DNA from: Nitrospirales bacterium
GTDB lineage: Bacteria; Nitrospirota; Nitrospiria; Nitrospirales; UBA8639
DNA: 39,641 nt
Assembly (NCBI GenBank): GCA_021604365.1
Contig: BQIZ01000011.1
Location: 1-39,641, forward strand
Direction: 5' to 3'
Positions 1 through 39,641 of this stretch are shown piece by piece. Under the pieces are notes generated by a model. That model did no database searches. It saw nothing but the letters and a program-made list of their open reading frames with translations, and was not told where the DNA came from. Position numbers and translations under genes: made by a program. The number at the start of each line of letters is the position of its first letter. Position 1 is the stretch's first letter.

Positions 1-428
1 GAGACAATGGTCACCTCCGCGCCGGCTGCCAGCGCTTCCTTGGTGTAAGTGGCAATCAAATCATCAGCCTCGAACCCGTTCAGCTCAATGCAATCAAAAT
101 TAAAGGCCCGGGTCGCCTCACGGACAAGACCAAATTGAGGCACCAATTCATCAGGGGGTTCGCTGCGGTTGGCCTTATAGTTCGGGTCTAGATCGTTTCG
201 AAAAGTTTTGCGTGCGGAATCAAAAATGACGGCAATGTGGTCCGGTTGCATATCGTCCAATAGTTTCATCAACATGGTGATGAAACCATAGACGGCGTTG
301 ACGGGGGTACCATTCGGACTGTTTAAAATTTTGATGGCATGGAAAGCTCTGAAAATAAAACCTGAGGCATCGACTAACACGACATGACGAATCGGGAGAG
401 GGGAAGGTGGTTCACTCACAGTGTTCAC
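1..428 (-). CDS. polA: DNA polymerase I, N-terminal part (cut by the left edge)
   Basis: The gene runs leftwards off the window, so only about 142 N-terminal residues are visible. They match the 5'-3' exonuclease (FEN-like) domain of DNA polymerase I, which removes RNA primers and nicked strands during replication and repair. Visible landmarks are VLVDASGFIFRAFHA near residue 20 with its metal-binding Asp, IAVIFDSARKTFRNDLDPNYK in the middle, and ELNGFEADDLIATY near the edge. The start is taken as GTG at 428 because AGAGGAT lies about 8 nt upstream; a second in-frame GTG at 419 is possible. The polymerase domain is outside the window, so a stand-alone exonuclease cannot be excluded, although the long-form family is much more common. 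It is divergent from the AsmA-like gene across about 150 bp. Confidence 0.88.
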   Translation of the reverse strand, partial: MNTVSEPPSPLPIRHVVLVDASGFIFRAFHAIKILNSPNGTPVNAVYGFITMLMKLLDDMQPDHIAVIFDSARKTFRNDLDPNYKANRSEPPDELVPQFGLVREATRAFNFDCIELNGFEADDLIATYTKEALAAGAEVTIV

Positions 429-576
429 GGGAAAATATCCTCTTCGTGTGATTGTTGGCCCATTGAAGATACCTGATAGCTCTTGAGGTGTCGATATCCC
501 AGGATGTTTGTCCACCGAGAAAAACGGAACATGGTAAACTACCGAATCCCCTGGTTTATGACGGGAGCATGTCTTC

Positions 577-2442
577 GTGAAGAGTAATTTCATGGTTGGT
601 CTCGCTATCCTCATTGGCCTGATTATTGTGGTCATCCTGCTTCTTCCGCTTTTGTTTGATCTGAATCGGTACCGGGATCGGTATCTCCCGGTTCTGGAGC
701 AGGCTCTTAATCGACCCGTGAATGTTCAGGATGTCCGCTTAACGCTCTTTCCTAAACTCGGGTTTCGGGTGCAGGATCTGACAATAGGGGATGACCCGGC
801 GTTCAGTTCTCAGGCGTTTGTCACGATTCCTTTTGCTGAGGTGGAGATTCAGTGGCTCCCACTGTTGCGCCGGCATATTCAGGTTGAACACGTGCGTCTT
901 CAGGATCCGACAGTTCACATCATCCGCAGGCATGATGGGGCCTTGAATATGGCCACTGTTGGAAAAGATCCGGCTCTCCATCCGCCTGAGAAGGCGGGCT
1001 CGAATCCAGCCAATGGTTTCAAGCCCTTATTCGGTGTGTTTGTAGTGGAGAGGTTATCTATGGATGGAGGAATCCTACAGTATGAGGATCGTGCCAATGA
1101 ACCCTTCCGTTCCTACCACCTTGAGCAACTAAATGTGGTCACGGATTCCGTTCAATTTGGACAGACGGCGAGTCTGCACATGAAGGGCATGGTGATGCCC
1201 TATCAGCTTTCCTTGGAGATGAACGGGCGATTTGGCCCCATTCAATCCACTTTGGATCTTCCGATGATCGATTTCGCGGGTCGCGTAGGCAAAGTAGAAG
1301 GAACCGCACAGGGCAAAGTGATAGATGGAAGGCTTGAGTTGGACGTGCATATCCCGGTCCTATCGACTGATGATATGCACTTGAATGTATCGTTGGATAA
1401 GCCTGTGGTCTTCAGTCGCTTTCAGGCTCATGTGATGGCACCCCTGATTTCCAAAGAGCCATCGAAACCCTCCACAGGAGTGAGGATTGATCCGTTGACC
1501 GTTGATCTTCAAATGGGTGGGGCGACCATTCATCTTTCGGGTCAAGGTACGCCTGGAGGTCTGAATTTGTCCGGGGAGGCCCCTGCCCTGTCCTCAGAGG
1601 ATTTTCCCTTGGCTCTTTCCGTTCAACGCCCGTTTTCACTCGAAAAGATCCATTTTGAAGCGTTGGTCCAAGGGACAAAGGTGGATATGGAGTCTCTCAA
1701 GGCCCAAGCGTTTGGGGGAAATCTTGAGGCGCATGGAACATGGGATTGGACTTCACCTATTCCACGGCTCTCACTCCAGGGAAGGTTCACGAATTTTGCG
1801 GTTGAATCAATGATGCAAGTGGTAAGGTCTTCCTCTTTCCGTTTGACCGGTAGGGGAGAGTTGCATTGGAACGTCGCGGGAGCAGAGCACTCGTCTTCCC
1901 GGCAATCAAATATGACCGGACCAGTCCGATTGATGATCCGCGATGGGCAATTATTTGGATTTGACCTCATGCAGGCGATTGAAAATGCCCTTCAGTTACC
2001 GGATCTCATGGACGAATCCACCGGTGCGACGAAATTTTCTCTGATTGATACAAAAGTGGAATTGGAAGACAGGGGAGTGGTTATTCGGCAATTGACAGTT
2101 GAGGGCCAAGATTTCTCGATGACAGGGGTGGGAACTCTTGCGTTTGATGAATCGTTGAACCTTCAAGGCAATCTGGCCGTTTCACGGATGATCGGGGACC
2201 GGATTATTCAACGGTTTCCGATGGCCAAAGTTGCGGGGCATCAGGGAAAGTTGGTGCTGCCTTTTACTGTTATGGGAACCGTTCAGAAACCGCTATTGCA
2301 ATTTGATACGCAATCCTTTGGGCATCAGGTCCAAAGGAATGTGGAGCGGAGGATTGAAAAAGCCTTACAGGGGGATGAACAGGAAGTACGGCAACTCTTA
2401 CAAGACGGAGCGGATATTCTCAAACAGTTATTTGGACAATAG
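577..2442 (+). CDS. AsmA family protein (envelope assembly / lipid-transfer-like)
   Basis: A 621-residue protein with one N-terminal membrane helix (about residues 6-29) and a long beta-rich body outside the cytoplasm. DLNRYRDRYLPVLEQALNRPV just after the helix is the characteristic start of the AsmA domain. The second AsmA block is at the C-terminal side (GRGELHWNVAG, then DGQLFGFDLMQAIENAL, then MTGVGTLAFDESLNLQG). Family members act at the inner membrane or periplasm and are related to bridge-like lipid transporters, so a role in outer-membrane lipid or protein homeostasis is the best inference. The start is GTG at 577 with GGGAG about 12 nt upstream; ATG at 592 is an alternative. It converges on the response regulator gene. 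Confidence 0.85.
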   Translation: MKSNFMVGLAILIGLIIVVILLLPLLFDLNRYRDRYLPVLEQALNRPVNVQDVRLTLFPKLGFRVQDLTIGDDPAFSSQAFVTIPFAEVEIQWLPLLRRHIQVEHVRLQDPTVHIIRRHDGALNMATVGKDPALHPPEKAGSNPANGFKPLFGVFVVERLSMDGGILQYEDRANEPFRSYHLEQLNVVTDSVQFGQTASLHMKGMVMPYQLSLEMNGRFGPIQSTLDLPMIDFAGRVGKVEGTAQGKVIDGRLELDVHIPVLSTDDMHLNVSLDKPVVFSRFQAHVMAPLISKEPSKPSTGVRIDPLTVDLQMGGATIHLSGQGTPGGLNLSGEAPALSSEDFPLALSVQRPFSLEKIHFEALVQGTKVDMESLKAQAFGGNLEAHGTWDWTSPIPRLSLQGRFTNFAVESMMQVVRSSSFRLTGRGELHWNVAGAEHSSSRQSNMTGPVRLMIRDGQLFGFDLMQAIENALQLPDLMDESTGATKFSLIDTKVELEDRGVVIRQLTVEGQDFSMTGVGTLAFDESLNLQGNLAVSRMIGDRIIQRFPMAKVAGHQGKLVLPFTVMGTVQKPLLQFDTQSFGHQVQRNVERRIEKALQGDEQEVRQLLQDGADILKQLFGQ

Positions 2443-2489
2443 AGGGGGAGATGTCCTGTATGGGACTGAATGATTCCTTCATCCCGGTC

Positions 2490-2927
2490 TCAACCCGGAG
2501 GGGGACTATAGGTTTGCGACATGTTGGCAACGATGAAGGAATGGGGCCGGGTTGCAGTAGCTGGCGGACACAGTTGAGCGACAATGGCCCGTAATTCCCA
2601 AAAATCATACGGTTTGCCGATAATGGCATAGGCTCCTAAGCGGGTGGCGTTTTCTCGTGTTACGGGATTGAGGAATCCGGTTACCATAATGATTGGGATG
2701 TCGGACTTGTGGGGGATATGCTGTAACCGGTCCAAAAACTCCATACCGGTCATGACGGGCATCGCATTATCCAGGATCACCACGTCAAAGGATTTTGATT
2801 CAAGAAGTGTTAACCCGCTGGCTCCATTTTCGGCTTCTACGCACTCACATCCGTCATATTCCAGGACCATCCTGAGCAATCCTCGACTCATTTCATCATC
2901 ATCAATAATCAGAATATTTTTAGACAT
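2490..2927 (-). CDS. Stand-alone receiver-domain response regulator
   Basis: A 145-residue CheY-like protein consisting of a single receiver domain with no visible output domain. The acidic pocket is D9-D11 (IIDDDE), the phospho-acceptor is D53 in VVILDNAMPVMTG, the switch Thr is in IIMVTGF and the conserved Lys in IIGKPYDF. It probably receives phosphate from an unlinked histidine kinase and acts by protein contact. The reading frame stays open upstream of ATG 2927, but GGAAAGGAG lies in ideal position before this ATG and the receiver fold starts immediately after it, so 2927 is chosen. A tail of about 25 residues after the receiver domain is unassigned. Confidence 0.9.
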   Translation of the reverse strand: MSKNILIIDDDEMSRGLLRMVLEYDGCECVEAENGASGLTLLESKSFDVVILDNAMPVMTGMEFLDRLQHIPHKSDIPIIMVTGFLNPVTRENATRLGAYAIIGKPYDFWELRAIVAQLCPPATATRPHSFIVANMSQTYSPPPG

Positions 2928-3585
2928 GAGGATCTCCTTTCCTAACCAATGAGCAAATTCACCATCTTGGTGGATCGAGCCGATTGAAGGCCGACTCACC
3001 ATTTGGTGAAATCACCCAAAGATGGCTCCTGAACAAATGTCATGCAGGCACAGGCCTGTGTTGTTTTGGACATCATTTTACCGTGAGCGTGACCTGTCGG
3101 GTGCCTTTGATGGTATAGGGTTCTGCCCATTCCATATGAGGGACATTCCTCCGAATATTCCAAAGCCTCTGATGCAAATAGCTAAAATGATTTCCATGGC
3201 TCCCCTTAATATCCCGTGCTTGCCATATTACAAAGCAAAGAATGTACCTAAATAGAAGGCGAGCGGTTCTTCGAGGCTTTCATGGTTATAACTCATTGAT
3301 AATCTGAAGAATGGAGAAGCAAATTTTTAAAATTGGTTTTGGAATTTTTTAAAGAATGCAAAGAGGATGAGGTATAAGGGCATCAGTTGTGGGACAGGTT
3401 GTTATTCAACAACATACAGTTTGTATCTAAAAGGATAACATCGGGGAGGGACTCAAGGATTAGGAGAAAAATTGGCACTTGTGAGATACAGGGATTGGGC
3501 TTTAAGAGGCTAGTTGAGCATTCGAAATTTGTACAGGGTCAGTCAATCTCGTTTCATCGGGATGAGGAAATGCCGCCATCCTCTT
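2928..3585. other. Intergenic stretch without a confident gene
   Basis: About 660 bp between the response regulator and the palindromic repeat. Open frames on both strands are short and resemble no family I recognise. The only one with a good ribosome-binding site is the 39-codon frame at 3078-3197, listed separately. The segment around 3250-3400 is AT-rich and may carry promoter sequence, but I cannot point to a convincing -35/-10 pair. Confidence 0.5.
3078..3197 (-). CDS. Possible 39-residue membrane microprotein
   Basis: A short frame starting ATG with AAGGGGAGCC directly upstream, an unusually good ribosome-binding site for a chance frame. It encodes a hydrophobic N-terminal stretch (MEIILAICIRGFGIFGGMSL) followed by a short polar, basic tail ending SRSR. 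This fits a single-pass small membrane protein. No family is recognised and there is no operon context: the next minus-strand gene, the response regulator, starts some 150 bp further on. It may be a chance frame. Confidence 0.28.
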   Translation of the reverse strand: MEIILAICIRGFGIFGGMSLIWNGQNPIPSKAPDRSRSR

Positions 3586-3707
3586 GGGGCTGTTCAAAAA
3601 GATTCGACCAGCAAGGCCGCAGGCCATTTGGCGCGCGGAATGTACAGGTTGTACGTGAGCACGACAAAGGGCTGAGAACGCAGCTGGCGAACTTTTTCAA
3701 CAGCCCC
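3586..3707. repeat. Imperfect palindromic repeat element, 122 bp
   Basis: The outer arms are ggggctgttcaaaaag (3586-3601) and ctttttcaacagcccc (3692-3707), inverted copies with one mismatch. Next inside are TTCGACCAGC and GCTGGCGAA, also nearly complementary, and near the centre is a small hairpin GTAC-aggtt-GTAC. The whole would fold into one long hairpin when transcribed. It abuts the stop codon of the ABC permease gene (3711), so it may end or stabilise that transcript. Similar elements with TTGAAAAAG-type arms are, to my recollection, dispersed in Nitrospira genomes. No protein is encoded, so it would be a miniature, non-autonomous repeat. Confidence 0.7.
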
Positions 3708-3710
3708 TGA

Positions 3711-6353
3711 CTATTCTTGACGGAGGACGGACAGAGGAGGGAAGCCCAACAACCGGTAAGTCCCGAGAAAGCCGGTCATGAGGCTTAGCAGAATTGTCAA
3801 AAGCAAACCTGTGCTCAACACGATGAGATCGAAGTTCCAGGTCAGGTCAAAAAAGAAATACAAGAGAGACCAGGAGAGGAGACACCCCAATCCAAGTCCA
3901 ACCAGCCCTGCAAATGCTCCAATGACACCGAATTCCACTCCGAGCGAAAATACGAGTAGTCTGCGACTTGCTCCCAGGGCTTTCACAATTGCCAATTCAT
4001 GCAGGCGCCGATACCGGTTGATTGAAATCGCCGCAACCATGACCACGGCTCCGGTGACCAGACATAACAGGGCCAAGGCTTGAATTCCCAGGGCCAACTG
4101 GTGAAAGATTCGACCAATATTCTCCAGCACATCTCCCACGTTAATGGCTGTCACATTGGGCATAACGGCGACGATGGCTTGCTGTAAGGGGACTTCGTGG
4201 TTTGTTGGCACTCTGGTTGTGGCGATGTAGGTGAAAGGTGCGCCGTCAAAGGAGCCAGGCTGAAGGATCATGAAAAAATTCATGGAAAAACTGCCCCAAT
4301 CGACCTGCCGCAGACTGCCTACTTTCGTGACAATTGGCACCCCTTGAATATCCAAGGTCAGGGTTGAGCCTAGGGTCAGTCCCAGGTTTTTTGCCGCGTC
4401 TTCCTCAACGGAGACTAACGGGAAATCTAAAGGCTTCCCGGGCGTTCCGTCCGGGTCTGATTCCTTGGTGTGATCCCACCATTGTCCCTGAGTGAGGACG
4501 TTATCTTTTGGAAGGTCCTGGGATGTCGTCAATGCGTATTCCCTGGTAAAATACCATCCATTTCGTTGACCTTTATGTTCTTCAGGGTCGATGGGTTGTC
4601 CGTTGATGGCTGTGAGGCGAGACCGCACGACCGGAACTAATTTATAGGGTGAATCGGGGAATTTCTGTTGTAGCACATCCACAAATTGGGGATATTGGTC
4701 TGGTTGAATGTCTATGAAAAAAAATGAGGGAGCCTGAGAGGGTATCTGGTTTCCTATCAGGTCAAGTAAGGACCGTTGCACAATAGTCAGCGTTGTCATG
4801 AGCATGACACCAATTCCTATGGCCAACGTCATGGCTTTGGTAAAGTTTCCAGGCCGTTGAAGATTCTTCACCGCATGAGGCAATAAATACCACTGAGGAA
4901 TCTGGAGATGCCCGAGAATTCTATACAGTGCTCCAGTGCCACCCAATAAGAGGAGAACCGCGATCGCACAAGCACCGGAAAAAAATAAACCGAGGGTCAG
5001 TGAGTGGGCCTGCCACATGGCCAGGCCGGTCACGCCCACCATCATGCTGATGCTGACCATGACCTGTGCCCGGTCATTCCACCAACGCTTCAGGATGGTC
5101 CGCCATCGGGTTAGTCTGGATTGGCTATTGGCCATGTCCTGGGAGTGGTCCACCGCTTGTCGATAGACCAGTGCCGGAGAGACATGACGGATGGCCAGTA
5201 AAGGCCAAAGTGAGAAGGCAAGAGTGGCTAGGGTGCCAAGAAAGATTCCACGCAGGACGGGAGCGACAGTGGGATTGAGTGGCATGGTTTCAGGAATTAT
5301 GCCTTGAAGCAATAGGGGTAAGCCCCGGTGGAGAATTACGCCGACTATGACCCCAAGAAGACTGCCGATCCCTCCCAGGATGAGACTTTGTGTGAGATAG
5401 AGACGGATGATTTGTGAAGAATCCGCTCCCAGAGTTTTGAGTGTGGCAATAATCGGAATTTTTTGTGTGAGGAATCCTTGAATCGTGCATGCCACTCCGA
5501 TCCCACCGACCAATAAGACCGTAAACCCAATCAGACCAAGATAGAGGTTCAATTGGTCAAGGAACCGGCGGAGTCGTGGTTGGGCATCGCGAAATGAGCT
5601 GACCCGTGCTCCTTCCTGGCTGAGGCGCCCACGTAACTCACCCATCAAAGGCTCAAGAGAGGTGGAGTCGGATAGTGACAGGCGATATCGTTCCTGAATC
5701 CGGGTGCCGGTTTGGATCAATGTGGTGGCTTTGAGCGCATCTCGGGAAATTATGACTCTGGGACCCAAACTAAATCCATTGGCAACCCTGTCCGGTTCCT
5801 TTTTCAGCACGGCGGTAATGAGGAAGCTCGCTTTGCCAATCTGTAGCTCGCTGCCAACGATAAGATTGAGCCGGATCAGTAAGGATTCCTGGACAAGTGC
5901 CCCAAAACACGGCGAGCGACCGCAACCGGATTGAAGGGGATCCAGGAGTTGCGCATTCGGAAGATCTGGCTCCACTACCAATTGACCATAGAGGGGATAG
6001 GCCGAATCTATGGCCTTGAGTTCCACCAATTGAGAAGCCGTTTGGGAGTGAGGGCTGTCCACTGTTGCCATTGCGGCGATTTCAGTCACGTGTGAAAGGA
6101 TAATGTCACGGTCAGTGAGGGAGTCCAGTACGGTACGACCCTTATCGGAAATCGCCCGCCGCCATGATAGTTCGACGTCACCCCCTAACAGGGCACGGGT
6201 ATCTCCCAGAATGACCTGTTCGACATTGACGGCAAACAGATCTACGGCCACAATGGCACCGACACCGAGTGCAATGCAGAAAAATAAAAAGAGGAAACGG
6301 GACCAGGCGCTGTGGATTTCCCGCCAGGCGAGTTTGACGGAGACTGGGGTCAT
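3711..6353 (-). CDS. ABC transporter permease, FtsX/MacB type (YbbP-like)
   Basis: An 880-residue integral membrane protein with two FtsX-type permease modules. There is an N-terminal helix after SAWSRFLFLFFCIALGVGAI, a large extracytoplasmic domain, a helix group around LGLIGFTVLLVGGIG, a second extracytoplasmic domain and a final helix group with INRYRRLHELAIVKALGAS. This architecture is that of YbbP/LolCE-like exporters that act on envelope lipids or hydrophobic molecules rather than importers. The start is ATG 6353, which overlaps the ATPase stop codon in an ATGA quartet, implying translational coupling. The frame is open 50 codons further upstream, but that part reads as the ATPase gene in another frame. 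Confidence 0.9.
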   Translation of the reverse strand: MTPVSVKLAWREIHSAWSRFLFLFFCIALGVGAIVAVDLFAVNVEQVILGDTRALLGGDVELSWRRAISDKGRTVLDSLTDRDIILSHVTEIAAMATVDSPHSQTASQLVELKAIDSAYPLYGQLVVEPDLPNAQLLDPLQSGCGRSPCFGALVQESLLIRLNLIVGSELQIGKASFLITAVLKKEPDRVANGFSLGPRVIISRDALKATTLIQTGTRIQERYRLSLSDSTSLEPLMGELRGRLSQEGARVSSFRDAQPRLRRFLDQLNLYLGLIGFTVLLVGGIGVACTIQGFLTQKIPIIATLKTLGADSSQIIRLYLTQSLILGGIGSLLGVIVGVILHRGLPLLLQGIIPETMPLNPTVAPVLRGIFLGTLATLAFSLWPLLAIRHVSPALVYRQAVDHSQDMANSQSRLTRWRTILKRWWNDRAQVMVSISMMVGVTGLAMWQAHSLTLGLFFSGACAIAVLLLLGGTGALYRILGHLQIPQWYLLPHAVKNLQRPGNFTKAMTLAIGIGVMLMTTLTIVQRSLLDLIGNQIPSQAPSFFFIDIQPDQYPQFVDVLQQKFPDSPYKLVPVVRSRLTAINGQPIDPEEHKGQRNGWYFTREYALTTSQDLPKDNVLTQGQWWDHTKESDPDGTPGKPLDFPLVSVEEDAAKNLGLTLGSTLTLDIQGVPIVTKVGSLRQVDWGSFSMNFFMILQPGSFDGAPFTYIATTRVPTNHEVPLQQAIVAVMPNVTAINVGDVLENIGRIFHQLALGIQALALLCLVTGAVVMVAAISINRYRRLHELAIVKALGASRRLLVFSLGVEFGVIGAFAGLVGLGLGCLLSWSLLYFFFDLTWNFDLIVLSTGLLLTILLSLMTGFLGTYRLLGFPPLSVLRQE

Positions 6354-7108
6354 GCCTCTGAGCCGGATGATAATAAAGGGGGTCTCGTCTCGTTCACCAT
6401 TACTCCATCTCGCAGGGCCAGGATACGTTGTGCGCGAGCGGCCAATGACATGTCGTGAGTGACGAGGATGAGAGTACTGCCGTGTTGCTGATGAAGTTCC
6501 CACAGAAGATCAATGACCATTGCGCCGGTTGAGCTATCCAGGTTGCCGGTGGGTTCGTCGGCCAGCAGGAGGGGAGGCCGGACAATAAAGGCTCGGGCCA
6601 AGGCCACTCGTTGTTGCTCGCCACCCGAGAGTTGAACCGGATAATGGTGGAGACGATGTTCCAGTCCTACGGATTGTAAAAGTGCTTTGGCCCGTAATGT
6701 GCCCGTGGATATGCCTTGCAATTCCAAAGGGAGTACTACATTTTCCAGAGCCGTCAATGTGGGAAGGAGATGAAAGGCTTGAAACACATAGCCAATGTGT
6801 TTGCGTCGAAAGTGTGCCATTTCGGTCTCGGTTAAGGTCGTGATATCGGTCTGGTTGATGCGGATAGATCCCTGTGTTGGCCTGTCGAGGCCTGCAAGTA
6901 ACCCCAGGAGTGTTGATTTCCCGCTTCCCGATGGACCGACAATAGCGACCACCTCATTAGTGAAGACCTCGAAGGAAATGTTCTGTAAAATCTTGACGGA
7001 CTGATTGGCTGCCTGAAGCTCCATTTCAAGGTGATTGACAGAAATGAGGACCTGAGATGATGGAGTTATGGGGGGCAAATGAGGTACAGACGGTGCAGGA
7101 ACTTTCAC
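6350..7108 (-). CDS. ABC transporter ATP-binding protein (LolD/YbbA type)
   Basis: A 252-residue ATPase that pairs with the downstream permease. Walker A is GPSGSGKST (about 58-66), the Q-loop is VFQAFHLLP, the signature is LSGGEQQR (160-167), Walker B is LLLADEP (180-186) and the switch His is in LVTHD (218). These match the MacB/LolD/YbbA subfamily, which drives mechanotransmission-type export. The start is GTG 7108; the first internal ATG lies inside the domain and is unlikely. The gene is divergent from the tesA-like gene with only 23 bp between start codons. The same trio (esterase, ATPase, permease) is adjacent in E. coli as tesA-ybbA-ybbP, so a joint role in lipid or ester clearance is inferred. 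Confidence 0.92.
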
Positions 7109-7131
7109 GTTGATTACACAAATGGGTCCAA

Positions 7132-7929
7132 ATGGTGAATAATAGAGTTGAGAGTTATTACCCGGCTATTATGCATACGTGTATCCTATCAGTCCTCATA
7201 CTCTTCTGTCTGGGAATATGGGGGTGTGACCCTCAGGAAAGTCCGTCTACCGGTATACCAGAGCCCATGAAGCATAGTTCAGGCACGGAAGTTTCTCGGG
7301 CTCAATTTCCGCCCGATCAATCCTTATCCAAACCTTTGGTGCGAAAGAACGAATCTCTGCCTAAAATCGTGGCCTTTGGGGATAGCTTAACGGCCGGATT
7401 TGGCGTGTCATCGGACGAATCCTATCCGGCTCAATTGGAAAAACAGTTGCATGAAGGTGGATTTCACTATGAGGTGGTCAATGCTGGAGTCAGCGGAGAA
7501 ACCTCAGCGGGGGGAGTGCGACGGGTAGAGTGGATATTAAAAAGTCGGCCGACGGTTGTCATATTGGAATTGGGCGTCAATGATGGACTTCGGGGGCTCT
7601 CTTTGGAACAGACCTATATCAATCTTCACAACATAATTGACCGGTTGCAGGACGAAGGAGTAATGGTCATTTTGGCGGGCATGCGAATACCGCCAAATTA
7701 TGGCGAAGCCTATACGGGGGAGTTTTTTGGAATGTATGAACGGCTAGCCCAGAAATTGACGCTTCCACTCATTCCATTTCTCCTGGAAGGTGTGGCGGCT
7801 CAACCGGGCTTAAATCAGGAGGATGGAATCCATCCCACGGCGGAAGGCTATACCATTGTGGCTCAGAATGTTTTTCGCACCTTGGAGCCTTTACTCAAAA
7901 CTGGGCGGAATCATCAGGCCAAGGAGTAG
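7132..7929 (+). CDS. tesA: SGNH/GDSL esterase, TesA-like (arylesterase / lysophospholipase)
   Basis: A 265-residue hydrolase. Block I is VAFGDSLTAGFG with the nucleophile Ser at about residue 85, block II is VNAGVSGETSAGG, block III is LELGVNDGLRG and block V is DGIHPTAEGY with the catalytic Asp and His. This is the full SGNH set of the TesA / multifunctional acyl-CoA thioesterase I family, which cleaves lysophospholipids, thioesters and aryl esters in the periplasm. The N-terminus is hydrophobic (HTCILSVLILFCLGIWGC) and ends in a possible lipobox Cys, so it may be a lipoprotein, although Trp at -2 is unusual. ATG 7132 is used; ATG 7171 (Met14) would widen the very short gap to the divergent ABC gene. 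Confidence 0.88.
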   Translation: MVNNRVESYYPAIMHTCILSVLILFCLGIWGCDPQESPSTGIPEPMKHSSGTEVSRAQFPPDQSLSKPLVRKNESLPKIVAFGDSLTAGFGVSSDESYPAQLEKQLHEGGFHYEVVNAGVSGETSAGGVRRVEWILKSRPTVVILELGVNDGLRGLSLEQTYINLHNIIDRLQDEGVMVILAGMRIPPNYGEAYTGEFFGMYERLAQKLTLPLIPFLLEGVAAQPGLNQEDGIHPTAEGYTIVAQNVFRTLEPLLKTGRNHQAKE

Positions 7930-7935
7930 TCGGCA

Positions 7936-7958
7936 CCCCTCCCCTGAATGGGAAGGGG
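7936..7958 (+). terminator. GC-rich hairpin between convergent genes
   Basis: CCCCTCCC and GGGAAGGGG form a stem with one bulge and a six-base loop, 7 bp after the tesA-like stop codon. No T-run follows on either strand, so it is a transcript-end stabiliser or a weak terminator rather than a classical one. Confidence 0.35.
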
Positions 7959-7989
7959 AATCCTCGGCATGTTAGGAATGCGGGAGACG

Positions 7990-8157
7990 TTATGACTTTT
8001 TGAAGAAAATGTCATAGACCCCATAGGCCAAAATAAGGGCTATGGTCCCATAGTACAAACCCGTGATCCCTTCATAGCCTCCGCCTGGCTCATTGGCAAA
8101 GGCCGGGTTTGCGGCTAATACGAGAAAAGCGCTGAGAAGGGAAGTAATCCGATTCAT
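7990..8157 (-). CDS. Small exported single-span membrane protein, 55 residues
   Basis: No family is recognised. The product begins with a signal-peptide-like stretch (MNRITSLLSAFLVLAANPAFA) with an Ala-x-Ala-type end, then a short Gly-rich linker (NEPGGGYEG), one membrane helix (about residues 33-50, GLYYGTIALILAYGVYDIFF) and a Lys-Lys-Ser end. GAGGA sits about 8-9 nt before ATG 8157, so this start is preferred over one eight codons upstream. The mature protein would be a tiny inner-membrane peptide with its N-terminus outside, a design seen in accessory subunits of respiratory and other membrane complexes. That role is only an inference. Confidence 0.65.
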   Translation of the reverse strand: MNRITSLLSAFLVLAANPAFANEPGGGYEGITGLYYGTIALILAYGVYDIFFKKS

Positions 8158-8242
8158 ACGAAAATCCTCACTTTCGGACATTATAAAAATATCTCACACA
8201 ATTTTATTTTTGGGGATAGCTTCGAAAGAAAAAATCAACTAT

Positions 8243-8254
8243 CCACAATTGTGG
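8243..8254. promoter_or_regulatory. Perfect 12-bp palindrome, possible operator
   Basis: CCACAATTGTGG is perfectly self-complementary and lies about 85 bp upstream of the small membrane-protein gene, in an AT-rich region likely to hold its promoter. A dimeric regulator could bind here. The binder is unknown, and a 12-bp palindrome can also occur by chance. Confidence 0.3.
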
Positions 8255-8364
8255 AGGATTGTAGTAAATTTTATTTCATGGATGCAAGCTTCTGGCTAGT
8301 ATAATTTAATTAAAACATTCATGCTAGTTTATGATACGTAATCATGGTCACGGAGGATCTTAAA

Positions 8365-8421
8365 ATGTCGAGCTGGTTCAATTGGTCGAGAGCAAGATTT
8401 TACGGTTCCAGTCTGGAATGA
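8365..8421 (+). CDS. Possible 18-residue leader-like peptide
   Basis: An 18-codon frame (MSSWFNWSRARFYGSSLE) with a very good ribosome-binding site (ACGGAGGATCTTAAA before ATG). A TATAAT hexamer lies about 65 bp upstream, near 8300. It points into the 3' end of the CDGSH gene on the other strand and overlaps it by 22 bp. No family is known. It could be a truncated gene start left by a rearrangement, a small peptide, or chance. Confidence 0.25.
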   Translation: MSSWFNWSRARFYGSSLE

Positions 8422-8645
8422 GTGCCGTCACAGAATGGGAGCTTTTTGCTGTATTTGCATCCACACCAAGCTACCTTTTGTTTTTCTTTGAGTTCCACTT
8501 CGATGGGGGAAATATCAGTTCCCGTGTGGGACCCATCACAAAATGGCTGGGTTTTTGATCGGCCACATCGACACCAATAATAGGTTCCTGCTTCCATGTC
8601 CAAAACGTAAGGTGTTCGTTGTGCAATGATAATCGGGTCGCCCAT
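8400..8645 (-). CDS. Double CDGSH iron-sulfur protein, 81 residues
   Basis: Two consecutive CDGSH motifs are complete. The first has ligands C25, C27, C36 and H40 (CRCGRSKTQPFCDGSH). The second has C61, C63, C72 and H76 (CGCKYSKKLPFCDGTH). Each should bind one [2Fe-2S] cluster with 3-Cys/1-His ligation, as in mitoNEET-type proteins. Bacterial double-CDGSH proteins of this length are thought to act in electron transfer or iron-sulfur and redox homeostasis. The start is certain: GGAAGGAGG lies about 9 nt before ATG 8645. There is no signal peptide, so it is cytoplasmic. It stands alone in the same direction as the ChaN-like gene upstream. Confidence 0.9.
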   Translation of the reverse strand: MGDPIIIAQRTPYVLDMEAGTYYWCRCGRSKTQPFCDGSHTGTDISPIEVELKEKQKVAWCGCKYSKKLPFCDGTHSRLEP

Positions 8646-8688
8646 GTGGTTAGACCTCCTTCCTTCGTTAAAAAATTGATGTTTTTAG

Positions 8689-9708
8689 TTAGCCGCAGCG
8701 GGGTTGAAGGCCTTTAGGGCCCAAAGGGGTAAGCCAGAGGAAATCAGCAATGCCGGTTTGCAACTCCGAACGAACATCCTCTTCTTTGGAGGGATCCCAT
8801 GCTTCGAGATAAATGGTAATAGATTTGACGCCGGGGTGCATTCGTTCAACTCGCTTAGGGACTGGGATCTTATACTGAATATGACCGCCGCCCGTGTAGC
8901 TTACCAACGGTCCGGCAGTCCGGGATCGCGTGTTGAGGTAATTGGTTATAATCTGTGCCATGCTCTCATCCCGGAAGATAGATGCTTCGAAGATTCGGCG
9001 GTACACGTGGTCTGGTAGGCCAGGATGGCAGGCTTCAATTTGTTCAAAAATCAATTGTTCATATGCGTGATCATCGGTCACAATTTCTTGAATCGGCCAT
9101 TTTCGCATTTCCGGTTCTTGCCAGGCTTCGGATAGTCCCTTCGTGGCGACTAATCGAACAAGTGGGCGTGGCGGGTTAAGGCCGAAAATTTTAAGTTGAT
9201 GTGATTTGGCAAAGGTCACTAATGGTTGATAATCGGCAAACTCTCCACCCCAATTCGTATTCCACTCTGAATCCTTAACCAATTGCTCTGTCGTATATTC
9301 GGATTCTTGGCTATACCGGTCTAGGCCGGATTGTCCATCCCAACTAAACATTTCCATGGCTAGTGCTGGATGGCGGTCATGGGCAAGAAGGGCATTCAGT
9401 ATTTTCTGGGCTGCCTCAAGGTGTGAAGGGGTGTAATGTTCTTCGCCGATATAAATCACATCGGCGGCTAAAAGTTGTGGGAGGAGATCGTCGAATGTGG
9501 TTGCTTGCTGCCTGGCGACATCGTAGATGTGGTTGACTCCAAAGGTCGGGTTGGCTTGAGATGTCGCACACCCGGCGGTGGCGCTCATCACCATGATGCC
9601 CAGGAATAGGAAGAGAAAGTGTTGTTTCGCACGTAGAAAATAATGCGTGACCATGACGAAACAAGGTGTAGCATAGTTCTCCCCTGTGGGCAATATTTCG
9701 GGAGCCAT
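8689..9708 (-). CDS. ChaN-family (heme-binding-like) lipoprotein
   Basis: A 339-residue protein with a hydrophobic N-terminus ending in a lipobox (SATAGC), so probably an anchored lipoprotein. The body shows ChaN/DUF399 hallmarks: VIYIGEEHYTPSHLEAAQKI near the start of the domain, LAMEMFSWDGQ after it, a Glu- and Tyr-rich middle (YSQESEYTTEQLVKDSEWN), and a late VSYTGGGHIQYKIPVPKRV with a conserved His. ChaN of Campylobacter binds heme dimers, and related proteins are linked to iron uptake. Heme binding here is inferred from the family only. The start is uncertain: 9708 and 9654 (MVTHYFLRAK) both lack a clear Shine-Dalgarno, and the shorter form gives a more usual signal length. It is divergent from the next gene across about 80 bp. 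Confidence 0.78.
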   Translation of the reverse strand: MAPEILPTGENYATPCFVMVTHYFLRAKQHFLFLFLGIMVMSATAGCATSQANPTFGVNHIYDVARQQATTFDDLLPQLLAADVIYIGEEHYTPSHLEAAQKILNALLAHDRHPALAMEMFSWDGQSGLDRYSQESEYTTEQLVKDSEWNTNWGGEFADYQPLVTFAKSHQLKIFGLNPPRPLVRLVATKGLSEAWQEPEMRKWPIQEIVTDDHAYEQLIFEQIEACHPGLPDHVYRRIFEASIFRDESMAQIITNYLNTRSRTAGPLVSYTGGGHIQYKIPVPKRVERMHPGVKSITIYLEAWDPSKEEDVRSELQTGIADFLWLTPLGPKGLQPRCG

Positions 9709-9787
9709 GCGGTTGTTTCAGGATATTTCGAGGGGCTAAGGTGGGTGAAGGATTTAGATTAGCGATCAGTCAAAGGGATACACATCA

Positions 9788-11095
9788 ATGGATGACCAGC
9801 GACTCGGATTAACGGAATTTCGGGAGAGAATCAAAATCAGTCGGGAATCCTCCCCCCACCATTGGGAGGCGAGTAGGAAATTTATGGTTCCTGAAACCCT
9901 TCAAGCCACGCTTCCTGCCCTCATTCAACATATTCAAGAGGCCTCTCTCGATCCAACCCTTCAAGAACGATTAATTAATGCCCTTCAACAACTCTCCAAC
10001 CCGACCGGACGCAAGGACGGAAATCAGGTCCTCAAGGACCTCACCGGCTTTCCCCCTTCCAAGGCGGTTCGTGCGCTCATGGTATGGGGAGTCTTGAACG
10101 TGAATGAAGAAAGGGAAAGTTCGGAAGTGTATTCCGGGATGCGATGGGAGAAAATTCTTAGGGATGCGTCTAATCCCTATGACGTGTTACGACAGACGCG
10201 CACACCCTCTCTGCTGGATATCGGAGCTGGAGATTTGTCCTTTGAACAGGAATTGGTGGATCACTATGTCCCATATTTACGGACGCAACGTACCCCGCTG
10301 ACCTTGCATGCCTTTGATCGGTTGATGCCGGGGTCACGGGTGGGCGGCGTCTATCACAAAAACCTGGAGCGTGAACGTTATTTACAGAGCTTCTCGACAG
10401 AAGAATTACGATTTAAATTTTGGGGCGGCATGGGTCTGGAGACATTTTCGAAGAGCAAAGGGAAGTTGTCCCGTTACACGGTCAGTACCTGCCATGCTCC
10501 GGCAAACCCTACCTTTGCCTACGAACCCAGTCGTGTGGCTCCTGAAATTATTCATGCGCATCTTCAGTCCAGTCGGGGGAATTATCGTAAGAGCCGATAC
10601 GCGGGGGAGCCCATTTTAGAGGTGTCTCACCGCGGACAGACATTAACCTTCCCCGATTGGAAGTTTGACATTTTGGGCCCATTGGCATTGTTGAAATTTA
10701 TGGCCCAACGAAGTTGTGTGGGTATTCTTTCGGCTATCGATGATGGGGTCTTTTGGGAGATACTCAGCCAATTGTTAGCGGATGATCGATTCCGTCCAAG
10801 AAATGAGGTTTTTACGAATACAGTTCTTCCTGCAATATTTGGAAACGTGTATGTGGAATTAACCTCCATGGCCGTCGGAGACAGAAAAGACCTTTCCTCC
10901 TTAGCCGACCTGCGAGATCCGATGCCTTTTGAAGTTGCGAAGAATGAGGATACTCAGAAGCCTTCCAGGTTCCGGTATGTCGAAATTCGACGGGGGTCTC
11001 GGTTGGAGGGCGTTCCCAGCAGTTTTACCGCGAGGCAGTTTTCCCAGATGAACGAAGAATCCACCCCTTGGTGGATAATAATGGTGACTGATTGA
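9788..11095 (+). CDS. Methyltransferase-like protein of unknown function, 435 residues
   Basis: No characterised family is recognised. A Rossmann-type S-adenosylmethionine motif is visible at about residues 140-152 (SLLDIGAGDLSFEQEL), followed 30-40 residues later by an acidic strand end (LHAFDRLMP). An all-helical N-terminal section of about 130 residues precedes it. The C-terminal part contains ILSAIDDGVFWEILSQLL. The N-terminal segment may be a substrate- or partner-binding domain. The start is ATG 9788 with AAAGGGA about 8 nt upstream. A likely terminator hairpin follows the gene at 11152. It lies just outside the integrated element and reads as core genome. Confidence 0.6.
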   Translation: MDDQRLGLTEFRERIKISRESSPHHWEASRKFMVPETLQATLPALIQHIQEASLDPTLQERLINALQQLSNPTGRKDGNQVLKDLTGFPPSKAVRALMVWGVLNVNEERESSEVYSGMRWEKILRDASNPYDVLRQTRTPSLLDIGAGDLSFEQELVDHYVPYLRTQRTPLTLHAFDRLMPGSRVGGVYHKNLERERYLQSFSTEELRFKFWGGMGLETFSKSKGKLSRYTVSTCHAPANPTFAYEPSRVAPEIIHAHLQSSRGNYRKSRYAGEPILEVSHRGQTLTFPDWKFDILGPLALLKFMAQRSCVGILSAIDDGVFWEILSQLLADDRFRPRNEVFTNTVLPAIFGNVYVELTSMAVGDRKDLSSLADLRDPMPFEVAKNEDTQKPSRFRYVEIRRGSRLEGVPSSFTARQFSQMNEESTPWWIIMVTD

Positions 11096-11151
11096 CTGGA
11101 AGATATAGTCCCTTCCCCTGTATTGCGGGAATCAGGGAAAAAACTCTTTAA

Positions 11152-11180
11152 GGAGACCAGCCAGGATCTCCCAATTTTTT
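11152..11180 (+). terminator. Probable Rho-independent terminator
   Basis: GGAGA (11152-11156) pairs with TCTCC (11167-11171), and CAATTTTTT follows. The stem is short but the T-run is good. It lies about 55 bp after the methyltransferase-like gene. Confidence 0.4.
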
Positions 11181-11253
11181 AATGTAGAATAAGAAAAATA
11201 GAAATGCCAACAGGGTAGGAAGAATCAACAATTTTTATAGAAAGGCACGATCC

Positions 11254-11406
11254 ATGACAGTAGGGCAAATGAAAGATTTTCTCAAAGATTTAGATGAGGA
11301 ATTAGAAATATTGGTCAAAATTCCCGGGCTGACCAAGGAGGAATGTCTTTGGGAGCCCCTAGACGGCATGAATATAAAGGTTGAACCTCAGCAGCCCGGC
11401 AAGTGA
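11254..11406 (+). CDS. Small acidic protein, 50 residues
   Basis: A 50-codon frame starting ATG 11254 with AAAGG about 8 nt upstream. The product is acidic and probably helical in its first half (MTVGQMKDFLKDLDEELEIL, then VKIPGLTKEECLWEPLDGMN). The MTVGQMKDFL start resembles small proteins where a short helix caps a beta sheet, but no family is assigned. It ends 45 bp before the left attachment repeat of the integrated element, so it belongs to the host side. Acidic codon bias and the binding site make a chance frame less likely. Confidence 0.55.
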   Translation: MTVGQMKDFLKDLDEELEILVKIPGLTKEECLWEPLDGMNIKVEPQQPGK

Positions 11407-11451
11407 AGGGTGAGGAAGTAGAAGTCGGAATAAAATTGAAAAAACCCGCTT

Positions 11452-11503
11452 GAATTGGAGCGGGAAAGGGGATTTGAACCCCCGACCCTCGCCTTGGCAA
11501 GGC
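11452..11503. repeat. Left attachment repeat (attL), 52 bp
   Basis: A 52-bp stretch identical to 19398-19449. It is the 3' portion of the tRNA-Gly gene (T-arm, acceptor stem and part of the anticodon arm) without the 5' part. Together with the integrase at the far end this marks the left junction of an element inserted into the tRNA 3' end. Confidence 0.9.
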
Positions 11504-11620
11504 ATTCCCGTTTATTTGGGATTAGGTGTTATTGAGTGGGATTGAATGGACTAAAGACAGCATAAACACAAGCGAATTCTGAATTTCAATGGTGATTAAA
11601 TGGCATTACCTTATATTCGG

Positions 11621-11665
11621 AACTGGGACCAAAACTGGGACCGAACCGGGAGTAAAACCGGGACT
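11621..11665. repeat. Four tandem GGGA repeats, candidate integrase arm sites (left)
   Basis: Units at 11621, 11632, 11643 and 11655 follow the pattern AA(A/C)(C/T)(T/C)GGGA(C/G)(C/T), about 11-12 bp apart, one helical turn. Two similar units (sharing GGGAGTAAAACCGGGA) lie inside the right end at 19332-19355. Tandem sites at one-turn spacing inside both ends resemble arm-type binding sites of tyrosine recombinases. Confidence 0.5.
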
Positions 11666-11747
11666 AGGGCAATTACCTAAATAGATTTAATTCTCCCATT
11701 TGGCTACCCTTTTTCAACTTCTCAACCGACTTCCCTAAGGGCTATCA

Positions 11748-12737
11748 ATGCTGGAACTATTTAAAAAACTCACCACCCTTCCAGAAATTGAAAGTTTCAT
11801 TCAGGGTGCTTCATCCGACACGGACATCGAAGCAAGGGAAAACTCTAACATCGAATACAAAGAAGCCAATCAAAAATTTTCTAACACCAACGAAATTGGG
11901 AAAGACGTGTCGGCTTTCGCCAATAGTGAGGGAGGACTTATTTTCTATGGAGTTAAATGTGACCCCAGTGACCCTACGAAACCACAAGCCATCACGGGAT
12001 TAGATGCAAAAAATATTGAAACTTTTGACAGAGTCGTAAATTCAAGCATCCATTATCCCGTTAATGGGTTAAAAAAGAAATTAATTCCAGACCATAACCC
12101 TCAAGTCATGCTGGTGTATGTTCCCCAAAGCGATGAATCACCGCACCAGAATGCTGGTGACAATAAATATTACGTCCGATTAGGCAGTGAATCCAAGCCA
12201 ATGCCGCACTATTTAGTGGAGCTCTACTTTGGGAAAAGGCGTAGGCCTAAACTTAATATAAGATTTGACCATTTTTTACAACCTACACTTCAATCTTTTC
12301 ATGATGATAACTTTTCTCCTCACTGTCCATTGCATTTGGGTCTGACAAATTCTGGAAGGGCCATTGCTAAATACATACGAGCAGTATTCATATTTCCAGG
12401 TGATTACATTAAAAACTTAAAGCTGGTGACTGATGGGACACACCATGTATTTGAAATATTTCCTCATATGCACCTCATTAGTGACTTAAACCCATTAGGG
12501 CATAAAGTTTGGGAATATACAGCTAACAATGAAGTAATTCATCCAGGAACAGAAGTTTCAGTTGCCCGGTTTCAATTTCGCTTTGACCGCGCACTATTAC
12601 TTGAATCAGACACTGAAGGAAATAACCCTATATTCGAATGGACCACTTATGCTGAGGGAATGGAACGTCAGACCGGCAAAGTAATTCTCAGTTCTTTATT
12701 TAATCCGTCATCTATTCATAGAGTCATTAATAATTGA
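11748..12737 (+). CDS. AlbA_2 (Schlafen-type) domain protein
   Basis: A 329-residue protein. Residues about 25-155 form the Schlafen AlbA_2 domain: NSNIEYKEANQKF at its start, then KDVSAFANSEGGLIFYGVK, and ending YYVRLGSESKPMPH. The domain is related to nucleic-acid-binding and nuclease-like folds and is frequent in transcription regulators and anti-phage systems. The C-terminal half (about 160-329) is beta-rich and unassigned. No helicase or winged-helix extension is seen, so it is a short form. The start is ATG 11748 with AAGGGC about 8 nt upstream. It is the first gene inside the left end and is alone in its direction with the next small gene. A defence role is inference from family and island context. 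Confidence 0.78.
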   Translation: MLELFKKLTTLPEIESFIQGASSDTDIEARENSNIEYKEANQKFSNTNEIGKDVSAFANSEGGLIFYGVKCDPSDPTKPQAITGLDAKNIETFDRVVNSSIHYPVNGLKKKLIPDHNPQVMLVYVPQSDESPHQNAGDNKYYVRLGSESKPMPHYLVELYFGKRRRPKLNIRFDHFLQPTLQSFHDDNFSPHCPLHLGLTNSGRAIAKYIRAVFIFPGDYIKNLKLVTDGTHHVFEIFPHMHLISDLNPLGHKVWEYTANNEVIHPGTEVSVARFQFRFDRALLLESDTEGNNPIFEWTTYAEGMERQTGKVILSSLFNPSSIHRVINN

Positions 12738-12867
12738 GGGAAGCCTCAGGAGTTGGAAAAGAAAGGGCTCCTGCCGAAGGGGAAGTAAGCTCATTATCTC
12801 ATAATGGATGAAACTATTTACCCCGTTGAAATACGGTTGCGCCGATTAATAAGGGAGGCTAGCTAAA

Positions 12868-13146
12868 ATGGGGGATCAACCAAAATATCTATACGCTGAT
12901 GGCCTTTTGGAGCAGACCGGGAATTTATCATTTATAATCCGAGAGGAGGAGAATCCATCTGGCATAATACAAAGTGGAGAAAATATTAAAACCGACCATT
13001 TGTGTGAATCCCAAGAAGAGGCAATTGCATATTTAAAGGATATGGGCTACCAAACCCCTTCAACGGAGGAAATTGATGTTGAAATACAGAAAGCCGTTGG
13101 TGAGGGTCTAGATTATATAAATCTAAAAATTGTCCCTATAAACTAG
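12868..13146 (+). CDS. Unknown small protein, 92 residues
   Basis: No family is recognised. The start is well supported by GGGAGG about 10 nt before ATG 12868. The sequence suggests alternating strands and helices, with SQEEAIAYLKDMGYQTP as a clear amphipathic helix and an acidic overall character. It follows the AlbA_2 gene by about 130 bp in the same direction and overlaps the end of the opposing toxin-candidate gene by 4 bp. It could be a small partner or immunity-type protein, but nothing in the sequence proves this. Confidence 0.6.
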   Translation: MGDQPKYLYADGLLEQTGNLSFIIREEENPSGIIQSGENIKTDHLCESQEEAIAYLKDMGYQTPSTEEIDVEIQKAVGEGLDYINLKIVPIN

Positions 13147-13604
13147 GTGTGCCTTATATGGGATGGACAAATTTGGTGTTGCGGGTCCCACCATAAAAGA
13201 CGAAGAATGCCCCGGTCCAGAATTCCAAATACTCTTTTTTCTCCATCTATTCTCAAGGAGCATACCTCGTCTATATCCGCTAATCCTAACTCCATTAGGC
13301 GATCTTGGGCACTCTTACAGATTTGGTTTCGTTTAATTTGATGATTTTGCTTTTTTGCTTTAATGAGAATTTCATCCCATGTCATAGACTCAAAAGCTTT
13401 GAGGCGGTCACGTATTGATTCTAAGGTACTCGAATCTATCTGATGCCATCCAAACGGGTCGACCATTTCAAGATTGGAAATTCGCCAGGCTGGATTCGCC
13501 TTGAAAAACGATGCAGGATCAGTCTGAATGCGGGGGATTTTGGCTGTAGAAGGAGTATGATAATATTTTGGGATTTTATCTTTATGCTTCTTTTTATTGC
13601 CCAC
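13143..13604 (-). CDS. Probable toxin partner of a Panacea antitoxin
   Basis: A 153-residue protein with a basic start (MGNKKKHKDKIPKYYH) and a core running NPAWRISNLEMVDPFGWH, FESMTWDEIL, then DEVCSLRIDGEKRVFGI and DRGILRLLWWDPQHQICP. The last segment is the ribosome-interferase-like ending I associate with small toxin families. It starts with GTG 6 bp after the stop of the Panacea-domain gene, so the two are translationally coupled in antitoxin-toxin order. Panacea antitoxins are known to pair with many unrelated toxins, often translation inhibitors. Toxicity here is inferred from the pair and its location. The weak, GTG-start coupling would keep its level below the antitoxin. Confidence 0.62.
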   Translation of the reverse strand: MGNKKKHKDKIPKYYHTPSTAKIPRIQTDPASFFKANPAWRISNLEMVDPFGWHQIDSSTLESIRDRLKAFESMTWDEILIKAKKQNHQIKRNQICKSAQDRLMELGLADIDEVCSLRIDGEKRVFGILDRGILRLLWWDPQHQICPSHIRHT

Positions 13605-13610
13605 AGGAAC

Positions 13611-14042
13611 TTAGGTCAAGCTACCGTAATATTCGGCCATAGCAGCACGGGAAATTTTTTTGTTGCTTCGGGACCCGGAAGGCAGCCCAGCTCTTGCGTC
13701 TCTCCACGGTGGTTCTTGATGGGTCAAATCACTCAACCATTGAGAAGTCTTATCTCCATATACACCTAAAACTGCATCAATGGTTTCTTTTTGGTTGTCA
13801 GTTAAATTTTTGCATTTGCCCTCGGTCCAAGTATTTACCTGAAACATGCCCTTATGTTTCTCATAAAGTTCAGGAATAACGGGTCCATTCGCCCAGGCCT
13901 CAATTTTTTCACTAAACAACGGCTCATCATCCCAGACTAAGGACCAAGCCTGACAATAATACACCAATTTTTGTAATTTCATGGCTGTCATTGGGCCACA
14001 TTTTTTTAAAATATAACAGGCAACATCATGCACGTTTGCCAT
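13611..14042 (-). CDS. Panacea-domain (DUF4065 / SocA-GepA-like) antitoxin
   Basis: A 143-residue protein with the DUF4065 hallmarks: VACYILKKCGPMTAMKLQKL at the start, VYYCQAWSLVWDDEPLFSE, then EAWANGPVIPELYEKHKG, and a late LSDLTHQEPPWRDAR. This domain is the shared neutralising module of hyperpromiscuous toxin-antitoxin pairs and also occurs in SocA, a ClpXP adaptor. The start is ATG 14042 with GGAGGGGAAG upstream. A promoter with a palindrome over its -10 box lies about 110-150 bp upstream, fitting autoregulation. The partner gene follows by 6 bp. Confidence 0.85.
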   Translation of the reverse strand: MANVHDVACYILKKCGPMTAMKLQKLVYYCQAWSLVWDDEPLFSEKIEAWANGPVIPELYEKHKGMFQVNTWTEGKCKNLTDNQKETIDAVLGVYGDKTSQWLSDLTHQEPPWRDARAGLPSGSRSNKKISRAAMAEYYGSLT

Positions 14043-14142
14043 GGCTTCCCCTCCATGGTTATAGATATAAATTCCAACTAACTATTCTTCGGCTTTCTTA
14101 ATAGGCCTCTCAATACCGCATGTAAGTACTTCCCTGCCAACG

Positions 14143-14190
14143 GTAAACATTTATTATATGGTAGACCATAGGGATACAATGTAAACATTT
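14143..14190 (-). promoter_or_regulatory. Candidate autoregulated promoter of the toxin-antitoxin pair
   Basis: On the minus strand a perfect TATAAT (14153-14158) lies 15 bp from TTGTAT (14174-14179). TATGGT-AG-ACCATA (14157-14170) forms an inverted repeat between them that touches the -10 box, and two copies of GTAAACATTT (14143-14152 and 14181-14190) flank it at 38 bp. A repressor bound here would block the promoter. Transcription would start about 100 nt before the Panacea start codon. Confidence 0.5.
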
Positions 14191-14310
14191 GATTATACTT
14201 GTCAATAGGTGGCAATACGTGGCAACAAAAGCTAATAAGGCCCAGGAATGCCCTTTAAGAATCTTGTTCAGACATACCCGCAGAGGGAAACGGCGCCTCA
14301 AGCTGGCTAT

Positions 14311-14523
14311 TCAAAAATCTCCTGTCAGAATTTTCCGGTGGATCTGGAAAATTGCCTCTCGTGCATTAAACCGGCCATCCCTGCGCCGTTCCAGTCCTTC
14401 CCGACAATACCGCCGGATGGTGCGCTCTGACGTTTCGCAGAAGTGGGCAAGCTTTTCAATGCTCCACAAATAGGCTTCGCATTCGCCGTCCTCTGCCGGT
14501 ATTTCTCGTTTTCTTCCGCGCAT
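14311..14523 (-). CDS. Small helix-turn-helix protein, 70 residues
   Basis: A basic 70-residue protein whose core, WSIEKLAHFCETSERTIRRY, reads as a helix-turn-helix: a first helix, a turn at CETSE, and a recognition helix RTIRRYCREGL. The ending FNAREAIFQIHRKI resembles small phage Nu1/terminase-small-subunit or MerR-like DNA-binding proteins. It probably regulates element genes. The start is ATG 14523 without a strong ribosome-binding site, so the start is less sure. It lies between the zinc-ribbon gene and the toxin-antitoxin promoter, in the same direction as both. Confidence 0.55.
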   Translation of the reverse strand: MRGRKREIPAEDGECEAYLWSIEKLAHFCETSERTIRRYCREGLERRRDGRFNAREAIFQIHRKILTGDF

Positions 14524-14654
14524 TTGACTAAACTCTGGACATCATTCTTACAACCATAAAAAATAATGACAATCTACCGAGGACATGCGCAGCTCACGAC
14601 TGTTGCATTCCTAGGGTGCAGAAAGAACCTAAGTCATTGACAGTATTGGTATTT

Positions 14655-14849
14655 TTATTTTTCATTGTCTGTGGGAAATGATCGGCGTGGTGCATCCACT
14701 GATTGACACCGACTACAGACCAGTCCTGTTCGAGTCACAGGCTCACAGCTTCTGATCATGATATCTACTTGCCCAACCTTCAGAGGCTGAAGACAGTATC
14801 GACAATAGACTCCACAACTGATCAAGCTAGATGCATGGCCGATGGTCAT
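14655..14849 (-). CDS. Zinc-ribbon microprotein coupled to the SDH protease gene, 64 residues
   Basis: A 64-residue protein with six Cys. C16-x2-C19 (YCRYCLQPL) and C45-x2-C48 (VCSRCQS) make a zinc ribbon, with C12 and C35 spare. The start codon overlaps the stop codon of the SDH protease gene as ATGA, a strong sign that it is a real, translationally coupled gene. No family is assigned. A small zinc ribbon could serve as adaptor or nucleic-acid-binding partner of the protease-fold protein; that is inference. Confidence 0.6.
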   Translation of the reverse strand: MTIGHASSLISCGVYCRYCLQPLKVGQVDIMIRSCEPVTRTGLVCSRCQSVDAPRRSFPTDNEK

Positions 14850-15964
14850 GACTTCTCCGTTTCGTTAAAGGGGGCCGGGTCAACTTCCAGGAAAGGAACT
14901 GGTCCCTCCGGTTCCTTCCCCCGTGGTGGAAGTATTTTCCCCGGCCGGTTGCAATTGATTGGTTTGACTTTTCCGACAATGGGATAACTAGGCAGCGTCG
15001 TCATAACATCATCCACCAGTTGTTGCGATTCAAAATCTAGGACGCGCACATTCTTGACACCCATGCCCTGCAATTCATCGGCATCAATGGGGAATCCGTG
15101 GTCGTGATATCCAAGAACCAAATTCCAGGCGATGTCCTCGGCCTGTTCTAGGGTGTAATCTTGGGCTGTGAGGAGTTTGGTTATATGGTCCTTAACAGAG
15201 TTCAGGCCTTCAATGGCTTCACCCCACTGTAGGGCCAATTGAGGCACATTCGCCGCCGCTTGAATATGGCTAAGCAGATCAGTCGTTTCGGCATACGGCC
15301 GCTTTTTGTCAGAGCCATCTGATGTGATGGCTTTTGCGATAGCGGCGAATAGGTCTTCCACATACTTCTTGCTACGATCAATGACCAGACAGGAGCGACC
15401 ATCCATCTGGGTGTCGCACGGTCCGAGTTCCGCCTCAGGCGCAAGAAATATTTGATTACTTGAGAGAGCAAATAACGTTCCTGCGGACATGGCCCGCTTT
15501 GGTATCACAACCACATGACTTTCGCACGTTTGTTGAAATAATCGCCCTAATTTAAAGGCGCCTAACGGATTGCCGCCAATCGTATCTAGGACAACGAGTG
15601 CTCTTTGTGGAAGGTCAGCACGATGATTGCGGATTGCCTCCACCATAAAAGGGGAAAATCCCGTCACATCTTTTAGGGAGTTCTCCCTCATGATCAAGAA
15701 AAATATTTCCCGATCAAAATGGCGTTCAAGTCTGCGAATAGCTGCCATGCTCCTTACCGACAAAGCCGCTGGGGCCGGGGAAACGGTGACGGTAAATTCC
15801 GAATCTTCGCCATCTTCGGTTAAGGCCATAGAACTAGGAACCCATTGTGCTTTATCTCTGTTTGATCGTTTGGAAATGTCCACGGTACATTTCTTCCTTT
15901 CGTGTAATTTAATGTTTTTAAATTTGCCCCAATGATGCCCAAGGATGAGGGCTTCAAGCATGAT
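14846..15964 (-). CDS. SDH-family (ClpP/SppA-fold) serine protease-like protein
   Basis: A 372-residue cytoplasmic protein with a ClpP/crotonase-type fold of the SDH (Ser-Asp-His) proteinase family. Strand-loop DTIGGNPLGAFKL forms the oxyanion region. VVIPKRAMSAGTLFAL carries the likely nucleophile S159, LGPCDTQ carries D183, and GYHDHGFPIDADE carries H286/H288 in the position of the catalytic His. There is no signal peptide or membrane helix, unlike most SDH proteins. An upstream ATG at 16036 is open but would overlap the preceding small gene by 58 nt. ATG 15964, 15 nt after that gene's stop, is preferred. Such proteins sit in several mobile elements; the target here is unknown. Confidence 0.72.
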   Translation of the reverse strand: MMLEALILGHHWGKFKNIKLHERKKCTVDISKRSNRDKAQWVPSSMALTEDGEDSEFTVTVSPAPAALSVRSMAAIRRLERHFDREIFFLIMRENSLKDVTGFSPFMVEAIRNHRADLPQRALVVLDTIGGNPLGAFKLGRLFQQTCESHVVVIPKRAMSAGTLFALSSNQIFLAPEAELGPCDTQMDGRSCLVIDRSKKYVEDLFAAIAKAITSDGSDKKRPYAETTDLLSHIQAAANVPQLALQWGEAIEGLNSVKDHITKLLTAQDYTLEQAEDIAWNLVLGYHDHGFPIDADELQGMGVKNVRVLDFESQQLVDDVMTTLPSYPIVGKVKPINCNRPGKILPPRGKEPEGPVPFLEVDPAPFNETEKS

Positions 15965-15978
15965 GATCTCGTCCCGAA

Positions 15979-16167
15979 TTAAAGTGATTTCAAGGGGATC
16001 CAGACTAACTCTGTTCCAAACTGAACAAGGCACCATTGGCCATCGGTCATCACAATTGTTCCGATCCGCTCGCGTGGGATCGAAGAGGTTGGCAGAATCC
16101 GGATTTGATCGCCTTCAAAAAGGGGTTCGGGTTTTCGCTTGCGAGATTTTCTCACCTGCTCGGCCAT
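15979..16167 (-). CDS. Small SH3/KOW-like protein, 62 residues
   Basis: The start ATG 16167 has an excellent ribosome-binding site (GAAAGGAAACTACC). After a basic tail (AEQVRKSRKRKPEP) the product reads LFEGDQIRILPTS, RIGTIVMTDGQW and CLVQFGTELVWIPLKSL, a small five-strand barrel pattern like KOW/SH3 modules. It probably binds nucleic acid or a protein partner. It is the first gene of the operon with the SDH-like protease and the zinc-ribbon protein, 15 nt upstream of the protease start. The frame is not a shadow: it has its own start signal and ends just where the protease gene begins. Confidence 0.6.
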   Translation of the reverse strand: MAEQVRKSRKRKPEPLFEGDQIRILPTSSIPRERIGTIVMTDGQWCLVQFGTELVWIPLKSL

Positions 16168-16201
16168 GGTAGTTTCCTTTCAAATCAAGGTGAACGCCTG
16201 G

Positions 16202-16326
16202 CCACCCCCAAGAGGTATTTCACTCTGGGGGTGGATGGGAAGACCAGACGGTAAGGCCCCCACCTTCCATGGTGAGGGAACGGCATCGAGGTTGTGATGC
16301 CGTATTGTGTGTAAATTTTCTGTCAA
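16202..16326 (-). promoter_or_regulatory. Structured leader and promoter candidate of the protease operon
   Basis: A perfect TTGACA lies at 16321-16326 on the minus strand, with a poor -10 about 16-17 bp on. Downstream are a hairpin CGGCATC/GATGCCG (16281-16302) and a strong 9-bp hairpin CCACCCCCA/TGGGGGTGG (16202-16234), ending about 35 nt before the KOW-like start codon. No T-run follows, so structured leader control is likelier than termination. Just beyond, at 16392-16407, AACTATGG occurs twice in tandem. Confidence 0.35.
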
Positions 16327-16417
16327 GACATCCTTAAAATTTTCTTTTTTTACACCCAGTTAGCATACGCCTGGGGAACTTAGAACTTTCCAACTATGGA
16401 ACTATGGAACTTTAAAA

Positions 16418-16960
16418 CTAAGAGACTTCAAAACTCTTGAGCTCATCCTTAGATTGATATTGATCATGAATGAATTTTGGGTCGACTAATTTTTCGATTA
16501 CTGAATAATAAGACGATTCGTCGCGTGAGATTTGATTTCGGCCACGCTTAACCGTGGAAACCTTCGCGGCCAAAACCTTTCCTTTAAAAATACTGGTCGA
16601 AACCCGCCCGACATCAAACCGATCCGGATTTCGTCCTGCCGCTACGCGGTAACATTCGGCCATTTTCGAAAGCGCCCCCCATTTTTTTTTGCCGTTTTTG
16701 GGGTAATTCACACCCATGATCAGCACAGTTCCGTGATATTTACCCAGGTCACAAATTTGGAAATACATCAATAGTCGTTGCGCTTTTCCGATTCGCATAC
16801 GATGGGCTTTAAGGAAAGCCACGTCATAGAGGCCTTCGGGGATCAGCGGATAGGGATCTTCTATTTCCCCCAGCTCGATATCATCGGTGTAATCAACGGC
16901 CGCCGTCTTGATCTGCCCATGCAATTGGCTTAACCTTGCCATATCCTGTCCGCCTTTCAT
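16418..16960 (-). CDS. Phage-like protein of unknown function, 180 residues
   Basis: No named family is certain. The visible pattern is a PLIPEGLYDVAFLKAHR strand pair, LMYFQICDLGKYHGTVLIMGVNY, then a basic PKNGKKKWGALSKMAECYRV and a late ESSYYSVIEKLVD. This resembles phage and plasmid DUF669-like or single-strand-binding-like accessory proteins. The start ATG 16960 has AGGGG 5 nt upstream. That Shine-Dalgarno is inside the arm of a hairpin (16964-16992), so translation may be repressed until the hairpin opens. It lies downstream of the excisionase-like gene in the same direction. Confidence 0.6.
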   Translation of the reverse strand: MKGGQDMARLSQLHGQIKTAAVDYTDDIELGEIEDPYPLIPEGLYDVAFLKAHRMRIGKAQRLLMYFQICDLGKYHGTVLIMGVNYPKNGKKKWGALSKMAECYRVAAGRNPDRFDVGRVSTSIFKGKVLAAKVSTVKRGRNQISRDESSYYSVIEKLVDPKFIHDQYQSKDELKSFEVS

Positions 16961-16963
16961 TTA

Positions 16964-16992
16964 AACCCCTGGGACCACAACTCTCAGGGGTT
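16964..16992 (-). promoter_or_regulatory. Hairpin enclosing the ribosome-binding site of the 180-residue gene
   Basis: AACCCCTG (16964-16971) and CAGGGGTT (16985-16992) are perfect inverted copies with a 13-nt loop. On the coding (minus) strand the 3' arm contains the AGGGG Shine-Dalgarno of the gene starting at 16960. Read on the plus strand it is followed by a T-run and would act as a terminator for transcripts coming from the opposite side. Confidence 0.5.
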
Positions 16993-17022
16993 TTTCTATT
17001 GCGTATCCTTCTATACTGAGTT

Positions 17023-17229
17023 TTAGGCTTCTTGAACAGGTTCGTACCAGCCTTCAGCGATGAGCTTTTCAATATATTCCTCTGGAATCCGCACATTGCG
17101 ACCAATGCGCACGAATGGAACTTGTCTTCGGGCAATCGCTTTGCGCCAGGTTGGAACCTTGCGCCCTGTTTTCACTTCGCATTCCGCTAGGCTCAGCAAC
17201 CGGTTACTGGTTTTTAAATTCTTTTCCAT
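17023..17229 (-). CDS. Excisionase-like helix-turn-helix protein, 68 residues
   Basis: A 68-residue protein of the AlpA/excisionase/MerR-like winged-helix class: LLSLAECEVKTGRKVPTWRK is the first helix pair and AIARRQVPFVRIGRNVRIPEEY is the wing and recognition part. VRIGRNVRIPEEYIEKLI is very close to the common ending of element-encoded Xis/AlpA proteins. It probably bends attachment-site DNA or controls the integrase. The start ATG 17229 is chosen because AAGGAGAGGCGG lies directly upstream. A start 16 codons further up has no such signal and would run through the operator. It is divergent from the zinc-finger/integrase operon. Confidence 0.8.
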   Translation of the reverse strand: MEKNLKTSNRLLSLAECEVKTGRKVPTWRKAIARRQVPFVRIGRNVRIPEEYIEKLIAEGWYEPVQEA

Positions 17230-17268
17230 CCGCCTCTCCTTTTGTTGTTGACCCTGATAAGGCCTGAC

Positions 17269-17320
17269 GTGATACACTGAGTATCACTATTTACTAGTAT
17301 TTATACAAAACCAGTAAATA
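17269..17320. promoter_or_regulatory. Two inverted repeats between divergent excisionase and integrase operons
   Basis: GTGATAC-actga-GTATCAC (17269-17287) is a perfect inverted repeat directly followed by TATTTACT (17288-17295) and its inverted copy AGTAAATA (17313-17320). Both lie in the 130-bp AT-rich gap between the divergent starts at 17229 and 17361. They are good candidates for operators of a repressor that controls both operons, possibly the excisionase-like protein. Confidence 0.6.
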
Positions 17321-17360
17321 GAGTAAAGGTAAAATAATAGTGAATGAGGAGAATTTTTAA

Positions 17361-18257
17361 ATGGAAGAATTATTTCGAGGAACCTGGTATCGAAGTGCCG
17401 TCAAAATTGAAAAGGGCACACGATTCTTTGGGGCCATTGGAAAAAAAAAGGAAATAGATTTCATCGTTCCCGTTCCCCCCTTTGAATCTTATAACCCTTT
17501 CGATTGGTATTTTTCCGCAAATGAAGCCCGTCAAGGAAAAAGATCGCTTTACTTGGAATTCCTTGCCGTGGATACCAATAAGCCAGAAGAAGTCGCCACT
17601 TTTTGCCAACGATTTGGAGTCTTGGGAGATCCTATTCAAGCCAAGACTTACGCCATAAAAAGCATGAGGACAAGCGCCAAAGAGTTTGTTGCAGGGTATG
17701 AGGGTTTAAGGGCAAGGCAGAAAAAGGACCATTTAACTTATATGGAAAGAAGTGTGAGCACCGCCTTATGCACACCAGAGGTCTTATGCCCACCCTTAGC
17801 AGTGCTTGATTTTATCGCCCTTCAGCAAACAATTCGTGGAGACCTGAACAATGTTGCTCCCCTACCGGAGGCAGTGTTAACCGATGTGCCGCACACATTT
17901 TTTAAAGAATTTTTATCGCATGGAATCAATTCCAGCTTAACGCTGTCTGACGTGCGACCAGGAATCGGATGGAATATTCAAGAAAATAACTGGGAGTTAT
18001 CTTGGCATTCTTTTTCCCTAATAGGCTATCTCTGGACCATGGTTATGTTGGACCAGTTGGGGCAAGGGAAAATTATGACTTGCCCACGGTGTCACAAATT
18101 TTTTATGACCGCCTCGAATCGCATGAAGTATTGCTCACCCTCCTGCTACGAAAATTTCAAGGTCCAGAAATATCTAAAAAAGAAAAAAGAAAGCCAACTG
18201 GCCGTACAGAAAGGGAAAAAGGGAAAGGCCGCTCAAGCCACCACAAGGAAAAAATAG
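17361..18257 (+). CDS. Zinc-finger protein, 298 residues, in operon with the integrase
   Basis: The N-terminal 220 residues are of unknown fold. The C-terminal part has a CxxC...CxxxC zinc finger (about residues 240-265, CPRCHKFF then MKYCSPSCYENF) followed by a Lys-rich tail (KYLKKKKESQLAVQKGKKGK). The finger resembles the CGNR/MYND-like type found at the end of helical regulators in many bacteria and mobile elements. The start is ATG 17361 with GAGGAGAA upstream. The integrase gene begins 9 bp after its stop, so they are one operon. A DNA- or RNA-binding role is likely, and involvement in excision or regulation of the element is inference. Confidence 0.68.
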   Translation: MEELFRGTWYRSAVKIEKGTRFFGAIGKKKEIDFIVPVPPFESYNPFDWYFSANEARQGKRSLYLEFLAVDTNKPEEVATFCQRFGVLGDPIQAKTYAIKSMRTSAKEFVAGYEGLRARQKKDHLTYMERSVSTALCTPEVLCPPLAVLDFIALQQTIRGDLNNVAPLPEAVLTDVPHTFFKEFLSHGINSSLTLSDVRPGIGWNIQENNWELSWHSFSLIGYLWTMVMLDQLGQGKIMTCPRCHKFFMTASNRMKYCSPSCYENFKVQKYLKKKKESQLAVQKGKKGKAAQATTRKK

Positions 18258-18266
18258 GAGGGCGCC

Positions 18267-19382
18267 ATGGCAAGAAAAAATGGAGTGAATCGGGGAATCG
18301 TCGAAAAGCCAGTAGGATCCGGAAAATGGTGGGTACGAATTTGTGCAGGCGGGCGGGAACGGTGGGTCAGGTGTGATTCAAAGTCCCAGGCGAAAGCCGT
18401 CTATGGACGTTTAAAAGCAGAGGCCAGGGAGGGAAGGCTTTTTGAAAAGGCACAGGCTCTTCCTTTCCGCCAGCTTGCTCAAGCCTATGAAGAGACTGTG
18501 GACGCCAATCGACGGGGGCGGGCGGGCGACGATCGAGCCCGCATTCAGCGATGGGTTGACGCCTTCGGGGATCAAGACGCCAAGGCCATCACCCCCGCAC
18601 AAGTCCAAGGGGTCATCAATAGCATGGTGAAAGAAAAATATGCCCCGGCACAGGTTCAAAACGCCACTAATGTCACGGCGAAAGAGAAAAGATATGCTCC
18701 GGCGACGATTCATCGCCATCTTGTGGTACTCAAAGCGATTCTTGGCAGTGCCGAGGGATTGGAATCGCTGTTGATAAACATTAGAAAAAAAGTCAGGCGT
18801 CCCCCATACAATAATGAACTCTTGCGCCAACTCGACCATGGACAAGAATCTGCCCTCCTCGAGAAATTAACGGCTCGTTTCCATCCCATTGTTCTTACGG
18901 CATTGAATACAGGTCTTCGCCAGGGTGAACTCCTCGGCTTAATCTGGTCGGATGTAAACTGGTCGAATGGGATGCTGTATATTAGAAAAACCAAATCGGG
19001 AGTACCCCGCCGAATTCCTATGAACTCAACTGTTCAGAGAGTTCTTACGGAACTCCAAGCGAGCACAAACCCACCAGCAGAAGATCATATCTTTCCCCAT
19101 GACGCCCGGTATCTTCGGAGGGCTTTTGATAAGGCTATCAAGGCAGCAAATCTGAATCCCTTCCGGTTTCATGATCTGCGTCATGCGTTCGCCAGCCGGT
19201 TGGCCACGCAAGGCGCCAATGACCGTACTATTATGGAGTTGGGTGGATGGTCATCACCTCGAATGCTCAAGCGATATGTCACCCTTGCCCCGGCTCACCT
19301 TTGGCAGGCAGTGGAAGGGCTTACGCGGAACGAAACTGGGAGTAAAACCGGGAGTGAGGAAAAAATTGAAACGGAGGTATGA
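18267..19382 (+). CDS. Tyrosine recombinase / phage-type integrase
   Basis: A 371-residue site-specific recombinase that integrates the element. The N-terminal arm-binding part is followed by a SAM-like core-binding domain (about 65-165) and the catalytic domain (about 185-350). Catalytic residues visible are R218 (NTGLRQGELLG), H302 and R305 (HDLRHAFASRL), W328 (ELGGW) and nucleophile Y337 (KRYVTLA); K241 is in RKTKSG. The start ATG 18267 has AGGAGGG upstream. The core-binding domain carries a KEKYAPA...KEKRYAPA duplication. The gene ends 16 bp before the right attachment repeat, the usual place for such integrases. The C-terminal tail ETGSKTGSEE is encoded by the candidate arm-site repeats. 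Confidence 0.93.
   Translation: MARKNGVNRGIVEKPVGSGKWWVRICAGGRERWVRCDSKSQAKAVYGRLKAEAREGRLFEKAQALPFRQLAQAYEETVDANRRGRAGDDRARIQRWVDAFGDQDAKAITPAQVQGVINSMVKEKYAPAQVQNATNVTAKEKRYAPATIHRHLVVLKAILGSAEGLESLLINIRKKVRRPPYNNELLRQLDHGQESALLEKLTARFHPIVLTALNTGLRQGELLGLIWSDVNWSNGMLYIRKTKSGVPRRIPMNSTVQRVLTELQASTNPPAEDHIFPHDARYLRRAFDKAIKAANLNPFRFHDLRHAFASRLATQGANDRTIMELGGWSSPRMLKRYVTLAPAHLWQAVEGLTRNETGSKTGSEEKIETEV
19332..19355. repeat. Two GGGAGT repeats, candidate integrase arm sites (right)
   Basis: Two 12-bp units (GAAACTGGGAGT, AAAACCGGGAGT) lie in the last codons of the integrase gene, about 45 bp inside the right attachment repeat. They match the four units at 11621-11665 near the left end. Confidence 0.45.
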
Positions 19383-19397
19383 TCTAAGTGCTTGAAA

Positions 19398-19449
19398 GAA
19401 TTGGAGCGGGAAAGGGGATTTGAACCCCCGACCCTCGCCTTGGCAAGGC
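19398..19449. repeat. Right attachment repeat (attR), 52 bp, within tRNA-Gly
   Basis: Identical over 52 bp to 11452-11503. At this end it is continuous with the 5' part of the tRNA, so the tRNA gene stays complete. Confidence 0.9.
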
Positions 19450-19476
19450 GATGCTCTACCACTGAGCTATTCCCGC
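19402..19476 (-). tRNA. tRNA-Gly (anticodon GCC)
   Basis: A 75-nt gene read leftwards. The acceptor stem is GCGGGAA / TTCCCGC, with discriminator T and an encoded CCA. The D-arm is GCTCAGTGGTAGAGC, the anticodon loop CTTGCCAAG with anticodon GCC, and the T-arm GGGGGTTCAAATCCCC. It decodes GGC and GGU glycine codons. Its 3' half is the integration target of the adjacent element, which has rebuilt it so the gene is still functional. Confidence 0.97.
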
Positions 19477-19628
19477 TCTGTAGGAAAATTTGAACTGATT
19501 CTAGTTGGCACCCTGGAGGCTGTCAAGCAACATGGAATAGGGTATACTGATTCGTTGTTTTTTAAGTGCAATAAGGTTTTAACCGAGTAAAATGGGAACA
19601 TCATATTGAGATCAAGGAGGATAAATTC

Positions 19629-20960
19629 ATGTATGTCAGCGTGATAGGAACCGGGTACGTAGGATTGGTCACAGGGGCTTGTTTTGCGGAATTTGGCTTG
19701 AATGTGCTGTGTATGGACACGGATGCCAAACGGATTGCGGCTTTGGAAAAAGGCAAGGTGCCATTCTATGAGCCGGGCCTTTCTGAACTCGTGACCAAAA
19801 ATCTGACGGCCGGGCATCTTCGATTTACCACCGATTTACACAAAGCCGTTGATGAAGCCCTTGTTATTTTTATTGCCGTGGGAACCCCTTCCCGTGAGGA
19901 CGGATCTGCTGATCTGTCCTTTATCGATCAAGTGGCCAAAGATGTGGGAACCCGGATGACGGGATATAAGGTGGTGGTAACGAAATCCACGGTGCCGGTC
20001 GGAACGGCAAAACGCATTCGATCGATTATTCAGGCCAATCAAACAACGGAGTGTAGTTTTGGCGTGGTCTCGAACCCTGAATTCCTTCGGGAAGGATCAG
20101 CAATTGAGGATTTTATGCGGCCCAATCGTGTGGTGATTGGAGCGGACCGTCCGGAATCGGTGGCGATTATGAAAGATTTGTACCGCCCCTTGTATATCCT
20201 TGAAACGCCAATTGTGATTACAAATATTCCAACCGCTGAAATGATCAAATACGCCTCAAACGTCTTTTTGGCCACGAAAATCTCTTTTATTAATGAAATG
20301 GCCAATCTCTGTGAAGGAGTGGGAGCTGATGTGCAAATGGTGGCCAAAGGGATGGGTTTAGACAAACGGATCGGGTCGAAATTTTTGCATGCGGGTCCAG
20401 GGTATGGAGGATCGTGTTTTGGTAAAGATACCGCCGCGTTGATCAACATCGGAAACGAAAATAATTATGAGATGACTATCGCCAAGGCCACCAAACGGGT
20501 GAACGACGACCAGCGGGTCAGGATGATGGAAAAAATTCGAGAAGCGGTAGGGGAGTTGAAAGGGAAAACCATTGCCTTACTCGGGTTAGCCTTTAAACCC
20601 AACACCGACGATATACGGGATTCACCGGCTTTGTATCTCGCAGAGCAGATCATGAAAGCGGGTGGGACCGTGCGGACCTATGATCCGGAGGCTTTGGAGA
20701 TATCGATGAAGGTGTTGCCCACCATGGTCCCCTGTCAGGATGCCTACCACACGATGGAAGGGGCGGATGTCGTGGTGTTGGTCACGGAGTGGAACCAGTT
20801 TAGAAGTTTGGATTTTGACCGGGTTCGTGCCGCAGTAACCTCTCCGATTTTTATTGATCTTCGCAATGTCTATGAACCCCAACGGATGGAAGATCTGGGG
20901 TTTTATTATGTCTCGGTGGGTCGAAAAACCGTCGGAACCCATCCTTCCCAAAAAAGCTAA
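19629..20960 (+). CDS. ugd: UDP-glucose 6-dehydrogenase
   Basis: A 443-residue NAD-dependent enzyme that oxidises UDP-glucose twice to UDP-glucuronate, a precursor for capsule, exopolysaccharide or lipid decoration. The Rossmann motif is GTGYVG (7-12), the acidic binder DTDAKR follows, and the catalytic Cys is C263 in GYGGSCFGKD. K207 is in EMIKYASN and the NAD/UDP domain GLAFKPNTDDIRDSP is C-terminal. The length matches the TuaD/Ugd family. The start ATG 19629 has AAGGAGGA upstream. It stands alone on the plus strand. The HEAT operon ends on the opposite strand 154 bp beyond it. Confidence 0.96.
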   Translation: MYVSVIGTGYVGLVTGACFAEFGLNVLCMDTDAKRIAALEKGKVPFYEPGLSELVTKNLTAGHLRFTTDLHKAVDEALVIFIAVGTPSREDGSADLSFIDQVAKDVGTRMTGYKVVVTKSTVPVGTAKRIRSIIQANQTTECSFGVVSNPEFLREGSAIEDFMRPNRVVIGADRPESVAIMKDLYRPLYILETPIVITNIPTAEMIKYASNVFLATKISFINEMANLCEGVGADVQMVAKGMGLDKRIGSKFLHAGPGYGGSCFGKDTAALINIGNENNYEMTIAKATKRVNDDQRVRMMEKIREAVGELKGKTIALLGLAFKPNTDDIRDSPALYLAEQIMKAGGTVRTYDPEALEISMKVLPTMVPCQDAYHTMEGADVVVLVTEWNQFRSLDFDRVRAAVTSPIFIDLRNVYEPQRMEDLGFYYVSVGRKTVGTHPSQKS

Positions 20961-21114
20961 GAGATGGCAATACACGTTTCTTGCTTGATGTCTGAGCTTA
21001 GTTGGGAAGCCTGTTTCGAGTAAAGTCAGGATTAGGGCACAAGACGTTTATGGTTGCCTTCCAGGTTTTGTGAGCAAGTGAGGGGATGGCTTGGGGTGCA
21101 CCCTGCCGATTGTC

Positions 21115-21783
21115 CTATTTCCGTTTATAGCCCATGCGGTCTAACACCTTCATGATGCGTTTTTGAAGTTTTTCATCAGCCTCGCCTAATGCCAGAGCCA
21201 AAGGCTCGACTGCGGGCTTTCCAATCTTTCGAAGAATTTCGGTTGCCGATTGCCGAAGATCGTCTTCTTCGGAAACCAAATATGGAATGACATCAGGGAC
21301 ACAGGGCGCGCCTATTTTGATCAAGGCCTCATAGGCACGCTGTCTGACATCACCGACTTCATCGCTGAGCATTTCTACCAACGGTTTCACGGCTGCTTCT
21401 ACCCGGAGTTCACCGAGCACTTCAATGGCATGCTTGCGATTGAGCCAGTGCGAATCGGTAAGATCTTGCAGGGCAGCATCGGCTCGTTGAATATTGGGGT
21501 CCTTGGAGCGGATCCGAAAACTTTTGACGATTCGTTTGCCGTCTTCTTCAACGACGCGAAGAGTCGCCCCATCACCGATTTTGATCTTTTGGAGGTCTTC
21601 GGCAGCCTCTTCACTGACATCCATTAGAACGGTCTTCCCATCGTATGCCAGGAGTTCGACCTCGATTTGTCTTGCCTCAAGATTGATCGCAGTGACGTTT
21701 TCGGTCACAAGATTAAACCCGTCTTTTTTCGTGCCACTTTTTGGGCCGATTGAAATGAGTTTTGCGGGTGCTTCGTTTGCCAT
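21115..21783 (-). CDS. HEAT-repeat protein with N-terminal small beta domain, 222 residues
   Basis: Residues 1 to about 92 form a compact beta-rich domain (ENVTAINLEARQIEVELLAYD, then KIGDGATLRVVEEDGKRIV) of the type seen in short barrel domains of DUF5666-like proteins, here without a signal peptide. The rest is HEAT repeats of the PBS-lyase type (RAEAL-like units, for example LNRKHAIEVLGELRVEAAVKPL and VRQRAYEALIKIG). It ends in DRMGYKRK, a worn version of the LGW end shared by its relatives. It is the last gene of a four-gene HEAT operon, 49 bp after the previous one, with AAGGA ahead of ATG 21783. It is probably a cytoplasmic scaffold, and the beta domain may be its binding module. Confidence 0.82.
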   Translation of the reverse strand: MANEAPAKLISIGPKSGTKKDGFNLVTENVTAINLEARQIEVELLAYDGKTVLMDVSEEAAEDLQKIKIGDGATLRVVEEDGKRIVKSFRIRSKDPNIQRADAALQDLTDSHWLNRKHAIEVLGELRVEAAVKPLVEMLSDEVGDVRQRAYEALIKIGAPCVPDVIPYLVSEEDDLRQSATEILRKIGKPAVEPLALALGEADEKLQKRIMKVLDRMGYKRK

Positions 21784-21832
21784 GATTGTTCAGTGTCCTT
21801 ATTTGTAGTTAAAAAAACGAAAAGAGCTTTTG

Positions 21833-22606
21833 TTATGATGATTGTGAAGAACCGGGTGTCCATCCCAAACTTGCCAGGGCACCTTCGGCGGTGTCCCGAA
21901 CCATTTCATTTTCATCTTCGAGTAAAGGGACCAGGGGATCGATGGCCCGACTATCCTTAAAACGAGCCAGTGATTCTGCGGCATTACGACGGACCAACCA
22001 GTCTTCATCGGCCAGAGCATGAATTAAGGGATCCAAACTGCGGGGATCGCCAATTTTCCCTAATGCCTCTGCCGCGTGCCGGCGCACAATCCAATTCGAG
22101 GCCTGTAAGCCTTCCACCAGGGCATCAGTTGCGCGGGAATCCCCTAATTTCTTTAACACTCTTGCGGCATCCTCACGGAGGGTCGCGTCCATCAAAGCAT
22201 CTACTAAGGCGGGAACCGCATCAGGATGCCCAATCCGTTCTAACGCCCAAATGGCAGCAGTGCGCACACCTCCATCCTTGTCGTGCCGGAGGGCATGAAC
22301 CAATGGTTCCACCGATTTGATCGCACGGAGTTTCCCGAGAGCGGTCGCTGCCTGTTCCCGAACAGACCATTCCTCATCATCTTTCAAGGACTCAATCAGG
22401 GGATCAACGGCAGATTCCCCAATTTGAACCAAGGCGCTTGTGGCTGCTTCACGAACCACACAGTCGTCCTCCAAGAACATATTGATCAGCTTGGGAATAG
22501 CTTCAGAGCCAGCTTCTCCGAGCCGAGAGGCGGCATGATTCCGAAGGGCTTCATTGTCATCACGAAGCGCCGACAATAAGGGATCTACGTGGTTACCTTC
22601 CGTCAT
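21833..22606 (-). CDS. HEAT-repeat protein, 257 residues
   Basis: Eight near-perfect HEAT units of about 31 residues fill the whole protein (repeating pattern DxxAVxxLixALxDxxWxVRxxAAxALGxiGD). Examples are VDPLIESLKDDEEWSVREQAAT, SVEPLVHALRHDKDGGVRT and SLDPLIHALADEDWLVRRNAA. There is no other domain, signal peptide or catalytic motif. It ends in ALASLGWTPGSSQSS. The start ATG 22606 has AAAGGAG about 9 nt upstream. The gene is 15 bp downstream of the next HEAT gene. Such regular solenoids present a concave surface for binding another protein; the partner is unknown. Confidence 0.88.
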   Translation of the reverse strand: MTEGNHVDPLLSALRDDNEALRNHAASRLGEAGSEAIPKLINMFLEDDCVVREAATSALVQIGESAVDPLIESLKDDEEWSVREQAATALGKLRAIKSVEPLVHALRHDKDGGVRTAAIWALERIGHPDAVPALVDALMDATLREDAARVLKKLGDSRATDALVEGLQASNWIVRRHAAEALGKIGDPRSLDPLIHALADEDWLVRRNAAESLARFKDSRAIDPLVPLLEDENEMVRDTAEGALASLGWTPGSSQSS

Positions 22607-22621
22607 GGGTCAACACTCCTT

Positions 22622-23713
22622 TTATTCCTTTTCGGCCCAGGCTTCTTCATCCATGCTCATTTGTGCAGTGGCAGCCTCGAGTTTGTCAAGGATGACCCCT
22701 GAATTATAGGAAATCAGGCCATCCCGGTCGGTTTTTAATCTGGCAAATAATTCCATATGGGGTCGTAGGACTTCGACTTCTTTCACTTTCTCCAGAGCTT
22801 CGACCGCGAGTATACGAAGGGGGCGAATGGGGATGGATTCAATAAATAACTCAACCGGCCGGGGATCGCCGATGAGTCCAAGGGATTTAAGAGCATGCTC
22901 TTTTACACCCGTATCGCTGTCCGACCGGAGCCGGACCATGAGTGGTTCCACCGCTCGAATATCGCCAATTTTGCCAAGAGTGTCTGCTGCGGCTTCCCGA
23001 ACGATCCAATCATCGTCCTCCAGGTATTCAATAAGAATTTCAACGATTGGGCGGCCAATACGATGCAGTTGGATGACCGCTTCCTGCCGCACGCCTTCTT
23101 TTAACTCGGATTCGTCCACCGCCCGCAGGTGGTCCATCGTTTGATCGACGCGGTCCCGAATCGCACCTAATTTGCGCAAGGTATCGGTGGCCAGGTCACG
23201 AAGATCGGGGTCGGACATGGCATCAATAAACCCATCTGCCGATCGAGGATCAAGGAGGTGAGCGAGGATCTCTGCGGCCCGGAGGCGGATGGCTGGATCG
23301 GGATCCTTGAGCCGTTCGGACAGAGGACCGATAGAGGTGGGAATCACACCCAGGAGTGCCGTGACCTTTTCCTGGAGTGTATCGTCGCGTAAATGCTCTA
23401 AGAGTGCAGCCGCGGTGGCTTCATCCAAAATGCCAGCCATATGCTCTAAGGCATCCACGGCCGCCTGTCTCACCTGTTCATCTTCATCCTTCAGGACGTG
23501 AGCGAGGGCCTGGCCGGCTCGGGGATCCCGTAGGCGGGCCAACATTTTTGCGGCTTCGACCTTATAGTGAGTAGACCCGGTCGCCATAGCTTGAATAATG
23601 GCTTCGACGGCCTTGGGTCCCCCCTTCATGCAGGTCGAGGTGGCACGCATTCGGCGCCAATCTTCCTCGTGATCCAGTTCCGAGATGATGGTTTCGAAAG
23701 TTTCTTTCGGCAT
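22622..23713 (-). CDS. HEAT-repeat protein, 363 residues
   Basis: Mostly HEAT units (for example YKVEAAKMLARLRDPRAGQAL and WIVREAAADTLGKIGDIRAV), but less regular than its neighbours. A break around residues 100-185 (EATAAALLEHLRDDTLQEKV, then LRDLATDTLRKLGAIRDRVD) suggests a hinge. The C-terminal section (VEVLRPHMELFARLKTDRDG, then VILDKLEAATAQMSMDEEAW) is acidic and lacks the LGWxP end of its relatives. The start ATG 23713 has only a weak binding site, so translation may depend on the upstream gene, 15 bp away. Probably a cytoplasmic scaffold or adaptor. Confidence 0.85.
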   Translation of the reverse strand: MPKETFETIISELDHEEDWRRMRATSTCMKGGPKAVEAIIQAMATGSTHYKVEAAKMLARLRDPRAGQALAHVLKDEDEQVRQAAVDALEHMAGILDEATAAALLEHLRDDTLQEKVTALLGVIPTSIGPLSERLKDPDPAIRLRAAEILAHLLDPRSADGFIDAMSDPDLRDLATDTLRKLGAIRDRVDQTMDHLRAVDESELKEGVRQEAVIQLHRIGRPIVEILIEYLEDDDWIVREAAADTLGKIGDIRAVEPLMVRLRSDSDTGVKEHALKSLGLIGDPRPVELFIESIPIRPLRILAVEALEKVKEVEVLRPHMELFARLKTDRDGLISYNSGVILDKLEAATAQMSMDEEAWAEKE

Positions 23714-23728
23714 CGTCAGGTCTTTCGG

Positions 23729-24856
23729 TTAGATGCGTATCTGTCCCGGCCGCCAGCCGAGGTGCGAAAGGGATTCCAACACATGACGACGGAGATTGTC
23801 ATTTTTAGTTGTTTTTAAGAGATTTAACAGCGGGTTCACGGCTTTTGGGCCAAACTGCGTCAGGGCTTCGGCAGCTTCTGTCCGCAGGAGCGTACTTTGC
23901 AGCGCGTGTATTAGAGCGGGAATAGCCTGTGGGTCGCGAATCTTCCCCAAGGCTCTGATGGCAGCTTCCAGGGGAGGAAGGTCTTCTTTATATTGAGGGT
24001 CGGTGCATCCTTCCTGGCGATCTTCGTAGGTTTCCTTGGGTAGCGAGTTGACTAAAGCGATTAACATGGGAATGGCTTCGGTGGATCGGATCTGGCCAAG
24101 TGCTTCAATCGAGGGCAATTTGAGCGAAGGTGTTTCGAGGGCAAGGGACGAGAGTAAAAGAGGAATGGCGCGGGGATCGCCGATCTGTCCGAGTGCTCGA
24201 ACGGCGTCTTGGCGTACGGCAGTATCGGAATCTTCGAGCACCAGAATCATCAAATGTCCTACCGCTTCCAGGGGCTTCAAAAGAGCCAACGCTTCCACCG
24301 CACGCAACCGGATTTTCCAGTTTTCATCCTTTAATTTTTCCAATAATTTTGGAATGCTGGTGTTGCCGATGGCTTGAATGGCCCGTCCTGCTTCCTCTCG
24401 CACGGCCGGCACTTTATCCTGTAGAAGCAAAATCAACGTATCAATGGCTTGAGGGTTCTGGATGCGACTGAGGCCTTTGGCTGCCGACATTCGCACAATC
24501 CAGTTAGGACTTAATGCCGCGGACAACAAGGGATCTAAGACTTGTTCGTTGGCGATATCAGCTAAAATGCACGCAGCCGATTCCTGGACTTGAAGATTTG
24601 CATCCTGAAGGCAAAACCCTAACGAGAGAATGGCCGGTTCCCCAAGCGCTTTTAGTGCTGAGGTTGCAGCTTCCCGCACGGCCCGATCCGAGTCACGAAG
24701 CGCCCGAATCAATGGTTGAACGCTACGGGGATCGCCAAGACGTCCGAGGGCTACCGCTGCGTCTTCGCGCACCCCCCAATCCTCGTCGTCAAGCGCAGAT
24801 ATATGTTCAGCGACGGAGTCAACCATGTCTGTGCCAAGTAGTGGAATATAGACCAC
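23729..24856 (-). CDS. HEAT-repeat protein, 375 residues, first gene of the HEAT operon
   Basis: About eleven HEAT units, very regular at the N-terminus (DEDWGVREDAAVALGRLGDP). Around residues 275-300 a polar insert, SLPKETYEDRQEGCTDPQYK, interrupts one unit and holds a Cys. The end is LSHLGWRPGQIRI. No catalytic residues are visible. GTG 24856 has TAGGGAAA at suitable distance; an ATG ten codons in (24826) fits the first repeat equally well. It is the most upstream of the four HEAT genes and may share its promoter with the small helical gene at 24965-25330, 108 bp upstream. Confidence 0.84.
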   Translation of the reverse strand: MVYIPLLGTDMVDSVAEHISALDDEDWGVREDAAVALGRLGDPRSVQPLIRALRDSDRAVREAATSALKALGEPAILSLGFCLQDANLQVQESAACILADIANEQVLDPLLSAALSPNWIVRMSAAKGLSRIQNPQAIDTLILLLQDKVPAVREEAGRAIQAIGNTSIPKLLEKLKDENWKIRLRAVEALALLKPLEAVGHLMILVLEDSDTAVRQDAVRALGQIGDPRAIPLLLSSLALETPSLKLPSIEALGQIRSTEAIPMLIALVNSLPKETYEDRQEGCTDPQYKEDLPPLEAAIRALGKIRDPQAIPALIHALQSTLLRTEAAEALTQFGPKAVNPLLNLLKTTKNDNLRRHVLESLSHLGWRPGQIRI

Positions 24857-24964
24857 GCCCGTTTCCCTACCATTAGGGAAAACCCGAAAGTCGACGTTAC
24901 CACACGATTTTTTGAGGGGTCAATGAGGGGGAAGAGAGGTTGCCTGTGCGGGCGGTTGAATACC

Positions 24965-25330
24965 CTATACCGACCGAAACACCGCTAAGAGGTCGCTCAA
25001 CGCTAACATTTTTATTCTCAGAACCTCATGCTCGTGGTGCAGGTTGTCTTTAATGGCCTGATCGTTCGGGGATTTCAAAAATTGTTCACACAGAGTTGTG
25101 ATTCGTTGAAATTCGGTCTCCGCCTTGTTTTTGACTACCCGGTTTGTCGCGAGAAGTTCCGTCACCTGGGTGTGAGTCTCGGCCAGGTGCTTTTGAAACT
25201 CTCCTTCCGGCAGTGAGCGCTTAGTGGCCTCATCCAGACATCGGTCAATGTATTGGGAGAGAAGGACATAAAATCTCACTAAGGTTTCGGTGGTGGTGAT
25301 ATGTGGGAGGGGCGTCTCAAGGTCAGTCAT
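24965..25330 (-). CDS. All-helical protein of unknown function, 121 residues
   Basis: No family is certain. The whole sequence predicts as long helices (LVRFYVLLSQYIDRCLDEATK, FQKHLAETHTQVTELLAT, KAETEFQRITTLCEQFL, HEVLRIKMLALSDLLAVF), a four-helix bundle or coiled coil like small export-chaperone or adaptor proteins such as FlgN or FliT, which it resembles only in design. The start ATG 25330 has GAAAGGAA 8 nt upstream and is preferred over one 11 codons further up. It is located upstream of, and in the same direction as, the HEAT operon, so it may belong functionally to it. Confidence 0.62.
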   Translation of the reverse strand: MTDLETPLPHITTTETLVRFYVLLSQYIDRCLDEATKRSLPEGEFQKHLAETHTQVTELLATNRVVKNKAETEFQRITTLCEQFLKSPNDQAIKDNLHHEHEVLRIKMLALSDLLAVFRSV

Positions 25331-25863
25331 GATCGTTCCTTTCGGGTTCTGCCGTATACTCAAGTCAAGTAGGGAATCATTGGCCTCCTTCAGGGAGGCC
25401 TTCTATCGCCATTCTGGCAATAAAGATGAAATGGCGCAAGTCCGGAATGAGAAGTGCTTGGATCATTCAGATTTTAAATCTCTGGCCTTCCAGATTTACG
25501 ATGTGGATCGGGAATCCATCTTGAGAATTTCCTGTAAAAAGCGCTGGCTTGAGAATGCATTGCATTTGTGTCCCCAACTCTTGTGTCAAACGTGATTTTC
25601 TATGTTGCCGTTTTTTGCCACGACAGTTGAAGGATTTGAGGAAGGAGATAGGTGAGGGTGATGAAGACAAAAACAAATGGAAAGGCAGCCTGGTTGGCGT
25701 CAGCCGGGCGCGATAAAATGGCGTTCCTGGCTCCCTTTGGGTTTTCTGGGTGTGCGTCCTCTAATAGGGCGAAAGCTCCCGCAATGAGCTGGGATTCACG
25801 ATGATGGTTCACCATCATGAAATGTGCGGTTGTTCGTGGGCATTTTGACTGATCTTCCCGTGG
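25331..25863. other. Gene-poor stretch with a BCCT gene fossil
   Basis: About 530 bp without a confident gene. The only recognisable content is the BCCT 3'-end fossil at 25617-25692. Frames here are short, start without good binding sites and match nothing I know. Confidence 0.55.
25617..25692 (-). pseudogene. Fossil 3' end of a second BCCT transporter gene
   Basis: This stretch aligns with the last 75 bp of the intact BCCT gene (26438-26514) over its whole length, about three bases in four identical with one indel. Both share AAGGATTTGAG near the stop and GGAAAGGCAGCC at the far end. In translation the fossil keeps AAFPFVFV exactly and then a hydrophobic helix. The homology stops abruptly at about 25692, beyond which the sequence is unrelated. 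It is the remnant of a duplicated or older transporter gene. Confidence 0.75.
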
Positions 25864-26313
25864 TTATCCTTTCCCAACATCAATGAATATTTCTGCCTCG
25901 GTTATGGTGTTGCCTGAATAGCGGTTCGTCATGACTTTCAGGCAGTTGTCCTCTAAAAACACATTAATGCCAAATGGCCGAAGGTTGCATTTCGTAATTT
26001 CGGCGTTTTCCCCGCTAATTTCTTTGACTTCCAGAACAATCTCGTCGGCAAAGGCGACTTCGATCTTCTTTCCCAAGGCAATGACGGTAATCACATCAAG
26101 CAAAGATGAATTTTTACTCACGATTGGACGCCATTCCTTCCCCTGTTGATCGGCAGGAATGGTCACCCATATCTCAGGAGTTTCTCCTCTTCCAATTAAA
26201 ACCGGAATAAATCCATTGACTGATACTAATGCCACACCATCGATCAGTTTATTCGTCGCAATCTCTAACTGCTTGTAAGGCCTAAAATCTATTGGAAGCG
26301 AGTCTAACTTCAT
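25864..26313 (-). CDS. Unknown protein, 149 residues
   Basis: No family is recognised. The start is well supported (AGAGAGGAATCA before ATG 26313). The product is beta-rich and reads like two similar halves: GVALVSVNGFIPVLIGRGETPEIWV in the first, and LRPFGINVFLEDNCLKVMTNRYSGNTITEAEIFIDV in the second. No signal peptide or membrane helix is seen. It lies between the BCCT fossil and the intact BCCT gene in the same direction, separated from the latter by about 120 bp. Confidence 0.65.
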   Translation of the reverse strand: MKLDSLPIDFRPYKQLEIATNKLIDGVALVSVNGFIPVLIGRGETPEIWVTIPADQQGKEWRPIVSKNSSLLDVITVIALGKKIEVAFADEIVLEVKEISGENAEITKCNLRPFGINVFLEDNCLKVMTNRYSGNTITEAEIFIDVGKG

Positions 26314-26435
26314 TGATTCCTCTCTAATATTTCTGTGACAGGTATATTTTTATGGGATTGAAGAAGCTAGCAGTAATAGCGATTTTTTTTGATCAAATCA
26401 ACCATTGAGAGATTGTGTCCTTTGTCGCACCAGGC

Positions 26436-27923
26436 CTACCTGGTTTCCTCCTGAAAGGATTTGAGAAGAGAGATGATGAGGATGATGATGACGAAGACAA
26501 ACGGAAAGGCAGCCAGGATGGCCCCGGTTTGCAGGCCTTTAAGTCCGCCTGACCAAAGAAGGATGGCTGCCGATAGGGATTGAATGATGCCCCAGGTGAA
26601 TTTGATCCGATTGGGGGGATTGAGGCTGCCATTCGTGGTTAAGGTTCCCAAAACGAAAGTAGCGGAATCCGCTGAGGTGATGAAAAAGGTGCCGATCAAG
26701 AAAATGGCGATGAGCGACATGACCGTGCCCATTGGATATTGCTCCAAAACCGTAAAGAGCAAAACCTCGATTCCCTGCTTTTCCATAACGGTTTTCAAGG
26801 ACACGTCCTGAAAGAGTTCTAATCCGATCCCGGTTCCTCCAAACACCGTAAACCAAAATGCACAAAAGATTGACGGAACAAGCAATACGCCCAACACAAA
26901 TTGTCGAACCGTCCGGCCTTTGGAAATTCTGGCAATAAAGGTTCCCACAAAGGGCGCCCAGGCGATCCACCATGCCCAATAAAACAACGTCCAGTTGTGA
27001 ATCCAGGTTGAATCTCGAAATGGTGCGAGGTTCAGGCTCATCGTCGGAAGGTTTTGGATGTAGTTTCCGAAGGTCGAGGGAAACACGGTCATGATGAAGT
27101 GCGTTGGGCCGAGAAACAGCAAGAACGACAAGAGAGTCAGCGCCAGCACCATGTTCAGATTACTAAGGTATTTGATGCCTCGTTGGAGTCCGGTTTGAGC
27201 GGAGAGCATAAAGAGCACGGTGACAGTGGCGATGACGGCCAATTGAGTGGTGAGGGTGTTGGGCAGGGCAAACACATAGGATAATCCTCCGCTGATCTGT
27301 ACGGCTCCAAATCCAAGGGAGGTTGCTACGCCAAAGACCGTGGCAAAAACAGCGACCACATCTACCGCAGTTCCCATCGGCCCGGTGGCATGTCTTCCCA
27401 AAACCGGCTGGCATCCTGCACTAAATAGCCCTGGAGTGCCTTTTCGAAACTGAAAGTAGGCGAGGGCCATGCCCACCATGGTGTAGATGCCCCAGGGGTG
27501 TAGGCCCCAATGGAAAAAAGAGTATTGCAGCGCCAGGCGTGCGGCTTGGGGCGTTCCTCCTTCGTCGATGGGGGGATCATGGAAATGGGATATGGGTTCC
27601 GCCACGCCCCAAAACACCAGACCGATGCCCATGCCTGCGCAAAACAGCATGGCAAACCAGGTGAGGAGAGGAAATTCAGGTTTGGCCCCATCGGGCCCAA
27701 GTGGAATATCACCCCATCGGGAAAAAATCAGACAGAACGCGCAAATAAGAAAACCGGTTGCCGCCAGGACATATAACCAGCCAAACGAATCAAGAAGGGC
27801 CGTTTGGAAAGTCCAGGTGATTTTTGCTAAATGTATCGGGGCTAAGGCACCCCAAAGCAGAAAGAGAAAGGCGAGGGCGCAGGAGATATTGAAGACAAGA
27901 GTGGTAGATTTCAGTGGGTTCAT
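26436..27923 (-). CDS. BCCT family betaine/carnitine/choline transporter
   Basis: A 495-residue carrier with about 12 membrane helices. Family signatures are GMGIGLVFWGVAEPISHF in the early part, a late FYWAWWIAWAPFVGTFIARISKGRTVRQF, and the helix GVATSLGFGAVQISGG. BCCT proteins (BetP, OpuD, BetT) import glycine betaine and related quaternary amines with sodium or proton. It is neighbour to a betaine-synthesis gene, so betaine is the likely substrate. The start is uncertain: ATG 27923 (MNPLKSTTLVFNIS) begins just before the first helix; starts further upstream add up to 32 polar residues and lack a clear ribosome-binding site. Confidence 0.9.
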   Translation of the reverse strand: MNPLKSTTLVFNISCALAFLFLLWGALAPIHLAKITWTFQTALLDSFGWLYVLAATGFLICAFCLIFSRWGDIPLGPDGAKPEFPLLTWFAMLFCAGMGIGLVFWGVAEPISHFHDPPIDEGGTPQAARLALQYSFFHWGLHPWGIYTMVGMALAYFQFRKGTPGLFSAGCQPVLGRHATGPMGTAVDVVAVFATVFGVATSLGFGAVQISGGLSYVFALPNTLTTQLAVIATVTVLFMLSAQTGLQRGIKYLSNLNMVLALTLLSFLLFLGPTHFIMTVFPSTFGNYIQNLPTMSLNLAPFRDSTWIHNWTLFYWAWWIAWAPFVGTFIARISKGRTVRQFVLGVLLVPSIFCAFWFTVFGGTGIGLELFQDVSLKTVMEKQGIEVLLFTVLEQYPMGTVMSLIAIFLIGTFFITSADSATFVLGTLTTNGSLNPPNRIKFTWGIIQSLSAAILLWSGGLKGLQTGAILAAFPFVFVIIILIISLLKSFQEETR

Positions 27924-28394
27924 GGGGCAATAGAATTGAATGGGAAGGCTAGGCCTTACCATAATTGGCATTGTTGAACAAGGAAACCTCGGTTTATGCC
28001 AAACCGAAAAGAATGGCAAGGAGTAGGCAAATTTTGTTTAGGTGGCGGTAAATTAGCTTTTTTTCGTCCTGAGATTTTAAGACTATCGACTGAATTTGAC
28101 ATTTGGGAGTTGATGAAGGAATGAGAACATAATCAAAAGGGGGTTGCGAAGATGGGCCTAACGAGTTAGATTGAGAATCTCACACACAACAGTGGGGCCT
28201 TTCTTACCCGTGTAGGAGAAGTGCGGAGCCCGATTTTATTTCTGGTCCATAGAGACAGAATATCGTTTTGCCCTTGCGGGTTTTGTCAATTGAATACTGT
28301 AATGAAATGTGTAAATCGCAAGCCTTTACTTAACCTTGTACCCATCATTCTCAAACAGTGGTGAGGGCGGTAGCCATCCAGGAGGTTTCCCCTA
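27924..28394. other. Divergent control region of the two betaine genes
   Basis: About 470 bp between the divergent BCCT and methyltransferase starts, no gene. It should contain both promoters. No hexamer pair is convincing, and no riboswitch-type fold is recognised. The methyltransferase end carries GGAGGTTTCCCC as its ribosome-binding site. Confidence 0.5.
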
Positions 28395-30077
28395 ATGACT
28401 CAGAAAGCGACGACGCCAGTAAGTAAGCAAATATATGGGGATAATCCCATTGCCCAACGAAAAACGGATTTGTACAAACAGGAGTATGTTCATAGTTTTG
28501 TGCAAAAATGGGACGCCTTGATTGATTGGGATGCTCGGGCCTCGAGTGAAGGAGACTTTTTTATCAGGATTTTGAAGGAACGGGGCGTCAAACGCGTATT
28601 GGATGTCGCGACGGGAACGGGATTCCATTCTATTCGGCTCATGCGTGCAGGGTTCGAAGTGACGAGTGCGGACGGCAGTCCTGAAATGTTAGCACAGGCA
28701 TTTGAAAATGCCAGACGAGCTGGGTTTATTATGCGAACGATTCATGCTGATTGGCGCTGGTTGAGCCGGGATATACACAATAAATACGATGCGGTGATTT
28801 GCCTGGGGAACTCTCTGACTCATCTCTTTTCGGAGCAGGATCGGCGAAAAGCCTTGGCCGAATTTTACACCGCGCTGAAGCACGATGGGGTGCTGGTTCT
28901 GGACCAAAGAAATTATGATGGAATTTTAGATAATGGGTTTACCTCGAAGCATGTATATTACTATTGCGGAGACAATGTGAGTGCAGAGCCGGAACATGTT
29001 GATGAAGGGCTTGCCAGATTCAAATATACTTTTCCCGATGGCGAAGCGTTTCATTTGAATATGTTTCCGCTTCGGAAAGAATATACACGTCGGCTCATGA
29101 ATGAGGTTGGCTTTCAGCAAGTAAAAACCTATGCGGATTTTCAAGAAACGCATAAAGTTGAGGACCCCGATTTTTATGTCCATGTGGCTGAGAAACTCTA
29201 TAAAAATGAGGAACGCTCCCCCACGATCATGGGCAAGATTGGCAATCTGAATTATTCCCCCACCGTGGATACGGCTCGATCCTATTACAACAGTTCGGAT
29301 GCTGACCGGTTTTATGCCACGATCTGGGGCGGCGAAGATATCCACATTGGATTGTACGCATCCGACAACGACTCGATTTTCGATGCCAGCCGACGAACCG
29401 TGGAGAAAATGGCGGCTTCTGTCAAAGATCTTGATTCAACGACACGGGTATTGGATATTGGGTCGGGGTACGGAGGTTCCGCGCGTCATCTTGTGAGACG
29501 ATATGGATGTCAGGTTGGATGCCTGAATTTGAGTGAAGTCCAAAATAAGCGGAATAGAGAACTCAATCAGAAGGAGCATATTAGCTTAGCCATTAATGTC
29601 ATTGACGGGAATTTTGAGTCGATTCCTATGCCGGATGGGAGTGTGGATCTTGTGTGGTCGCAGGATGCCATTTTACATAGCGGAGATCGGGAGAAAGTTT
29701 TCCAGGAGGTCCACCGGGTGTTGGCTAAGGGCGGACAATTTATTTTTACCGACCCGATGAAAAGTGCAACCTGTTCTCCCGATGTGCTTCAACCCATTTT
29801 AGATCGTATTCATTTGGATTCACTGGGATCAATTGAATACTATCGGAACTTGGCTGCCCAACTTGGGTTCAAAGAAGTTGGGGTTGAGGATCTTTCGGCG
29901 AATCTTGCAGCACATTACGAGCGAGTGCTTCAGGAACTTACCACCCAACATCATGTGCTCATTCGGGTTTGTACGGAGGATTATCTGGCTAATATGAAGG
30001 TGGGCCTCCAGCATTGGGTAGAGGCTGGGAAAAGTGGCCACCTCAGCTGGGGAATTTTGCATTTCCGGCGAAACTAA
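28395..30077 (+). CDS. Fused glycine/sarcosine and sarcosine/dimethylglycine N-methyltransferase (betaine synthesis)
   Basis: A 560-residue bifunctional enzyme that makes glycine betaine from glycine by three S-adenosylmethionine-dependent methylations. The N-terminal half (about 1-270) matches glycine sarcosine methyltransferase, with motif I VLDVATGTGFHSIRL (68-82) and the ending EDPDFYVHVAEKLY. The C-terminal half (about 285-560) matches sarcosine dimethylglycine methyltransferase, with motif I VLDIGSGYGGSARHL and HSGDREKVFQEVHRVL. Separate enzymes occur in Ectothiorhodospira halochloris and a fusion in Actinopolyspora halophila. The start ATG 28395 has GGAGG 9 nt upstream. It converges on the HEAT gene at 30137. 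It indicates osmoprotection by de novo betaine. Confidence 0.9.
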   Translation: MTQKATTPVSKQIYGDNPIAQRKTDLYKQEYVHSFVQKWDALIDWDARASSEGDFFIRILKERGVKRVLDVATGTGFHSIRLMRAGFEVTSADGSPEMLAQAFENARRAGFIMRTIHADWRWLSRDIHNKYDAVICLGNSLTHLFSEQDRRKALAEFYTALKHDGVLVLDQRNYDGILDNGFTSKHVYYYCGDNVSAEPEHVDEGLARFKYTFPDGEAFHLNMFPLRKEYTRRLMNEVGFQQVKTYADFQETHKVEDPDFYVHVAEKLYKNEERSPTIMGKIGNLNYSPTVDTARSYYNSSDADRFYATIWGGEDIHIGLYASDNDSIFDASRRTVEKMAASVKDLDSTTRVLDIGSGYGGSARHLVRRYGCQVGCLNLSEVQNKRNRELNQKEHISLAINVIDGNFESIPMPDGSVDLVWSQDAILHSGDREKVFQEVHRVLAKGGQFIFTDPMKSATCSPDVLQPILDRIHLDSLGSIEYYRNLAAQLGFKEVGVEDLSANLAAHYERVLQELTTQHHVLIRVCTEDYLANMKVGLQHWVEAGKSGHLSWGILHFRRN

Positions 30078-30136
30078 TTGATGAAGGGACATCCGTCAGG
30101 AGCCTCGTCACATTCCGACACGGGAATTGGAGTATA

Positions 30137-31525
30137 TTACCGTTCGATTTTAGGTGGTTTAGCTGGCATGGCAAAGTCCCCGCTCTTGCCAAAGCGGCCC
30201 TCTCCTCCCTCACCTAATACATTGGAAGTATCGGTATATTCAATATCTCTGGTTTCTTTGCTTATGCCTTCTGTTGGTTTCCACCCGAGTTTATCCAGGG
30301 TATCTAGGATCGTTTTCTTGAGAGCACCTCCTGCCGTCATTCGAGAAGTAGCAAACGCCAAAACTCTTTCGCTTTCTTGCTGGACCTTAGATAAATCCGG
30401 GTCATGGAAGAACCAGACCAGGGGCTCAATGGCCGCATCTCCAATCAACACCAAGGAATTGGCGGCATAATCACGAAGGACTAGGTCTTTGAGTAACAGC
30501 ACTAAATCCGGAATGACTTTGGGATGTCGAAAATGACCTAGGGCTGTGGCAGCCGCTTCTTTAATTAAGAGGTCTTCGCTGATAATACAGCCAGGGGTCG
30601 GCTTCCCCTCCTGATGTATGCCCTTACCTTTTAAGGCGTCCAGGACGGGAGGGTAGGCGCGAGGATCCCCGATCATGCCTAGGGAAGCGATTGCATGCCG
30701 TTTAACTGTCCCATCTTTCATGGCTTCCATGAGGGCATCCACTGCACGGGCATCTCCAATATTGCCCAAGGCGATTGTGGCATCTTCGCGAACGGCTCGG
30801 TCAGGGTCCTTTACCATATCGATCAAGGCATCGACGACACGTGGTTCACGTACCCACACCCGTCCCATTTGGTAATCCGTGGTCATGCCTCCTAGCGCTC
30901 GAACGGCGTGACAGCGCACAACGAAATGGGGGTCTTTGAGGGACTCCAGAAGCGCATCGACTGATTCTTTTCCAATGTACATCAATGCGGTTCCGGCGGT
31001 TTCCCGCACGATCTTGGACGTATCTTTAAATAATTTAATTAGGGTTGGAATGGCTTTGGGGTCTCCAATTTTTCCTAATGCCTCGGCTGCAGCACTCTTG
31101 ACTGCACCATCTCGGTCACGGCACACCAGGCTCAAGCCTTGGACGGCCTGAGAATCACGCAATTCGCCTAAAGTTTTCGCGGCTTGTTCGCGGACCCGCC
31201 ACCGTTTGTCTTTCAAGCAAGTCAGTAATTGCGGAATGACGCTTTTTCCCATGGAGGTCATGGCATTTACTGCTTCAGCTTGTACTTCCATCATATTGTC
31301 ATTGAAAAGCGTAATGAGACCTTCAACGGCTTTTTCCCCGCCAATTTTTGCCAAAGCCCACCCGAGATGAGATCGAACCGACCAATAGTCATCTTCGAGG
31401 GCGTTCAGAAGGGGTTCTAGCGTCTTCGGGTCACCCTTTTCCGCAAGGGCCTTGGCCGCTTCCTCCCGGGTGGCATCATCGGCATCTTCCAGGGCATCAA
31501 TCCAGTCTTGCACAGAATTCGACAT
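30137..31525 (-). CDS. HEAT-repeat protein, 462 residues
   Basis: About thirteen HEAT units fill residues 1-400 (for example SVQDWIDALEDADDATREEA, TLEPLLNALEDDYWSVRSHL, VDALIDMVKDPDRAVREDAT). A polar insert HQEGKPTPGCIISEDLL with a single Cys breaks one unit near residue 310, matching an insert in the 375-residue protein of the other operon. The end has LDKLGWKPTEG, then a 40-residue polar tail rich in Gly and Pro (GEGGEGRFGKSGDFAMPAKP). ATG 31525 has GAAGGAA upstream. It is the last gene of an operon with an exported protein (24 bp upstream) and a degenerate phosphatase-fold protein. Probably a cytoplasmic scaffold. Confidence 0.88.
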   Translation of the reverse strand: MSNSVQDWIDALEDADDATREEAAKALAEKGDPKTLEPLLNALEDDYWSVRSHLGWALAKIGGEKAVEGLITLFNDNMMEVQAEAVNAMTSMGKSVIPQLLTCLKDKRWRVREQAAKTLGELRDSQAVQGLSLVCRDRDGAVKSAAAEALGKIGDPKAIPTLIKLFKDTSKIVRETAGTALMYIGKESVDALLESLKDPHFVVRCHAVRALGGMTTDYQMGRVWVREPRVVDALIDMVKDPDRAVREDATIALGNIGDARAVDALMEAMKDGTVKRHAIASLGMIGDPRAYPPVLDALKGKGIHQEGKPTPGCIISEDLLIKEAAATALGHFRHPKVIPDLVLLLKDLVLRDYAANSLVLIGDAAIEPLVWFFHDPDLSKVQQESERVLAFATSRMTAGGALKKTILDTLDKLGWKPTEGISKETRDIEYTDTSNVLGEGGEGRFGKSGDFAMPAKPPKIER

Positions 31526-31549
31526 TTTTTTCCTTCTTATCCCTTCCGA

Positions 31550-31996
31550 TTACTTCGGGTAGTCCGGTTCTTGGGGATAGGGTTGCGTATGGCTACAACG
31601 AATTGTCAGGACTTGTGTTCCTCGTCCGTCTACACATTGATCAAGTGTTGGAGAGAATTCCAAGGTTCCGGATAAGGTCACCTTGAATAAGAAATCAAAC
31701 GTAAAAGTCCCAAAACGATATTCTCCAGGCTTGAGGTTCAGTGTCCTGGTCTCGGATGTTTTGTAGGCGTCACTACTAATGGGATCTTTTGTCCAAATCA
31801 ACGGGGTCATGCCGGGTACGTGCCACCATGTCGGAGGGGCAAGGGCGCTCGGATTCACGGTAATGGGAAATTGTCGCAACAAAGGGTTGTTAGTGTCTGC
31901 GGTGTGTCCGAGTTGAACAAGCAGAGGAGAAATACCCATGAGAAACAGGCAGAAAATGATAAATGTGAATTGACGCGGAAAATGTATTCGAATCAT
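31550..31996 (-). CDS. Exported protein of unknown function, 148 residues
   Basis: A signal peptide (about residues 1-33, IHFPRQFTFIIFCLFLMGIS then LVQLGHTADT) is followed by a beta-rich mature part of about 115 residues: TWWHVPGMTPLIW, RTLNLKPGEYRFGTFTFDFLFKV and a two-Cys loop LDQCVDGRGTQVLTIRC. The pattern LKPGEYRFGTFTFDF is like a small beta-sandwich. The start ATG 31996 lies 4 bp after the stop of the phosphatase-fold gene and begins the signal peptide directly; an ATG nine codons earlier (32023) overlaps that gene. No family is recognised. The three-gene operon suggests a link with the phosphatase-fold protein. Confidence 0.65.
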   Translation of the reverse strand: MIRIHFPRQFTFIIFCLFLMGISPLLVQLGHTADTNNPLLRQFPITVNPSALAPPTWWHVPGMTPLIWTKDPISSDAYKTSETRTLNLKPGEYRFGTFTFDFLFKVTLSGTLEFSPTLDQCVDGRGTQVLTIRCSHTQPYPQEPDYPK

Positions 31997-32000
31997 GGTT

Positions 32001-33056
32001 TTAATGTTTGTTTTGTAGTTCATTGCCGGTGGTTCGTCGTTCTGGAACGGTTTGGAAAATTTCACCAATAGCGTGGCTGTCCCATTCTGTATACGTTTCA
32101 AGTCCGAGGGCGTACATAATGGTCGCTCCCGTATCTAACAAAGAGACTGATTGGGTGATGGGGTGATTTTTCTTAATATTTGCGCCCCAGGCAATCCAGG
32201 GGATAGTGGCATCTAACTCAGGGGAAGAAGGACTGCTAGAGACTGGCTTGACGCCTCCTGCTGGGGAGGAAAGAGGCCCGCTATTCAAGCCAGTAACAAT
32301 CACCATGGTTTTTTCCAATACCCCAAGTTCTTTATACGTTTGGATGATTTGTTCCACAGTAGTATCGATTGCCATTAGGGCATCGGAGTATTTTTCGGAA
32401 TCCCACCCGTATTTTTCCCCGACCTTAACCGCCGTAGGCAGGTGGACTAATAAGAGGTTTGGCACTCCAAAAAGCCGGAAGCCATAGCCTTTCTCACTGG
32501 TGACTTTTTTTAAAAAGTCTTTGATGTATGCCGACGCTCTCTCAGGAGTGCATTGGGGTTTGGTGTAGCCACAGACTTGGGAATCGACGTAAATTTCAGG
32601 TCGAACCAATTGATAGAGGCGTTCATCCATAAGAAAGACGCCTGTGTCTTTTCCGCCAGCCAGATCCATGTAATCAAAGACCGTGGGTGAACGCATAAAT
32701 GAACGTGCAAAATCGTATGTTTCCCATTCGGCGGTCACCCGATGCTTCTCGACCTGAAGTCCGGTGAGCAGAGAGGCCATCGCCGGAACAGTGAGAGGTG
32801 GGGCAATGGAGTGAGCGGACCAGGTCGCAACTCCCTCCTTAGCTAAACGAGCCAGGTTTGGAGTTGCACCGCTTTGTATGGATGTTGATTTGACCCCTTC
32901 CAATACGACTAGAATGATGTATTCGGCTTGTGTGGCAGAAGCAACCGAAGCTGTTCCTCCGATTAGCGGAAGGCAGACCAAACTCCATGCGAGGAAAAAA
33001 CACCGCATGCGTTTACCACGACGATGTTGGGGGGGAGGTATTTGGGAAGTGCTCAT
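32001..33056 (-). CDS. Exported alkaline-phosphatase-fold protein with lost metal ligands
   Basis: A 351-residue protein with a signal peptide (CFFLAWSLVCLPLIGGTASV) and the type I phosphodiesterase / nucleotide pyrophosphatase fold: PPLTVPAMASLLTG contains the usual nucleophile Thr, IPWIAWGANIKKNHPI and LLDTGATIMYALGLETYTEWD are conserved structural parts. Metal-ligand positions are altered: the opening VLDG is VLEG, the PDxxGHxxG segment reads LPTAVKVGEKYGW, and the SDHG segment reads TGLNSG. It therefore probably binds but does not hydrolyse phosphate esters. It is the first gene of the operon with an exported protein and a HEAT protein. The start ATG 33056 has a modest binding site. Confidence 0.78.
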   Translation of the reverse strand: MSTSQIPPPQHRRGKRMRCFFLAWSLVCLPLIGGTASVASATQAEYIILVVLEGVKSTSIQSGATPNLARLAKEGVATWSAHSIAPPLTVPAMASLLTGLQVEKHRVTAEWETYDFARSFMRSPTVFDYMDLAGGKDTGVFLMDERLYQLVRPEIYVDSQVCGYTKPQCTPERASAYIKDFLKKVTSEKGYGFRLFGVPNLLLVHLPTAVKVGEKYGWDSEKYSDALMAIDTTVEQIIQTYKELGVLEKTMVIVTGLNSGPLSSPAGGVKPVSSSPSSPELDATIPWIAWGANIKKNHPITQSVSLLDTGATIMYALGLETYTEWDSHAIGEIFQTVPERRTTGNELQNKH

Positions 33057-33291
33057 AATTTCTGCGGTGCTCCAGGAAAAGAAGATATAGATGAATTTGG
33101 GAATGAACCTTACATTCTCTTAGTAAGGAACTTCTCCTCCACCGTCAGACGAGTGGTTGGATTTGAACTTATCATGCAGATTTTCAGGCGGTCAACCAAC
33201 TGAGAAGGCCAGGGGTTTCTTTCCATAATAAAGGACCCCAAAAATTTTCAAGCTTCTCTTGCCCTCGGTCTAGGGTATCCATTATGAATGG

Positions 33292-34593
33292 ATGCACTCA
33301 CAGAACAGATGGTTCCCGATGCCTCACGAAAATAATTTCCAACATGCCAATTATTCAAAGTCGGACCCTGGCGCACGGGTGGGTTATCGAACATTTCAGC
33401 CTGGAGCGGCTCCAGATTCTCCTGAGTGGGGCCAGGCCATGGCTGGCGTTGGCGAACACATGGCCCAATCCCGAGTGAAGGGGGTACTTTTTCTCCAGGG
33501 TCTTCCCTTCATGGATCTCTTTGGAGCTGCCAGGTTAGATGAGGTTGGAGGTTTAAAACGAGGGTATTCACGGGGAATATCTGGCTTAGAATCGTTACTG
33601 GCTCTCTTGCGCCCTGCTACAAACGGTATTTGTCTCCCAGGAGATCCCCTCAACCCTCCTGTGTCAGACGATGAAGCAACACACAAAAGGTTGGATGTGC
33701 TCGCTCAGGAAATTGGAAATTTTTCTTCGTCGTATGTACGGAATTTTGAACTCGCCCTGACTCCGGCGAGCGAGAAATCTATTCCTTGTGGTCGCTACGT
33801 TTGGTCCTCGGTTAATCATCATGTTGGCCGAGTCGAAGCCGCCTTACACCTTTTGATATATCTTCAAAAATGGGGCTCTGGTCTTGACTTAACAAGTGAT
33901 GACCGGCTTCTTCTCGTCGGTCATGGGCATGCCGGTCAGGTCTTGGCTTTATTGTCGAATATTCTCACCAAAGGGGAATCAGAGGTCAGGGGGCGCGTTT
34001 TTGAAATTCTGGCTAAATATTGGCAGTCGTGCCCTTCAGCGGATCGGTCCGTAGCCCAACTCGAACGTATGTATGGTCTTGTGATGGATCAAGCGGCGTT
34101 AAATGGAGCAACGGTCGATATTGTCACGCTTGGGACACCGGTTCGCTATGGTTGGGATATCGATGGGGTTGGTCATTTGCTTCATTTTGTGAATCACCGT
34201 GAAATTCGAACGGATGGCAAGCGTTGGTTGGCTAAAATGGAATTACCTCAAATTGCGTGGGAAGTGCCCTATCAAACTGGAGGTGATTACGTTCAGCAAT
34301 TGGCTGTAGCTGGAACGGACATGGTTCCGAATAAACCTGAGGCCGAGCAGGCCAATGTTGATTTCCGGGAAATTTTTGAACCCTTTGACGGCTTTGAACG
34401 GTGGCTGGAGTGTACTCGGCGTGCGACACGATGTGCCAATGACGGACAGTGTTTGTTGGTGGAATATGGGGTGCAAGCGGAGGAGTCTCCTCGACAACAT
34501 TTATTCGGCCATGCATGCTATACCCATAGCCGTGCCATGCTATTTCTGACGACTGAGATCGCACGGGCATTTTATTCACAGAAAAATAGTTGA
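33292..34593 (+). CDS. Lipase-like alpha/beta-hydrolase-fold protein lacking the nucleophile Ser, 433 residues
   Basis: The segment LLLVGHGHAGQVLALLSNIL (about residues 205-224) is in the place and context of the nucleophile elbow, normally GHSxGG, but has Gly where Ser is needed. TVDIVTLGTPVRYGWDIDGVG follows at the distance where lipases have LGTPHxG, and LLHFVNHREIRTDG comes later. The rest is not recognised. There is no clear signal peptide; the first 45 residues are polar and low in order. The start ATG 33292 has no good binding site, so the start is uncertain. It is divergent from the phosphatase-fold operon across about 235 bp. Possibly a catalytically dead binding protein. Confidence 0.6.
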   Translation: MHSQNRWFPMPHENNFQHANYSKSDPGARVGYRTFQPGAAPDSPEWGQAMAGVGEHMAQSRVKGVLFLQGLPFMDLFGAARLDEVGGLKRGYSRGISGLESLLALLRPATNGICLPGDPLNPPVSDDEATHKRLDVLAQEIGNFSSSYVRNFELALTPASEKSIPCGRYVWSSVNHHVGRVEAALHLLIYLQKWGSGLDLTSDDRLLLVGHGHAGQVLALLSNILTKGESEVRGRVFEILAKYWQSCPSADRSVAQLERMYGLVMDQAALNGATVDIVTLGTPVRYGWDIDGVGHLLHFVNHREIRTDGKRWLAKMELPQIAWEVPYQTGGDYVQQLAVAGTDMVPNKPEAEQANVDFREIFEPFDGFERWLECTRRATRCANDGQCLLVEYGVQAEESPRQHLFGHACYTHSRAMLFLTTEIARAFYSQKNS

Positions 34594-34749
34594 GTGTAAA
34601 GTTCATTTTGGTCGCAGAAGGCTGGCTACCTCTCCTGGGGTTTTTCTGTCGATAAGCTGTGAGGCGTGTTGCCTCGGTCTTGCCTCTCACGATGGGCCGT
34701 TAGTCTCATCCGTCTTATAGATCCAAAGACACATTGATTCTCTTTGAAT

Positions 34750-34770
34750 CCCTGTGATATCAACACAGGG
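34750..34770. terminator. Hairpin upstream of pntAA
   Basis: CCCTGTG and CACAGGG are perfect inverted copies with a 7-nt loop. Only TTT follows, so it is a weak terminator of the upstream gene or a structured leader for pntAA, about 85 bp ahead of its start. Confidence 0.4.
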
Positions 34771-34853
34771 TTTGGCAAGGAGTCTTAAAATTCCCGACAG
34801 ATTTAATAATTTTGTAAAATTTCCACAACCCTTATTTTTAGAGATATGCCCCT

Positions 34854-36020
34854 ATGATTGTTGGCGTCCTGAAAGAAACGTATCCTGGTGAACACCGTGT
34901 TGCCTTAGTTCCAGCCGTCCTTCCCTCATTGAAAAAAGGGGGAATGGATGTCCTTGTGGAATCCAAGGCAGGGGAGCAAGCCGGTTATCCTGATTCCACC
35001 TATATCGAAAAAGGGGCAACCATAGCCTCCTCGCGCGCGCAGGTGTTTGAAGAGGCTGATTGCGTGGTTCAGGTGCGTTTGCTGGGGGCAAACCATACCG
35101 AAGGCCAATCCGACTTAGCCGGTTTTCGCAAGGGACAGATGCTAATTGGAATGGCCGAAGCCTTGACCGTCCCCCAATCGGTTCAAGACCTTGCTTCTCG
35201 TGAGGTCACGGCCTTTGCATTAGAATTACTGCCTCGCATTACCCGTGCCCAAAGCATGGACATCCTTTCCTCCATGGGCACAGTCGCTGGTTACAAAGCG
35301 GTACTGATTGCCGCCAGTTCTCTGCCAAAAATGTTTCCAATGCTCATGACGGCAGCCGGAACGGTCACACCTGCGAAGGTCTTGATCATTGGCGCTGGGG
35401 TTGCAGGATTGCAAGCCATTTCTGTGGCTAAGCGATTAGGGGCTGCTGTTGAGGCGTATGATATTCGGCCCGCCGTCAAGGAACAGATTTTAAGTTTAGG
35501 TGCCAAGTTTGTTGAGCTACCATTAGAAACGGGCGCGGCGGAAGATAAAGGGGGGTATGCCAAAGCCCAAGATGAAACCTTTTACAAAAAGCAGCGAGAG
35601 TTATTGGGAAAAGTCATTGCCGCCAGTGATGTGGTGATCTCCACGGCAGCCGTGCCTGGGAAAAAAGCACCGATTCTTATTACGGCCGATATGGTTGGGG
35701 CTATGGCTCCAGGGTCAGTGATTGTAGATTTGGCTGCAGAGCGGGGCGGGAACTGCGAGCTGACCAAGCCTGGCCACACTATTGTAGTTGATGGTGTGAC
35801 TATTCATGGTCCTGAAAACTTGTCCTCAACCGTTCCGTTTCATGCCAGTCAAATGTATGCCAAAAATGTGGCGACCTTTCTCCTCCATTTGGTGAAAAAA
35901 GGGGAAATTCAACTTGATATGAACGACGAAATTACGAAAGAAACCATGATGACGCGAAATGGGGAAGTTGTTCAGCCGCGCATTCGAGAGTTATTGGGGC
36001 TTCCAGCTCAATCGGCGTAA
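34854..36020 (+). CDS. pntA: NAD(P) transhydrogenase, alpha subunit part 1 (soluble NAD domain)
   Basis: A 388-residue cytoplasmic NAD(H)-binding domain I of proton-translocating transhydrogenase, which uses the proton gradient to reduce NADP+ with NADH. Visible are the N-terminal ETYPGEHRVALVP of the alanine-dehydrogenase/PNT superfamily, RAQSMDILSSMGTVAGYKAV, the NAD Rossmann motif VLIIGAGVAGLQAI (180-185) and the mobile-loop region EQILSLGAKFVELPLETGAAE. The split alpha subunit (separate membrane piece) is the three-subunit form known from Rhodospirillum. The start ATG 34854 has only a weak binding site. It is followed by pntAB after 16 bp. Confidence 0.95.
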   Translation: MIVGVLKETYPGEHRVALVPAVLPSLKKGGMDVLVESKAGEQAGYPDSTYIEKGATIASSRAQVFEEADCVVQVRLLGANHTEGQSDLAGFRKGQMLIGMAEALTVPQSVQDLASREVTAFALELLPRITRAQSMDILSSMGTVAGYKAVLIAASSLPKMFPMLMTAAGTVTPAKVLIIGAGVAGLQAISVAKRLGAAVEAYDIRPAVKEQILSLGAKFVELPLETGAAEDKGGYAKAQDETFYKKQRELLGKVIAASDVVISTAAVPGKKAPILITADMVGAMAPGSVIVDLAAERGGNCELTKPGHTIVVDGVTIHGPENLSSTVPFHASQMYAKNVATFLLHLVKKGEIQLDMNDEITKETMMTRNGEVVQPRIRELLGLPAQSA

Positions 36021-36036
36021 GAACGAGGGAATTGCT

Positions 36037-36315
36037 ATGGAAATGTTTCTCATGTCGTTTACGGTTTTTGTCCTCGCGATCTTCGTGGGCTTCGAGGTCA
36101 TCACGAAGATCCCGCCCACTCTTCACACTCCTTTAATGTCAGGTTCTAATGCCATCTCAGGTATCACCTTAGTGGGAGCCATTGTTTCTACAGGAACCGA
36201 ACTGTGGGTTACTACAGTTTTGGGTTTTCTGTCTGTGGTCTTGGCGAGCATCAATGTGATTGGTGGGTTTATGGTGACGAACCGAATGTTGGCCATGTTC
36301 AAAAAGAAGAATTAA
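36037..36315 (+). CDS. pntAB: NAD(P) transhydrogenase, alpha subunit part 2 (membrane)
   Basis: A 92-residue membrane protein with three helices: MEMFLMSFTVFVLAIFVGFE, SGSNAISGITLVGAIVSTG (the conserved NAISG stretch) and TVLGFLSVVLASINVIGGFM, then TNRMLAMFKKKN. It forms part of the proton channel (domain II) with pntB. The start is ATG 36037, preceded by GAGGGA; a start further up is open but lies in the coding sequence of the previous gene. pntB starts 6 bp after its stop. Confidence 0.94.
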   Translation: MEMFLMSFTVFVLAIFVGFEVITKIPPTLHTPLMSGSNAISGITLVGAIVSTGTELWVTTVLGFLSVVLASINVIGGFMVTNRMLAMFKKKN

Positions 36316-36321
36316 AACTAT

Positions 36322-37713
36322 ATGTACGATTTTATTATAAATTTTTCTTACCTCGTTGCGTCCGTCCTGTTTATTTTTGGTTTGAAAGGGCTTACCCATC
36401 CTCGAACGGCAGTTCGCGGGAATCTTCTGGGTGCCTGTGGAATGCTGCTGGCCGTGATAGTGACCCTTACCGATCGACACATTGTCAGTTATGAGTACAT
36501 TATTTTGGGAATGGTAGTGGGTGGCGCTATTGGAGCGGTGCTAGCGTTGCGAATAGAGATGACCTCCATGCCCGAGATGGTGGCCCTTTTAAATGGGTTT
36601 GGCGGCGCTGCCTCAATTTTTGTGGCTGGGGCCGCATTGATTGAAGGTTCTTCCTTAACTGATTCACCCATTCTTCAATTAACCATTGCCACAGCTGCAT
36701 CAGGTTTAATCGGGGCTGTGACGTTTTGGGGTAGTTTGGTGGCCTTTGGAAAGCTGAAGGGACTGATCTCCGAAAACGCGGTGTTGTTTTCCGGCCAACA
36801 GGTGATTAATTCAATATTGGCTGTATTGGTGCTCGGATTAAGTATAGGGGTGGTCCTAAATCCTGAAAGCTTCTCGCTGTACTGGATGTTGGTTGGGGTG
36901 GCATCTATTCTAGGAGTTTTGCTTGTGCTTCCTATTGGTGGTGCGGATATGCCTGTGGTGGTCGCATTATTGAACTCTTATTCGGGTTTAGCCGCCGCCG
37001 CAACAGGTTTTGTGCTTTCCAATAATGTTCTCATCATTACCGGTTCATTAGTCGGTGCGTCCGGGATCATCCTGACCCATATTATGTGTAAGGCCATGAA
37101 CCGCTCTTTGACCAATGTTTTGTTTGGGGTCATGGGGACTTCGGGCGAGGGCGGCCAAACTGCAGATGAAGTGTATGGCGGAAAAGTTAAGTCGGCATCT
37201 CCTGAGGAAGTTGCTTTGTTGTTTGATGCGGCGCGGCGAGTGGCCATTATACCAGGTTATGGAATGGCTGTATCTCAAGCACAGCATCCGGTGGCAAGCC
37301 TCGCTGCTCTCCTTGAAAGCCGCGGAACAACCGTGGAATATGGCATTCACCCTGTGGCGGGAAGAATGCCAGGTCATATGAATGTGCTGATGGCAGAGGC
37401 CGATGTTCCTTATGATTCCCTAAAGGATATGGATGACATCAACCAAACCATTGATCAGGTAGATGTAGTCCTGGTTATTGGTGCCAACGATGTGGTGAAC
37501 CCATTAGCCAGGACTGATCCAAGCAGTCCCATTGCGGGGATGCCCATCATTGATGTTGATAAGGCAAAAATTGTTGTGGTGATTAAGCGCAGCTTAAGCC
37601 CTGGTTTTGCTGGAATTCCTAATCCCTTATTCGCCTTGGATAATTCTTTAATGTTATTTGGGGACGGCAAAAAAATGATATTGGATATTATTACCGCCTT
37701 AAAAGACTCCTGA
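36322..37713 (+). CDS. pntB: NAD(P) transhydrogenase, beta subunit
   Basis: A 463-residue protein with about eight to nine membrane helices (residues 1-260), including TSMPEMVALLNGFGGAASIF and ADMPVVVALLNSYSGLAAAA. A soluble NADP(H)-binding domain III follows (about 290-463) with the motif PGYGMAVSQAQHPV, HPVAGRMPGHMNVLMAEA, VIGANDVVNPLAR and IKRSLSPGFAGI. It completes the proton-pumping transhydrogenase. The start ATG 36322 has no clear binding site, so translation is probably coupled to pntAB, 6 bp upstream. A terminator overlaps its stop codon. Confidence 0.96.
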   Translation: MYDFIINFSYLVASVLFIFGLKGLTHPRTAVRGNLLGACGMLLAVIVTLTDRHIVSYEYIILGMVVGGAIGAVLALRIEMTSMPEMVALLNGFGGAASIFVAGAALIEGSSLTDSPILQLTIATAASGLIGAVTFWGSLVAFGKLKGLISENAVLFSGQQVINSILAVLVLGLSIGVVLNPESFSLYWMLVGVASILGVLLVLPIGGADMPVVVALLNSYSGLAAAATGFVLSNNVLIITGSLVGASGIILTHIMCKAMNRSLTNVLFGVMGTSGEGGQTADEVYGGKVKSASPEEVALLFDAARRVAIIPGYGMAVSQAQHPVASLAALLESRGTTVEYGIHPVAGRMPGHMNVLMAEADVPYDSLKDMDDINQTIDQVDVVLVIGANDVVNPLARTDPSSPIAGMPIIDVDKAKIVVVIKRSLSPGFAGIPNPLFALDNSLMLFGDGKKMILDIITALKDS

Positions 37714-37725
37714 GAGCAGTCTTTT
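37701..37725 (+). terminator. Terminator after pntB
   Basis: AAAAGACT (37701-37708) and AGTCTTTT (37718-37725) are perfect inverted copies with a 9-nt loop and a T-run at the end. It overlaps the last pntB codons, closing the pnt operon. Confidence 0.7.
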
Positions 37726-37892
37726 TAGGCCATGCTATTGAAAACGCATAGTCTGTTGATTTTGAAGTAAAATTTCTGAATATTCGAATTATTTTCGTCT
37801 TGCATAGGATTACAACTCGTGATAAAGTGCCAGACTCGGTAGCAGGCCATTAAACTTTAAAATGTTGATTTAATCTTTAGGTTGAGGGAAAC

Positions 37893-38087
37893 GTGGAAGT
37901 ACGAGTTATCAATAACAACGTTGAAAAAGCATTGAAAGTTGCTAAGAAAAAGTTAGCGGCAGAGGGTTTATTTCGCGAATTAAAACGGCGCAGATTTTAT
38001 GAAAAACCCAGCGTTAAGAAAAAGGGTAAAGAGCGTGAAGCCGCACGTCGTCGCCAAAAATGGCTTTCAAAGAATAGAATGTTTTAG
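37893..38087 (+). CDS. rpsU: 30S ribosomal protein S21
   Basis: A 64-residue basic protein. EVRVINNNVEKALKVAKKKL is the typical S21 start, FRELKRRRFYEKPSVKKK follows, and REAARRRQKWLSKNRMF is the basic end. S21 binds the 3' end region of 16S rRNA near the anti-Shine-Dalgarno and helps initiation. The start is GTG 37893, with GAGGGAAAC directly upstream. It is alone between the pnt operon and nth. Length fits the family. Confidence 0.96.
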   Translation: MEVRVINNNVEKALKVAKKKLAAEGLFRELKRRRFYEKPSVKKKGKEREAARRRQKWLSKNRMF

Positions 38088-38161
38088 GCTTCTAGTAACA
38101 ATTGCCCACAACATCGCAATTTCTCCTCAATTTTTCTCTTCAAGTCTAATTAAATTAAAAT

Positions 38162-38818
38162 ATGATTGAGGATGACAATCTTGTCTTCCTCAGCCTCGTT
38201 AAGAAGGCCATAAGGCCACTTCCTACCCCAATCCTTAGTCACCTTGCCGAACAAGGTAGTGACCCTTTTAAAATCCTGATTTTCTGTGTTTTGAGCTTGC
38301 GCACTCGTGATCAAGTGACCGCCGAGGCTGGCAAGAGGTTATTTGCTATTTCATCTGACCCATTTTCAGTGGCTACAATGCAGGTGAAAAAAATAGAAAA
38401 TACCATTTTCCCTGTTGCGTTTTATCGCGTAAAAGCCAGGCAAATTAAGGCCTTAAGCCAAAAGATTTGCAAGGATTTTCACGGGAAAACTCCTGATAAC
38501 CTTGATGCCCTGTTATCATTGCCAGGGGTTGGGCGTAAAACGGCTAATCTGGTGGTTACTTTAGCCTATAATATGCCAGGAATTTGCGTAGATACACATG
38601 TCCATCGGATTTGCAATCGATGGGGTTTTGTCTTTACCACTACCCCCGATGGAACAGAGCAAGCACTTCGTGGGAAGCTTCCTCGAAGGTGGTGGATTCC
38701 TCTCAATGGGATGTTGGTCCCCTTTGGTCAAAATATATGTACACCGATCTCACCGCGGTGCAGTACTTGTAGTCTAAGCTATTCTTGTCCAAAAATTGGT
38801 GTTTTATCCAGACGTTAA
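38162..38818 (+). CDS. nth: Endonuclease III (DNA glycosylase / AP lyase)
   Basis: A 218-residue HhH-GPD glycosylase that excises oxidised pyrimidines and cuts the abasic site. The helix-hairpin-helix LLSLPGVGRKTANLVV carries the catalytic Lys K126, and the catalytic Asp D144 is in VDTHVHRICNRWG. The [4Fe-4S] cluster ligands are C193, C200, C203 and C209 in perfect C-x6-C-x2-C-x5-C spacing. The early segment LSLRTRDQVT replaces LSAQTTD of E. coli, a subfamily trait. The start ATG 38162 lacks a clear binding site. It is about 75 bp after rpsU. Confidence 0.94.
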   Translation: MIEDDNLVFLSLVKKAIRPLPTPILSHLAEQGSDPFKILIFCVLSLRTRDQVTAEAGKRLFAISSDPFSVATMQVKKIENTIFPVAFYRVKARQIKALSQKICKDFHGKTPDNLDALLSLPGVGRKTANLVVTLAYNMPGICVDTHVHRICNRWGFVFTTTPDGTEQALRGKLPRRWWIPLNGMLVPFGQNICTPISPRCSTCSLSYSCPKIGVLSRR

Positions 38819-39482
38819 AATTGAGGAATATGCCGAATGGGCGTATTTTTACCTGATCAAATTCCTTCATGACGGACTCTTCATCCGCCTTATGGGGTTA
38901 TGCGACTATTGATCATAATGGAAGCGATGCAAAAAATGGATTTTGGGAATTTAGAGATTTAACCAAAATAATTGGAGCGGCTTTGCATTGGGAGTTCAAT
39001 TGCTTACGCATTGTGATATTTTTGATTATTGCTGGTTAAAATTGTTTGAAATAAATTAATGTTACCTTTTAATTTTATGTTACCAATCGGTATCGCTACT
39101 GAGGTTATGAAATATTTAAATTGTTTTTTTATATAATTTTCAATTGTTTATGATTGTTGGTGTGGAGAAATTTAAGGATAGGAAATCATCGAAAGGAAAT
39201 TGTGAATGTTACCATTTTGGATCTTTTTATTTTGCTAAAAAGATAGGTTTTGAATTTTTTGTAATTTAACCAAATACTTATGAAATTTTTATAATAAATA
39301 AAATAGGTTCAAATCTTGCTATTCTTATTTTTACTATATTTTTAACAAATCATAATTAAGGCTAAGTATTATTAATTGGGCAAATTTCATTCATGTAAAG
39401 GAGGTGATAAAGAGTTTTGAATTTAGATTGATGAATTAAATCATGGACTTAATGTCCTGCACTCACTTAGGAGGTGTAAGCA
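38819..39482 (+). promoter_or_regulatory. AT-rich leader and control region of nxrA
   Basis: About 660 bp with no conventional gene, strongly AT-rich from about 39000 on. The octamer ATGTTACC occurs at 39059, 39077 and 39206; the first two are 18 bp apart. TTGAAA (39046-39051) lies near TAATTT (about 39069-39074), a possible promoter at non-ideal spacing. At 39398 a complete AAGGAGGTGAT precedes a four-codon frame, and a second strong site, TTAGGAGGTG, precedes nxrA. A long leader with regulation is expected for a main respiratory gene. Confidence 0.5.
39398..39431 (+). promoter_or_regulatory. Perfect Shine-Dalgarno with minimal leader frames before nxrA
   Basis: AAGGAGGTGATAA (39398-39410) is the full complement of the 16S rRNA 3' end. 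It is followed 12 nt later by TTG AAT TTA GAT TGA (39417-39431). The stop overlaps an ATG (TGATG) of a second frame, ATG AAT TAA. A further frame, 39443-39496 (17 codons), overlaps the nxrA start. Such a chain may set ribosome flow to nxrA or be a standby site. Confidence 0.35.
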
Positions 39483-39641
39483 ATGTTTCTTTCTAGACGG
39501 CAATTCTTGAAAGTTTCTGCAGGGACTGTGGCTGCAGTCGCACTGGCCGATAAGGCGCTGGCCTTAACGGCGTTACAGCCAGTCATTGAAGTCGGAAATC
39601 CTCTCGGCGAATATCCTGACCGTTCCTGGGAGCGGGTCTAC
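39483..39641 (+). CDS. nxrA: Nitrite oxidoreductase alpha subunit, N-terminus (cut by the right edge)
   Basis: Only 53 residues are visible. MFLSRRQFLKVSAGTVAAVA is a perfect twin-arginine signal (SRRQFLK) with a hydrophobic stretch, followed by ALALTALQPVIEVGNPLGEY and PDRSWERVY. The region resembles, from memory, the start of Nitrospira NxrA, the molybdopterin subunit of periplasm-facing nitrite oxidoreductase. Another DMSO-reductase-family oxidoreductase is possible. The start ATG 39483 has TTAGGAGGTGTAAGC directly upstream. Confidence 0.68.
   Translation, partial: MFLSRRQFLKVSAGTVAAVALADKALALTALQPVIEVGNPLGEYPDRSWERVY

Follow-up and report, generated by a model that had tools for sequence, protein, structure and literature searches.

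What holds five HEAT-repeat genes together at one locus of a Nitrospirales genome, and do their products serve a common purpose? The window, that is, the whole stretch of 39,641 nt analysed here, carries five open reading frames, H1 to H5, of 222, 257, 363, 375 and 462 aa (1,679 in sum), all on the minus strand. H1–H4 span positions 21115–24856, with H1 (21115..21783) as the final gene of an H4-to-H1 operon that also holds H2 (21833..22606), H3 (22622..23713), our marker for the distribution counts, and H4 (23729..24856); H5 spans 30137..31525. The 375 aa of H4 are counted from a GTG, and an internal ATG near 24826 would give ~365 aa. The GTG as called may lie ten codons too early, as the ortholog in relative G009 was read as 365 aa, although that in G013 came out at 375 aa too. 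Upstream of H4, a small minus-strand ORF (24965..25363), matched in G009 (91%), G007 (67%) and G027 (64%), is possibly the first gene of the operon in this genome.

All five proteins exceeded the curated Pfam cut-off for HEAT_2 (E-values of 8e-15, 1e-52, 7e-40, 3e-57 and 6e-78 for H1 to H5), which bears out the five HEAT proteins of the initial annotation, in lengths and places, and puts them in the HEAT-repeat superfamily (HEAT_2/HEAT_PBS). H1 and H5 were modelled as helix-pair solenoids. The claim that the proteins are HEAT almost throughout needs correction for H1, whose HEAT match starts only at about residue 103: in its model, residues 23–93 form a CusF-like beta-barrel, followed by four helix pairs. 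CusF (1zeq) ranked 50th in the Foldseek list for H1 (E 2.3e-4, 15% identity). The copper ligands of CusF are His, Trp and Met, and the alignment of H1 residues 22–93 contained no invariant His, Trp or Met; the modelled likeness is one of fold only. H5 is predicted to have ~12 units and a tail carrying a GRFGxSGD motif, the final 44 residues being modelled at low confidence. Its polar residues are more conserved at 74 groove-helix positions (mean 0.84) than at 70 outer-helix positions (0.66), and its Foldseek neighbours are binder solenoids: alphaRep binders, PP2A subunit A, beta-catenin and importin alpha. H5 thus resembles groove-binding solenoids (Foldseek E ~1e-7), but the eukaryotic HEAT/ARM scaffolds share with it the solenoid shape alone, at 11–17% identity, and common ancestry is not claimed. 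As no signal-like N terminus was seen on any of the HEAT proteins, a cytoplasmic location is predicted for all five.

The initial annotation had seen no catalytic domain, and the Pfam scan likewise reported none in any of the five. CpcE/CpcF and NblB are HEAT solenoids that act on a specific client, and they are built from the same PBS-lyase HEAT unit type as H1–H5. However, the HEAT proteins described here scored far below the NCBIfam equivalog cut-offs for these families (best CpcE 121 bits of 330, best CpcF 89.1 of 220, best NblB 101.9 of 300), number five, have no phycobiliprotein context and belong to another phylum. The HEAT family TIGR02270 was not matched either (best 52.5 bits against a cut-off of 206.8). 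These weak NCBIfam matches, together with profile matches to solved CpcE/F and to deoxyhypusine hydroxylase, could be read as signs of an enzyme or enzyme subunit, for example a bilin lyase or an iron-dependent HEAT hydroxylase. HEAT enzymes of the deoxyhypusine hydroxylase type carry His-Glu metal motifs in their repeats, but in the H5 alignment, inspected by eye, Ala or Gly and not Glu follows the invariant H206 and H277. With the scores this far under the cut-offs, we consider an enzymatic role very unlikely.

H3 was present in 137 of the 143 genomes sampled from the order (26/27 in family f1, 3/3 in f2, 108/110 in f3 and 0/3 in f4) and in 69 of 78 relatives, the 69 having one true copy apiece. 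H5 had a single full-length copy in each of 10 genomes, and H1, H2 and H4 were found at every distinct locus with enough DNA (97/97, 97/97 and 95/95). Genomes of only 1.7–2.0 Mb also carry H3 (G219, G353, G215, G054, G042 and G045), and all five genes were read in two small genomes, G054 (locus L047) and G045 (L093). The six misses at the order level comprise the three f4 genomes and G299, G362 and G037. In G299, H5 and H4 are present and a contig end cuts H3 after residue 35; in G362, H5 was found up to residue 52; and G037 gave no H2, H3 or H5 at ortholog strength, though it is 95% complete. In the 78-genome sample, H3 was missed in G001, G003, G028, G034 and G037 from f1 and in G050, G053, G056 and G059 from f4. 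Three of these f1 genomes, G003, G028 and G034, carry H5, G028 (an assembly 78% complete) having no H2 or H3 match of ortholog strength, while G001 had no strong match. H5 matches in four f4 genomes reached only 6e-17 to 4e-24. Across 252 other Nitrospirota, the H3 search gave only nine matches, weak and non-orthologous (best 1.6e-35); the six of these for which rows were given lay in frames of 526–761 aa. Of 27 outside genomes, 19 gave matches to the H1 profile at E ≤ 1e-6, and because all of them begin at profile position 69 or later, the H1 barrel is not matched as a whole outside.

The neighbouring order recurs in 113 loci, corresponding to 103 distinct H3 proteins. H3 and H2 lie within 100 bp of each other in 110 of 111 loci and H2 and H1 in 100 of 109, and in a scan of genome contigs H2 followed H3 in the best 80 of 187 stretches encoding a relative. 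The two operons of the initial annotation, here PDE-SEC-H5 (see below) and H4-H3-H2-H1, describe this genome but not f2, where the six loci read have the five HEAT genes side by side in the order H4-H5-H3-H2-H1, with H4 and H5 swapped relative to the other families. Elsewhere, other genes lie between H5 and H4: one for a protein with a weak YNCE beta-propeller match, under the cut-off, in two f3 loci, and ABC-transporter genes in the g4 locus L053. The five genes need not be co-transcribed, since H5 lies ~839 kb from H3 in G029, unlinked from H1–H4, and on a separate contig from H1–H4 in G020. The cluster is thus neither absent from most relatives nor set in unrelated neighbourhoods, either of which would have spoken against a common machine; its presence and gene order are kept in three families.

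In the protein tree, H1, H2, H3 and H5 each formed a single group. H4 required two changes and was recovered whole in 27% of the bootstrap trees, owing to the short H1 rows, which are placed among its own. In H2–H5, the f2 rows split from f1 plus f3, and the rpoB tree places f4 outside a clade of f1, f2 and f3 (support 96/95). H1–H5 are five distinct old paralogues of fixed length that track the species tree by vertical inheritance. In a comparison with one other genome, G009, dN/dS was 0.024–0.052 for the five HEAT genes, 0.068 for UGD and 0.152 for PDE, so that, in this pair, purifying selection on the HEAT genes is no weaker than on neighbouring UGD; excluded were the BCCT gene of L058, with 20 codons, and the rows of L059, for which dS was either saturated or not computable. 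These low ratios and the side-by-side recurrence in three families indicate that the cluster is more than a chance arrangement.

The flanking genes suggest several roles. H5 lies downstream of SEC (31550..32023, minus strand, within an ORF at 31550–32101, the start being set by eye from orthologs), a small protein whose hydrophobic N terminus resembles a signal, and of PDE (32001..33056, minus strand), a member of the phosphodiesterase/alkaline-phosphatase superfamily that has lost metal-ligand positions and is a probable pseudo-phosphodiesterase. Divergent from them, W33 (33292..34593, plus strand; 433 aa, no Pfam match) stands beside PDE again in f1 and f3. PDE-SEC-H5 were kept together in all seven g4 loci examined, including the relocated copy in G029, and UGD (19629..20960, plus strand), a UDP-glucose 6-dehydrogenase that would supply UDP-glucuronate, is convergent with H1 in all 104 loci in which the two genes were read. 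The GRFGxSGD motif of the H5 tail is conserved in the aligned f1 and f3 rows and missing from the five f2 sequences read, the family in which PDE and SEC are also missing at the locus. One candidate role for the HEAT proteins is as the cytoplasmic part of a system for the envelope or a surface polymer, with H5 working alongside PDE and SEC. However, f2 keeps all five HEAT genes with neither PDE nor SEC found nearby in six of six loci, no glycosyltransferase was found in the block, and UGD may be a passive neighbour, since the shared neighbours in f2 and f3 continue beyond it into unrelated genes (CBS, ferredoxin, DUF192, aminotransferase and others). Such a system is therefore an unlikely explanation. 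Far less probable still, and the last we would choose, are osmolyte-related or mobile/defence genes. A BCCT osmolyte transporter (26436..28019, minus strand) and a fused glycine-sarcosine/sarcosine-dimethylglycine methyltransferase for betaine synthesis (28395..30077, plus strand) lie between the two operons, but both are insertions seen only in f1 loci, outside the system; as neither was found at the f2 or f3 loci, the osmolyte link was rejected. H1 lies 1.7 kb from the end of an integrated element, and the PADLOC matches of H1–H5 are generic ones, to HEAT stretches within longer models; a mobile or defence origin is disfavoured because the element is absent from the same place in G009 and the HEAT trees match the species tree.

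The initial annotation had also pointed to a nearby nxrA and, as one possibility, to the assembly of large redox complexes. The gene is indeed in the window, 15.8 kb from H3, but only with its first 53 codons (39483..39641, plus strand), which encode a twin-arginine signal plus ...NPLGEYPDRSWERVY before the contig end cuts the gene; this start matches the N terminus of NxrA in relatives (1,139–1,167 aa). The NxrA of G065 was used as query because TIGR03479, which was over its cut-off in 0 of 78 genomes, marks this NxrA poorly. N. defluvii-type NxrA and the block occur in the same three families, neither being found in f4 (0/3 for both), and the two map to one shared branch of the tree. With at most two candidates scored per genome, an nxrA core lies ~15–19 kb from H3 in G002, G007, G009, G013, G015, G018, G023 and G024 and 36–38 kb away in G203, G209 and G240, which would fit a machine for the biogenesis of NXR or of its respiratory chain, the HEAT proteins holding apo-NxrA/B or partner subunits before Tat export. 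However, the nearest scored nxrA is 105 kb from H3 in G326, 185 kb in G353 and 0.28–0.95 Mb in G029, G031, G035, G065 and G073, so the linkage is lineage-specific, limited to some genera, and with a single branch any innovation of that clade would give the same pattern. TorD/NarJ chaperones, as cytoplasmic non-catalytic helpers, would be functional analogues of the HEAT proteins if NXR were the client, but H1–H5 gave no TorD-type Pfam match at E ≤ 0.001, and NXR has a putative TorD-like chaperone of its own, to which published accounts ascribe its maturation (PMC6606698, PMC3578206). The gene set described there as conserved among Nitrospira, Nitrospina and Kuenenia names NXR subunits, the TorD-like chaperone, cytochromes c, zinc-finger and cupredoxin-like proteins and a bd-like oxidase, and no HEAT proteins (PMC6606698, PMC3578206). 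NXR assembly as a candidate role is thus weakly supported, and we hold the biogenesis machine to be improbable, if slightly less so than the envelope system. More doubtful than either is the fuller proposal that a putative five-solenoid machine emerged together with the NxrA-bearing Nitrospirales and serves, alongside the TorD-like chaperone, to build, hold or regulate either NXR or the partners to which it passes electrons.

Alternatively, the five proteins might be separate scaffolds with different clients, having merely an ancestral operon in common. H5 is separable, H1–H5 are deeply divergent, and their evolutionary rates, together with those of UGD, PDE and SEC, gave no covariation signal at 51 loci (residual correlations of −0.39 to 0.24); the tight spacing and the fixed neighbourhood across three families speak against it. 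We regard this as the least unlikely of the alternatives. On balance, we favour five cytoplasmic HEAT proteins, specific to this clade, that act as non-catalytic, protein-binding scaffolds, probably in one putative multi-subunit assembly. A common assembly of H1–H5 is plausible because both presence and gene order are conserved over three families. In such an assembly, each HEAT groove would hold a stretch of a partner protein, H1 might cap or anchor the whole via its extra beta-barrel, and H5 would be the member tied to the PDE-SEC envelope module, moving with it as a unit. The dedicated machine first proposed is partly supported, its assignment to NXR being the weak part.

Among bacterial HEAT proteins, the magnetosome protein Mad23 is discussed as mediating protein interactions (PMC12748827, PMC9840458). 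Unlike H1–H5, it is a single protein that also has a coiled coil, and it comes from magnetotactic bacteria. At the level of titles and abstracts, with few subscription papers, we did not find the block described in the literature on HEAT proteins or core genes of Nitrospira and other nitrite oxidisers, nor, again in titles and abstracts, in that on bacterial HEAT operons, NXR and TorD, or cyanobacterial HEAT proteins.

Bacteria of the Nitrospira type rank as major oxidisers of nitrite, both in nature and in water treatment. Five scaffold-like proteins kept by almost all sampled members of three families are a promising candidate for a core, as yet unstudied component of the nitrite-oxidiser lifestyle, and the block offers five defined proteins for expression and pull-downs. 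Present in nearly all sampled NXR-bearing relatives of Nitrospira, the conserved HEAT set points to a shared, unstudied piece of cell machinery.

The five HEAT-repeat genes reported by the initial annotation were all borne out on the minus strand: H1 (21115-21783), H2 (21833-22606), H3 (22622-23713), H4 (23729-24856) and H5 (30137-31525). The genome holding them, of which the window is one contig, is a 4.02 Mb draft (92.75% complete). As the spacers in H4-H3-H2-H1 measure only 15, 15 and 49 bases, these four genes probably form one operon. Genes for a BCCT transporter and a fused glycine-sarcosine-dimethylglycine methyltransferase lie between the two operons, and upstream of H5 are found a phosphodiesterase-like gene (PDE, 32001-33056) and SEC, a small gene whose product has a signal-like N terminus.

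An element of some 7.9 kb (11452-19449) is integrated beside the block and ends in identical 52-base direct repeats (11452-11503 and 19398-19449), the second of which overlaps a tRNA-Gly gene (19402-19476). Between the repeats it carries a phage-type integrase gene (18267-19382) together with SLFN_AlbA_2, SocA/Panacea and ClpP-like protease genes, and short GGGA..AAAACCGGGA-type repeats near both ends (11625-11672 and 19327-19362). The element is absent from the corresponding place in the related genome G009.

To compare gene order, 113 loci were mapped in sets of 33 and 80 that share some genomes, giving 103 distinct H3 proteins. In families f1 and f3 of the order, the recurrent arrangement was W33 (a divergent neighbour), PDE, SEC, H5, an insert, H4, H3, H2, H1 and UGD (UDP-glucose 6-dehydrogenase); six f2 loci read H4-H5-H3-H2-H1-UGD, without PDE, SEC or W33. 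Among distinct loci in which the DNA extended far enough, both H1 and H2 were present in 97/97, H4 in 95/95, UGD in 85/86, H5 in 68/74 and PDE in 62/74. The six loci lacking H5 all belong to f1 (L053, L054, L055, L094, L097 and L099; five from genus g4, one from g2), and their genomes (G022, G035, G020, G029, G046 and G032) all possess the gene: four of them just past the stretch compared, G029 at a distance of about 839 kb and G020 on another contig. PDE and SEC stood upstream of H5 in 7/7 g4 loci inspected. Spacing was counted over all 113 loci, near-duplicates included, leaving out gaps beyond -200 to 15,000: the H3-H2 gap was at most 100 bp in 110/111 loci and the H2-H1 gap in 100/109, and H1 was convergent with UGD in 104/104. 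The H4-H3 junction was looser (within 100 bp in 43/48 f1 and 37/55 f3 loci), and H5 lay within 100 bp of H4 in 0/27 f1 and 12/52 f3 loci. Beyond UGD, f3 shows a run of CBS, ferredoxin, DUF192, Rieske, chagasin-like and class IV aminotransferase genes (13507-19706 in locus L031), several of which have counterparts in f2 loci.

Relatives were encoded by 187 stretches, of which the best 80 were examined; the named matches include Candidatus Nitrospira defluvii (FP929003) and numerous MAGs assigned to Nitrospira or Nitrospirales. Two of these 80, labelled Nitrospinaceae (L085) and Nitrospinota (L091), have H3 identities of 85% and 69% and the f1 gene order; they are probably mislabelled bins. H3, used as the marker, was found in 69/78 relatives and in 54/57 of those of good quality. 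In a phylum sample of 395 genomes, it reached ortholog strength in 137 of the 143 from the same order (f1 26/27, f2 3/3, f3 108/110, f4 0/3), while the 252 others gave only weak matches, nine in number. It also occurs in genomes of 1.7-2.0 Mb (e.g., G219, G353, G215, G054, G042 and G045), and all five proteins were read in G054 and G045.

Against G009, dN/dS was 0.039 for H1, 0.024 for H2, 0.052 for H3, 0.050 for H4 and 0.026 for H5; the values for UGD, the methyltransferase and PDE were 0.068, 0.080 and 0.152. In a tree of 70 H1-H5 proteins and six other HEAT proteins of this genome, H1, H2, H3 and H5 each formed one group. H4 was not cleanly one group because short H1 rows join within it (two changes needed; monophyletic in 27% of bootstrap replicates). 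Within H2, H3, H4 and H5, the f2 rows separate from f1 and f3, the same split as in the rpoB tree, which argues that the five-protein set predates the divergence of these families. HEAT_2 matches also occur on eight other contigs of this genome, and the six other HEAT proteins fell outside the H1-H5 ortholog groups, on long branches that make their placement unsure. A second adjacent HEAT pair of this genome (L068, 8708-11051; 374 and 368 aa) has members that join each other in the tree, outside H1-H5.

No catalytic domain was detected by Pfam in any of the five, as first proposed, and the description of nearly pure HEAT proteins needs amending for H1, whose model (mean pLDDT 82.7) has two domains, a small beta-barrel (residues 23-93) and four helix pairs (96-216). 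CusF (1zeq) ranked 50 in its Foldseek list (E 2.3e-4, 15% identity); in the orthologs compared, the barrel region has no invariant His, Trp or Met and so gives no hint of copper binding. The H5 model shows a solenoid with some twelve units and a low-confidence end (419-462), and the Foldseek neighbours of this protein are binder solenoids. Its polar residues are more conserved in the B helices (mean 0.84, 74 positions) than in the A helices (0.66, 70 positions), the former presumably lining the groove, as in usual HEAT geometry. The H5 tail (30137-30271) keeps a GRFGxSGD motif in the aligned f1 and f3 rows; the motif is absent from five f2 sequences, and f2 loci also lack PDE and SEC.

PDE has E in place of the D that solved phosphodiesterases show in the aligned DG motif (E in 13/13 orthologs covering the site), and it has lost the DH pair at about residue 258. 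We take these positions to be metal ligands; PDE is probably a pseudoenzyme. By eye, W33 (33292-34593) shows GHGHAG at the place where one might look for a lipase-type GxSxG elbow, and the f3 copy in L031 has AHGQAG, so neither carries the Ser. If W33 is lipase-type, two degraded-looking enzymes would stand beside the HEAT genes.

The idea of a common machine survived this comparison, the block and its neighbourhood being conserved across f1-f3. We infer that H1-H5 would be groove-binding scaffolds, most likely of one assembly because length, spacing and neighbourhood are fixed; H5, being separable from the others, may sit at its periphery or be linked to the envelope. A connection to nitrite oxidoreductase (NXR) was also considered. 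The start of nxrA, with a twin-arginine signal, occupies the final 159 bases of the window, so the earlier remark that nxrA is nearby was right. NxrA of N. defluvii (G065) matched 122/143 same-order genomes, some as fragments (f1 24/27, f2 3/3, f3 95/110, f4 0/3), and more weakly 16/252 others; incomplete assemblies may account for the genomes of f1 and f3 without a match. In the rpoB tree, f1, f2 and f3 form a clade (support 96/95) with f4 as sister; because both the block and NxrA are present in f1-f3 and in 0/3 of f4, they fall on the same branch, a single event that is weak evidence for a link. The distance between H3 and the nxrA core is roughly 15-19 kb in eight genomes of f1 and 36-38 kb in three of f3, but much larger in others (105 kb in G326, 185 kb in G353, 0.28-0.95 Mb in G029, G031, G035, G065 and G073). 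The available part of an N. moscoviensis transcript study proposes a putative TorD-like chaperone as possible help in NXR assembly, and that of the paper on the Nitrospina genome names a set of NXR-linked genes that Nitrospira and Kuenenia also conserve, HEAT proteins not among them (PMC6606698, PMC3578206).

Literature searches on the block found nothing on it. The five-HEAT block is real and conserved, surprising for its near-universality in the clade, yet made of a known kind of protein.
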